Virus record (IMG/VR): IMGVR_UViG_3300045242_000307
Span: 1-31,135 of that record
Source of the DNA: a virus
DNA: 31,135 nt
Reading direction: 5' to 3' (one strand)
Shown: piece by piece, positions 1-31,135 of the stretch
Layout: the number at the start of each line of letters is the position of its first letter
Position numbering within the stretch: position 1 is the stretch's first letter
The notes under the pieces: model-generated
Databases searched by the model: none
Seen by the model: only the letters and a program-made list of their open reading frames with translations
Told to the model about the DNA's origin: nothing
Translations under genes and position numbers: made by a program

Positions 1-155
1 ATTGATTTCTCGTGCGCTTCTGCCGGATAATGGCAGAGCTCGCGATAATGATCGCGATTGCGCATCACTGCTTCGCGCGCCATCTTATAGCCGGCGCACC
101 AGCCTTCGGCATATTCGCGCGTCCAATCGGACGTTCTTAACTCAAAAAATTCCAT
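1..155 (-). CDS. Hypothetical protein, 3' end outside the window
   Basis: Only the first 51 codons are visible; the frame stays open to the left edge. The ATG at 155 follows a purine-rich GGGGGGGACTAAGA stretch that can serve as ribosome binding site, 15 bases after the stop of the mutase-like gene. The visible part is rich in charged and aromatic residues (MEFFELRTSDW at the start, then EGWCAGYKMAREA) with no membrane segment. I do not recognise the family. It is probably the next gene of the same operon. Confidence 0.6.
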   Translation of the reverse strand, partial: MEFFELRTSDWTREYAEGWCAGYKMAREAVMRNRDHYRELCHYPAEAHEKS

Positions 156-170
156 TCTTAGTCCCCCCCC

Positions 171-1340
171 TTAGTCAATGATGCGCCACTTGGCGAGCGG
201 CACGGCGTGGTCCTGGCCGCCCTGGGTGAGCTCTAGGCGTATCTGCATGGCCTGCTCGATGCAATCGTCCATGTCGAGGCCGTAGCGGTAGCTACCCGCG
301 CGGCCGATGCTATAGACGCCCGGGGGCATCATCGCGTGGTAGCGCGCGGCGCGGCGCTGCTCGGCCTTGAAGGGCATGGGGTAGTGCTTGCCGTTCCGGC
401 TGGGAATTTCGAGGCCCAACAGCGTGGTCGGGGACTGGTGGCGCGTGAACTTCTTATATTCGACCGCGCGCGTGAACTGCTCACTGTTGGCGTAGTAGAG
501 CATGTAGGTATTGGCCGGGAGGGCCTGCTCCACTGGCAGCACGATGCGGTGGAAATCGCGGCCCATGAATGGCAAGCGGCCATACGTCTCACTATTCATC
601 CAGTCATCAGGCGATATGGTGGCAACCACCAAGTCAAAGGAATGTATTTTACCGTCTACTAAAAATTCTTTTCGACTTCTACTTCGGCATTCAACTTTAG
701 TGTTGAACAGCACCTTGGTCGACTGCGTCGCGAGCGCGAAGTAGTCATCGTAGCCGTTGGCGGCGTGGGGATAGCCGGAAAGCGCGTTGTCCCAAGCGGC
801 GCGTGGGCCGGACTTTAGCGCCACTCCCTTGGGCGACCAGCCGAAGTCATCTATCTCGCGGTTGTCCGCGACGGCCCACATCTTTTTGTTGTAGCCCTCA
901 ACCATCTTGGAATAAAGCGTGGGGCCGACCGAGCGTATCCAGTATTCTTCCAAGTTCTGGGCGTCGCTGGCCGGGGTGATACGGCGCGCCATCATCTCAC
1001 TTTCTACCTTGGCAGCGTCGGGCATCAAGGGTATGTCCGACGTATTGATGGGGTAGGAGTAGAAGGCGTTGTCGCGCTCGACATAGGTGTAGAATTCGTG
1101 CTCCGGGATGGGCCGCAGCGGGATAAGGTCATCCATGTAGGCCCAGACGGCCTCGTTCTGCGTCAAAAAGTGGCGCGGGCCGAAGGTGTGCGGGTGGCCG
1201 CCCCACCACATGGTGCGCACCCCGGCGCCGAGCATGCCGGAGGATTCGACTATGGTGGTATCCCAGCCGCTCATGAGGTGCAGCTGGTGGGACGCAGCGC
1301 AGCCCGCAAAGCCGCCGCCAATGATTAAAGCTTTTTTCAT
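171..1340 (-). CDS. glf: UDP-galactopyranose mutase-like flavoprotein
   Basis: This 389-residue protein resembles UDP-galactopyranose mutase, the cytoplasmic FAD enzyme that converts UDP-galactopyranose to UDP-galactofuranose for surface glycans. The N-terminus has the dinucleotide-binding GGGFAGCAA (residues 8-16) followed by an IVE acidic strand end. Family-like blocks follow: FGPRHFLTQNEAVWAYM near residue 53, SYPINTSDIPL near 94, and EEYWIRSVGPTLYSKMVEGYNKKMWA near 130-155. Length fits the family (about 370-400). The start overlaps the methyltransferase stop as ATGA, so the two are probably translationally coupled. In the C-terminal part, GVYSIGRAGSYRYGLDMDDCIEQA is the expected FAD-contacting segment. 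Whether it acts on UDP-galactose or on another UDP-sugar cannot be told from sequence. It is the last complete gene of a sugar block that also has an epimerase, a cupin and a GT9 enzyme. Confidence 0.85.
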   Translation of the reverse strand: MKKALIIGGGFAGCAASHQLHLMSGWDTTIVESSGMLGAGVRTMWWGGHPHTFGPRHFLTQNEAVWAYMDDLIPLRPIPEHEFYTYVERDNAFYSYPINTSDIPLMPDAAKVESEMMARRITPASDAQNLEEYWIRSVGPTLYSKMVEGYNKKMWAVADNREIDDFGWSPKGVALKSGPRAAWDNALSGYPHAANGYDDYFALATQSTKVLFNTKVECRSRSRKEFLVDGKIHSFDLVVATISPDDWMNSETYGRLPFMGRDFHRIVLPVEQALPANTYMLYYANSEQFTRAVEYKKFTRHQSPTTLLGLEIPSRNGKHYPMPFKAEQRRAARYHAMMPPGVYSIGRAGSYRYGLDMDDCIEQAMQIRLELTQGGQDHAVPLAKWRIID

Positions 1341-1453
1341 CTTTTAAATAACCTCTGGGCCAACGGCCTCATCCGATGCAAAGGCAGCCTCAATCTTAAC
1401 CTCAGCCACAATGGCACCCATTGCTTTAAATGTGGCCTATATTTTTCAACCAT
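1337..1453 (-). CDS. Possible separate small basic protein (alternative reading of the methyltransferase 3' end)
   Basis: If the poly-C tract had 9 or 12 C, the methyltransferase would end at 1446-1448 and this 38-residue frame would be an independent gene. Its ATG at 1453 overlaps that stop (ATGGTTGA) and its own stop overlaps the mutase start (ATGA). Such stop/start overlaps are the rule in this operon. The product would be basic and amphipathic (QWVPLWLRLRLRLPLHRM). In the sequence as given it is in frame with the methyltransferase and is read as its C-terminus. There is no clear ribosome binding site. Confidence 0.35.
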   Translation of the reverse strand: MVEKYRPHLKQWVPLWLRLRLRLPLHRMRPLAQRLFKR

Positions 1454-2377
1454 GGTGGCCGGGTCCGTGGAGCATGACCCACCAGCGCTCATCGGCGCTG
1501 ACCGGGGGGGGGGGCCAGCGGCTAACTCGGTTTGCCAAGCCAGGACTTCGGCCAGCGCAACAGTTAGGTTGGATGGGCGCTCGGTGCCTTCTACCGCTGC
1601 CGGGATGACTTGGTGGCGGTCCAGCGTGGTCTTAACACCTTCTGAACCGTTGAGGGTCTCTAGGCCCCAGCCTTCGACCAGCAGCGGGCAGCCCCAAATA
1701 GAGGTGAGGCGCGCGAGGTAGGCGGCAGCGTCCTTGTGCATTTCGCAGAGCACGTGGTTGGCCGCGACGGCATCGACCGGGAAGTCCTCTAAGGGGGCTG
1801 GATCGAGCAAATAGAATCGCCACCAGGGCACGTGGACCACGCAGCCCGCGTAACTCTCGCGGTTTTCGGTGACGAGGTCCACGAATTTGTCCGCGAAGAG
1901 TCCGGCGAAGATGCGGTTCTGCCAGAGGTAGAACGCCTGGGCGTTCTCCACCACCATGACGGTATAGCCTGTCAGGCCGAGCAGCGCGCTTAGGTAACCC
2001 GAGCCCGGCCCCACCTCCACCACGAGCGCGGGCGGGGCCGCGCGGGCTCGCAAGGCGCGGAAAGCGATGGTGGCGCGGGCCAGCGCGCCGCGCGGCGTAA
2101 CCGGGTGACCATTGGTTAGGCTACGCACCACGCGCGATATCTGGCGCCACCAACTCCACTCCTCCTGGGTCAGGCCGCCGAGCTTCTCGTTGAAATCATC
2201 CTCGAAGCGGCCCTCGTGCATCGCATCGGCCCAGCGCCATAAAGCGCCCGAGCTGGCGGCCCGGGTGGGGTAGCCAATGTAATTAAACAAGACCGGGCGG
2301 CAGGCCTGGATGAGGCGGTTGGGCAAGCCCTGCTCGGCCAGCAACTCGGCGCGGTCGTAGGCGGCGGGCGTGAGCAC
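1337..2377 (-). CDS. SAM-dependent methyltransferase (putative sugar methyltransferase), probable frameshift near the 3' end
   Basis: The 346-codon frame has a class I methyltransferase core: motif I VVEVGPGSGYL at residues 119-129, an acidic strand end (VVEN), and a later DAVAANHVLCEM segment. The GTG start at 2377 overlaps the upstream stop as TAGTG. Its place between sugar-nucleotide genes suggests a glycan substrate, but this is inference. Near residue 290 the coding strand runs through 11 consecutive C (1504-1514). After that tract the frame reads a low-complexity segment (RSAPMSAGGSCSTDPAT). With 9 or 12 C it would instead read SADERWWVMLHGPGHHG and stop at 1446-1448. A separate small ORF starting at 1453 would then overlap that stop. 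The C-terminal 55 residues of the present frame are therefore suspect. Either the tract is length-variable, or it is a sequencing or assembly indel. Confidence 0.75.
   Translation of the reverse strand: MLTPAAYDRAELLAEQGLPNRLIQACRPVLFNYIGYPTRAASSGALWRWADAMHEGRFEDDFNEKLGGLTQEEWSWWRQISRVVRSLTNGHPVTPRGALARATIAFRALRARAAPPALVVEVGPGSGYLSALLGLTGYTVMVVENAQAFYLWQNRIFAGLFADKFVDLVTENRESYAGCVVHVPWWRFYLLDPAPLEDFPVDAVAANHVLCEMHKDAAAYLARLTSIWGCPLLVEGWGLETLNGSEGVKTTLDRHQVIPAAVEGTERPSNLTVALAEVLAWQTELAAGPPPRSAPMSAGGSCSTDPATMVEKYRPHLKQWVPLWLRLRLRLPLHRMRPLAQRLFKR
1504..1514. repeat. 11-base homopolymer (poly-G on +, poly-C in the gene)
   Basis: This is an uninterrupted run of 11 G on the plus strand inside the methyltransferase gene. 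Runs this long slip during replication and are also a common place for sequencing or assembly indels. The frames reached by 9/12, 10 and 11 C differ sharply: a W-rich ending, an immediate stop, and a low-complexity readthrough respectively. Confidence 0.9.
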
Positions 2378-2658
2378 TAGGTCCGCCTAAACTTAACTAC
2401 GCCAGGCTTCTCCCCCGCCCTCGGCAAAGTAGAATAGAGTGTTCGACGCCCCAGATCGGTCAAACCAAAAATAACCGAATTCATACCTATGCGCGGAATG
2501 AGCGGCTGCAAGCCTTTTTGTTCTATAAAACCATCCTCGCACGCTTTCTTCAAATATTCATGTGGACAAAGCCAGACCGGGATATGCGTGTCTTTGCCAG
2601 GAAATTCACGCTCACAAAAGTCAATCCAACCAAGCAATTGAATAAGATCGTTACTCAT
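2377..2658 (-). CDS. Hypothetical protein, 93 aa
   Basis: The ATG at 2658 overlaps the cupin stop as ATGA, which supports this start over an in-frame one further upstream at 2727. The product begins MSNDLIQLLGWIDFCEREFPG, contains a VWLCPHEYLKKACEDGFIEQKG segment and ends with a basic FRRT. No family is recognised. The middle reads like a small winged-helix or phage accessory domain (GFIEQ..LIPRIGMNSVIFGLTDLGRRTL, with LTDLGR typical of a short helix after a strand), but this is weak. It sits inside the sugar block and ends by a one-base overlap with the methyltransferase start. Confidence 0.65.
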   Translation of the reverse strand: MSNDLIQLLGWIDFCEREFPGKDTHIPVWLCPHEYLKKACEDGFIEQKGLQPLIPRIGMNSVIFGLTDLGRRTLYSTLPRAGEKPGVVKFRRT

Positions 2659-3119
2659 GACAAAGCCAGTAGCTGCTTGATGTATTCCTGCTGCTGGGCA
2701 GGATCGGCATCCCTGGCTGGCGCCCATGGCGCGAATTCGCGGTCGGTCTCGCCCAGGAAGGGCCCGGGCTTGCTCTCGTGGTAGACCACCAGCTTGGAAA
2801 CCGGGGTGGTTAGATGCCAGGCGCCCGCGGGGATGAGCATGAGGAACGGGTCGGCATGATGGGCCAGCACCATCTGTTCGATGACTTGGCCGTTGTCGTC
2901 AAAGATAAAGACCGCGAGGTCGCCCCTTATGATATGGAGGGCCTCGGCCTTCGGGGGGGCGACATGGCGGTGCGGCGGAAAGTAGGAGCCGCGATGCTCG
3001 CACACCACCATGCTATGGAACAGGGCCCCGGGGCCCGAGTGCAAGCAGATGCGCTGATTCTGCTTGGTCTTCTGGGCAGTGAAGACCAGCTTGTTAACGG
3101 CCGCCTTGTCAACTTTCAT
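2655..3119 (-). CDS. WbuC-family cupin metalloprotein
   Basis: This 154-residue single-domain cupin resembles the WbuC family, found in O-antigen and other surface-glycan gene clusters. The N-terminal RICLHSGPGALFHSMVV block is typical. The metal-site motif is H50-x-H52 with E59 in PPHRHVAPPKAEALH, and the second histidine comes from PAGAWHLTTP (H102). HESKPGPFLGETDREFAPW is the family-like C-terminal signature. The enzymatic role of WbuC is not established, and I infer only a part in making or modifying a sugar. The ATG at 3119 overlaps the epimerase 3' end by 11 bases. Its stop overlaps the next start as ATGA. Confidence 0.85.
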   Translation of the reverse strand: MKVDKAAVNKLVFTAQKTKQNQRICLHSGPGALFHSMVVCEHRGSYFPPHRHVAPPKAEALHIIRGDLAVFIFDDNGQVIEQMVLAHHADPFLMLIPAGAWHLTTPVSKLVVYHESKPGPFLGETDREFAPWAPARDADPAQQQEYIKQLLALS

Positions 3120-4020
3120 AGTTCACCACCTCGGCGGCGTAGCGATCGATCATCGCGCCGATTTCCTGCGGCGCATAGCCCCAATGGCTTATGGCGCGCG
3201 CGGAGGAGATAAGAAAGGGTGGCTTGGCCGGGAGGGCCTCGGTCAGTTCGATGGTCTGGCCGAGGCCGGCAGCGAGGCGCGTAATGGCCTCACGCACCGT
3301 TATCTGACCAGCGGCGGCGCAGGTGACGGAGTCCAATCCGCGCGGCATTTGATCACGCGCTAAAACGCGCGTAATTAACGCGCAGAGGTCCGCGATATGC
3401 ACCGCGTTATTGAAAGGGGCGTCGAGATTGTAGGCTTTGATCGCCACAGGTCTAGCGCCGTGATTGCTGTGCAATCTCGCCGCTAGACTTGGGAGCCAGT
3501 TGCGCGCGCTGGCGCGCAAGCCGATGATACCGGGCAGCCGCAGCGCGAGCGCGGGTATGTCGAGACCGGCCAAGATGCGCTCGCCCATATACTTGCTGGC
3601 GCCGTAGGGGTCGGGGTTGATGCGGAGTGTTTCCTCGTGCATCAGCGAAATGGCATTATGTTTACAATGTTCGCCATGGACGCAGATGGACGAGAAGAAG
3701 ATGACGATGCGCGGGCGCCAGCGCGCGAGGGCATCGGCAAGGTAGATGAAGGAGGCGACGTTGTCCTCGGCGATCTTGTAGGCGTCGTGCCAGGGCCCGG
3801 CCGCGGCGCAGTGGATAACGGCCTCGGGCGCGGGGCCGGGGAGACTGCCGATCTCGGCCAGGTCCCAATCGTATAAGCGCACGCCCAGCGCGTGCAGGGA
3901 CTGGTTCTCGGGCGAGCGCGCGCGGGCCAGCGCGACCACGTGGGTGTTAGGCAGCGCGGCCAGGGCGCGCGCTACGTGCGAGCCCGCGAAGCCCCCGGCG
4001 CCGGTGACGAGCACGCGCAT
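3109..4020 (-). CDS. NAD-dependent epimerase/dehydratase (extended SDR)
   Basis: This is a 303-residue extended short-chain dehydrogenase. The nucleotide-binding GAGGFAGSH lies at residues 7-15, after a MRVLVTG strand. The catalytic pair is Y139-GAS-K143, with the preceding serine in FFSSICVHG near 110. AVIHCAAAG matches the family strand-4 pattern. Members act on nucleotide sugars as 4-epimerases, 4,6-dehydratases or 4-reductases, and the sequence does not decide which. The length is slightly short for a full dehydratase, so epimerase or reductase fits better. Gene order with a cupin, methyltransferase, mutase-like protein and GT9 enzyme supports a glycan role. The start follows the preceding stop by a few bases without a strong ribosome binding site, so it is probably read by coupling. 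Confidence 0.85.
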   Translation of the reverse strand: MRVLVTGAGGFAGSHVARALAALPNTHVVALARARSPENQSLHALGVRLYDWDLAEIGSLPGPAPEAVIHCAAAGPWHDAYKIAEDNVASFIYLADALARWRPRIVIFFSSICVHGEHCKHNAISLMHEETLRINPDPYGASKYMGERILAGLDIPALALRLPGIIGLRASARNWLPSLAARLHSNHGARPVAIKAYNLDAPFNNAVHIADLCALITRVLARDQMPRGLDSVTCAAAGQITVREAITRLAAGLGQTIELTEALPAKPPFLISSARAISHWGYAPQEIGAMIDRYAAEVVNYES

Positions 4021-4024
4021 AAAT

Positions 4025-4216
4025 TTAATTCAGGCCGACGGGACAATGGCCATGCGGGCAACAATACATCATTTTGTTTCCCAAAACGATTCCACACTTT
4101 GGACAAGTAGGATCACGGTAATTAGAACGCGGACGCGGAAAATTTTCTTCTTTATTATCTTTCCAAGGCCATCCACTACGCCGTATCATCTCTTGCCAAT
4201 ATCCCATGATAGTCAT
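4025..4216 (-). CDS. Small zinc-ribbon-like protein, 63 aa
   Basis: The C-terminal part has PTCPKCGIVLGNKMMYCCPHGHCPVG, with CxxC then CC and a further Cys and His. This could bind one zinc ion. The N-terminal half is basic and aromatic (MIRRSGWPWKDNKEE). The strong ribosome binding site GGGAGGGTTGC before the ATG at 4216 supports the start. No precise family is recognised. It precedes the epimerase by a few bases. Confidence 0.65.
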   Translation of the reverse strand: MTIMGYWQEMIRRSGWPWKDNKEENFPRPRSNYRDPTCPKCGIVLGNKMMYCCPHGHCPVGLN

Positions 4217-4370
4217 GCAACCCTCCCGTTAAGCGTAGGCATAGGCGTCCCGCAAGGCAACTTTCTCCGATATTCCTGGATCGCTGTTGCCGCTACGTGG
4301 GCCGGCTAGGGGGCTAGCCGCTGTGGGACAAGAGCAAGGTTAGCGCCGCGCGCGGGCGCGGCAAAGCTGT
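4217..4370. other. Non-coding gap with inverted repeats
   Basis: No credible ORF is seen here. On the minus strand, just after the stop of the 70-aa gene, there is a GC-rich palindromic stretch (GCCGCGCCCGCGCGCGGCGC) and then a second small inverted repeat (GGCTAGCCCCCTAGCC). Neither is followed by a T-run, so an intrinsic terminator is not supported. They may act as mRNA-stabilising or processing structures. Confidence 0.4.
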
Positions 4371-4583
4371 TTATTGGGTGGTATCAATAAGGCGAATAAC
4401 GTGGGCCACCGCTGCAAGACCATTGGCGGCTTCTTCCAGCGTACTCGCATCGCGCCGCAAATTAGCACCGCCAAACCATAGCTTAGCGTAACGCTCGCGC
4501 AATCTCACAGCAGAGCGGCGCCAGCGCTGCTCCAAATCTTCGGCGCGCTTGGCAGCTTCCTCGCGGACTTGTTCAGGTGTCAC
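4371..4583 (-). CDS. Hypothetical helical protein, 70 aa
   Basis: The GTG at 4583 is preceded by AAGGCAAG. The product is mostly charged helix (VREEAAKRAEDLEQRWRRSAVRLRERYAKLW), then TLEEAANGLAAVAHVIRLID, so it may form a small helical hairpin or coiled coil. There is no membrane segment and no family is recognised. It lies between the small membrane protein and the zinc-ribbon gene on the same strand. The 260 bases upstream (4584-4844) hold no convincing gene. Confidence 0.6.
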   Translation of the reverse strand: MTPEQVREEAAKRAEDLEQRWRRSAVRLRERYAKLWFGGANLRRDASTLEEAANGLAAVAHVIRLIDTTQ

Positions 4584-4844
4584 AACATCTTGCCTTTATA
4601 AATAAGATAAGAGCAGGCGGCTTGCTTAGGGCCGCAGCATTGTCTCTCTGCCCGATAATAAACTCGCTAGAAACCCACCGTTTGTTTCAACGGACTTCTG
4701 CGCCTAGCAACGTTGCCTTGCCCTCGGGCCTAGCGGGGCGTGGGCTGGTCCTCGGCATTGACTACGTACGCTTGCCAACCGGCTCCGGCTGCCCACCACT
4801 GCTCTAAGCTACTAATGCCCCCGCACGTGGGCGCGGCAAAGCGC

Positions 4845-4970
4845 TTACTGCGGCGGGGCCCCATAGATATAGGCCAGCCCCAGCAGCAAAATGGTGGCCG
4901 CGACCAGGATGACAGTGCGCGCGGTGCCCTGGCCGATGACATTGGCGGGGAAGGGCTGGCGGTGCGGCAT
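4845..4970 (-). CDS. Small single-pass membrane protein, 41 aa
   Basis: This short gene starts at ATG 4970, three bases after the GT9 stop. After a basic, Asn/Gly-containing N-terminus (MPHRQPFPANVIGQGTAR) comes one hydrophobic segment TVILVAATILLLGLAYIY (about residues 19-36), then GAPPQ. This looks like an inner-membrane anchor. Phage proteins of this size include holin-like, superinfection-exclusion and glycosyltransferase-helper peptides. The position after a glycosyltransferase favours a membrane partner, but nothing proves it. Confidence 0.6.
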   Translation of the reverse strand: MPHRQPFPANVIGQGTARTVILVAATILLLGLAYIYGAPPQ

Positions 4971-4973
4971 GGG

Positions 4974-5840
4974 CTAGGCGGCGGCTGCGGCGCTGGCGCA
5001 GCGCAAGCGGGCAAGGCTGATAGCGAGATCGGCGATGGCCGGGGGGCTGAAGGAGCGCACGCAATCACCGTGGCCGAGGGGGCAATCCCAATAGGTGGTC
5101 GGGGTCGTGAAGCGTGACTCGCACCCGCCGCAGCCCAGCGGCGTGGGTAGTATGTGGGTGGGCGCGTCGTTGGGGCGTAAGTGGAGCACGTGGCCGGGGT
5201 GAGCCATGGTCGTCATGGCGATTACCGGGGTACCGGTGGCCTGGGCCAGGATCATCGGGCCGCTTTCGGAGCAAATGAAGCAGTCGGCGGAGGCGATTAG
5301 GGCGGCTTGCTGGGCCAGGGTCAGGCGGCTGCGCGTGTCGTGCACATTGGTAAGTCCATCGTGGTCTTGATGGGTGCCCGTGACCACGACATTGAAGTTT
5401 TGGGCCGTGAGTAAATCGACCAATTGCTGCCAGAACTCCAGGGGTAGAGTGCGGATGGGCCAGTTGCGGCAGGGGTGGATGACGATCGTGCCAGGGACCG
5501 GGTAGGAGTCCGGATAATTGAAGTAGAGGCGATGCTCGGTATTGCGATCGCCGAAAGCTACCTCCGAGTAAGCGTCGATTGGGTGCAACTGGCGCAGCCG
5601 GTTCTCGAAGGCCATATTGAGATCGATTTCGCGCGTGTAGATTAGATTAGAAGAAAGCGAAGCGCCGGCAACGTCGGAGTTGGCCCAGAAGACCTGGGGG
5701 TAGTCGGTCTGCACCCAGATTTCGTGGCGCGGGTTCTCCGCACGCAAGCGGTGGATGATCGGAGTGGTTTCGAGGACGTCGCCGAGGGCGCCGGTGCGCT
5801 TGACCAAAATCGAGGGTGGTGAAGAATGGATGATGGTCAA
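4974..5840 (-). CDS. Glycosyltransferase family 9 (heptosyltransferase-like)
   Basis: The protein resembles the ADP-heptose:LPS heptosyltransferase family (GT9), cytoplasmic inner-leaflet enzymes that extend the LPS core. N-terminal ILVKRTGALGDVLETTPIIHRLRAENP (GALGD about residues 17-21) is the hallmark acceptor-side loop. IVIHPCRNWPIRTLP and the later SADCFICSESGPMILAQATGTPVIAMT match the C-terminal donor-binding half. A Cys-rich tail (CGGCESRF..YWDCPLGHGDCV) follows. There is no ATG near the conserved start. I choose TTG 5840, which overlaps the upstream stop (TTGA) and has AAGGG nearby. TTG 5867 is an alternative adding nine residues. The donor need not be heptose. Phage GT9 enzymes could modify host surface glycan or another acceptor. 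Confidence 0.8.
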   Translation of the reverse strand: MTIIHSSPPSILVKRTGALGDVLETTPIIHRLRAENPRHEIWVQTDYPQVFWANSDVAGASLSSNLIYTREIDLNMAFENRLRQLHPIDAYSEVAFGDRNTEHRLYFNYPDSYPVPGTIVIHPCRNWPIRTLPLEFWQQLVDLLTAQNFNVVVTGTHQDHDGLTNVHDTRSRLTLAQQAALIASADCFICSESGPMILAQATGTPVIAMTTMAHPGHVLHLRPNDAPTHILPTPLGCGGCESRFTTPTTYWDCPLGHGDCVRSFSPPAIADLAISLARLRCASAAAAA

Positions 5841-6037
5841 TGCTTTGCTACCCTTGGTATGAAGCAATCAGAAATAAGATGTGTGCCATCTTGCGGAACT
5901 GAAGTGGTACAAGCCGGACAAGGCATGCCCGCACCGCACTCGCATGCGAAGAAATCGTTGCTCACCCCCGCCCACGGCAGCGAAGGATGATTTTCACAAA
6001 CAACTCCGGTGTCATCGCATTGGGAACATTTACTCAC
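5837..6037 (-). CDS. Small Cys-rich zinc-binding protein, 66 aa
   Basis: The GTG at 6037 overlaps the upstream stop as GTGA. The protein has a CSQCDDTGVVCENH segment and then CECGAGMPCPAC: several CxxC and CxC pairs as in DnaJ-type zinc ribbons (the CDDTG core resembles the C-x-x-C-x-G-x-G repeat). One or two zinc ions are plausible. Small proteins of this kind are frequent in phages of Alphaproteobacteria. No function is known. Confidence 0.65.
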   Translation of the reverse strand: MSKCSQCDDTGVVCENHPSLPWAGVSNDFFACECGAGMPCPACTTSVPQDGTHLISDCFIPRVAKH

Positions 6038-6291
6038 AGTTGTTTCATGCCCTTTAATGCCTCATCGAAGCGCTTGCGCCACTCATCTTTTGGAAATGAC
6101 CGCGCGTAAAGGAAAGCGATCAATTCGCCGGCACCAAAGCCGCCCCGACAGCCATTCATTACCATTGCGGGTTGCTCGCCGAACAAAACGCAGTAGACTT
6201 CATAGGCCCGAAGTGTTACTACCGTTGGGCATCTCGCACCATCATGGATAGGGGCACGAGTTTGGACCGGATGGGTTTCGACTTCATTCAC
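6034..6291 (-). CDS. Hypothetical protein, 85 aa
   Basis: The GTG at 6291 overlaps the upstream stop as GTGA and the stop overlaps the next GTG the same way. The sequence is of ordinary soluble composition: TVVTLRAYEVYCVLFGEQPAMV, then GAGELIAFLYARSFPKDEWRKRFDEALKG. The C-terminal half looks helical. No family is recognised. The tight coupling on both sides is the best evidence that it is real. Confidence 0.6.
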   Translation of the reverse strand: MNEVETHPVQTRAPIHDGARCPTVVTLRAYEVYCVLFGEQPAMVMNGCRGGFGAGELIAFLYARSFPKDEWRKRFDEALKGMKQL

Positions 6292-6491
6292 TCCTGCACC
6301 TCCAGCAAATCCATAGCCTTGCGGCGCGCGTGGTGCTCATTGGCCATGGCCAGCGCATAGCCGGCCCAGAGCAGAAAGCGCGGGTCCATACCCGCCACAT
6401 CCTCCGGCGGAGCGGGCGCGCGCGGGCGGCCCTTGATGAAGTCGTCGTAGCCGCGCTGGAGGGCGAAGGGCCAGTCGGTGCGATCTGCCAT
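6288..6491 (-). CDS. Hypothetical protein, 67 aa
   Basis: The ATG at 6491 overlaps the stop of the 175-aa gene by one base (TAATG). The product contains a Pro/Ala linker (RPRAPAPPEDVAG) between a WPFALQRGYDDFIKG segment and a helical GYALAMANEHHARRKAMDLLE segment. No family is recognised. It is probably soluble and coupled to both neighbours. Confidence 0.6.
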   Translation of the reverse strand: MADRTDWPFALQRGYDDFIKGRPRAPAPPEDVAGMDPRFLLWAGYALAMANEHHARRKAMDLLEVQE

Positions 6492-7018
6492 TACTTCTTG
6501 GGCTTGTTGCTGGGGCCGAAGATGCTCTCCATGAAGCCCGGCTTGGCCGGCTTGGGGGCCGGGGGAGTAGGTGTGGCGGGCCGGGCCAAAGGGTCGGGCG
6601 GCGCGGAGCGGTGCCCCATGGCGCGGTCGGTGGCGACCTTGTCCTCGGCTGCGCGCGCGGCGGTGGTCTTATCGCGCGCGGCGCGGTCCTCATCCAGGCG
6701 CTTGTTGATGCGCGCGGTCTCGGCCTTGTCGGCTTCGGCGCGCGCGGTGGCGGCGCGCTGCTCCTCCGCCCTTACGGCGGGGTCTTCCAGCTTCATGGCC
6801 TCGTGCAGCCGAGCGCCGGCATCGGCCAAGCGCGCGAGGTGGTCGGTCAGGATGACCGCGCCGTTGGAATAGACCGAGTGGGTTTCCGCGGTTACGCGCG
6901 CAAGGCGATCGCGCGCGGGGCCGGGGGGAGTCTTGCCCGGCACGAGCAGGGCATCGGCCTGGGCGAGCAAGTCGTGCATGCCGGCGTCGGCATTGGCGTA
7001 GTCGGCGGGGCTGGACAT
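6491..7018 (-). CDS. Coiled-coil protein with Pro-rich tail, 175 aa
   Basis: The ATG at 7018 has a good site, AAGGAAACCACC. Residues about 60-135 are a highly charged Ala/Glu/Lys/Arg helix (VRAEEQRAATARAEADKAETAR, then DEDRAARDKTTAARAAEDK) predicted to form a long coiled coil. A Pro/Ala-rich linker follows (DPLARPATPTPPAPKPAKPG), and then a short end (FMESIFGPSNKPKK) that could be a binding peptide. The layout suits a scaffold-like, internal virion or tail-associated protein. It lies two genes beyond the capsid gene. No family name can be given. Confidence 0.65.
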   Translation of the reverse strand: MSSPADYANADAGMHDLLAQADALLVPGKTPPGPARDRLARVTAETHSVYSNGAVILTDHLARLADAGARLHEAMKLEDPAVRAEEQRAATARAEADKAETARINKRLDEDRAARDKTTAARAAEDKVATDRAMGHRSAPPDPLARPATPTPPAPKPAKPGFMESIFGPSNKPKK

Positions 7019-7048
7019 GGTGGTTTCCTTTGGATTCTCTTCCCCTCG

Positions 7049-7264
7049 TTATTTCAGTAGTTTTTGCAGGCCGTCGCTTTGGTTGGCGTGGAGGCCGCTG
7101 TGGATTAACTCGGTCAACTTGGCCATTGCTGCTCTCTCGCGTTTATAGAGCAAACGCGCCATGGCCGGGGAGTCAAGGCGTAGCTTGCGGTAGAGCGCGG
7201 CGAGTTCGGCGCGCGCGGTTAGCGCCGGCTCATGGGTGATGCAATAGTGGCGGTAAGTGTTCAT
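7049..7264 (-). CDS. Hypothetical helical protein, 71 aa
   Basis: The ATG at 7264 overlaps the previous stop (ATGA). This fixes the start inside a longer open frame whose upstream part is off-frame reading of the neighbours. The protein is helical (LTARAELAALYRKLRLDSPAMARLLYKRERAAMAKLTELIHSGL) with no membrane segment. It is of unknown function and belongs to the string of small genes after the capsid gene. Confidence 0.65.
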   Translation of the reverse strand: MNTYRHYCITHEPALTARAELAALYRKLRLDSPAMARLLYKRERAAMAKLTELIHSGLHANQSDGLQKLLK

Positions 7265-7419
7265 ACCATTGGGCCGCGCCAGCCGTCGTTGATCCAAATG
7301 TAGAGGTAGGCATGTCCGTGGAACTTGTTGCGCCAGCGCGTGGCGCGGCGGCGCGTGAAGAAAACGCGCATGGGCTCCCAGTTGTCCATGACCGTGACGG
7401 CGTAGCGGCGGAGTTTCAC
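7261..7419 (-). CDS. Small basic protein, 52 aa
   Basis: This gene is short. It starts with GTG at 7419 overlapping the upstream stop (GTGA) and ends overlapping the next ATG (ATGA). The product begins VKLRRYAVTVMDNWEPM, continues with an Arg-rich FFTRRRATRWRNKFHG and ends AYLYIWINDGWRGPMV. It is aromatic and strongly basic, perhaps a small beta-rich nucleic-acid-binding or structural protein. Coupling at both ends supports its reality. Confidence 0.6.
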   Translation of the reverse strand: MKLRRYAVTVMDNWEPMRVFFTRRRATRWRNKFHGHAYLYIWINDGWRGPMV

Positions 7420-7775
7420 GCGGCGTCCTCGTCCTTGTCTTCGTCCTTACGGCCCAGCGCCTCGACGGCCTCGGCAAAGCTGAAGTTAAGGTCGTTGGCG
7501 CAAGTCTCGCAGAAAAGGCCCTGATTGGCCGAGCCGATGGGCAGCCCCATATCCTCGTCCGGGCCCATGACATTGGCTATGCGCCCCGCGCCGCCCAGCA
7601 TCATCTCCAAGCCCATCTGGCGGCGCGCTGCTTGAACATCTATGCCCATGTGCTCCACCGTCACGCGGTAAAACATTGGCAAGCCGGTGTGCATCACGCC
7701 TTTACCGCAGCGCGCGCAGGGCGTGAAATCGGTCTGCTTCATCGCGCGAGAACGGTCGTATTCGAAGATGGGCAT
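7416..7775 (-). CDS. Hypothetical zinc-binding protein, 119 aa
   Basis: The ATG at 7775 follows AGAGGACTACGCTT. Two CxxC pairs, CARCGKG near residue 20 and CETCAND near residue 90, probably form one zinc site that joins the two ends of the domain. Between them lies a GLPMFYRVTVEHMGIDVQAARRQMGLEMMLGG segment. The C-terminus is very acidic (GRKDEDKDEDAA). It is the first gene after the capsid gene, where head-completion or accessory proteins often lie. No family is recognised, so a virion role is only inference. Confidence 0.65.
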   Translation of the reverse strand: MPIFEYDRSRAMKQTDFTPCARCGKGVMHTGLPMFYRVTVEHMGIDVQAARRQMGLEMMLGGAGRIANVMGPDEDMGLPIGSANQGLFCETCANDLNFSFAEAVEALGRKDEDKDEDAA

Positions 7776-7803
7776 AAGCGTAGTCCTCTGTTAAATCCTC
7801 GTC

Positions 7804-7830
7804 GGGGACCCGAGCATAACCCGGGCCCCC
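7804..7830 (-). terminator. Strong stem-loop after the capsid stop codon
   Basis: On the minus strand GGGGGCCCGGG, a UUAUG loop and CUCGGGUCCCC can pair over 11 base pairs (two G-U). The stem starts 17 bases after the TAA of the capsid gene. No U-run follows, so it is not a classical intrinsic terminator. It may partly terminate, or stabilise the 3' end of the abundant capsid mRNA. Confidence 0.55.
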
Positions 7831-7846
7831 GGCGCGGTAAACGTGG

Positions 7847-7872
7847 TTAGGCAGTCAACACTCCCTGAAGGA
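7847..7872 (-). CDS. Major capsid exon 5 (26 nt)
   Basis: The last two bases of a Phe codon are followed by LQGVLTA and TAA. This fits the end of related coat proteins, where two residues separate the SN from LQG. Only this short exon lies 3' of intron 4. Without splicing, the reading frame would end in the intron with FIWSALTNYL. Confidence 0.85.
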
Positions 7873-10800
7873 CATTTGTTCGCTGCCGGGGCTCTTTATC
7901 CCCGGTCTCCATATGTCACCATATGGTTCGGACTATCTCATCACGCTTGTGCGTGTCGGGCGCTCGTGGGACCATTATTCTTTCGTCAGGTCCTAGTCTC
8001 TACGCCTTCCGCAGCCCGTTACGTCTGCGGCTTGGCACGGTATTGCCTCGGAGAGGGTTCACCGTTTCACCCGATTTTCCTTACAGATAGTTTGTAAGGG
8101 CGCTCCAAATAAACGCATTCGAGAGTGTCATGTTGCCCGCCCAACCAATTAAACGGATCATAGCGTCCTGATTCACCGAAAATCGATCGGGATCAAGGGG
8201 CACCATGTTCCGCCTACTGTGCGGGCGCCAATGCAAATATTTGGTGTTCAACATGTACATCGTTGTACTGGGAGCACCACCTACTGCACTGGTCGATGAC
8301 GACAGCTGGGGCGGCAGCGGGTCGGCTGCGAAGCCCTGGAAGCCACCGTCGAGCACCACGTCGGCGTTGAGGTACTTGAGGCTTTGGAATCCGGCCTCGG
8401 CCATGTCCGGGGCCGCATTCTCGGTCTGGATGCGCTGGATCGCTTGCAGCGCATTCAGGTAGTACTTGTACATCACGTTGTCGGCGATGATCAAGTCCGG
8501 GTAGTCGCGCCCGCGGATGAGCGTGACCCAGAGCGAGTCCATCTGCTGAAGGATGGTCGAGCTGGAGAGCACCGCCCCGCCATTGGTACCGGCGGACCAG
8601 CTTTGGTTCTGCCAGAAGGACCACTGCGAGCGATCGATGCCGCCGACGGTGCCGCTGGTCGGCGTCGCGGCGACGAGGAGTTGCAGTCCGCCGACGGAGT
8701 TGGTCACGGTCCCGTCGCCGTAGATGCCCTGGGAGAGGCCGTTCATGAAGGTCGATTTGTTAGCGCGCGCTTGTTTATAGCGCGCTTCTGCATGTTGCCA
8801 TGCAGTCCAGACTATCTCATCCCTTTCGGGTCGGGCGCTCGTGGCGGGATTATTCTTTCGTCACCCGCTAGTCGTTACACCTTCCGCTGCCCTGGCCCCC
8901 TTAGCCGGGGGTTACATCAGCGGCTCGGTTCGGTATTGCCCGCTGGGGGTGTCCACCGAATTCACCCGATTTACTACCTGCTACTATTTGTTAGGTCGTA
9001 ACAAATAATTGCAGGTGGGACTCCAAATAAACAGAATCCTCTGCGTTCATGATTCGGCTCTCAAGGAGATCTATAATTGCCTCCTCTCCGCTATTTTGCA
9101 ACTCTTCCAATCCACTGATGCTAACGGCAACTGCCGCTTGGCGAATTGGATATTCGGCTGCGGTAAATACCTGAGAGGGAGCGATGTTCAACGTCTGGTA
9201 GCCGCTGTCGATTTGTTAGTTGCGCGCTTGTTTATAGTGCGCTTCTGCATGTCGCCATGCAGTCCGGACTATCTCTTCACCTTATTTGGTGCCGGGGGCT
9301 CGTGGGCGGGGTTATCGTTGGGACTCACCCGCCTAGTCTCTACACCTTCCGCAGAACCTTGGCCCACTGCGGCTCGGCTCGGTGTTGTCTCTGCTCTAGC
9401 AATCAACTGGCCGAAGAAACTATCGGGAGGCCATTCGCGCCGCATCCACTGCAACGCTAAAGCCCGCCAGTCAGCTGCTCGATTAGAGATATTCACCGAA
9501 TTCTCCCGGTTGAGTGGCTAGCGTTTTATTTGCTGACCACTGGAAGGTTTGATTGTCCGCATAATTAAGCTCCTGGACGATCGTCCTTCCGCCTCCGAAT
9601 GTTTTCAAGTTGCCCTTGCGGGTCAGTCGGAGTAGTGCAGCGTTATTCCTCGACATATTATCAGCGAGTTCCGATTATTTGTTACCGCGCGCTTGTTTAT
9701 AGCGCGCTTCTGCATGTTGCCATGCAGTCCAGACTATCTCTTGTTGGCACGTGCCTTAGCGCGCTTACGCGCTTTGGCTTCCTTACTCTTGCGTGCATTA
9801 GCACGGGCTAATCCCGCTAACCGAGCAGCACGATATTCTGGATTTTGCCACCGCGCCTTAGAACGGGCCGATTGTGCAGCCTTCCATTCAGGCGTCTTCA
9901 TTACCTCGGCCATGGCCTGTATGCCCTTGGCCTGAGTTTCTGGCAAATGCTCCATCTGCTTGGCACGGTATTCCGGGTCTTGCCAAAGTTCTTTTGTCCT
10001 AGAACCTGTCTTACAGTTGGCGCGCCATTCCGGATCCTTACGGCACTCCCGTAAAGCAGCCAACCCCTTAGACAAGTTTTCTTCGCGCACCATTCTGACC
10101 TTAGAGCCGGGGATGAACCAATATGAGTTAACCTTAACTCTACCCCGGTCTAAGCTTTCACGCCGCACTGCCTGTATCTCTGGGATTAGCCACTGCTCGC
10201 GGCAATTTTTGCTCTGATTTTCCCTTTTCAAGGGATCAGTGTCCCAAAGTTCATGCATAGCGGCGCGGGCCTTGTCGAAAATGGCCGCGCGCTTCGCCAA
10301 GAATTCTTCATCTTGGCGGGCGTTAGTTTTGGCTCGACCCTTGGCCAGTCCCGCTCTTACCGTTGCTGCAAATTCTGCGTTCTCTTCCCAGCGCTTTTTA
10401 GTCACTGCGGACATATAAGGGCTAGGCACAACGGAAGAAACTGGATTGGCTAAGTTATAACCAAACTCCCTTTCAACTGCACGCAACTGATCTATCCACC
10501 ATTGCTCCCGCTCCCTACGATCGACTACCGGGCACCTTTCGATTATCTCGAACGTAAAATTCTCAGCGCCATACTTACGCCAAGCGTTCTGAAGATAACG
10601 ATTGCCATGCTTACCCTGGATTAACTCGACTGTATGGCCCCTATGTCTTTTAGAGGCCTGAACGGAAGACCCTACATAAACCTTGTTGGTGACAAGGTTA
10701 CGCATAAGGTAGATTTCAGCATATTCATGCATGTGCCAACCCGGGTGCTCATGGGGCCATTATTCTTTCGTCAGGCCCTAGTCGTTACACCTGCCACGAC

Positions 10801-10977
10801 CCTGCGGAACTATACCCTCGCTCTGTAGCGTGGTAAAGTACCTTCTATTCGTGGATTGGCTCGGCATTACCCGCAAGGGGTGTCCACCGAATTCACCCAG
10901 TTTTCCACGGGCCAAACTCAACCCGTGCGATTACGCAACGTAGTGGTGACGATCTCGCTGAGATTAGGAAAGGCCAT
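7847..10977 (-). CDS. Major capsid protein, split by four group I introns
   Basis: The mature frame is the join of 10977-10921, 9671-9536, 9208-9033, 8752-8113 and 7872-7847 on the minus strand: 1035 nt, 344 residues. It begins MAFPNLSEIVTTTLRNRTG and ends SNAFLQGVLTA. The spliced protein reads like coat proteins of podovirus-type phages. Examples are GGGRTIVQELNYADNQTFQWYSGYQTL across the exon 2/3 junction, FTAAEYPIRQAAVAVSISG, and DPDRFSVNQDAMIRLIGWAGNMTLSNA near the C-terminus. All four junctions restore frame exactly (phases 0, 1, 0, 1), and every exon ends in T as group I splicing requires. The ribosome binding site AAAGGAA (10986-10992) is 8 bases before the ATG. The scaffold, portal and terminases lie upstream on the same strand. 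The gene cannot make full-length coat protein without RNA splicing. Confidence 0.93.
7873..8112 (-). ncRNA. Group I intron 4 of the capsid gene (240 nt)
   Basis: The 5' site follows the T at 8113. The guide GCGC (8103-8100) can pair with GCGU of the exon, a short P1. The core element GUGCCAAGCCGC and the R-type GUAGAGACUAGGACC are present. The P7 halves are GACUA (7998-7994) and UAGUC (7935-7931), and a P7.1-like hairpin follows GACUA. The intron ends in G at 7873. Its 3' domain (hairpins CCAUAUGGUGACAUAUGG and CCGGGGAUAAAGAGCCCCGG) differs from that of the other three introns. There is no ORF inside. It is the smallest and most diverged member of the set. Confidence 0.88.
8113..8752 (-). CDS. 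Major capsid exon 4 (640 nt, main coding block)
   Basis: It encodes residues 124-336 and the first base of codon 337. It begins TFMNGLSQGIYGDGT, right after the S of exon 3. It carries GTVGGIDRSQWSFWQNQSW, WVTLIRGRDYPDLIIADN, ALQAIQRIQTEN and the VPLDPDRF..LIGWAGNMT end of the coat fold. A gene finder sees it as a separate 221-residue ORF starting at the internal ATG 8746 and running into intron 4 to a false stop. Confidence 0.92.
8753..9032 (-). ncRNA. Group I intron 3 of the capsid gene (280 nt)
   Basis: The guide GGAGUCC (9024-9018) pairs with GGAUUCU at the exon 3 end, giving a seven-pair P1 with U-G at the splice site. CCGAACCGAGCCGC is the Q element and GUGUAACGACUAGCGG the R element. 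The P7 halves are GACUA (8873-8869) and UAGUC (8814-8810). A P7.1-like hairpin GCGGG..CCCGC and a short P8 hairpin CCCGAAAGGG follow. The 3' domain has the CUGCAUGGCAACAUGCAG hairpin and a GCGCGC..GCGCGC hairpin, and the intron ends AACAAAUCG. The extra P7.1 hairpin suggests subgroup IA. There is no ORF. The exons around it join as EDS/TFM. Confidence 0.92.
9033..9208 (-). CDS. Major capsid exon 3 (176 nt)
   Basis: It begins with the AC of the split Tyr codon 65 and encodes SGYQTLNIAPSQVFTAAEY, then AAVAVSISGLEELQNSGEEA and LLESRIMNAEDS (to residue 123). The reading matches the N-arm and spine-helix region of related coat proteins. The end GAUUCU pairs with the intron 3 guide sequence. Confidence 0.9.
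9209..9535 (-). ncRNA. Group I intron 2 of the capsid gene (327 nt)
   Basis: Exon AGUGGU pairs with guide GCCACU (9518-9513). The Q-like ACCGAGCCGAGCCGC and R-like GUGUAGAGACUAGGCGGG are present, and P7 is GACUA (9338-9334) with UAGUC (9271-9267). The 3' domain (hairpin CUGCAUGGCGACAUGCAG, then GCGCAC..GCGCGC, then CUAACAAAUCG) is nearly identical to introns 1 and 3. About 120 bases of extra sequence lie between the P3/P4 region and the Q element. It holds no convincing ORF and may be the remains of an insertion. Splicing rebuilds Tyr65 from T and AC. Confidence 0.9.
9536..9671 (-). CDS. Major capsid exon 2 (136 nt)
   Basis: It encodes ELADNMSRNNAALLRLTRKG, then NLKTFGGGRTIVQELNYADN and QTFQW, plus the first base of Tyr65. 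This is the conserved segment after RTG in related coat proteins. It has no start codon of its own and is too short for a normal gene call, so it is easily missed. Confidence 0.9.
9672..10920 (-). ncRNA. Group I intron 1 of the capsid gene (1249 nt), with homing endonuclease
   Basis: Exon CACGGGU pairs with guide GCCCGUG (10912-10906), a seven-pair P1 ending in U-G. P7 is GACUA (10783-10779) and UAGUC (9736-9732). The P7.1-like hairpin GGGCC..GGCCC and the P3 strand GAGCACCCGGG follow the first P7 half. The P8 stem is GUUGGCAC paired with GUGCCAAC, and the endonuclease ORF sits in its loop. The 3' domain has the same CUGCAUGGCAACAUGCAG and GCGCGC hairpins as introns 2 and 3. The intron ends AACAAAUAAUCG. 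Splicing joins RTG to ELADN. Confidence 0.92.
9734..10732 (-). CDS. GIY-YIG homing endonuclease inside intron 1
   Basis: This 332-residue enzyme would cut intronless capsid alleles and drive spread of intron 1. The GIY-YIG fold is at the N-terminus: EIYLMRNLVTNKVYVGSSVQ (residues 6-25), the helix with KRHRGH near 28-33, and RCPVVDRREREQWWID with the likely catalytic Glu near 76, then GYNLANP. The long C-terminal part has repeated W-x-(D/N)PE(Y/W)(R/K)A units (KDPEWRAN, QDPEYRAK, KTPEWKAA, QNPEYRAA), like NUMOD3-type DNA-binding repeats, and a very basic end (KSKEAKARKRAKARANKR). The ATG at 10732 directly follows the 5' strand of P8. The TAG stop (9736-9734) is part of the P7 UAGUC strand, so ORF and ribozyme core overlap. 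It appears intact. Confidence 0.93.
   Translation of the reverse strand: MHEYAEIYLMRNLVTNKVYVGSSVQASKRHRGHTVELIQGKHGNRYLQNAWRKYGAENFTFEIIERCPVVDRREREQWWIDQLRAVEREFGYNLANPVSSVVPSPYMSAVTKKRWEENAEFAATVRAGLAKGRAKTNARQDEEFLAKRAAIFDKARAAMHELWDTDPLKRENQSKNCREQWLIPEIQAVRRESLDRGRVKVNSYWFIPGSKVRMVREENLSKGLAALRECRKDPEWRANCKTGSRTKELWQDPEYRAKQMEHLPETQAKGIQAMAEVMKTPEWKAAQSARSKARWQNPEYRAARLAGLARANARKSKEAKARKRAKARANKR
10921..10977 (-). CDS. Major capsid exon 1 (57 nt)
   Basis: The ATG at 10977 has AAAGGAA 8 bases upstream. It encodes MAFPNLSEIVTTTLRNRTG, a well-conserved coat N-terminus. The frame then meets a TGA in the first codon of the intron. The exon end CACGGGU pairs with the intron guide sequence. 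Confidence 0.92.
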
Positions 10978-11161
10978 TGCTGGAATTCCTTTCTCTCAGT
11001 GTTCTTCCAACCCAGCCCCACCCCGGCCAACGCCCGCCCATCCACCTTGTACGGCGGACCTACGGGCCAAGCACTCGGGATCTTTTAGCTGGGCTTCTGC
11101 GGCTACACCCTTGTGGGGCCGCCCGCCGCGGGCGATGCGTCGCCTATTGTAAAGGGACAAA
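10978..11161 (-). promoter_or_regulatory. Leader before the capsid gene with ribosome binding site
   Basis: This is 184 bases between the 88-aa gene and the capsid ATG. AAAGGAA at 10986-10992 is the capsid ribosome binding site. The rest is GC-rich (GGGGTGGGGCTGGG near 11020). A 74-codon frame (10996-11220) crosses it, but its start lies inside the neighbour and it has no supporting site. I see no clear promoter. Confidence 0.5.
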
Positions 11162-11428
11162 TCAAACCGGCTCTCGGTTGAAATGGAATATAACACCAGG
11201 CTTCCAATCAGCCAGATCACCCTTATTGCGAGGCACCCCGGTATAGCGCCCCATGATCCTGTTATAAGCGCCCTCAGTCATCTCATGATGACCACCGCGC
11301 CGCGACAAATGGCCATCGTCTTTCACCCAAAAGGCAAAGTCCTTGAAATCCGACATATGCCAACGCGGACGCAACTTAACGGCTTCTAGTTTTTGCGCCG
11401 CCGTCAATTTCTTCCATTCAACAAACAT
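11162..11428 (-). CDS. Hypothetical protein, 88 aa
   Basis: The ATG at 11428 follows a strong GGGGGGAGCA site, which favours it over the in-frame ATG at 11506. The product begins MFVEWKKLTAAQKLEAVKLR and has WHMSDFKDFAFWVKDDGHLSRR, HHEMTEGAYNRIMGRYTG and KPGVIFHFNREP. It looks like a small soluble alpha/beta protein. TAAQKLEAVKLR and TEGAYNRIMG suggest a compact DNA-binding or phage regulatory fold, but I cannot name a family. It directly precedes the capsid leader. Confidence 0.65.
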   Translation of the reverse strand: MFVEWKKLTAAQKLEAVKLRPRWHMSDFKDFAFWVKDDGHLSRRGGHHEMTEGAYNRIMGRYTGVPRNKGDLADWKPGVIFHFNREPV

Positions 11429-11568
11429 TGCTCCCCCCGATTCAACACCAGCAACCGATACCAACTCATGGTATCCTGATTCCACAAATAATAGCACTTC
11501 TGCCACCTCAGCCGCAGCCAGCGGAAGCGCACCTCATCGGGAGGGTGCCAGATCAAGCGCGCGCTCAT
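11404..11568 (-). CDS. Small basic Trp-rich protein, 54 aa
   Basis: The ATG at 11568 overlaps the upstream stop (ATGA). The frame then runs to a TGA at 11404-11406, overlapping the start of the next gene by 25 bases. The product has MSARLIWHPPDEVRFRWLRL and RWQKCYYLWNQDTMSWYRLL, with many Trp, Arg and Tyr. Unknown function. The coupling supports it, but it could be chance. Confidence 0.45.
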   Translation of the reverse strand: MSARLIWHPPDEVRFRWLRLRWQKCYYLWNQDTMSWYRLLVLNRGEQCLLNGRN

Positions 11569-11750
11569 GTCTGCCTCGCGGCCATGTGCGCATTCATAAC
11601 CTCCAACGCGCCGATCTTGCGCATCACCGCGAAATACAGCCCGCGGTATTGCTCGGGCACCAGCACAGAGCGGTCAATGCACGGCGCCACGACGCGCTCG
11701 TGCGCCAGCCGCTCCCTAAGCCGCATCAGCCTCCGATCAATCGAATTCAC
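11565..11750 (-). CDS. Hypothetical protein, 61 aa
   Basis: The GTG at 11750 overlaps the upstream stop (GTGA). The product is helical and charged: MNSIDRRLMRLRERLAHERV, then LVPEQYRGLYFAVMRKIGALEVMNAHMAARQT. No family is recognised. It belongs to a chain of coupled small genes between scaffold and capsid. Confidence 0.6.
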   Translation of the reverse strand: MNSIDRRLMRLRERLAHERVVAPCIDRSVLVPEQYRGLYFAVMRKIGALEVMNAHMAARQT

Positions 11751-11995
11751 GATTCAACCCCGATTGCAGCCAACCGATCCCGCGCCACGGCGATGCGGCT
11801 GTCGATCCCGGCAATAATGCACGCCTGCAATTCAAGGAAGCTAGACCGGGCATCCTCTTTCTTTGCCTGCATCACAGTATGGCCGGCAGTATTGATGGTA
11901 AGGTCCTTCGCGGCCGAGACGACGAGTTTGGCGCGCTCGAGCGATCCAATTTCCTCGATCAGGCGCGCGCCCCGGGTTACGTCCTCTCCCTTCAT
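11747..11995 (-). CDS. Hypothetical helical protein, 82 aa
   Basis: The ATG at 11995 overlaps the previous stop (ATGA) and is preferred to the longer frame from 12088. The product reads MKGEDVTRGARLIEEIGSLE, then ERAKLVVSAAKDLTINTAGH, and ends in helices (SSFLELQACIIAGIDSRIAV). It is probably a two- or three-helix soluble protein, with no membrane segment. Unknown function. Confidence 0.6.
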   Translation of the reverse strand: MKGEDVTRGARLIEEIGSLERAKLVVSAAKDLTINTAGHTVMQAKKEDARSSFLELQACIIAGIDSRIAVARDRLAAIGVES

Positions 11996-12198
11996 CCGTG
12001 CCCATTCCCCCCGGTCACATCGTCGGGGTCGAAGCCCGGCGCGTAGTAGCGCAGCGAGCCATAGTTCACCGGCCGCTTGCCCACGCACAAAAAGACGCGC
12101 CTGATATCCTGGCTGCGCCTAACGCGCCGCCCGCAAAACGCCTTCAAGCCTCCCGGCCACAGCGCCAGTCGGCGCCCGCACTCCGGGCAATGGCTCAT
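11992..12198 (-). CDS. Small Cys-containing protein, 68 aa
   Basis: The ATG at 12198 overlaps the preceding stop (ATGA). The N-terminus MSHCPECGRRLALWPGGLKAFC has a CxxC knuckle and a third Cys, so it may bind zinc. The middle is very basic (GRRVRRSQDIRRVFLCVGKR) and the end is Gly/Asp-rich (GFDPDDVTGGNGHG). It could bind nucleic acid, by composition only. Confidence 0.6.
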   Translation of the reverse strand: MSHCPECGRRLALWPGGLKAFCGRRVRRSQDIRRVFLCVGKRPVNYGSLRYYAPGFDPDDVTGGNGHG

Positions 12199-12497
12199 TG
12201 CATCATGCTCCCCGGCGCGGGCTGCTGCTCGTCCTCGTCCTCGCTGCCGCAGGAGCACAATTCTTGGTACCAGGAGTCGCGCTGCTCGGGCGAGCGGAAG
12301 AACATGTAGCCTTCGCAGTAACCACGCGAAGCCAACGCCGCTGTGGGCACCACCGTTATCTCGCTGATGCCGTCCCCGTTCCACGCCAACACCTCCATCA
12401 GGTAGTGCTCCGCGCCCACGCGCGCGAGTACCGCGCCCTTGCAAGCGCCATCATCCTCCAAGCGCAGGAAGCTCATGCCCACCAAATCCTCGGCCAT
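12195..12497 (-). CDS. Hypothetical acidic protein, 100 aa
   Basis: The ATG at 12497 follows GGAGCTGAGG. The product has MAEDLVGMSFLRLEDDGACK, a GAEHYLMEVLAWNGDGISEITVVP beta-rich segment, FFRSPEQRDSWYQELCSCGS and an acidic Gln/Pro-rich end (EDEDEQQPAPGSMMQ). The fold looks like a small beta barrel with an acidic tail. Unknown family. Confidence 0.6.
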   Translation of the reverse strand: MAEDLVGMSFLRLEDDGACKGAVLARVGAEHYLMEVLAWNGDGISEITVVPTAALASRGYCEGYMFFRSPEQRDSWYQELCSCGSEDEDEQQPAPGSMMQ

Positions 12498-12512
12498 CCT
12501 CAGCTCCCTAAA

Positions 12513-12629
12513 TTAGCGTGCGGGTCGATCGAATTGACGGCCAATGAGCAAGTCTAACCATGGAGGAAGCCGATCCGATCTTTCGTTGACCCAAGGCCCG
12601 CACTCCCCGGGTAAGGTACCCTCCTCCAT
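12513..12629 (-). CDS. Possible small protein, 38 aa
   Basis: The open frame from ATG 12629 to TAA 12513 starts MEEGTLPGECGPWVNERSDR and continues LPPWLDLLIGRQF. A weak TAGGATTTTGC site precedes it. It fills an otherwise empty gap between the secreted-protein gene and the 100-aa gene. Composition is plausible, but there is no other support. Confidence 0.35.
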   Translation of the reverse strand: MEEGTLPGECGPWVNERSDRLPPWLDLLIGRQFDRPAR

Positions 12630-12664
12630 GCAAAATCCTAGCCCCGCGCGCGGGCGCGCGCTAC

Positions 12665-13051
12665 CTAGCTGCTGGGCCTCGGCGCAAAAAAGCAGCGCCG
12701 CGAGCCATCCGGGCGCTTGCAGCGCCAGAAAGCGCCGTCGGGCGAAAGCTGCGCTTCGCTATATGGCACGATCTCATTGCGCGCGGGCGGCGCCACCTCG
12801 CCCCTTATAGCTTTTTCGACCCAATCGGCCGCGCGCACCGCAACGTGGTAACCGTCCGCGCGCGCTACGATCCAGGCCGGGTCGAGCACCATGCAATCGC
12901 CCGCGCCGCAGCACCACTCCCCGGCCGCATTCCTCAGCCCCTGCCGGCTAATCCAGCTGTCGTGCGGGTGCGTTTGGCGCGGGATGGCCAGCAGCGCGAG
13001 CGTGGCCAGCAGCGCCACCAATATCAATGGCCCGATGCGCCAGCTATCCAC
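12665..13051 (-). CDS. Membrane-anchored or secreted Cys-containing protein, 128 aa
   Basis: The GTG at 13051, just after the scaffold stop, has GAGGG upstream. TTG 13066 is an alternative. An N-terminal hydrophobic segment IGPLILVALLATLALLAI (about residues 6-23) acts as signal or anchor. The exported part has DSWISRQGLRNAAGEWCCGAGDCMVL, a Cys cluster seen in small exported proteins of Rhizobiales and their phages, and a second pair in WRCKRPDGSRRCFF. Four or five Cys suggest disulfides in the periplasm. Function is unknown. A role in the cell envelope during infection is possible. Confidence 0.7.
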   Translation of the reverse strand: MDSWRIGPLILVALLATLALLAIPRQTHPHDSWISRQGLRNAAGEWCCGAGDCMVLDPAWIVARADGYHVAVRAADWVEKAIRGEVAPPARNEIVPYSEAQLSPDGAFWRCKRPDGSRRCFFAPRPSS

Positions 13052-13052
13052 G

Positions 13053-14318
13053 TCACCGACCCTCAACCTCCGCGCGCGCCTCCATAAGGCTTTCGCGCAC
13101 GGACTTGCCCTTACCCTTGGGCTGGGCCACCGCCGGCCCGGCCGCGCCCGGCGCGCCGCCAGTCACCGAAACCCCCGCCTTACGCGCCTTGTCGGCTTCG
13201 GCCTGGACCGCCGCTGCGCGCGCCGAGGCTGCGGCCGCTCGCTTGGCCTCGGCGGCCTTGGCCTGGTCGGCCAGCACCTTCTCGCGCACGCCCGGCACTG
13301 CCCAAATGGCCGTCTCGTAGGCGCCGTCTAGGTCCACGCGGCCCTCCTTGAGCGGCACTTCGCCCGAGGCAATTAGGCGCGACATGGTCTGGCGCACCTC
13401 CTCAAAGTGCGGCTTGTCCTTGGCCCAGGCCGCCAACACCTCGTGCGTCTTGGCCTCATTTTGCTGAGCGAACGTCTGCTCCAGAGTGCCGAAGCGCTGA
13501 TTAATCTGGGCTTCCAGCTGCTGCTGGCGCGCCTGCATGGCATCGATATACTGCTGAATGGCCGGGGAGACTGCTTCGGGTTGCCCAGGGGCAGGCGCCG
13601 CTGCCCCATTAGCACCAGCAGCAGGCACCTGCGGGGGCGCTGCGCCGCCCGCTTGGGCGAACTGCGCCAAATCGATATTGAAGCTCTTGGCCAGCGCCGG
13701 GAAGGCCTGGGTCGGGTTGCTGGCTAGCGCGCGGAACCAGCCAAACAGCTGGTCTATGGCCTGAGCGCGCGTGTGGCCGTGCTGCCTAATGGCAGCGTCG
13801 TGCGGGCTTATGGCGCGGTCGATATCGGCGTAGCCGGCCTTGAGCTGGTCCACGCCCTTTTGCACATCGGCCTCGCGCTTGGCCACCGCCGCGCGCACAG
13901 GCTCGGGCAGCTCGCCCCAGGCCGCCTTGGCCTCCTTGGACCAGCCCGCGGGCGCCGCAGGAGCGCCCGTAGCCGGGGGGGCCTCGGGGGTAGTAGCGGC
14001 CTCGCCCGACGCACCCTCCTGTGGCGCCTCCCCGGCCGCCGCAGCGGCTCCCGGCTCAGCGCTCGCCTCGCCCTCCCCGCTGCGCTTCTTAAACCTACCT
14101 TTTTCTCCCCGCTCGGGCGCCGCCGGCTTCTCCGGCTCGCGCGCGGCGTCGAAATTGGCCTGGAGCTCCTCGCGGATGCTACGGCGCTCGGCCGCAGGCT
14201 GGCGGCCTTCGCCAACGGGCGCTTCGGGCGGCGGCGCGCCGCCGCCAGTCTCCGGGGGCTCGGCGGCACCGCTGACGTCGGAATCGTAACAGGGCAGGTA
14301 GCGATCGAGCCAATTCAT
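13053..14318 (-). CDS. Scaffolding protein
   Basis: This 421-residue Ala/Glu/Gln-rich protein lies between portal and coat, the usual place of the scaffold. The N-terminal 110 residues are low complexity (EPPETGGGAPPPEAPVGEG, then acidic and Ala-rich). A conserved-looking block follows (APAGWSKEAKAAWGELPEPV, then AAVAKREADVQKGVDQLKAG and YADIDRAISPHDAAIRQHGH). A Pro/Ala linker and a long coiled coil come next (YIDAMQARQQQLEAQINQRF), then a C-terminal helix with basic end (GKGKSVRESLMEARAEVEGR). A basic C-terminal helix fits coat binding. Identification rests on position, composition and resemblance to scaffolds of podovirus-like phages. It should be lost from mature heads. Confidence 0.85.
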   Translation of the reverse strand: MNWLDRYLPCYDSDVSGAAEPPETGGGAPPPEAPVGEGRQPAAERRSIREELQANFDAAREPEKPAAPERGEKGRFKKRSGEGEASAEPGAAAAAGEAPQEGASGEAATTPEAPPATGAPAAPAGWSKEAKAAWGELPEPVRAAVAKREADVQKGVDQLKAGYADIDRAISPHDAAIRQHGHTRAQAIDQLFGWFRALASNPTQAFPALAKSFNIDLAQFAQAGGAAPPQVPAAGANGAAAPAPGQPEAVSPAIQQYIDAMQARQQQLEAQINQRFGTLEQTFAQQNEAKTHEVLAAWAKDKPHFEEVRQTMSRLIASGEVPLKEGRVDLDGAYETAIWAVPGVREKVLADQAKAAEAKRAAAASARAAAVQAEADKARKAGVSVTGGAPGAAGPAVAQPKGKGKSVRESLMEARAEVEGR

Positions 14319-14352
14319 CTGTCATTCTCCTCTGGGCGGCGGGTGCGGCCCG

Positions 14353-14526
14353 TTAAGCTATGCGCTTGCGGTCTATCGTCGTCTTCTCGCTGCGCTCGCG
14401 CTCGGCTTCCGCCTCGCGGGCGCGCGCTACGCGCTTCAGGTGCTGGGCGTATTCCTCATCCAGCCCCAGCGCCTTGACTTCACCCGGAGCGAGATAGCAG
14501 CGGTTGGGATTGGGCACCTTGCTCAC
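14353..14526 (-). CDS. Small charged helical protein, 57 aa
   Basis: The GTG at 14526 overlaps the preceding stop (GTGA). The product begins VSKVPNPNRCYLAPGEVKAL and then forms one long charged helix (EEYAQHLKRVARAREAEAER, ERSEKTTIDRKRIA). It lies immediately before the scaffold and could be a second assembly helper, by position only. Confidence 0.6.
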   Translation of the reverse strand: MSKVPNPNRCYLAPGEVKALGLDEEYAQHLKRVARAREAEAERERSEKTTIDRKRIA

Positions 14527-14768
14527 AGACCCTGACCCATCAACGCCTTGAGCATGGCCCTAACATCAACATCTCCCGGCTGCTGCTCCATGGACTGGTC
14601 GTAAGTCACCCCCGGCACATGCTCGCCCAAATTAAGCGGCCCATGGATCGGGTTGCCCTGGCTATCGTAGCCTATGACCGGGGGCGCGAACATCGGCGGC
14701 ATGCGGGTATTGTCGTTGGTAACAATATCGCTCGGTCCATAGGTCGAAGGCGGAGGAACCATCAACAC
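14523..14768 (-). CDS. Hypothetical Pro-rich protein, 81 aa
   Basis: The GTG at 14768 overlaps the upstream stop as TAGTG, with GAGGGG upstream. The product is Pro/Gly/Met-rich and largely disordered (PPPSTYGPSDIVTNDN, then PPMFAPPVIGYDSQGNPIHG) with a short C-terminal helix VRAMLKALMGQ. Similar short disordered proteins occur near portal and scaffold genes. Function unknown. Confidence 0.6.
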   Translation of the reverse strand: MLMVPPPSTYGPSDIVTNDNTRMPPMFAPPVIGYDSQGNPIHGPLNLGEHVPGVTYDQSMEQQPGDVDVRAMLKALMGQGL

Positions 14769-15067
14769 TAATGTCCCCTCAACTCGCGGATGGCATTGCG
14801 GATGGCCTGGCGCCGCGCGTCCCGGCTGAGCACCACCGGCTTGCGCGGGCGCAGCAGCGTGGCCACCTCGTTGCCGACCTCAATGCATCCCGCCGCGCGC
14901 GTGGCCACGCGGAACGCGGCCTTGCTCGTATACATGCGGTTGTCTGCCATATGGCGCGTGGCGTCCATCTCGTCGCGAATTACCTGGACCGCCGCGTTGG
15001 CCGCATGCAGCGGCGCGGCGCGCGCGCGGTCCACCAGCTTGCCCTTGCGCATCACAAATACGGTCAC
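14768..15067 (-). CDS. Hypothetical protein near the portal gene, 99 aa
   Basis: The GTG at 15067 overlaps the exonuclease stop (GTGA). An in-frame ATG at 15091 is less likely. The start VTVFVMRKGKLVDRARAAPL resembles a small conserved phage head-region protein that begins with V-M-R-x-G-K-L-V-D and then A-A-P-L-H. The rest is helical and basic (IRDEMDATRHMADNRMYTSK, RDARRQAIRNAIRELRGH). Probably a virion or assembly accessory. Confidence 0.65.
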   Translation of the reverse strand: MTVFVMRKGKLVDRARAAPLHAANAAVQVIRDEMDATRHMADNRMYTSKAAFRVATRAAGCIEVGNEVATLLRPRKPVVLSRDARRQAIRNAIRELRGH

Positions 15068-15513
15068 GCGGCCAGCCTCATCTCGTTCCACTTCATCAGC
15101 GCGCGGGCATCGGCCAGGGCATTGTGCGGCTGGGCCGAGACCGGCTGGCCGGGGGGAGTCTTTAAGATAGTAATGCGACAGGCGAAGTCGAGGCTACTAC
15201 CATAATCAGGACCTTGAAGCAGCGAACAAAAGTGCTGGGCATCGACATGCCAATCACAAATAATTTCAGGATTGCTGAACTGCTGGATAAAACATTGGAA
15301 TTCACTACGAAAAATGAGGGGTCGTGTAAACTCCACGCCGAGCACCGGGATGACATGCTTTGCTACCCATGGATCCCACGGCTTATAGCGTGGGCTCTCG
15401 GGCAAATCGCGCGGATCTTGCGCCGCATACCATGCGGCCCCATCCGCAATCAATGCCAATGAGATAAGATCGCCGCCATGGCCATTGAACTCGGTATCCA
15501 GATAGAAGCGCAC
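15064..15513 (-). CDS. DnaQ-like 3'-5' exonuclease (RNase H fold)
   Basis: This is a 149-residue compact DEDD-type exonuclease. Motif I is FYLDTEFNGHGGD (D6, E8) and a middle acidic motif is ICDWHVDAQHF (D87/D91). Motif III is PHNALADARAL (H130, D135), the DEDDh form. It would remove nucleotides from DNA or RNA 3' ends. The GTG start overlaps the portal stop (TAGTG), so it is made with head proteins rather than with replication genes. A job in genome-end processing or host nucleic-acid degradation is possible, but not shown. Confidence 0.82.
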   Translation of the reverse strand: MRFYLDTEFNGHGGDLISLALIADGAAWYAAQDPRDLPESPRYKPWDPWVAKHVIPVLGVEFTRPLIFRSEFQCFIQQFSNPEIICDWHVDAQHFCSLLQGPDYGSSLDFACRITILKTPPGQPVSAQPHNALADARALMKWNEMRLAA

Positions 15514-18017
15514 TAGAGCCCCCCGGCCGCGGCTTGCTGCGGCACCGGCGGCGCCATCACCTGCTTGGCGATGTCGGCGGCGCGCTCGGCCGTGCCCTGG
15601 CGAGCTTCGTGCTGGCGCTGGGCGGCCTGCTCCTGAAGCTCTAGGTGGCGGTTCTGGAGCTCCAGCACCTTTATCTGCATCTCCATGCGGCGCATCTCCA
15701 AATCCGTGGCATCGGATTGGGCCTGGGCTTGGGCCTGCTGCTGCTCGCGCGCGGTCTTCATCTGCTCGGCCTGGGCATCGGCCGCGGCCTTTTGCTGATC
15801 AGACTGGGCGTTTATCTCGGCCACCTTGACATCGCTCTGGGCCTTGAGGGCATCGGCCTGGGCCTTTATCTGTAGCGGATTGGGCTGCTGGCCTTGCTGC
15901 TGGGCGCGCTTTTTGGCCACCTGGACGGCCTCGTCGCCGAATTCCTCGATGGCCACCTCCAGATCGCGCCCGGCCTTGAAGCCGCGCACCGCGAATTGGA
16001 GCAACTTAGCCAGCAGCGGAACCGATTCGGGCATCTGCGCGCCCATGGCCATGGCTGCCTGCATGAACTTAGTCACCGCGCCCACGAATTCGGTGCGATC
16101 GGCCTTCTCCTGGGCCTGGTCGCCGTACACCGAGGAGTCCACCTCGATGTCCACGCGGAAGCCGCGCAGCTTCTCATTGCGCAGCAGCGCGATGGCCGCA
16201 GCGATGCGCTGGAAACCTTCCAGCTTGGCCATCAGCTCCGGGGGAAGTTGCGGGGGGGCCATCGCGCCCGGCATGGCCGGGGGGGTTCCCGGGAATGGTA
16301 CAACGTTCTGTCCAGGTGCGGGGCCGGCAGGCGATTGCGGCGAACCTGCCGGCCCCAGCGCCGCTGGTCCCGCCGAGGGAGGAAGGACGGGTTGCGACGG
16401 CGCACCGCTGGGGCCCGGGGTTGCGGCGCCGGGCGGCAGCAGGTCGATGTCGGGCGCGCCTAAGCCCTCCTCATAGAGCGCACCAGAAACCTCGATGAGT
16501 GATTTGGGGCTGAAGTGCATGGACATGATCTCGGCCATGATGCGCAAGGTGTCGCGGCAGAGCCTAGCAACCTCGCCCTGGCGGCGCTGGAGCCGGGTGC
16601 CCGAATTATTGGACTTTAGGCGCTGGCCGCCCATCGTCTCGCGCGCATCGGTGGTGCCGCGCAGCACGTCGGTTATGCCGGTGAGGCGGTCCATCTCGGC
16701 GATGATTTTTTCCTTGAGCGCCATGAGCTCGTTGAGTACGCCGATGATTTCCTTGAGCGGCAGCAGACTCATGACCCCGGCCACGCCGCCCTTCTCGGCG
16801 AAGGCGGCCCATTGGTCCACCGGGATGAGCTCGTTCTCGACCGATTCATCCAGCAGGCGCTGCATGTCCTTCTGGGAGGCATCGTAGAGGCCGGCCACCT
16901 TGCAAGCCTTGCTGAGCATGTGGATGCGCTGCGTCAGCTCATCCACTTGGATGGCCTGGTCCTGGTATTGGATGTAGTCGGGCACGGGAGTGAGCGTATT
17001 ATTGGTAGCGTTGGCGTAAATAGGGCGCGGCACCGGGAAGAAATTCTCCAGCTGCAAGGGGTCATCCTTGCGATTGCAGAGATATTCGTAGCCCTCGGCT
17101 ATCCAATAGACCTTCTCGTCCGCGCGGTTCCAGATCTCGACGACCTCGCCCTTCTTGCTGGCCTCCATCTCGGGCACCACCGTCTCGGCCTGGCGGCGGC
17201 GCTCGCGGTCGTCCTTTTCGAGCGGGATGGCCTTGCCGATCTTTTTGCCGAAATTCTCGATAAGCTCGTCGCGCGTGAGGTAGACTCTCTTGCCCACCGC
17301 GACTACTTCCGCCCAGGTGCGCGCGCGCGCCGGGAAGGTAAAAAAATCGGTCCAGGGGATGTAGTCGACCGGGGTGCTCTCGCGCGCGATGCGGTCGCCG
17401 GTTTGCTCCAGCTTCTCCTCCGCGATAGAATCATCTTCTGATTCTATCGGGCCCTGGGCATCCCTTAAATCCAAGCCGGTCTCCACGGGAAGGGAGACAC
17501 CGGCTTCGACTTCGGGCTCGTAGCGCACCCAGGGCACTCCGCGGCCCGCGAGCAGATAGTCCATCACGCAGCGATTGATGGCCTCGTCGATGCCGCAGAA
17601 TTCGATCTCATTGCGGAGTGCGCGCTCGAGCATCTGCGCCGCGCCGCGCCCAGCGGGGTCCTTGTCCTTAAAGCGGCGCTCGACAACGGGCGTGGGCAGC
17701 CGGCCATAAAGGGCGGGGTGCAATATCTGGACATTGGACCACAGCGCATTGTAGCGGCGCTGGCCCTCCTCGTCTATGCGGGAGCGCTCGTCGCGGTAGC
17801 GCTTCTCGATGGTGTGGCCGCGCTTGACCCACTTGCGCATCTCATCGTGCACATCGTCGAGTTGCTGCTTCCAATAGCTGGCCAAGCGGCGGCCCTCGTC
17901 GCCGCCTTCCGGACCAGCGAGCGCGTCGAGCTGCGGACCGCGCGCGGCGCCGGCCGGGAGACTCCCAGCTTCCGCATCGCCAGCCTCGGTGTCGATCTCT
18001 TCCTGGTTATTGGCCAT
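15513..18017 (-). CDS. Portal protein, podovirus-like, 834 aa
   Basis: Twelve copies would form the DNA entry channel at one capsid vertex. The N-terminal clip/stem region is typical: LASYWKQQLDDVHDEMRKWV, then YNALWSNVQILHPALYGRLP and PVVERRFKDKDPAGRGAAQM. Further blocks are VDYIPWTDFFTFPARARTWA and LMALKEKIIAEMDRLTGITD with VLRGTTDARETMGGQ, as in portal proteins of this type. About residues 525-590 are a Pro/Gly/Ala linker. From about 700 to 834 the protein is a Gln/Ala-rich coiled coil (EQMKTAREQQQAQAQAQSDA). The length exceeds P22 portal (725) because of these two parts. It lies downstream of the terminases. An unusual extended barrel is a possible reading of the C-terminal coil. Confidence 0.9.
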   Translation of the reverse strand: MANNQEEIDTEAGDAEAGSLPAGAARGPQLDALAGPEGGDEGRRLASYWKQQLDDVHDEMRKWVKRGHTIEKRYRDERSRIDEEGQRRYNALWSNVQILHPALYGRLPTPVVERRFKDKDPAGRGAAQMLERALRNEIEFCGIDEAINRCVMDYLLAGRGVPWVRYEPEVEAGVSLPVETGLDLRDAQGPIESEDDSIAEEKLEQTGDRIARESTPVDYIPWTDFFTFPARARTWAEVVAVGKRVYLTRDELIENFGKKIGKAIPLEKDDRERRRQAETVVPEMEASKKGEVVEIWNRADEKVYWIAEGYEYLCNRKDDPLQLENFFPVPRPIYANATNNTLTPVPDYIQYQDQAIQVDELTQRIHMLSKACKVAGLYDASQKDMQRLLDESVENELIPVDQWAAFAEKGGVAGVMSLLPLKEIIGVLNELMALKEKIIAEMDRLTGITDVLRGTTDARETMGGQRLKSNNSGTRLQRRQGEVARLCRDTLRIMAEIMSMHFSPKSLIEVSGALYEEGLGAPDIDLLPPGAATPGPSGAPSQPVLPPSAGPAALGPAGSPQSPAGPAPGQNVVPFPGTPPAMPGAMAPPQLPPELMAKLEGFQRIAAAIALLRNEKLRGFRVDIEVDSSVYGDQAQEKADRTEFVGAVTKFMQAAMAMGAQMPESVPLLAKLLQFAVRGFKAGRDLEVAIEEFGDEAVQVAKKRAQQQGQQPNPLQIKAQADALKAQSDVKVAEINAQSDQQKAAADAQAEQMKTAREQQQAQAQAQSDATDLEMRRMEMQIKVLELQNRHLELQEQAAQRQHEARQGTAERAADIAKQVMAPPVPQQAAAGGL

Positions 18018-18020
18018 CGG

Positions 18021-18476
18021 TCAATTGGGCAGCGTCTCGAAGGAAAAGAGGCAATGCGCCGTGGGGGTGATGGTGAAGGGCCCGGTGCTAGAGCAAACCG
18101 CCACGAAGCCCGCCTTAGTGCCCAGGCGGTTGGAGCCGTTGAAGCCGAAAAAATTAACGATGCTGAGCACCGAGGAGACCGACATCTGGTACCACTTCAT
18201 GATGCAGGGCCGCGGCGAGGTGGCGATAGTGCAACCCGTGGCCACGATGGTGCCCGGCGCAGTGGCAGAGTCCATCAGCACCACCCAGGCCGCGCCGGTG
18301 CCGTCGGTATTGACCTGGCCGCCATAGACGTTGCACCCCGCAGTGCAAAAGACGTGGCTGCCTTCCAGCGCGCCGGAAGTCTGGGTTTGGGCATGCGCGT
18401 TGCCCGGCGCTAGCACCAGTGCGGCGGCGCCCGCGATCAACGCACCGCGCGCAGCGCCGCGATGGATGATGCTCAC
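18021..18476 (-). CDS. Exported Cys-containing protein, 151 aa
   Basis: The GTG at 18476 overlaps the preceding stop (GTGA). A clear signal peptide (RGALIAGAAALVLAPGNAHA) ends at AHA-QT near residue 29. The exported part is Gly/Thr/Ser-rich and beta-like, with five Cys (HVFCTAGCNVYGG, TGCTIATSPRPCIMKW, VAVCSS), which suits periplasmic disulfides. Such a protein directly upstream of portal is odd for a head operon. It may alter the host envelope or receptor. No family is recognised. Confidence 0.7.
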   Translation of the reverse strand: MSIIHRGAARGALIAGAAALVLAPGNAHAQTQTSGALEGSHVFCTAGCNVYGGQVNTDGTGAAWVVLMDSATAPGTIVATGCTIATSPRPCIMKWYQMSVSSVLSIVNFFGFNGSNRLGTKAGFVAVCSSTGPFTITPTAHCLFSFETLPN

Positions 18477-18817
18477 TGCTCGGTCTCCTGTTCGGGTTGC
18501 GGCGCGGCAGCGCCCAACATGCCGTCCACCATCTCTAGGGCGGAGGTCAGCCAGGCGGTGATGACGAGGGCGTTGGCCTTCATGCGGTTGAAGTGGGCGC
18601 GACTGACCTTAGGGTCGCGCGCCGCGAGTGCGATCTGCTGGCGCGTGTCTTCGAGCGACATGATGAGGAACTTACGGATGCCCAAGGTTTCCTGGAGATT
18701 GGTCTCGAAGAGCGGGGCCGGGGTGGTCGGTGCGGCGACCGGGGTGGTGCCGAGCAACTCCATACGGTAGCCCTCGCGCACCTTGCGCGGGTCGTAAGAT
18801 TTAGGTTGCATGATCAT
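18473..18817 (-). CDS. Hypothetical helical protein, 114 aa
   Basis: The ATG at 18817 (or 18811) lies near the stop of the upstream membrane protein. The longer frame from 18940 would overlap that gene fully and is not preferred. The product starts MIMQPKSYDPRKVREGYRME, has a Pro/Thr linker (TTPVAAPTTPAPLFETN) and then helices (IRKFLIMSLEDTRQQIALAA, MKANALVITAWLTSALEMVD) and an acidic Gln-rich tail. Unknown function. It resembles a small structural or regulatory phage protein by layout only. Confidence 0.6.
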   Translation of the reverse strand: MIMQPKSYDPRKVREGYRMELLGTTPVAAPTTPAPLFETNLQETLGIRKFLIMSLEDTRQQIALAARDPKVSRAHFNRMKANALVITAWLTSALEMVDGMLGAAAPQPEQETEQ

Positions 18818-19016
18818 TTTGTTGACCCACCGGATACCAAGGTCCCTGTGTAAGGCCACCTTGCCAATTATCAGACCAGCACATGGCGTTCTGATACAAC
18901 CAGAACCACCCCGGTAAGCGCCCACCCAGAATCTTGTCACCCTGGGACGCTACATGGCCAATTCCATAGCAAACCCAAGCCATAGCAATGCACAGATAAT
19001 CACGCAACAAGCGCAT
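18801..19016 (-). CDS. Small membrane protein, 71 aa
   Basis: The ATG at 19016 is preceded by GGAG and overlaps the methyltransferase 3' end by 17 bases. The N-terminus MRLLRDYLCIAMAWVCYGIGHVAS carries one amphipathic or membrane helix. The rest is Trp-rich (LPGWFWLYQNAMCWSDNWQG, GPWYPVG). The WSD-x-x-QG-x-x-x-GPW pattern is familiar from small phage membrane proteins near head genes. Function unknown. Confidence 0.65.
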   Translation of the reverse strand: MRLLRDYLCIAMAWVCYGIGHVASQGDKILGGRLPGWFWLYQNAMCWSDNWQGGLTQGPWYPVGQQNDHAT

Positions 19017-20232
19017 CTTCGGGCTCCAGTATCTCGACACTAGGCATCGCGGTGATGAACCTCATGCCCTTGGCAATCAGATCGCGCTCCTGGGCGAGGA
19101 TGGCCGCGCGGTGGTTCCAGGCCAGCAGCAGGGCGTAGTCGGGGGTGTCTTCGCGCAGCGCGGCCGGGGGGCGGATGGGCAAGCGCGTGCCCGGCGCGTA
19201 TAGGCCCTGCTTGAGCGGGGTGGTGTCGGTCAGGTAGTCGAGCTGGTCGCGGCCAATGCCGCAGAAGTTCAGAAGGGTGTTGCCCTTGGCCGGCGCGCCG
19301 TAGCCGATGATGCGCTTGCCCTGGGCTTTTAGTTCTCGCAACAGGTCGCACAAATCGACGCGCGTAATCTGAGCGTCAGTGTCTAAATCGTACCAAGCTT
19401 CTTCGCGATGGATGCCCAGAGAACGTTCTTCCATCAAGATGATCTGTATCTGGTCCGACGGGTTCTGCCACTTAGTGGATGCGAATACGCGCAGTGATTG
19501 GCCCTGACTGGGCACTATCTGCACATCGTGCACCCAAAGTCCGCATTGCTTCATCAACGATAGCAGCGCACCGAGCGAATAGTAGCAGGCATGCTCATGA
19601 TAGATTTGGTCCCAATGTTTCTGGCGCACCAAATGCTTGGCCCAATGGACCTCAGCGATCAGCGTGCCCTCGTCGCCCAGCAGGATGGCGATGGCGCGGA
19701 GGAGGGAGCGCGGGTCGTCGGTATGGGCGAGCACGTTGTTGGCGCAGACGACGCGGGCGTGGCCGTGGTATTCTACAATATCTTCGGCTATATCCTGGTC
19801 CAGCGTGGTCGGCCAGAATTCGATACCCTGCGCTTCATTCATATCGACAAGATTGGCGGCAGGATCCACATTGACCAAATCCAACTGGAAATTAGCCCTG
19901 CTAATTTCAGCCAGCAGCGTGCTGTCATTGCCGCCGATATCCACTACCGTGTCACCATCCTTTAGCCGGGGGAGGATGGCGTCCTTGGTGTAGGCGGCCC
20001 AATGTGCGTGGGCGGCGGCGGAAGCGCCGGTGAGGTAGCGATAGTTGCGGTAGAGGTCGGGTGGCTGCGCGTCGCGCAGCTGGGCGAGGCCGCAGTTGCG
20101 GCAGAAGGCCAGCGCGAGCGGGTAGCGCACCTCAGGCTCATCCAGCGCGGCCAAATAGGCGTTGGCCGGGGGCTGGGTGCCGAGGTCGAGTATGGGCGCG
20201 AAGTCGGCAGAGGAGCAAGCGCGGCAGTTCAT
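19000..20232 (-). CDS. Sugar C-methyltransferase (zinc-binding, TcaB/NovU-like family)
   Basis: The protein has the three-part layout of deoxysugar C-methyltransferases. First is an N-terminal zinc-binding domain with CRAC (C3, C6) and CRNC (C44, C47) and the LGTQPPANAYL signature. The SAM fold has VVDIGGNDSTLL (residues 96-107) and the conserved YHEHACYYSLGALLSLMKQCG near 213-233. The C-terminal Rossmann-like domain has IIGYGAPAKGNTLLNFCGIG. Members transfer methyl from SAM to the C-3 of keto-deoxysugar nucleotides. Length 410 fits the family. GGGAGG precedes the ATG at 20232. It sits between terminase and portal, far from the main sugar block. This suggests a branched methyl sugar made during infection. 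Confidence 0.88.
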   Translation of the reverse strand: MNCRACSSADFAPILDLGTQPPANAYLAALDEPEVRYPLALAFCRNCGLAQLRDAQPPDLYRNYRYLTGASAAAHAHWAAYTKDAILPRLKDGDTVVDIGGNDSTLLAEISRANFQLDLVNVDPAANLVDMNEAQGIEFWPTTLDQDIAEDIVEYHGHARVVCANNVLAHTDDPRSLLRAIAILLGDEGTLIAEVHWAKHLVRQKHWDQIYHEHACYYSLGALLSLMKQCGLWVHDVQIVPSQGQSLRVFASTKWQNPSDQIQIILMEERSLGIHREEAWYDLDTDAQITRVDLCDLLRELKAQGKRIIGYGAPAKGNTLLNFCGIGRDQLDYLTDTTPLKQGLYAPGTRLPIRPPAALREDTPDYALLLAWNHRAAILAQERDLIAKGMRFITAMPSVEILEPEDALVA

Positions 20233-20268
20233 CTAATTCTGTGCCTCCCTATAGGCGGTGCGGCCTTT

Positions 20269-20418
20269 TTAGGTTATCTTCCAGGTATGCAGCCCAGGGG
20301 TGATGTCTTCATGACTAGGTGGAGGCTCGCGCTGACCGAGATATTCGAGCCATCCCGCTGCCTCGCATTCCTTGGCCGGCTCCGGGATCAACCTCGTTTC
20401 TCCCTTCCACGAAGTCAC
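20269..20418 (-). CDS. Hypothetical protein, 49 aa
   Basis: The GTG at 20418 overlaps the stop of a tiny upstream frame (GTGA), and GGAAGGGAGAAACGAGG lies inside. The product reads VTSWKGETRLIPEPAKECEA, then AGWLEYLGQREPPPSHEDIT and PGLHTWKIT. It looks protein-like and ends just before the ribosome binding site of the C-methyltransferase. No family is recognised. Confidence 0.5.
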   Translation of the reverse strand: MTSWKGETRLIPEPAKECEAAGWLEYLGQREPPPSHEDITPGLHTWKIT

Positions 20419-20471
20419 ACAGGCAACGCGCCCGTCACCTTGAAAGGCACCCGCTTTTGGTCCTCGGTCAT
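20415..20471 (-). CDS. Possible leader peptide, 18 aa
   Basis: The ATG at 20471 overlaps the upstream stop (ATGA) and the stop overlaps the next GTG (GTGA). The 18-residue product is MTEDQKRVPFKVTGALPV. It may serve only to hand ribosomes from one gene to the next, or it may be the front of the 49-aa gene separated by a frame change. Confidence 0.35.
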   Translation of the reverse strand: MTEDQKRVPFKVTGALPV

Positions 20472-20803
20472 GCAGCAGCCCCGTGGGCGGCTTGGCCCGC
20501 GCGCGCGAAGTCGGGCCGCATATGAGCCGACAACTCGTCCTCCAGATCGGTATAGCCGCGGCTCGTCAAAAAGTGGCGCGCGTCCACCCGCGCGTCGCGA
20601 TAACCGGCGGCGTAAGCGTTGCGCGCGGCGGCCGGGGTGGCCTCCTGCTTGAGGGCCTCGATCTCGGCTGCCATGGCGCGGCGCTCGGCGGCGAGGGCCT
20701 CGATGAGGTCAGCTATCGCGCCGGGCGCATAGTCAGCGGTGATTATGCCGCTGCGTAGGCGCGCGGCGGCGACGGCGAGGGCGGCGGGCGCCGTGCTAAG
20801 CAT
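20468..20803 (-). CDS. Hypothetical helical protein, 111 aa
   Basis: The ATG at 20803 overlaps the preceding gene by 8 bases. The N-terminal half is Ala-rich helix (PAALAVAAARLRSGIITADY, then IADLIEALAAERRAMAAEIEALKQEA), a likely coiled coil. The C-terminal half has AAGYRDARVDARHFLTSRGYTDLEDEL. Unknown function, soluble. Confidence 0.6.
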   Translation of the reverse strand: MLSTAPAALAVAAARLRSGIITADYAPGAIADLIEALAAERRAMAAEIEALKQEATPAAARNAYAAGYRDARVDARHFLTSRGYTDLEDELSAHMRPDFARAGQAAHGAAA

Positions 20804-21263
20804 AGATGCCGAGGTCCTGCGAGCCGTCCAAGGTGTCTTCCATCAGGCTGAATTCGGTGCGCAGCACCGCATTCTCGAGGTAGTCCACCACAGCGCGCTC
20901 GCTTATAGGCGGAGGGCTTACCTGGGCGATCTCGCGCGCGAGGCTGGGGGCGCGGGCCGCATAGAGCGGGGAGATCGCTTCTATCATGCCCAAGCGGTTG
21001 CGCATCGTCGTCAAGGCGATCTCGTATAGGTCCGGTATCGGCGTAGTTGCTGCGTGCTGCTGGCCCTTTATACCGAACCAATTCATAATCAATACCCGCT
21101 GAAGCGCGTCTGCACGATGTTCGAGGCGAATCCCTCGGACATCTTGGCCACTCATGCCGAAACAAAAATAATGAGTCAACGGGCACCAGCCATCGCGCCG
21201 GGTCCGTAAATAATCGGGATAGCAGCCCGCGATGCACATGGCCAGTTGACGCCGAGCGGTCAT
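20796..21263 (-). CDS. Hypothetical protein, 155 aa
   Basis: The ATG at 21263 has a good GGAGGGCAG site and overlaps the preceding stop (ATGA). The first 60 residues are Cys/Arg/His-rich (MCIAGCYPDYLRTRRDGWCP, HYFCFGMSGQDVRGIRLEHR). From the in-frame ATG at 21086 the protein changes to ordinary acidic helix-rich sequence (MNWFGIKGQQHAATTPIPDL, SERAVVDYLENAVLRTEFSL). The two halves could be two fused domains or two overlapping starts. No family is recognised. It lies next to the terminase. Confidence 0.6.
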   Translation of the reverse strand: MTARRQLAMCIAGCYPDYLRTRRDGWCPLTHYFCFGMSGQDVRGIRLEHRADALQRVLIMNWFGIKGQQHAATTPIPDLYEIALTTMRNRLGMIEAISPLYAARAPSLAREIAQVSPPPISERAVVDYLENAVLRTEFSLMEDTLDGSQDLGIYA

Positions 21264-21436
21264 CTGCCCTCCGGATAGAACCAGAAGACATCGCGGTAAG
21301 ACTCATATTCAAAGCAATTACTAAATTGTCGGACAAATTCCGCCAGCCAGGGCTCCTGACATATTTGCAAGGAAGTTAAACAGCGACGATTATCAACTTG
21401 CCTGAAGGGCACCGCGACAGTTTGGTATTGGCTCAT
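21260..21436 (-). CDS. Hypothetical protein, 58 aa
   Basis: The ATG at 21436 overlaps the TerL stop (ATGA) and the stop overlaps the next ATG. The product has MSQYQTVAVPFRQVDNRRCL, then TSLQICQEPWLAEFVRQFSN and FWFYPEGR. It is soluble and aromatic. Unknown function. It is seen as part of a longer open frame, but overlaps on both sides define the gene. Confidence 0.6.
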   Translation of the reverse strand: MSQYQTVAVPFRQVDNRRCLTSLQICQEPWLAEFVRQFSNCFEYESYRDVFWFYPEGR

Positions 21437-22938
21437 CGTATGCGGCCCCCGGTCATGCGCTTGCCCCTGCGCTCGTGCGCGTCCCACATGTCCTTGAGGG
21501 TGACGGTGCAGGCCTCGGGGTTGGTCGAGAGTATCTTGTCGGGCTCGGTGGGCGCGGGCGCGCGGCCGGGGATCATGCGATCGATGACCTGGCCAATTAA
21601 TCCAAGAGCATCGACCTGATCGTCGTTGCGGCCCACCGGGAAGGCCAAGAGCTCCTGGCGGAAATCGGGATACCAGAAGGCTTGGCTCGGAACGTAGAGA
21701 CCGCGCGTGGCCGCTCGGCCGCGGATGGACTGGGCGCGGATGGCCTTGTCGCCCCGCGTGGGGAATTGCGCGCGCACCACGTTGATGCGGCGCTCGAGCA
21801 AGCGCTTGTGCAGGAACGGGCCGACGCCCAACTTGATCTGGCCGGATTCCTCCGCCCAGCCCGCCGGGCGCCAGCGCTCCATCATGTCGCACTGAGTCTC
21901 CACCCAGATGTCGGAACTCGTGCGCGCGCGCCAGAGGTCTAGGATGTAGATCCGTTCTTCAGGATCTACACCTACGACGATGTGGCAGGTGTAGTCGCCG
22001 CCATCGGATGTGACAGCGTAGTCGCTGGCGCCGTAGACGTGCAGAGTGTCCCTGGCCGGGGGGTCGATGTAGGGGCGTAGCCAATCGGTCGAGAAATAGA
22101 TGCCCTGGTCGGGCGTGGGGTTCTGCTGGTAGAGCGCGGACCAATCCGCTGGCTGCATGTTGGCGCGCAAGCGCTCCAGCGCGCGCAAGTCGTACTTCTC
22201 GGGCCAGAGCGCGCGGCCATCATCCTGGATGGCCTTGAGCTCGACCACGTCCCACTTATCGCCGCCAGCGGCTTGCTGCACCAGCAACTCGCCCGTGAGG
22301 TCCTGCTCGTGCATGCGGTGATTGATGAGTACGATGGCCGCGTTGTTCTCAAGGCGGCTATAAGCGGCGGAGAGCCACTGGTGCACCGCCTTGCGCTCGG
22401 CTTCGCTACGCGCGTCGGCCATGGATCCGAATGGATCGTCGATGAGCAGCACGTGGGCGCCGCGGCCCATGATGTCGGAGCCGATGCCCACCGCATAGTA
22501 GCTGCCGCCCTGCTCGGTATTCCAGCGGCCCTTGGCCTGGGAGTCTCCGCTCAGACGTGTTTGAAAAAGGCGAGCGTACTCGGGTGAACCCACGAGATTT
22601 CGAACATCCCGTCCGAAATCCTCGGCCAGCGGGCCGGAAGCAGAGGCAGAGATGAATTGCCGATGGGGGTAGTGCCCAAGGTAGAATGCCGGGAAGCGCC
22701 GGCTGGCGAGCTCGGACTTGCCGTGCCGGGGGGGCACGAGAAGCATGAGACGATCGGTCTGGCCACGGAGGACCCTTTCGAGCTGCGCTGCGATCTGGCG
22801 GTGGAAGTCGGCCGTGCTATAGCGGGGGTATGTATACTCAGTGAACGCGATCAGGCTCGAGCGCGCGGCTCGGCGCAGGAGCAGCTCGCTCGCTGCGCTC
22901 GGGGACGGCACTGCGTACGATGGCTGCGAGCTCCTCAT
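21433..22938 (-). CDS. terL: Terminase large subunit
   Basis: This is the 501-residue packaging motor. The ATPase half has Walker A VPPRHGKSE (residues 68-76) and Walker B VLLIDDPF (163-170), with a VLINHRMHEQDL coupling segment near 200. The nuclease half has YGASDYAVTSDGGDYTC near 305-320 with the first metal aspartates, and NDDQVDALGL (438-447) with the last. An N-terminal TEYTYPRYSTADFH block matches the family. The ATG at 22938 overlaps TerS by 101 bases. GTG 22911 is an alternative giving less overlap. No intron interrupts it. The C-terminal part after 455 is a short charged tail. Confidence 0.95.
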   Translation of the reverse strand: MRSSQPSYAVPSPSAASELLLRRAARSSLIAFTEYTYPRYSTADFHRQIAAQLERVLRGQTDRLMLLVPPRHGKSELASRRFPAFYLGHYPHRQFISASASGPLAEDFGRDVRNLVGSPEYARLFQTRLSGDSQAKGRWNTEQGGSYYAVGIGSDIMGRGAHVLLIDDPFGSMADARSEAERKAVHQWLSAAYSRLENNAAIVLINHRMHEQDLTGELLVQQAAGGDKWDVVELKAIQDDGRALWPEKYDLRALERLRANMQPADWSALYQQNPTPDQGIYFSTDWLRPYIDPPARDTLHVYGASDYAVTSDGGDYTCHIVVGVDPEERIYILDLWRARTSSDIWVETQCDMMERWRPAGWAEESGQIKLGVGPFLHKRLLERRINVVRAQFPTRGDKAIRAQSIRGRAATRGLYVPSQAFWYPDFRQELLAFPVGRNDDQVDALGLIGQVIDRMIPGRAPAPTEPDKILSTNPEACTVTLKDMWDAHERRGKRMTGGRIR

Positions 22939-23353
22939 CCGTCAGTTCCCTGGCGTCGGTACGCCGTATGGTGTGGTCTACCTCGGTGCGGCTACGCCAC
23001 AGCTCGGGCTGGCGGTTCTCCAGCCAATACTGCGCCGCGCTGGGCTCCGCCGGCACGTGGCGCGTCTTGGTGGCCTGGACCACGGTGCCGTCCTTGCGCG
23101 TGTAGCTATAGGGCTCCTCCACGTCGTAGCCGGTGGCGCGCCGGTATAGCGCCATGGTCACGCGCTGATCGGCCATCTGGCCGCCCACCGCGATGGCGCG
23201 CCGGAAGTCGTCGTGACAGCAAGCCCAGAGCTGGATCTGCGCGAGGCTCACGGCGAAATGCTTGGCCAGCTCGACCTCGCTGGCGCCGTTGGCGCAGAGC
23301 TGCTCGGCTATAGGCGCGTAGGCGGGGTCGTAGGGGATGCAGGCGTCACTCAT
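22838..23353 (-). CDS. terS: Terminase small subunit
   Basis: The 171-residue protein has the layout of small terminases that choose the packaging site. An N-terminal HTH-like segment (YAPIAEQLCANGASEVELAKHFAVSLAQIQLW) is followed by a central helical part (MADQRVTMALYRRATGYDVE) and EPSAAQYWLENRQPELWRSR. The last block (A-x-x-x-W-L-x-N-R-x-P-x-x-W-R) is characteristic. The ATG at 23353 overlaps the preceding stop. It is directly followed by TerL. Confidence 0.9.
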   Translation of the reverse strand: MSDACIPYDPAYAPIAEQLCANGASEVELAKHFAVSLAQIQLWACCHDDFRRAIAVGGQMADQRVTMALYRRATGYDVEEPYSYTRKDGTVVQATKTRHVPAEPSAAQYWLENRQPELWRSRTEVDHTIRRTDARELTDEELAAIVRSAVPERSERAAPAPSRALEPDRVH

Positions 23354-23585
23354 AGGAGCCCATCAATCCCCGGCGGCGCACCTCGGCGCCCAGTTCCAGC
23401 GCAGTGGGCTCGTCTCTCGCTTCAAAACATCCAGGGGCGACCGGCTGTCGCCAGCCGCGCTCAAACTTGAACTCCCCAGCCTGGAACACAAACGACTGCT
23501 CCGGCTCAAGGCGCACCACAAAGCGCAGCAGCTTGCGCGAGAGCCAGCCGCGCCAAGTCATATCGGGAAACCACAAGCTGTTCAT
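23346..23585 (-). CDS. Hypothetical protein, 79 aa
   Basis: AGGAGG precedes the ATG at 23585. The product starts MNSLWFPDMTWRGWLSRKLL, then RFVVRLEPEQSFVFQAGEFK and FERGWRQPVAPGCFEARDEP. The first part is amphipathic and basic, perhaps membrane-associated. The end overlaps TerS by 8 bases. Unknown function. Confidence 0.65.
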   Translation of the reverse strand: MNSLWFPDMTWRGWLSRKLLRFVVRLEPEQSFVFQAGEFKFERGWRQPVAPGCFEARDEPTALELGAEVRRRGLMGSYE

Positions 23586-23596
23586 CACTCCTCCTG

Positions 23597-24145
23597 TTAC
23601 GCCAGCGGCACATCGGTCTCGGGCTTGATTTCATAGCCGCCGCCGATAATCGCGCGCTTCTCCTTGTCATAGGCCAATTTAGAAGTGCCGCGCTTCCGGC
23701 CGTCATCGTAAGGGTCCAGCGGCACGGGCTTAGGGCGCTTGTTCCAGGGCCTGAAGTCGAGTAGGTCGGCTGGCTCAAATTCCGACCAGTCGCCCTCGAA
23801 GGTGAGCGCGCGGTCATCGATGGTGAGGAAGGCTGCGGGCTTCTCGTGCGCGAACTTGATCGGGTAGATAAAGTCGGGGTCCTGGTGGCCACACATCGGG
23901 TGGTCGGGCCCGAACTCGCTGACCGAGTGCACGCACATCCAGGCCATCATCGCGGTGCGCCCGGCCTCAGTCTTGGAGCGCGACGAATAGATCTGAACGT
24001 CAAACCACTCGGTAGCGCGCCACAGCCAGCGCAGCGCGCCCGGCGTGGGTGGATCGGCAATAACGGTGGCGCCCTGCCAGCCGCTGGTGTAGCTATGGAT
24101 GACACCATCAAAATCTATTAGGAGAACGGGCTTGTTCCTGGCCAT
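23597..24145 (-). CDS. HAD-superfamily phosphatase-like protein
   Basis: The 182-residue protein has LLIDFDGVIHSY (D11, D13), the motif I nucleophile and acid of HAD phosphatases. IYSSRSKT near residue 53 looks like motif II, and FLTIDDRALTFEG near 105 like the motif IV acidic pair. The middle has a Cys/His-rich MCGHQDPDFIYP. Phages use HAD domains as 5' or 3' nucleic-acid phosphatases or nucleotidases, but the substrate is not evident. It stands between a GcrA-like gene and the terminase genes. Confidence 0.75.
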   Translation of the reverse strand: MARNKPVLLIDFDGVIHSYTSGWQGATVIADPPTPGALRWLWRATEWFDVQIYSSRSKTEAGRTAMMAWMCVHSVSEFGPDHPMCGHQDPDFIYPIKFAHEKPAAFLTIDDRALTFEGDWSEFEPADLLDFRPWNKRPKPVPLDPYDDGRKRGTSKLAYDKEKRAIIGGGYEIKPETDVPLA

Positions 24146-24146
24146 G

Positions 24147-24407
24147 CTAATACATCCTGAACCCCCGGGCGATTGGCCCGGGCTTATTGGACTTGCGCGG
24201 AGCTACCGGCACGAGATCCTTGCCATCGCGCAAATCTTCCCACAGCTTCTGCATAGCTTCCTGCCGCTTGCGGCGGCGCTCGCGCCACAGCGCGCCGATT
24301 ACCGCGTTGCGCGTCATGGCGAAGCGCGCAGTAAGCGCAGCGATGGTGGCGCCGTGATCGGCGAGATCGAGCAGCGCGGCATCGCGCGCCGCGTTAGGGC
24401 GCTTCAT
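24147..24407 (-). CDS. GcrA-like helix-turn-helix protein, 86 aa
   Basis: The ATG at 24407 overlaps the upstream stop (ATGA). An HTH of GcrA/recombinase type occupies residues about 10-40: AALLDLADHGATIAALTARF and AMTRNAVIGALWRERRRKRQ. The TRNAVIG core is very like the recognition helix of GcrA, a cell-cycle sigma-70 cofactor of Alphaproteobacteria that binds GANTC-methylated promoters. The rest is basic. It might bind DNA near the packaging genes or modify host transcription. No C-terminal sigma-binding domain is seen. Confidence 0.72.
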   Translation of the reverse strand: MKRPNAARDAALLDLADHGATIAALTARFAMTRNAVIGALWRERRRKRQEAMQKLWEDLRDGKDLVPVAPRKSNKPGPIARGFRMY

Positions 24408-24715
24408 AGGCCGCGCCCGATGCGCGCCAAGTGGCCCTCGCAAGTGTCCAGCAGCCGGGAGAGGCGCTCGTGGCGGCGGCGCAAATCGTTGATGAGCCCG
24501 GAGGAGGGCTCCTTGGCGTTTACCTGGTCGGGCGCGCCCGCGGGGCGCGGCTCGGAGCCATGGATCCTATCGGAAAGTATCAGCAGCGCGCTGGCCACCT
24601 TGCCGAGGCGCTCCAGCTGGTCATCCATGCCGGATAAAGTGGAACTCAGCGTGGGCGGGGGCGGGGTGCTCGCGCCCTGATTTGCTAGTCCCTGGTTCTG
24701 ATAATCATGCAACAT
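24404..24715 (-). CDS. Hypothetical helical protein, 103 aa
   Basis: The ATG at 24715 overlaps the previous stop (TGATG). The product starts MLHDYQNQGLANQGASTPPP and contains MDDQLERLGKVASALLILSD with a C-terminal helix INDLRRRHERLSRLLDTCEG. It is probably a coiled-coil protein, with no membrane segment. Unknown function. Confidence 0.6.
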   Translation of the reverse strand: MLHDYQNQGLANQGASTPPPPTLSSTLSGMDDQLERLGKVASALLILSDRIHGSEPRPAGAPDQVNAKEPSSGLINDLRRRHERLSRLLDTCEGHLARIGRGL

Positions 24716-25026
24716 CAAACTTCCTCCCTTGCTTCCTGCTTGCGGTCCCTGGGGTTGACGTCGTCCTCGCCCGTCTTTTGCTTCCAAAACCAGCACCAGC
24801 CCGTGGGCGCGATGTCGCCCGCGACCTCGGTGCACTGACGCGGGCGGCGGTAGTGCGCGCAGATGCCCGGGCGGCCGGAAGGACCGCAATGGCGGTTAGG
24901 GTTGCGCGCGGGATTCTCATAGCCGGCCTCGGCCTTGGAGCGCTTGCCGCGATGCTCGTCGGCCGCGGCGGCGATAGTCGCGCGCAGCGCGACGTTGGGC
25001 GGGGGGCGCGGCCGGGGGGATTTCAT
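24715..25026 (-). CDS. HiPIP-like Cys-containing protein, 103 aa
   Basis: The ATG at 25026 overlaps the upstream stop (ATGA). The N-terminal half is basic and Pro-rich (MKSPRPRPPPNVALRATIAA). The C-terminal half has four Cys: NRHCGPSGRPGICAHYRRPR, then QCTEVAGDIAPTGWC. The C-x(n)-C-x(n)-GD/EI-x-P-x-GWC pattern resembles phage proteins annotated as high-potential iron-sulfur proteins. Cluster binding is uncertain because the usual CxxC is C-x8-C here. The tail is charged. Confidence 0.55.
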   Translation of the reverse strand: MKSPRPRPPPNVALRATIAAAADEHRGKRSKAEAGYENPARNPNRHCGPSGRPGICAHYRRPRQCTEVAGDIAPTGWCWFWKQKTGEDDVNPRDRKQEAREEV

Positions 25027-25295
25027 CCTACCAGCATCCCGCGCAGATAGCTGTTGCTCAAGTGCATCTTGCCAACCCAGCCCACCAAGCGCACGGGAGT
25101 TTTCCAAAGCGGGCGCAGCAGCACGCCATTGCGGCGCGCGCAAACGCGATAGATCTCGGCCATCTCCGCACCGAATTGCTCGCCCACGGCCTCGGCGCTG
25201 GATTGCAGTTCATGCAAAGCATGCTCGGGCAGCATCTCGCTGGCCATCTCACAGCGCAGCTGGCCGCGCTCCATGAAGATGAAGCCCTCGGTCAT
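25023..25295 (-). CDS. Hypothetical protein, 90 aa
   Basis: The ATG at 25295 lies four bases after the stop of the fibronectin-like gene. The product starts MTEGFIFMERGQLRCEMASE, has ALHELQSSAEAVGEQFGAEM, and continues AEIYRVCARRNGVLLRPLWK and VGKMHLSNSYLRGMLVG. Mixed helix, soluble. No family is recognised. Confidence 0.6.
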   Translation of the reverse strand: MTEGFIFMERGQLRCEMASEMLPEHALHELQSSAEAVGEQFGAEMAEIYRVCARRNGVLLRPLWKTPVRLVGWVGKMHLSNSYLRGMLVG

Positions 25296-25299
25296 GGGC

Positions 25300-25596
25300 C
25301 TAGGCGTTGACGGTGACCTTGAGGTCGCTCACCGCGGCCGGCGCGGCGCTAGCGATGGTCGCCGCGGCGGCGTTGCTAGGCGCGGAGGCGTTACCGTCGG
25401 TATCATGCACCACTACGGTGAAGACTTGCTCCCCGGCCGGAAGGACGCCGGTGGTGAACGTATTGGCGGCGCCTTGCGCCGCGCCGATCTCGCTGGTGCC
25501 ATCGAAGATGTGCGTGCCGGCGATCTGCTCCGGCGCGAGCGGGGAGCCGTCCACTCTCGTGGTCGGCGCGGTCCAAGTCAGGGTGACGGTGGCCAC
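25300..25596 (-). CDS. Fibronectin type III-like protein, 98 aa
   Basis: The GTG at 25596 is preceded by a strong GCAGGAGGCACACA site. The product has the beta-sandwich pattern VTLTWTAPTTRVDGSPL, then IAGTHIFDGTSEIG, NTFTTGVLPAGEQVFTVVVH and DTDGNASAPSNAA, as in phage Ig/Fn3 domains displayed on virions or tail proteins. An in-frame ATG at 25704 would add a His-rich start (MFHFFHLHHHHSPPVPAH) of 36 residues. Both starts are possible. The domain may decorate the capsid or help adhesion. By position (before the terminases) it is not next to coat. Confidence 0.75.
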   Translation of the reverse strand: MATVTLTWTAPTTRVDGSPLAPEQIAGTHIFDGTSEIGAAQGAANTFTTGVLPAGEQVFTVVVHDTDGNASAPSNAAAATIASAAPAAVSDLKVTVNA

Positions 25597-25716
25597 TGTG
25601 TGCCTCCTGCGGTTGCGGTGGTAGCGGATGTGGACGTCGAGCGCGTAGATATGCGCGGGTACGGGCGGGGAGTGGTGGTGGTGCAAGTGAAAGAAATGGA
25701 ACATCGCGCCCTCATT

Positions 25717-25917
25717 CTACACCCCGCCCTGGGTGTTTCTGCCCTGGGCTTCATATTTTGTGGTCCATGCAACATATTTACGCATATTCCAAATATCAAT
25801 TACAACTGGGCCAAGTCGCAATCCCCCAACGTATCCCGTCTCAGTGTGAGGATTATTAGGCGCAACATCAATTGCAAAATCCAAACAATTCCATCTACGC
25901 CAAATTAAACGAATCAT
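25717..25917 (-). CDS. Hypothetical protein, 66 aa
   Basis: The ATG at 25917 overlaps the preceding stop (ATGA). The product reads MIRLIWRRWNCLDFAIDVAP, then NNPHTETGYVGGLRLGPVVI and DIWNMRKYVAWTTKYEAQ. A beta-rich small protein. Local DNA is less GC-rich than the rest of the operon (25.7-26.2 kb), which suggests separate acquisition. Unknown function. Confidence 0.55.
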   Translation of the reverse strand: MIRLIWRRWNCLDFAIDVAPNNPHTETGYVGGLRLGPVVIDIWNMRKYVAWTTKYEAQGRNTQGGV

Positions 25918-26147
25918 CCTACACGTTTCCTTCTTCGCTTCTCCTGGCCAACTACATAGTCGTCTCTTTTAACAATCTTAAATCCTGCATTATAAAGAAC
26001 AGCAAAAATAAAACAAACCCCTTCCTCAGTCAACTTCCCCGAACCTACTTGATAACCCGATGTCTTTATGGGCTCAATGCCAACAAACAAACCTTTTAGA
26101 CGTGCAACTGCTTGCAAAGTTGCTTTGTCTTTTAATCGTTTAGCCAC
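25914..26147 (-). CDS. Hypothetical basic protein, 77 aa
   Basis: The GTG at 26147 follows AAAGGAACTGGGCT. The product begins MAKRLKDKATLQAVARLKGL, has FVGIEPIKTSGYQVGSGKLT and EEGVCFIFAVLYNAGFKIVK, and ends in a basic stretch (QEKRRRKRVG). Codon use is AT-rich compared with neighbours. It may bind nucleic acid, by composition only. Confidence 0.55.
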   Translation of the reverse strand: MAKRLKDKATLQAVARLKGLFVGIEPIKTSGYQVGSGKLTEEGVCFIFAVLYNAGFKIVKRDDYVVGQEKRRRKRVG

Positions 26148-26226
26148 AGCCCAGTTCCTTTCTAAGTTTTATTTAACCCAGAACTAGGCTAACTTAAACC
26201 GTGAGCGCAGCAAAGAAACCGTACCA

Positions 26227-26595
26227 TTACTTCCCGCGATGTCCTACCCGATGCGCGCCCTGTTTCCCTGACGTGCGAAGCATACCGCTTCTTTGATGCG
26301 CCGCATAGCCAAATCCATGGGCATTCTGAGCAGATGGAGGGCTAAAAGAATGCGCAGTTCCTTCACCCGCACGCTGATGATGGGCAGCCATCCCAAAATT
26401 CGGCGTGCCGTGCTCGTGGCCGGCCACCGGCTCGGTATTCTTGCCCTCGGAGCGTCCCTCGCCGTGGGCCATGAGCTCGGGCACCGCGACGCGGTGCGGC
26501 GCGGCGATGCCAGTCTTAACAGAGCCGCGGCTGGACTTCGGCTGCCTAGCGTGGCTGGCGAGGCCGCGCGGCTTGGGCTGGGATTTCATTGCCAT
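26227..26595 (-). CDS. Basic low-complexity protein, 122 aa
   Basis: The ATG at 26595 follows GGAGAAAATAAC. The product is disordered and rich in His, Gly, Ala, Ser, Lys and Arg (MAMKSQPKPRGLASHARQPK, then EHGTPNFGMAAHHQRAGEGT, and TSGKQGAHRVGHRGK). It could be an internal DNA-binding or packaged protein. No family is recognised. Confidence 0.5.
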   Translation of the reverse strand: MAMKSQPKPRGLASHARQPKSSRGSVKTGIAAPHRVAVPELMAHGEGRSEGKNTEPVAGHEHGTPNFGMAAHHQRAGEGTAHSFSPPSAQNAHGFGYAAHQRSGMLRTSGKQGAHRVGHRGK

Positions 26596-26596
26596 G

Positions 26597-26779
26597 TTAT
26601 TTTCTCCGTTTCCTGCTCTGGCCGCTCTCGCTCAATGCGATCGCGACAGCTTGTTTTGGTGAAGTCACCACGGGCCCGCGCTTGGAGCCAGAGTGCAGCT
26701 TGCCCTGGCCAAACTTACGCATCTCCGTGCGCACGACCGCGCGTTTCTGGGCCTTGGTTCGCGTGGGGCCGACGGGCAT
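26597..26779 (-). CDS. DUF6496-like small basic protein, 60 aa
   Basis: The ATG at 26779 has GGGAGGCGAAG just upstream, so it is preferred over 26860. The product begins MPVGPTRTKAQKRAVVRTEM, then RKFGQGKLHSGSKRGPVVTS and PKQAVAIALSESGQSRKRRK. The layout T-K-A-Q-x(n)-M-x-x-F-x-x-G-x-L-x-S-G then K-Q-A-x-A-I-A-L-S-E-x-G matches a small family of phage and bacterial basic proteins of unknown role (DUF6496, from memory). Confidence 0.72.
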   Translation of the reverse strand: MPVGPTRTKAQKRAVVRTEMRKFGQGKLHSGSKRGPVVTSPKQAVAIALSESGQSRKRRK

Positions 26780-26792
26780 CTTCGCCTCCCGC

Positions 26793-27173
26793 TTATAGCA
26801 ACAATAGCGGCAGCAGCGCGGCCATGTCGCTGCCGCCCAGCGTGCCCAATAACGCATCACCGCCCACGGCCGCTTCGCCCCCGAGCGCGGCGGCTTCGGG
26901 CGCCGCAGTCATGGCGCCGGCCGTGCCGCCGACCTCCGCGCCGGTGCCCGCCATCGCGCCGAGCGAGGCCGAGGGCGTGGCGAACAAGGCAGAGATCGGG
27001 TTGACCATGTTGCCCAGCGAGGACGAATTGCTGCTGGGCTGCTGCGGGCGCTGGATGTGGAAGTCGCCCACCGAAGCCGGCATCATCTGCGGCGCAGGCG
27101 GCGCGGGCTGCTGGCCTAACGTGCCCAGCAGCGGGCTATAGCCGGTTTGCAGCATGCCATAGCCGGCGGGCAT
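26793..27173 (-). CDS. Ala/Gly/Pro-rich protein, 126 aa
   Basis: AGGAG precedes the ATG at 27173. The product starts MPAGYGMLQTGYSPLLGTLG, has a Pro/Gln region (QQPAPPAPQMMPASVGDF, QRPQQPSSNSSS) and then a long hydrophobic Ala/Gly segment (FATPSASLGAMAGTGAEVGG, ending SDMAALLPLLLL). It could be membrane-active or a virion protein, such as an ejected internal protein. No family is recognised. Confidence 0.6.
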   Translation of the reverse strand: MPAGYGMLQTGYSPLLGTLGQQPAPPAPQMMPASVGDFHIQRPQQPSSNSSSLGNMVNPISALFATPSASLGAMAGTGAEVGGTAGAMTAAPEAAALGGEAAVGGDALLGTLGGSDMAALLPLLLL

Positions 27174-27177
27174 CGGT

Positions 27178-27318
27178 TTATTTACTCCTACGCAGCGCCT
27201 TGCGCGCCGGCTTAGCGGGCGCGCGGTAGCCGCCCGCGGGCTTGCGCTTAGAAGCCTTGGCGGCGCGGTTGCGCGCAGTGGTCGCGGTAATCTCGGACAG
27301 GCCGGGCGCGCCGGGCAT
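27178..27318 (-). CDS. Small very basic protein, 46 aa
   Basis: The ATG at 27318 directly follows the upstream TAG. The product is MPGAPGLSEITATTARNRAA, then KASKRKPAGGYRAPAKPARK and ALRRSK. It is Lys/Arg/Ala/Pro-rich like histone tails. It may bind DNA or RNA. No family is recognised. Confidence 0.55.
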   Translation of the reverse strand: MPGAPGLSEITATTARNRAAKASKRKPAGGYRAPAKPARKALRRSK

Positions 27319-27621
27319 CTAGGCCACCGCTACCGCTTCTGCGGCCACAGCGGCGCGAGCGCGCGCAAGCGCGGCGCCGAACGTCCAATCGGTCACGCAG
27401 AATGAGGACCCCCGCCCGCGCGCAATGGCGCCGGGGTCGCGCCCCGCGTAGATGGCCATGATCTCAGGCGGCCAGCCCATGCGGTCATGGTTGCCCATCC
27501 ACCGCTCGATGAGACAGTCCCCGCAGTTATGGAAGTTGTAGGTCTCGGCGGGGTCGCGCGTTTCCAGCCACGCGATGAGATCGTGCACGTTGCGCTTGCG
27601 CCATTGCGGATTATAGAGCAT
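27319..27621 (-). CDS. Hypothetical protein, 100 aa
   Basis: The ATG at 27621 lies near the stop of the membrane protein. The product begins MLYNPQWRKRNVHDLIAWLE, has TRDPAETYNFHNCGDCLIERWMG with a C-x-x-C pair, then GWPPEIMAIYAGRDPGAIAR and an Ala-rich end. The middle resembles small conserved proteins of phages and plasmids of Alphaproteobacteria. Function unknown. Confidence 0.65.
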   Translation of the reverse strand: MLYNPQWRKRNVHDLIAWLETRDPAETYNFHNCGDCLIERWMGNHDRMGWPPEIMAIYAGRDPGAIARGRGSSFCVTDWTFGAALARARAAVAAEAVAVA

Positions 27622-27627
27622 GGGTGT

Positions 27628-27774
27628 TCATCCTGTCCAGTAGTGCCAAACATAGGCGAGCAGCGGCCATCCAAATAAAACGAATAGAGTGGCCACTACG
27701 ATGAAGACCAGCACGCCGAGCAGAAACTCGCGCAACGCGAACTTGCCCGGCGGCTGGGTGCGGTAGGCGCTCAC
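27628..27774 (-). CDS. Small membrane protein, 48 aa
   Basis: The GTG at 27774 overlaps the cold-shock gene stop (GTGA). After VSAYRTQPPGKFALREF comes one membrane segment (LLGVLVFIVVATLFVLFGWP, about residues 18-37), then LLAYVWHYWTG. Probably an inner-membrane protein with the N-terminus inside. Function unknown. Confidence 0.6.
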   Translation of the reverse strand: MSAYRTQPPGKFALREFLLGVLVFIVVATLFVLFGWPLLAYVWHYWTG

Positions 27775-28031
27775 GCGCCGATCACGAGCTCGATGTCACA
27801 AGCCTGCTGGCCGCGCTTGGTGGTCTCCACGCGAAAGCGCACCGGGTCGCCCTCCTTGATCTCGGGCAGCCCGGCCTTCTTGAGCGCGCTGACGTGCATG
27901 AACACGTCGGGCTCGCCCTCGCGCCCGATGAAGCCGAAGCCGCGAGATTCATTATACCATTTGACCTTGCCAGAAAGCTTCTCGCCGGCGCCGTTGACCG
28001 GGGGGATCTGCGTATTCGCTGCGTCGCTCAT
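27771..28031 (-). CDS. Cold-shock-domain protein
   Basis: The ATG at 28031 with GAGGAG upstream gives an 86-residue protein. An in-frame start at 28106 is less likely. It has a full cold-shock fold: SGKVKWYNESRGFGFIGREG with RNP1-like GFGFI (31-35), EPDVFMHVSALKKAGLPEIK with RNP2 DVFMHV (42-47), and EGDPVRFRVETTKRGQQACD. Such proteins bind single-stranded RNA and act as RNA chaperones. Here it might help fold the capsid introns, but this is speculation. It is one of the early genes of the long operon. Confidence 0.9.
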   Translation of the reverse strand: MSDAANTQIPPVNGAGEKLSGKVKWYNESRGFGFIGREGEPDVFMHVSALKKAGLPEIKEGDPVRFRVETTKRGQQACDIELVIGA

Positions 28032-28102
28032 CTCTCTGCGTCTCCTCGTGCGTCTTACTTCGACCCGGACGGTGGTCGCCCGGCGCTGGTATTCGTCGAG
28101 TC

Positions 28103-28288
28103 TCATCCTGCTTTCCGTTCATCAGCAAATAAGGGCTGCCCTTCCTTCCAATCCGAGAAAATCACACAACCCCATAAATGCCAATGATCCAATTTCAATT
28201 CCTGGCGACAACGCAGCGCAGCATCGTGATTGTCGAATACATACACGTTCTGTGTCTTGGGGTTATGGACAACAAATATTTGCATCAT
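28103..28288 (-). CDS. Hypothetical protein, 61 aa
   Basis: The ATG at 28288 (or 28285) follows the preceding stop. The product reads MMQIFVVHNPKTQNVYVFDN, then HDAALRCRQELKLDHWHLWG and CVIFSDWKEGQPLF. It looks like a small alpha/beta protein. The neighbourhood DNA is less GC-rich. No family is recognised. Confidence 0.6.
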   Translation of the reverse strand: MMQIFVVHNPKTQNVYVFDNHDAALRCRQELKLDHWHLWGCVIFSDWKEGQPLFADERKAG

Positions 28289-28480
28289 TCACCTAATCTT
28301 ATCCCGTTCAATCACAGGGCAAGATGTTCCAGGATGGAATTCCTGCCACTCGCGAATGTTATTTGATTGATTTATCAGCTTATCGTTGCAGCGGTAACAG
28401 CGGCTGTCATAATAGCCACCATCCAGATCCTCGAAATATTCGAGATCGTCCGATTCGCAATCGATGCATTGTTTAGTCAT
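28289..28480 (-). CDS. Small zinc-ribbon-like protein, 63 aa
   Basis: The ATG at 28480 overlaps the stop of a tiny upstream frame (ATGA). The product has CIDCESDDLEYFEDLDGGYYDSRCYRCNDK: two CxxC pairs 22 residues apart, typical of a zinc ribbon. Then comes LINQSNNIREWQEFHPGTSCP. The acidic loop is unusual. Possible binding partner unknown. Confidence 0.7.
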   Translation of the reverse strand: MTKQCIDCESDDLEYFEDLDGGYYDSRCYRCNDKLINQSNNIREWQEFHPGTSCPVIERDKIR

Positions 28481-28554
28481 GAGCCAACACCACCCAACCG
28501 AGCGCGCGCCAGCGGCCTCGGCTTAAAGAGATCGTCCTCATGCACCACTTCCAT
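28477..28554 (-). CDS. Possible tiny protein, 25 aa
   Basis: The ATG at 28554 gives MEVVHEDDLFKPRPLARARL and then GGVGS, ending ATGA over the next start. It follows the antirepressor-like gene by 7 bases. There is a weak upstream site. Coupling is the only support. Confidence 0.35.
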   Translation of the reverse strand: MEVVHEDDLFKPRPLARARLGGVGS

Positions 28555-28561
28555 TGTAGTG

Positions 28562-29053
28562 CTATCCAAGAAAGAACCTGCGACAACGCTCCTTGGCCGG
28601 GTGCTTCCTCCAAGCAGATGCAAAGCCCAGCCGAATGTAATTACCTACCTGCAAAACATTCCCGCCATCGCGGCTGCGCTTCAAATGGGAGGGAGAGAGA
28701 AATGGATAGGCCGGGGGCTGAGCGATTGGTGAGGTTAACTCTCCACGGTACCAAGCAACAAAAACCTGAACCATCTCCCGCAGGCATTCCTTAGCCTTCG
28801 GGGTCCTTGACCGCGCAACGACAAGGCCAGCTTGATGCTGATTAAGCCAAAACTCCTCCTCCGGAGGTGCCCCACTACTATAGCGGCGATCCGCCGCTAT
28901 CACATTAGATGAACAAGGGCCGAAAAACTCTAGCTCCTCGCGCATCCTTTTTATCAAATCGCGAATTTCCCAAGGTCGCTTATACTCCAACCCCCGGGCC
29001 AGATCAACATCCCTAATCCGTGGCTCCCCTTGAATTTCAACCAATTCAAACAT
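28562..29053 (-). CDS. Phage antirepressor-like N-terminal domain protein
   Basis: The ATG at 29053 has GGAGGGTTAAAG upstream and is preferred over 29104. The 163-residue product begins MFELVEIQGEPRIRDVDLAR and has GLEYKRPWEIRDLIKRMREE, LEFFG and EEEFWLNQHQAGLVVARSRT, with KECLREMVQVFVAWYRGEL. This order (R-x-x-D-L-A, K-R-P-x-x-I-R-x-L-I, LN-x-x-Q-A, then a helix) is typical of phage antirepressor-like or regulatory proteins. They act on repressors. It follows the NusG-like gene in the early part of the operon. Confidence 0.75.
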   Translation of the reverse strand: MFELVEIQGEPRIRDVDLARGLEYKRPWEIRDLIKRMREELEFFGPCSSNVIAADRRYSSGAPPEEEFWLNQHQAGLVVARSRTPKAKECLREMVQVFVAWYRGELTSPIAQPPAYPFLSPSHLKRSRDGGNVLQVGNYIRLGFASAWRKHPAKERCRRFFLG

Positions 29054-29138
29054 CTTTAACCCTCCAAAGGCGCTCCGCGCGGCACGCTCATAAGCGCTCT
29101 TCAATCCAACACTTAGGCATCCGCTTAGTCGATGCGAC

Positions 29139-29708
29139 CTAAGTTGCTACGTACAAACCATTTTCTTGCCGCCGCGGTCGCCAATAAGGGCGCTTAACCT
29201 TCACGCGGGGGGTTCGCTCTTGGGCCGCTTCCAGCCACTCGTCGTCCATGTCAATCGGTACCTGACGACCCATCATGCCCAGCAGCACGCGCACCCGCTG
29301 CTCACCAGTGCGCGCATGCCAGATGGCGTCGAAGCCCTGGTAGGGGCCGCCGGCCACGCGCACTCTCTCGCCGGGGAGGAAGCGCTCCGCGCGCGGCGGG
29401 CGCGGGAAATCGATGATGGATTGGCAATCGGCCCGGGCCAGCAAATCATCCATTATGGACTGGGGCACAGTGCCCTCGACCATCGCCACGATGCCGTAAG
29501 TCTCACGCACCTCGCGCCGGGCCGAGCCGATAGGACACCAGGCGAATACATATCGGGGAAATGTTGGAACGAGTCGCTCCTGCTTACGGCCGCGGCTGAC
29601 GCGGACCTCGAGATGGCGGAAGATGTGGAATGGCAGCTGGGCGCGCGTTAAATGCGCAGAGACTCGGTTCTCGGCGCCGGGGGCGGAGACCGCGAGTTGC
29701 CAGGTCAT
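29139..29708 (-). CDS. NusG/RfaH-like transcription elongation factor
   Basis: The 189-residue protein starts at ATG 29708 (GTG 29741 possible). It has a NusG N-terminal domain: MTWQLAVSAPGAENRVSAHL, then VRVSRGRKQERLVPTFPRYVFAW with the FPRY(V/L)F signature near 50-55. A KOW-type C-terminal domain (FLPGERVRVAGGPYQGFDAI, RVRVLLGMMGRQVPIDMDDE) follows. Such proteins bind RNA polymerase and keep it elongating or couple it to ribosomes. Its place as first gene of a nearly 30 kb operon fits an RfaH-like antitermination role. The phage supplies its own copy. No ops-like element is identified. Confidence 0.88.
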   Translation of the reverse strand: MTWQLAVSAPGAENRVSAHLTRAQLPFHIFRHLEVRVSRGRKQERLVPTFPRYVFAWCPIGSARREVRETYGIVAMVEGTVPQSIMDDLLARADCQSIIDFPRPPRAERFLPGERVRVAGGPYQGFDAIWHARTGEQRVRVLLGMMGRQVPIDMDDEWLEAAQERTPRVKVKRPYWRPRRQENGLYVAT

Positions 29709-29741
29709 GCGCGTTGGCCGGGGCGGTACATGCCCTAGCAC

Positions 29742-30108
29742 CCCTAACGGGTAGCCCAGTCCGTGGATGGCACCTTAGCGCGTTTGCGCAGGCGGGTAAA
29801 GGGGCTAACCGGGGGTATTGCCGTTACACATGCCTGCGTGAGCGCGCACGCGCGCGGGCAAAAGCCAATACTTTCAATACCTAGCGTGTGGGCGCGCGTA
29901 AATATCTCCCGTTCACAATGTCTTACTGAAAGATCCTAAGGTATTGGACTATGGTATGGTCTCCACCAAAAGCCGATACCTTTCATTAGGTTTTCAGTCT
30001 CAAAACCCATTTAGCCATTAATTAATTTAATACCCACCCCCCTAGCATGCGCCCAGGATTAACCGTAAAGTAGCCCCTCCTATACCTTTCACCCCCGGCC
30101 CAATACCC
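29742..30108. promoter_or_regulatory. Divergent control region with repeated ATACC motifs
   Basis: This 367-base region lies between the NusG-like gene (minus) and the HTH gene (plus) and has no credible ORF. It holds many copies of a (C/G/T)(A)ATACC-type motif in both orientations: GGTATTG at 29814, CAATACTTTCAATACC at 29866-29881, GGTATTG at 29940, GATACCTTTCA at 29975-29985, TAATACCC near 30028, TATACCTTTCA at 30081-30091, and CAATACCC at 30101-30108, touching the HTH start codon. The AT-rich part near 30015-30030 could hold a promoter, though no clear -35/-10 pair is fixed. It is the likely operator and start region for both operons. Confidence 0.6.
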
Positions 30109-30321
30109 ATGCCCCCTGACGCCATCCGCGCGCTGCGCCTCTCCCTCTCCCTCGACCAGGCCGCCTTTGCCGAGCTGCTCGGCTACGCCAACAACACCTA
30201 CAGCCGCCGCGTTCTCATCTCTGACTACGAGCGCGGCCGCCGCCGCCCCAGTCGCCAAGCCCTCCTCCTGCTCCGCATGATCGCAGCCCATGGTCCCGCC
30301 GCCTTAGCCGAAGCCCCCTAA
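30109..30321 (+). CDS. Cro/CI-like helix-turn-helix regulator, 70 aa
   Basis: This is a short plus-strand HTH_3-type protein: IRALRLSLSLDQAAFAELLG, YANNTYSRRVLISDYERGRR and PSRQALLLLRMIA. The Q-x-x-F-A-x-x-L-G and I-S-x-Y-E-R-G-x-R-x-P-S marks are the classical phage-repressor pattern. Its ATG at 30109 touches a CAATACC motif, so it could repress itself and perhaps the divergent operon. No dimerisation or peptidase domain is present, as in Cro. Confidence 0.85.
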   Translation: MPPDAIRALRLSLSLDQAAFAELLGYANNTYSRRVLISDYERGRRRPSRQALLLLRMIAAHGPAALAEAP

Positions 30322-30336
30322 TCAAGGAGAAATATC

Positions 30337-30531
30337 GTGTTGCAACTAACCGATATCAACGGATTTCCATTTTGGGTCCGCGCCACGGCCATTACGTCTG
30401 TTTCCCCGCGTGAGGGCGAAGGTTCCTTAATAACCTGGCTTGGAGGAGGCTCACGCGCCGTTAAATCGTATCCTTTGGATGTTGTTATCTTAATGAAAAG
30501 GATAGAAAATCCAGATAAAAATGCCCAGTAA
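30337..30531 (+). CDS. Hypothetical protein, 64 aa
   Basis: The GTG at 30337 has AAGGAG just upstream. The product begins MLQLTDINGFPFWVRATAIT, then SVSPREGEGSLITWLGGGSR and AVKSYPLDVVILMKRIENPD. It reads as a small beta-rich soluble domain, similar in layout to small phage proteins with a wide SH3-like fold. No family is recognised. It precedes the primase by a few bases. Confidence 0.65.
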   Translation: MLQLTDINGFPFWVRATAITSVSPREGEGSLITWLGGGSRAVKSYPLDVVILMKRIENPDKNAQ

Positions 30532-30536
30532 TTTCT

Positions 30537-31135
30537 GTGCCCACTACCCCCGCCCAGCGCCTCGCGGCCCTATTTGCCGGCCACCCCACGGCACACGGCA
30601 CCCATGGCGAGCCCGAGCACAACCCTACTAAGGCCAAGTGGGAGATCAAGGCCACCGCGCGCACCAAGCGGGAGGCCCCCACCCTAGAACTTTGGGAGGA
30701 GCACCTCGCCGGCGATTACCCCCTCGGTATTATTACCATCCGCCCCGACAGCACCTGCCTCTGGGGCTGTATCGACATCGACGAATACCAAGACGACCTG
30801 CTGCGCCTCATCCAGCAAATAAACGCAAACCACTACCCCCTCGTGCCTTGCCGCAGCAAATCCGGCGGCCTCCACCTCTTCCTCTTCCTGACCACCCCGG
30901 TCCCGGCCATTGCCATTATCACACTTCTCAGAGACATCGCCGCGCGCATCGGCCATGCCACGGCCGAGATATTCCCCAAGCAAGCCCAAGTCCAAACCGA
31001 GCGCGGCGATGTGGGCAACTGGATGATAATGCCCTATTTCGGCTCAACCTACAACAACAAGCTGCGCGAACAGGTCGGTCTCAAGCACACCGGCGCTGAG
31101 CAGAATCTCGAGGAATTCCTTGACACTGCCGAAAC
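30537..31135 (+). CDS. Archaeo-eukaryotic-type primase (AEP/PrimPol-like), 3' end outside window
   Basis: The frame from GTG 30537 stays open to the right edge (199 codons). It has the AEP catalytic motif WGCIDIDEYQDDLLRLIQQI with the D80-x-D82 metal pair, then LVPCRSKSGGLHLFLFLTTP with the SGG-x-H motif near 109-113. Further on are AEIFPKQAQVQTERGDVGNW and MIMPYFGSTYNNKLREQ. Similar primase domains occur in phages (also in TOTE-type systems). The likely role is primer synthesis for phage replication. No good ribosome site is seen, so the start is uncertain. No helicase domain is visible within the window. Confidence 0.85.
   Translation, partial: MPTTPAQRLAALFAGHPTAHGTHGEPEHNPTKAKWEIKATARTKREAPTLELWEEHLAGDYPLGIITIRPDSTCLWGCIDIDEYQDDLLRLIQQINANHYPLVPCRSKSGGLHLFLFLTTPVPAIAIITLLRDIAARIGHATAEIFPKQAQVQTERGDVGNWMIMPYFGSTYNNKLREQVGLKHTGAEQNLEEFLDTAE

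Follow-up and report, generated by a model that had tools for sequence, protein, structure and literature searches.

A block of sugar genes in the structural operon of a soil phage and its possible part in capsid glycosylation

The purpose of sugar genes in phage genomes is often guessed from their names. In cyanophage P-SSM2 such genes form two clusters, for which an alteration of the host surface was proposed (PMC2984593), and in mycobacteriophages, e.g. Maravista, the phage-encoded glycosyltransferases were suggested to glycosylate the capsid (PMC11256854). Among the bacterial enzymes that bear on the present case, the flagellin transferase FlmG combines TPR and GT-B domains, a layout common to the TPR-GT proteins described below (PMC7591256), and the Maf structure 5MU5 represents a putative pseudaminic acid transferase (PMC9298399). 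No pertinent report of nonulosonic acid or decoration-protein glycosylation in phages was found in the literature searched. For the locus presented here about 100 relatives provide a positional argument, which points to the virion.

The window is the whole of a 31,135-bp IMG/VR virus contig from a soil phage, with terminase, Mx8-type portal and major capsid protein (MCP) on board. Its features of interest are the following:

171-1340, minus strand: UDP-galactopyranose-mutase-like (Glf-like) flavoprotein, 389 aa (PF03275, E=1.4e-26; PDB UGM 3hdq, E=6e-19)
1337-2377, minus strand: methyltransferase-like protein (MT), 346 aa, class I SAM motif VVEVGPGSGYL
2377-2727, minus strand: small ORF of no family; a different ORF stands in its place in the close relative G001
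2655-3119, minus strand: WbuC-family cupin, 154 aa (TIGR04366, E=6.7e-32)
3109-4020, minus strand: NAD-dependent nucleotide-sugar epimerase/dehydratase-type SDR, 303 aa (PF01370, E=3.9e-22)
4974-5867, minus strand: GT9-type glycosyltransferase, about 290 aa, start uncertain (PF01075, E=4.6e-10)
7850-10977, minus strand: MCP gene, five predicted exons and four introns
15513-18017, minus strand: portal protein, Mx8 type (phrog_12082, E=2e-170), anchor of the structural operon
19000-20232, minus strand: sugar 3-C-methyltransferase-like protein between terminase and portal (PF08484, 1.4e-48; PF08421; PF13489)
21433-22938, minus strand: terminase large subunit (phrog_38, E=1.5e-101)

All five sugar genes named by the first-pass annotation are present; they follow the capsid gene on its strand (minus), in the transcription order MCP, GT9, epimerase, WbuC, methyltransferase-like and Glf-like. 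The overlapping starts and stops ascribed to them exist for most of the block (Glf/MT 4 nt, MT/small ORF 1 nt, WbuC/epimerase 11 nt) but not for GT9: between it and the epimerase lie about 950 bp that contain two small ORFs, thus the block genes do not form one continuous overlapping chain. Spliced alignment of the MCP gene to an uninterrupted relative gave predicted exons at 10977-10921, 9671-9537, 9206-9036, 8752-8111 and 7870-7850, and three of the four introns match group I in Rfam (7909-8122, 8788-9012, 9245-9577).

The block recurs, identical in order and strand, in the independent 90,564-bp contig G001, where the order is MCP, GT9, SDR, WbuC, MT, Glf, DUF5672, S190, TPR-GT, S255; another relative, G002, has the MCP-to-GT9 end of it. 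The omega values of the block genes (0.17-0.26) indicate purifying selection and are comparable to those of the structural genes (0.10-0.25), and the block proteins appear to be soluble, since Kyte-Doolittle hydropathy, applied to these proteins only, detected no transmembrane-like stretch in them. The earlier claim of a sugar block lying within the structural operon was borne out by these three lines of evidence. The window record stops 170 bp past glf, therefore only G001 shows S190 and the TPR transferase in this setting; in the window phage they probably lie just past the contig end, as in this close relative.

The protein at the end of the block belongs to the GLF domain family (PF03275, 93.9 bits, cut-off 26.3) and carries the N-terminal FAD-binding motif (PF13450, GGGFAG). 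It is called Glf-like because its score against the TIGR00031 equivalog, 70.6 bits, is far under the cut-off of 303.75. Residues Y150, W155, R180, R291, Y320, R347 and Y353, which we take to be catalytic-type Arg/Tyr/Trp positions of UDP-galactopyranose mutase, are identical in the aligned 3gf4; GPHIFHT is changed to GPRHFLT, and YGLDMD has a one-residue insertion. The genome contigs searched contained no close bacterial Glf relatives, and among the homologues found, from phages and plasmids, identity stays below 30% (at most 29% for the plasmid ones). Conversion of UDP-Galp to UDP-Galf would be the putative activity of this protein.

Family membership of the other products is of varying clarity. 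The methyltransferase-like protein has only a PF13489 hit under the cut-off (E=0.036), it is 74% identical to its G001 counterpart (omega 0.26), and neither this protein nor WbuC found a match among annotated phages. WbuC itself scores 110.1 bits against TIGR04366 (cut-off 42), with 86% identity in G001, and the SDR 79 bits against PF01370 (cut-off 20.9), besides matching phrog_540, a nucleotide-sugar epimerase (E=6e-21). GT9 carries a RTGALGDVLETTP motif at its N-terminus, is a member of its family by PF01075 (39.7 bits, cut-off 22) and shows 84% and 74% identity in G001 and G002 respectively. Against the LPS heptosyltransferase equivalogs it stays well under the cut-off (37.8 bits for TIGR02201, cut-off 170.2; others lower), and its profile has weak matches only in the PDB, so the acceptor is not readable from homology. 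The C-methyltransferase announced near 19-20 kb is convincing: the product of 19000-20232 has the three-domain architecture of sugar 3-C-methyltransferases (MtmC/TcaB9), its nearest solved structure is D-mycarose 3-C-methyltransferase (4rv9, E=7e-74 across residues 2-404), and G001 and G002 carry the gene too. The ORF at 23597-24145 was considered as a phosphoheptose isomerase (phrog_1238), a label that was dropped; Pfam gives a weak HAD match only. A complete route to any nucleotide sugar was not recognised within the block, thus host sugars would be needed. While the Glf-like and 3-C-methyltransferase-like families are present, their substrates and activities are putative, and the furanose, branched or methylated sugar suggested as the block product is a possible reading of the gene families.

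Some 100 phages that encode this capsid protein were compared; their common gene order is MCP, S190, a variable slot and S255. Slot states were taken from 68 loci: 29 are empty, 29 hold an MptE/Maf-like gene, 9 a TPR-GT (TPR-GT-B) gene and 1 another gene, where three loci first grouped as 'other' carry an MptE-like gene. Genes of glycan type occur in 38 of 69 S190|S255 intervals and in 9 of 78 S255|S330 intervals, and in none of the remaining ones (0/84, 0/96, 0/83, 0/13); a Pfam scan of 74 sequences representing the unlabelled ORFs of other intervals revealed no glycosyltransferase or sugar-nucleotide families. Along the MCP tree the slot state must have changed 10 times or more. In two slots MptE-like, NeuB, CMP-sugar synthetase, NeuC-type epimerase, DegT aminotransferase and GNAT genes stand together, i.e. 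a nonulosonic-acid pathway. The block of the window lineage sits before S190, in the MCP|S190 interval, outside the transferase slot of the relatives.

Both slot classes match known soluble flagellin O-glycosyltransferases. The core of the MptE-like protein of the relatives, which lies outside the window, is closer to Maf (5mu5, E=4e-15) than to MptE (8sd5, 3e-5), the alignment covering the central domain only. TPR-GT, found in G001 and relatives and likewise outside the window, has N-terminal TPR (Pfam) and a C-terminal GT-B domain; by sequence the GT domain found no match in the PDB; its AlphaFold model (pLDDT 87.6) resembles SPINDLY and OGT (Foldseek, E=4e-12), consistent with a predicted TPR plus GT-B fold. 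The likeness to FlmG is one of domain layout, and transfer of nonulosonic acid by TPR-GT is putative. TPR-GT homologues are common in a Caulobacterales assembly, in short loci without a recognisable flagellin neighbour. S190, absent from the window, is predicted to be a capsid decoration protein by its position after MCP and by its fold: the top PDB matches of its structure model (pLDDT 89) are capsid decoration or head-fibre proteins, the best of them weak (E=1.6e-4, TM 0.46-0.51), while its sequence profile had no match in the PDB. S190 is Ser/Thr-rich with the slot filled or empty, with no clear difference, therefore its composition is no pointer to S190 as acceptor.

We consider it somewhat more probable than even that a capsid glycosylation system receives its modified sugars, possibly furanose and methylated ones, from the block. 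Of the two uses proposed earlier, virion glycosylation is thus favoured, because the relatives keep protein-type glycosyltransferases in a fixed slot behind a predicted decoration protein; superinfection exclusion found no positive evidence. The block would be a module of sugar-nucleotide and glycosyltransferase genes particular to this lineage. Host nucleotide sugars would be converted in the late phase of transcription, by the Glf-like mutase together with the SDR and the methyltransferases, into an unusual activated sugar, possibly furanose, C- or O-methylated, which the GT9-type enzyme (in G001 also the DUF5672 and TPR-GT-B proteins) would attach to a virion protein in the cytoplasm. The most likely acceptor would be S190, the gene of which adjoins the TPR transferase; both acceptor and sugar are putative. 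GT9 enzymes are best known for LPS core synthesis, which counts against a virion target, and so do the position of the block outside the slot and its need of host sugars.

This family tie to LPS heptosyltransferases, along with the presence of WbuC and Glf in O-antigen clusters, fits a block that alters the LPS core or O-antigen of the host surface during infection and thereby keeps released or competing phages from adsorbing to the infected cell or its debris. Where relatives turned up in cellular assemblies, the bacteria are mostly Gram-negative, and the same idea was proposed for the 24 LPS genes of P-SSM2 (PMC2984593). We still regard this as unlikely: the block genes include neither a flippase nor a polymerase, no transferase of the initiating or membrane-anchored kind, nor the membrane flippase or lipid-linked transferase of a gtr-type membrane-dependent O-antigen modification, the block lies in the late structural operon adjoining the decoration gene, and the neighbouring slot in relatives holds protein-type transferases. 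Less probable again is a dual use, where one phage-made nucleotide sugar would serve virion proteins as well as host glycans; the three transferase types of G001 (GT9, DUF5672, TPR-GT) could have separate acceptors, but both the virion and the host acceptor are putative.

That the sugars serve hypermodified phage DNA is very improbable. The TAGT (TET-associated glycosyltransferase) family is linked to DNA base glycosylation and G001 carries a member (PF20691, E=1.6e-17), but this gene is distant, beyond the late structural genes, and no block transferase belongs to a DNA-modifying family. Bacterial contamination, an assembly chimera or decaying cargo, the first two of which would have overturned the first-pass annotation, can hardly be credited: the block is rare, as among viral contigs glf, SDR and WbuC occur in G001 only and GT9 in G001 and G002 only, but the repeated order and strand, the shared end in G002, the omega values and the intact frames speak for a maintained gene set, and contamination or chimerism is not supported.

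Beyond the capsid glycosylation preferred here, we tentatively propose, at slightly less than even confidence, that a large group of tailed phages has an exchangeable capsid-glycosylation cassette, consisting of a decoration protein and a slot for Maf- or FlmG-type O-glycosyltransferases, in some cases with a nonulosonic-acid pathway or, just upstream in the window lineage, a furanose/methyl-sugar block, whereby virion surface sugars would be swapped between phages. If so, phages would use flagellin-type glycosylation chemistry on capsids, and capsid sugars could affect stability, surface adsorption and recognition; S190 is named as a concrete candidate acceptor.

Compared with UDP-galactopyranose mutase, the window protein shares the fold family, the FAD motif and catalytic-type Arg/Tyr/Trp residues, but differs in the altered GPHIFHT, the low identity to phage and plasmid homologues and the sub-equivalog score. 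Cyanophage P-SSM2 likewise has several sugar-nucleotide and glycosyltransferase genes, whereas the present block belongs to the late structural operon and has a predicted decoration gene as neighbour. Maravista-type mycobacteriophages share phage glycosyltransferases with the capsid as suggested target; those are other phages with other hosts, and here a decoration-linked slot, Maf-like or TPR-GT-B enzymes and sugar synthesis genes come together. Flagellin O-glycosylation by Maf and FlmG with nonulosonic acids resembles the phage case in its soluble cytoplasmic transferase, in the MptE/Maf core or TPR plus GT-B layout and, in some phages, in an adjoining NeuB-type pathway. In the phages, however, the presumed acceptor is a virion protein instead of flagellin, and the window lineage has Glf, SDR and WbuC in place of the nonulosonic acid pathway.

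On the minus strand of this complete 31,135-bp IMG/VR virus record the small and large terminase subunits are followed by a C-methyltransferase, an Mx8-type portal, a virion structural or scaffold-like protein, the major capsid protein (MCP) and the sugar block. Family searches and gene positions confirmed the five block genes of the first-pass annotation as real and correctly placed: GT9 (4974-5867), SDR (3109-4020), WbuC (2655-3119), a methyltransferase-like gene (1337-2377) and a Glf-like gene (171-1340). WbuC, SDR and the C-methyltransferase have strong family support; the Glf-like and GT9-like assignments are well supported at superfamily level, and that of the methyltransferase-like protein is weakly supported. 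The overlapping starts and stops described there hold for most neighbouring block genes, not for GT9, which lies ~950 bp away. Elsewhere on this strand an RNase H-like protein (phrog_2259, 15064-15513) immediately follows the portal gene, a protein before the terminase (23597-24145) matches phrog_1238 (phosphoheptose isomerase, 4.6e-10) with only a weak HAD match in Pfam, and a NusG-like protein (phrog_6386 antiterminator, 29139-29741) has counterparts in several relatives.

In the alignment with Klebsiella UGM (3gf4) the Glf-like protein retains the FAD motif, together with the Tyr, Trp and Arg residues at the catalytic positions, whereas the GPHIFHT motif reads GPRHFLT and one extra residue lies close to the YRY-LDMD motif towards the C-terminus. 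It shares less than 30% identity with homologues from phages and plasmids.

The block recurs, with unchanged order and strand, in the 90,564-bp relative contig G001 at 74-86% protein identity (portal, 92%), and the 18.5-kb contig G002 holds the MCP-to-GT9 end of the arrangement. The two Glf-like proteins, window and G001, are 82% identical; they are nearly identical outside two divergent patches, at about residues 113-128 and 217-250. For the window against G001, Nei-Gojobori omega was 0.17 for Glf, 0.19 for WbuC, 0.21 for GT9, 0.22 for the C-methyltransferase, 0.24 for SDR and 0.26 for the methyltransferase-like gene; portal, MCP and terminase each gave 0.12, and the scaffold-like protein 0.25. 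The block genes, with values of 0.17-0.26, are therefore maintained. Contamination or chimerism is thus unlikely, since G001 has the same block and omega is low. The block is rare: IMG/VR searches with Glf, SDR, WbuC and GT9 matched only G001, plus G002 for GT9.

The capsid gene beside the block is itself split. Spliced alignment of the window MCP gene with an uninterrupted relative gave five exons and four introns; the same method gave about six exons and five introns in G001, and about nine and eight in G002, where tblastn puts the first exon elsewhere. In mycobacteriophage LittleE, by comparison, a single capsid-gene intron was reported (PMC3706429).

Features of the split capsid gene (window positions unless a relative locus is named)
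7850-10977 (minus strand); L046 (in G002) 3780-7420; L004 12315-15146: intron-split major capsid gene with group I intron matches
7909-8122: group I intron, Rfam 60.6 bits, above the gathering score
8788-9012: group I intron match, 41 bits, below the gathering score
9245-9577: group I intron match, 43 bits, below the gathering score
9734-10732: GIY-YIG endonuclease in the first intron

In G002 a sigma-70-like factor (L046, 2540-3241) and a ParB-like protein (L046, 1606-2643), both on the minus strand, lie in the gap that separates the capsid gene from GT9.

An MCP alignment search found 80 viral loci and another 28 from cellular assemblies; the latter, where named, mostly belong to Proteobacteria (Paraburkholderia, Rhizobium, Nitrosovibrio and others), and one is a Bdellovibrionaceae MAG. 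Their late genes run MCP, S190 (a predicted capsid decoration protein), S255, S120, S330. Among 68 loci, a set which excludes the window lineage itself, the S190-S255 gap is ~50 bp in 29, is filled by one of two gene kinds in 38 and holds another ORF in one. An MptE-like protein (PF01973), either by itself or in fusion with methyltransferase or GT2 domains, occupies 29 (three, called with an overlapping start, were at first listed as other), and a TPR protein with a GT9-like domain occupies nine. In two of these loci, L099 and L102, and also in G017, the MptE-like protein is accompanied by NeuB, a cytidylyltransferase of CMP-sugar synthetase type, a NeuC-type 2-epimerase, a DegT aminotransferase and a GNAT protein; some members of the sets in L102 and G017 were named through similarity to scanned genes.

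Nonulosonic-acid type pathway with MptE/Maf-like protein, between two late phage genes
L099 (contig G003), 12231-18253
L102, 6804-13348
Contig G017, 50581-58377

With queries taken from the slot, glycan-type genes were found in 38 of 69 S190-S255 intervals (picked by a rule slightly unlike that of the 68-locus count), in 9 of 78 S255-S330 intervals and in none of the others (0/84, 0/96, 0/83, 0/13). Since the queries had come from the slot, unlabelled ORFs of the other intervals were also clustered and 74 representatives scanned against Pfam; no glycosyltransferase or sugar-nucleotide family was among the hits, which included one FkbM methyltransferase as well as hydrolase domains of fibre type. 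The nine S255-S330 cases (L111, L113, L115, L117, L120, L121, L122, L124, L125) are second MptE-like copies, which suggests a second acceptor or a duplicated cassette. On the MCP tree slot state requires a minimum of 10 changes, against 27 for shuffled labels; the states are clustered by descent, yet have turned over repeatedly.

The MptE-like profile matched PDB entry 5mu5 (4e-15), a Magnetospirillum Maf and putative pseudaminic acid transferase (PMC9298399), and the MptE enzymes (3e-5); flagellin glycosylation dependent on Maf is cytoplasmic (PMC4065374). For the TPR protein of G001 a TPR solenoid with a GT domain is predicted (pLDDT 87.6), its top PDB matches being SPINDLY and OGT with a low TM-score (~0.34) over the two-domain length. 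In layout it resembles Caulobacter FlmG with its TPR and GT-B parts, of which the former binds flagellin and the latter is required for pseudaminic acid modification (PMC7591256). The predicted fold of G001 S190 (pLDDT 89) has as its top PDB matches capsid proteins of Pam3 (8hdt_G), HFTV1, Sf11, XM1 and TW1, and the phi29 head fibre base.

G001 has the gene order MCP, GT9, SDR, WbuC, methyltransferase-like, Glf, DUF5672, S190, TPR-GT, S255; as the window ends just after glf, we infer S190 and TPR-GT for its phage. Most simply, the block would make a special sugar and help to transfer it to its final place on a protein of the virion, with S190 the likeliest; acceptor, sugar and activity are all putative here. 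The main rival, modification of the host surface, was offered beside virion glycosylation in the first-pass annotation; it would fit GT9 as a family of LPS enzymes and the proposal that sugar clusters in phages stop superinfection (PMC2984593). A TET-associated glycosyltransferase (PF20691) in G001 (L006, 12770-13576, minus strand) hints at modified DNA bases.

Searches of an open-access library found no precedent for a decoration-linked slot that takes Maf-like and TPR-GT-B transferases and is combined with modules for nonulosonic acids or furanose/methyl sugars. Phage sugar clusters, and capsid glycosylation as suspected in phages (PMC11256854), are kinds already known.

Follow-up and report, generated by a model that had tools for sequence, protein, structure and literature searches.

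Introduction

Of the systems described so far, the closest to the viral gene reported here is RfaH of Escherichia coli, a NusG-type protein that serves long operons. Tyr54 and Phe56 of RfaH lie on its clamp-binding face, and Phe56 marks RfaH-like proteins, most NusGs having Leu (PMC2871177); the residues that read ops are K10, H20, R23 and R73 (PMC5995543). For LoaP, UpxY, TaA and ActX, the gene heads, or lies inside, the long operon that it presumably serves (PMC7819879), and reviews also mention rfaH genes on plasmids and in prophages, as well as paralogues placed in cis (PMC7593976, PMC7819879). Phage NGN proteins have already been catalogued, as phrog_6386 ('transcription antiterminator') and as the 'antitermination protein NusG' of Sinorhizobium phage phi3LM21, and an unnamed antiterminator occurs in all phiLM21-like prophages (PMC12429752).

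Here we analyse a viral sequence of 31,135 nucleotides (IMG/VR record IMGVR_UViG_3300045242_000307, positions 1 to 31,135; hereafter the window), in which a NusG-type gene heads a long minus-strand gene string. It shares this placement with LoaP, UpxY, TaA and ActX, which unlike it belong to cellular or plasmid loci (TaA and ActX being set beside it by description only). It shares its presumed job with lambda Q, Xp10 p7 and other such phage antiterminators, which to our knowledge are neither NusG proteins nor homologous to them.

Results

The open reading frame at 29139-29708 of the window (minus strand) encodes, from an ATG, a protein of 189 amino acids with an NGN domain (residues 1 to ~100; 29409-29708), a KOW domain (~109-161; 29226-29384) and a basic C-terminal tail (162-189; 29142-29225) that contains KxKRPYWRPR. 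An earlier note, made from the DNA letters alone, had read it as an NGN plus KOW protein of NusG/RfaH type, and this was borne out by Pfam, NCBIfam, PHROGs and PDB matches as well as by the fold that AlphaFold2 predicts. The Pfam NusG/NGN model matched with an E-value of 1.6e-7 (32.2 bits, cut-off 22.2) and phrog_6386 with 2.2e-12, and the PDB matches comprised both NusG and RfaH chains. The nearest NCBIfam model was RfaH (TIGR01955, E 3.5e-18), although its 66.1 bits are far under the curated cut-off of 144.5; the housekeeping NusG model TIGR00922 gave 30.4 bits against 135.7, short of the curated equivalog score, and the LoaP (14 bits) and UpxY (42.5 bits) models also fell far below their cut-offs. 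Pfam KOW alone scored 10.6 bits, under its cut-off of 22.3, and a phmmer match to the NusG C-terminal domain agrees with the barrel in the AlphaFold2 model. The protein is a specialised NusG paralogue rather than RfaH proper (66 bits against 144.5). It has the hallmarks of such paralogues (NusG-SP): an NGN domain, a predicted C-terminal KOW barrel and a gene within a long one-way string, its presumed target. In a tree of 42 NusG-type proteins the group to which the window's protein belongs could not be placed; phi3LM21 NusG, unlike the window's protein, grouped with E. coli NusG (98/92).

Close relatives of the protein are encoded by two phages, L001 (a 90.5-kb IMG/VR contig; 87% amino-acid identity) and L002 (a 9.7-kb contig; 81%). 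Across these relatives the gene has a dN/dS of 0.14-0.25 (NG86), and its differences between the window and L001 number 16, 6 and 43 at the three codon positions. Because of these identities, the low dN/dS and the third-position bias, the frame is not a chance one, and by the same comparison the gene is under purifying selection. A longer 200-residue form starting from a GTG (29741) was rejected, L002 having no in-frame start there. The RPYWRPR motif of the tail is invariant in the three phages and absent from E. coli NusG, E. coli RfaH and distant phage proteins. Directly behind the NusG gene, L001 carries an IS605 OrfB/TnpB-type gene (8645-9763, plus strand) that is absent from the window.

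The AlphaFold2 run used 36 aligned phage proteins and gave a pLDDT of 91.2; an earlier alignment of three near-identical sequences had given 41 and was discarded. The earlier note had proposed structure prediction of both domains as a check, and the outcome is a predicted NusG fold with the polymerase-docking residues present, in which the KOW domain forms a five-stranded beta-barrel (strands 115-118, 127-133, 138-145, 148-155 and 159-161) as against the alpha-hairpin that RfaH adopts at rest. In Foldseek, the top PDB matches to the model included 8phk, recruited RfaH on RNA polymerase (E 2e-10), and 6gov, where NusG is part of the lambda-N antitermination complex (E 2e-9); 2jvv matched the predicted KOW barrel with a TMt of 0.78, and autoinhibited RfaH aligned over only ~95 columns. 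The model suggests that the autoinhibited alpha-hairpin KOW typical of RfaH is absent here, with the proviso that a single prediction cannot exclude a fold switch.

In the NGN domain, which Pfam, the alignment and the model all support, the motif FPRYVF supplies the four docking residues of RfaH (F51, P52, Y54 and F56, all on its clamp-docking face or close to it; PMC2871177) as F50, P51, Y53 and F55, so that the position at which most NusGs have Leu bears the RfaH-specific Phe. The same Phe is found in L011, L023, phi3LM21, ppBjS10J-1 and MinM1, distant proteins that were fetched without the motif as bait; its presence in all 79 motif-bearing phage proteins was not counted, being circular for those fetched with the FPxYxF pattern. 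Elsewhere the protein departs from RfaH. At the positions of K10, H20, R23 and R73 the window, L001 and L002 have A, H/R/R, R and Y, respectively; of the four residues with which E. coli RfaH reads ops, the window protein has lost two, K10 and R73. Of the autoinhibition contact E48-R138 the arginine is kept and E48 is replaced by V47, and the gate-loop motif HTT is ARR. G144, G147 and P151 stand where RfaH forms what we take to be its second C-terminal-domain helix. The basic tail is extra, and the gene lies inside its own presumed target. With housekeeping NusG the protein shares the NGN domain, the beta-barrel KOW and, in the KOW loop (GMMGR as opposed to SIFGR), the G-R pair, the Phe of the loop having become Met; with its G-R retained, the loop may still bind Rho.

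The NusG-type gene is the first on the minus strand; the genes above 29.8 kb, namely a helix-turn-helix (HTH) protein of Cro-like size (30109-30321), a small ORF and an AEP-TOTE-type primase (30537-31135, running past the window end), are on the opposite, plus strand. Below it, when the window is compared with the syntenic phage G001, all 33 minus-strand ORFs that could be tested between 1.3 and 29.7 kb show more change at third positions of the minus frame than at the others, and gene order in the 90-kb relative is the same over the compared stretch. Minus-strand genes of the string include a cold-shock-domain protein (27771-28106), the terminase small (22838-23353) and large (21433-22938) subunits, the portal protein (15513-18017), RNase H and a major head protein, the part of which matched by phrog_9953 (8081-8746) lies in a region broken by introns. 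A group I intron (RF00028, 60.6 bits) is found at 7909-8122 (minus strand) and a GIY-YIG endonuclease ORF at 9734-10732, inside the conserved coding region (~7.9-12 kb) to which the head protein belongs; gaps in the alignment with G001 suggest several introns in this region, differing in content between the two phages. The far end of the string (171-5867, minus strand) is occupied by sugar genes for a UDP-galactopyranose mutase-like protein, a nucleotide-sugar epimerase and a glycosyltransferase 9. The cold-shock protein, early in the string, is kept in all three phages at ~76% amino-acid identity. In E. coli, proteins of the CspA type act as antiterminators, and the string may thus encode two elongation helpers together.

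Of the nearly 30-kb operon to the left edge put forward in the earlier note, the one-way string of ~29 kb stands, while a single operon is a reading that strand and gene order suit without proving it. Intrinsic terminator-like sites are not enriched in the window (25 found, ~27 expected), and promoter-like matches, both strands taken together, occur at about twice the chance level, making several transcripts possible. One match at 11 of 12 positions (27639-27610) was taken as chance, as it sits at the start of a coding frame.

Upstream of the gene, a 35-bp block (29769-29803, minus strand) is common to the three phages, the DNA beyond it having diverged. It comprises TTTACC (29795-29800), a 17-bp spacer and TAAGGT (29772-29777), the second hexamer being TAAGGT or TAAGCT (TAAGST) among the three, and the spacer contains a dyad, GCGC-AAAC-GCGC (29778-29789). 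With up to three mismatches allowed, its 27-bp core occurs once in the genome of the 90-kb relative. We infer that the block is best read as the promoter of the operon, with the dyad lying between its two hexamers. It resembles the E. coli promoter consensus weakly and was not listed by the promoter scan; this consensus may not be that of the host, which is likely alphaproteobacterial because terminase relatives were found in Afipia and Hyphomicrobiaceae genomes. Alphaproteobacterial promoters need not resemble those of E. coli. An operator for the HTH protein as the sole reason for the block was weakened as an explanation: HTH-gene DNA is present in L002 and was not found in L001 (the 90-kb genome being searched in part), yet L001 keeps the block. 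Just upstream of the block, L001 has a strong GC-rich hairpin (~7875-7895) and L002 GC-rich pairing, with no counterpart seen in the window.

The earlier note had also suggested looking for an ops-like sequence near 29.7 kb. The conserved block does hold a small hairpin, and no E. coli-type ops was established in the leader of the NusG gene. It is conceivable, if unlikely, that the block is an ops-like recruitment site in the non-template strand and that the promoter reading is wrong, a view otherwise compatible with the role proposed below. The hairpin (GCG-CAAA-CGC) could form in that strand, as in ops (PMC5995543), and conservation extends through the spacer, beyond what a plain promoter would require. 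On the other hand, nothing further upstream is conserved, so that any promoter above the block would itself be unconserved; TTTACC-17-TAAGST has promoter spacing; and the ops-reading K10 and R73 are lost.

Between the putative promoter and the NusG-type gene lies a leader ORF of eight codons (MYRPGQRA*; 29705-29731, minus strand), kept in both relatives as MYRPGQSA* and VYNPRRSA*, and in all three phages its TGA overlaps the NusG start. A Shine-Dalgarno-like AGGGG (29741-29745, minus strand) gives the leader ORF a good ribosome site, the NusG start having none of its own; in L002 this start is a TTG with no in-frame alternative just above. The arrangement points to translational coupling from the leader ORF to the NusG gene, with modest support because two of the three phages hardly differ in this part of the sequence.

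The earlier note held phage-encoded NusG paralogues to be not common, a view contradicted by the 230 relatives that a single scan of IMG/VR returned. Two phages with related terminases, L011 (54% identity) and L023 (49%), likewise encode an NGN protein ahead of the terminase and on its strand; that of L011 (2742-3209, plus strand) has no recognisable KOW domain. Scanning with a mixed alignment yielded a first set of 41 loci; at 20 of the 28 loci tested, the large ORF that comes first downstream was the terminase large subunit, and at two more it was a portal. The terminases belong to PHROG types 9, 38, 2, 979, 3717 and 15, and because they are of so many types the loci do not represent one lineage. 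A symmetric search of both flanks and both strands placed the large terminase downstream on the same strand at 27 of ~30 distinct loci and upstream at none. The same test on the second set (230 relatives, 80 kept) gave 38 downstream, one upstream, two on the opposite strand and five with none despite at least 4 kb of sequence, while 16 were too short. Clustered at 50% identity, the two sets together have a large terminase downstream on the same strand in 49 of 55 clusters, upstream in one (locus L106) and none in five, figures to be read with the caveats that the terminase-search seeds were first taken from downstream ORFs, that the loci are not fully independent and that IMG/VR selects viral contigs. 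About eight loci with enough sequence show no terminase (three in the first set, five in the second). As a rough baseline, 20 of 197 genes (~10%) lie within 4.1 kb before the terminase in three annotated phages counted by hand.

This order of NusG-like gene and terminase recurs in three named phages, phi3LM21, the Synechococcus phage MinM1 and ppBjS10J-1, the terminase of the last being identified here. When proteins from the window, L011, L023 and L063 served as tblastn queries against named phages, no useful phage came up. Within the terminase clade presence is patchy, no NusG-like gene being found in L007, L010, L020, L021, L028, L030 or L031. Two phages have a ParB-methyltransferase fusion between NusG-like gene and terminase (L065, 1610-2941; L051, 7467-8750).

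Discussion

That NusG-like genes recur ahead of the terminase in phages unrelated to one another argues strongly for a role in late-gene expression. Phage NGN proteins being already catalogued, this position is the new part; our literature search, which covered few subscription papers, found no account of it as a common one. It is also a position like that of lambda Q, between early genes and terminase and on the strand of the late genes. The lambda Q gene follows early genes, just as the NusG-type gene of phi3LM21 follows, and overlaps, a replication gene.

We consider it fairly probable that the phage paralogue binds the clamp of the host RNA polymerase during elongation, takes the place of host NusG and renders the enzyme processive over the late string that its gene heads, mainly by escape from Rho-dependent polarity and pausing. 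This reading draws on homology, the predicted fold, the retained docking residues, selection and the place of the gene ahead of the terminase in dozens of phages that are not related. Polymerase would start at the 29769-29803 block, acting as operon promoter, and the leader ORF would pass ribosomes to the NusG frame. The newly made protein would then dock on the polymerase in place of host NusG, shutting out Rho, and the modified enzyme could cross the long GC-rich late region, with its packaging, portal, head and sugar-modification genes, with less Rho-dependent loss. Since the NusG-type gene is the first of its own string, such antitermination would mostly work in cis, with feedback of the protein on its own gene, and the lack of any enrichment in intrinsic terminator-like sites makes Rho a likelier target than hairpin terminators. 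The protein is thus probably a late-operon processivity factor that works mostly in cis against Rho. Several findings weigh against this reading: the G-R kept in the KOW loop, by which Rho might still be bound; ARR in place of the gate-loop HTT; a terminase that lies upstream at L106 and is missing at about eight loci; and the twofold excess of promoter-like matches, with which the string may be read as several transcripts.

It seems quite unlikely that the protein instead acts mainly in trans, displacing host NusG genome-wide and loosening Rho control or the coupling of transcription to translation, its late position serving only to time expression. The predicted barrel and the change of E48 to V47 do suggest a protein free of autoinhibition and not confined to a single site, in keeping with the loss of K10 and R73, yet a factor for host take-over would be expected among the early genes, and in most of these phages the gene lies just before the terminase. 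Very doubtful, too, is that its main job is to couple translation to late mRNA through KOW and S10 in the manner of RfaH, rather than antitermination: the KOW fold matches the NusG and RfaH barrels, and weakly initiated frames are at hand in the leader ORF and the NusG start, but the Phe of the NusG SIFGR loop is Met here. That the gene is a passenger, a NusG or RfaH picked up from a host and serving no specific function, as its patchy presence within the terminase clade might suggest, is highly improbable in view of purifying selection and its fixed position in many unrelated phages.

Beyond the processivity role proposed for the window, we hold evenly balanced the broader view that NusG paralogues are a widespread and largely unnoticed means by which tailed phages switch to late genes, perhaps acquired repeatedly and holding the position of lambda Q, late expression being set by the exchange of host NusG for that of the phage on the elongating polymerase. 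A NusG-type factor encoded at a fixed place before the terminase in dozens of phages is a candidate for what turns on late genes outside the lambda-like and T7-like models. It points to host NusG and Rho as its competitors, and phi3LM21, MinM1 and ppBjS10J-1 are named phages in which it could be tested.
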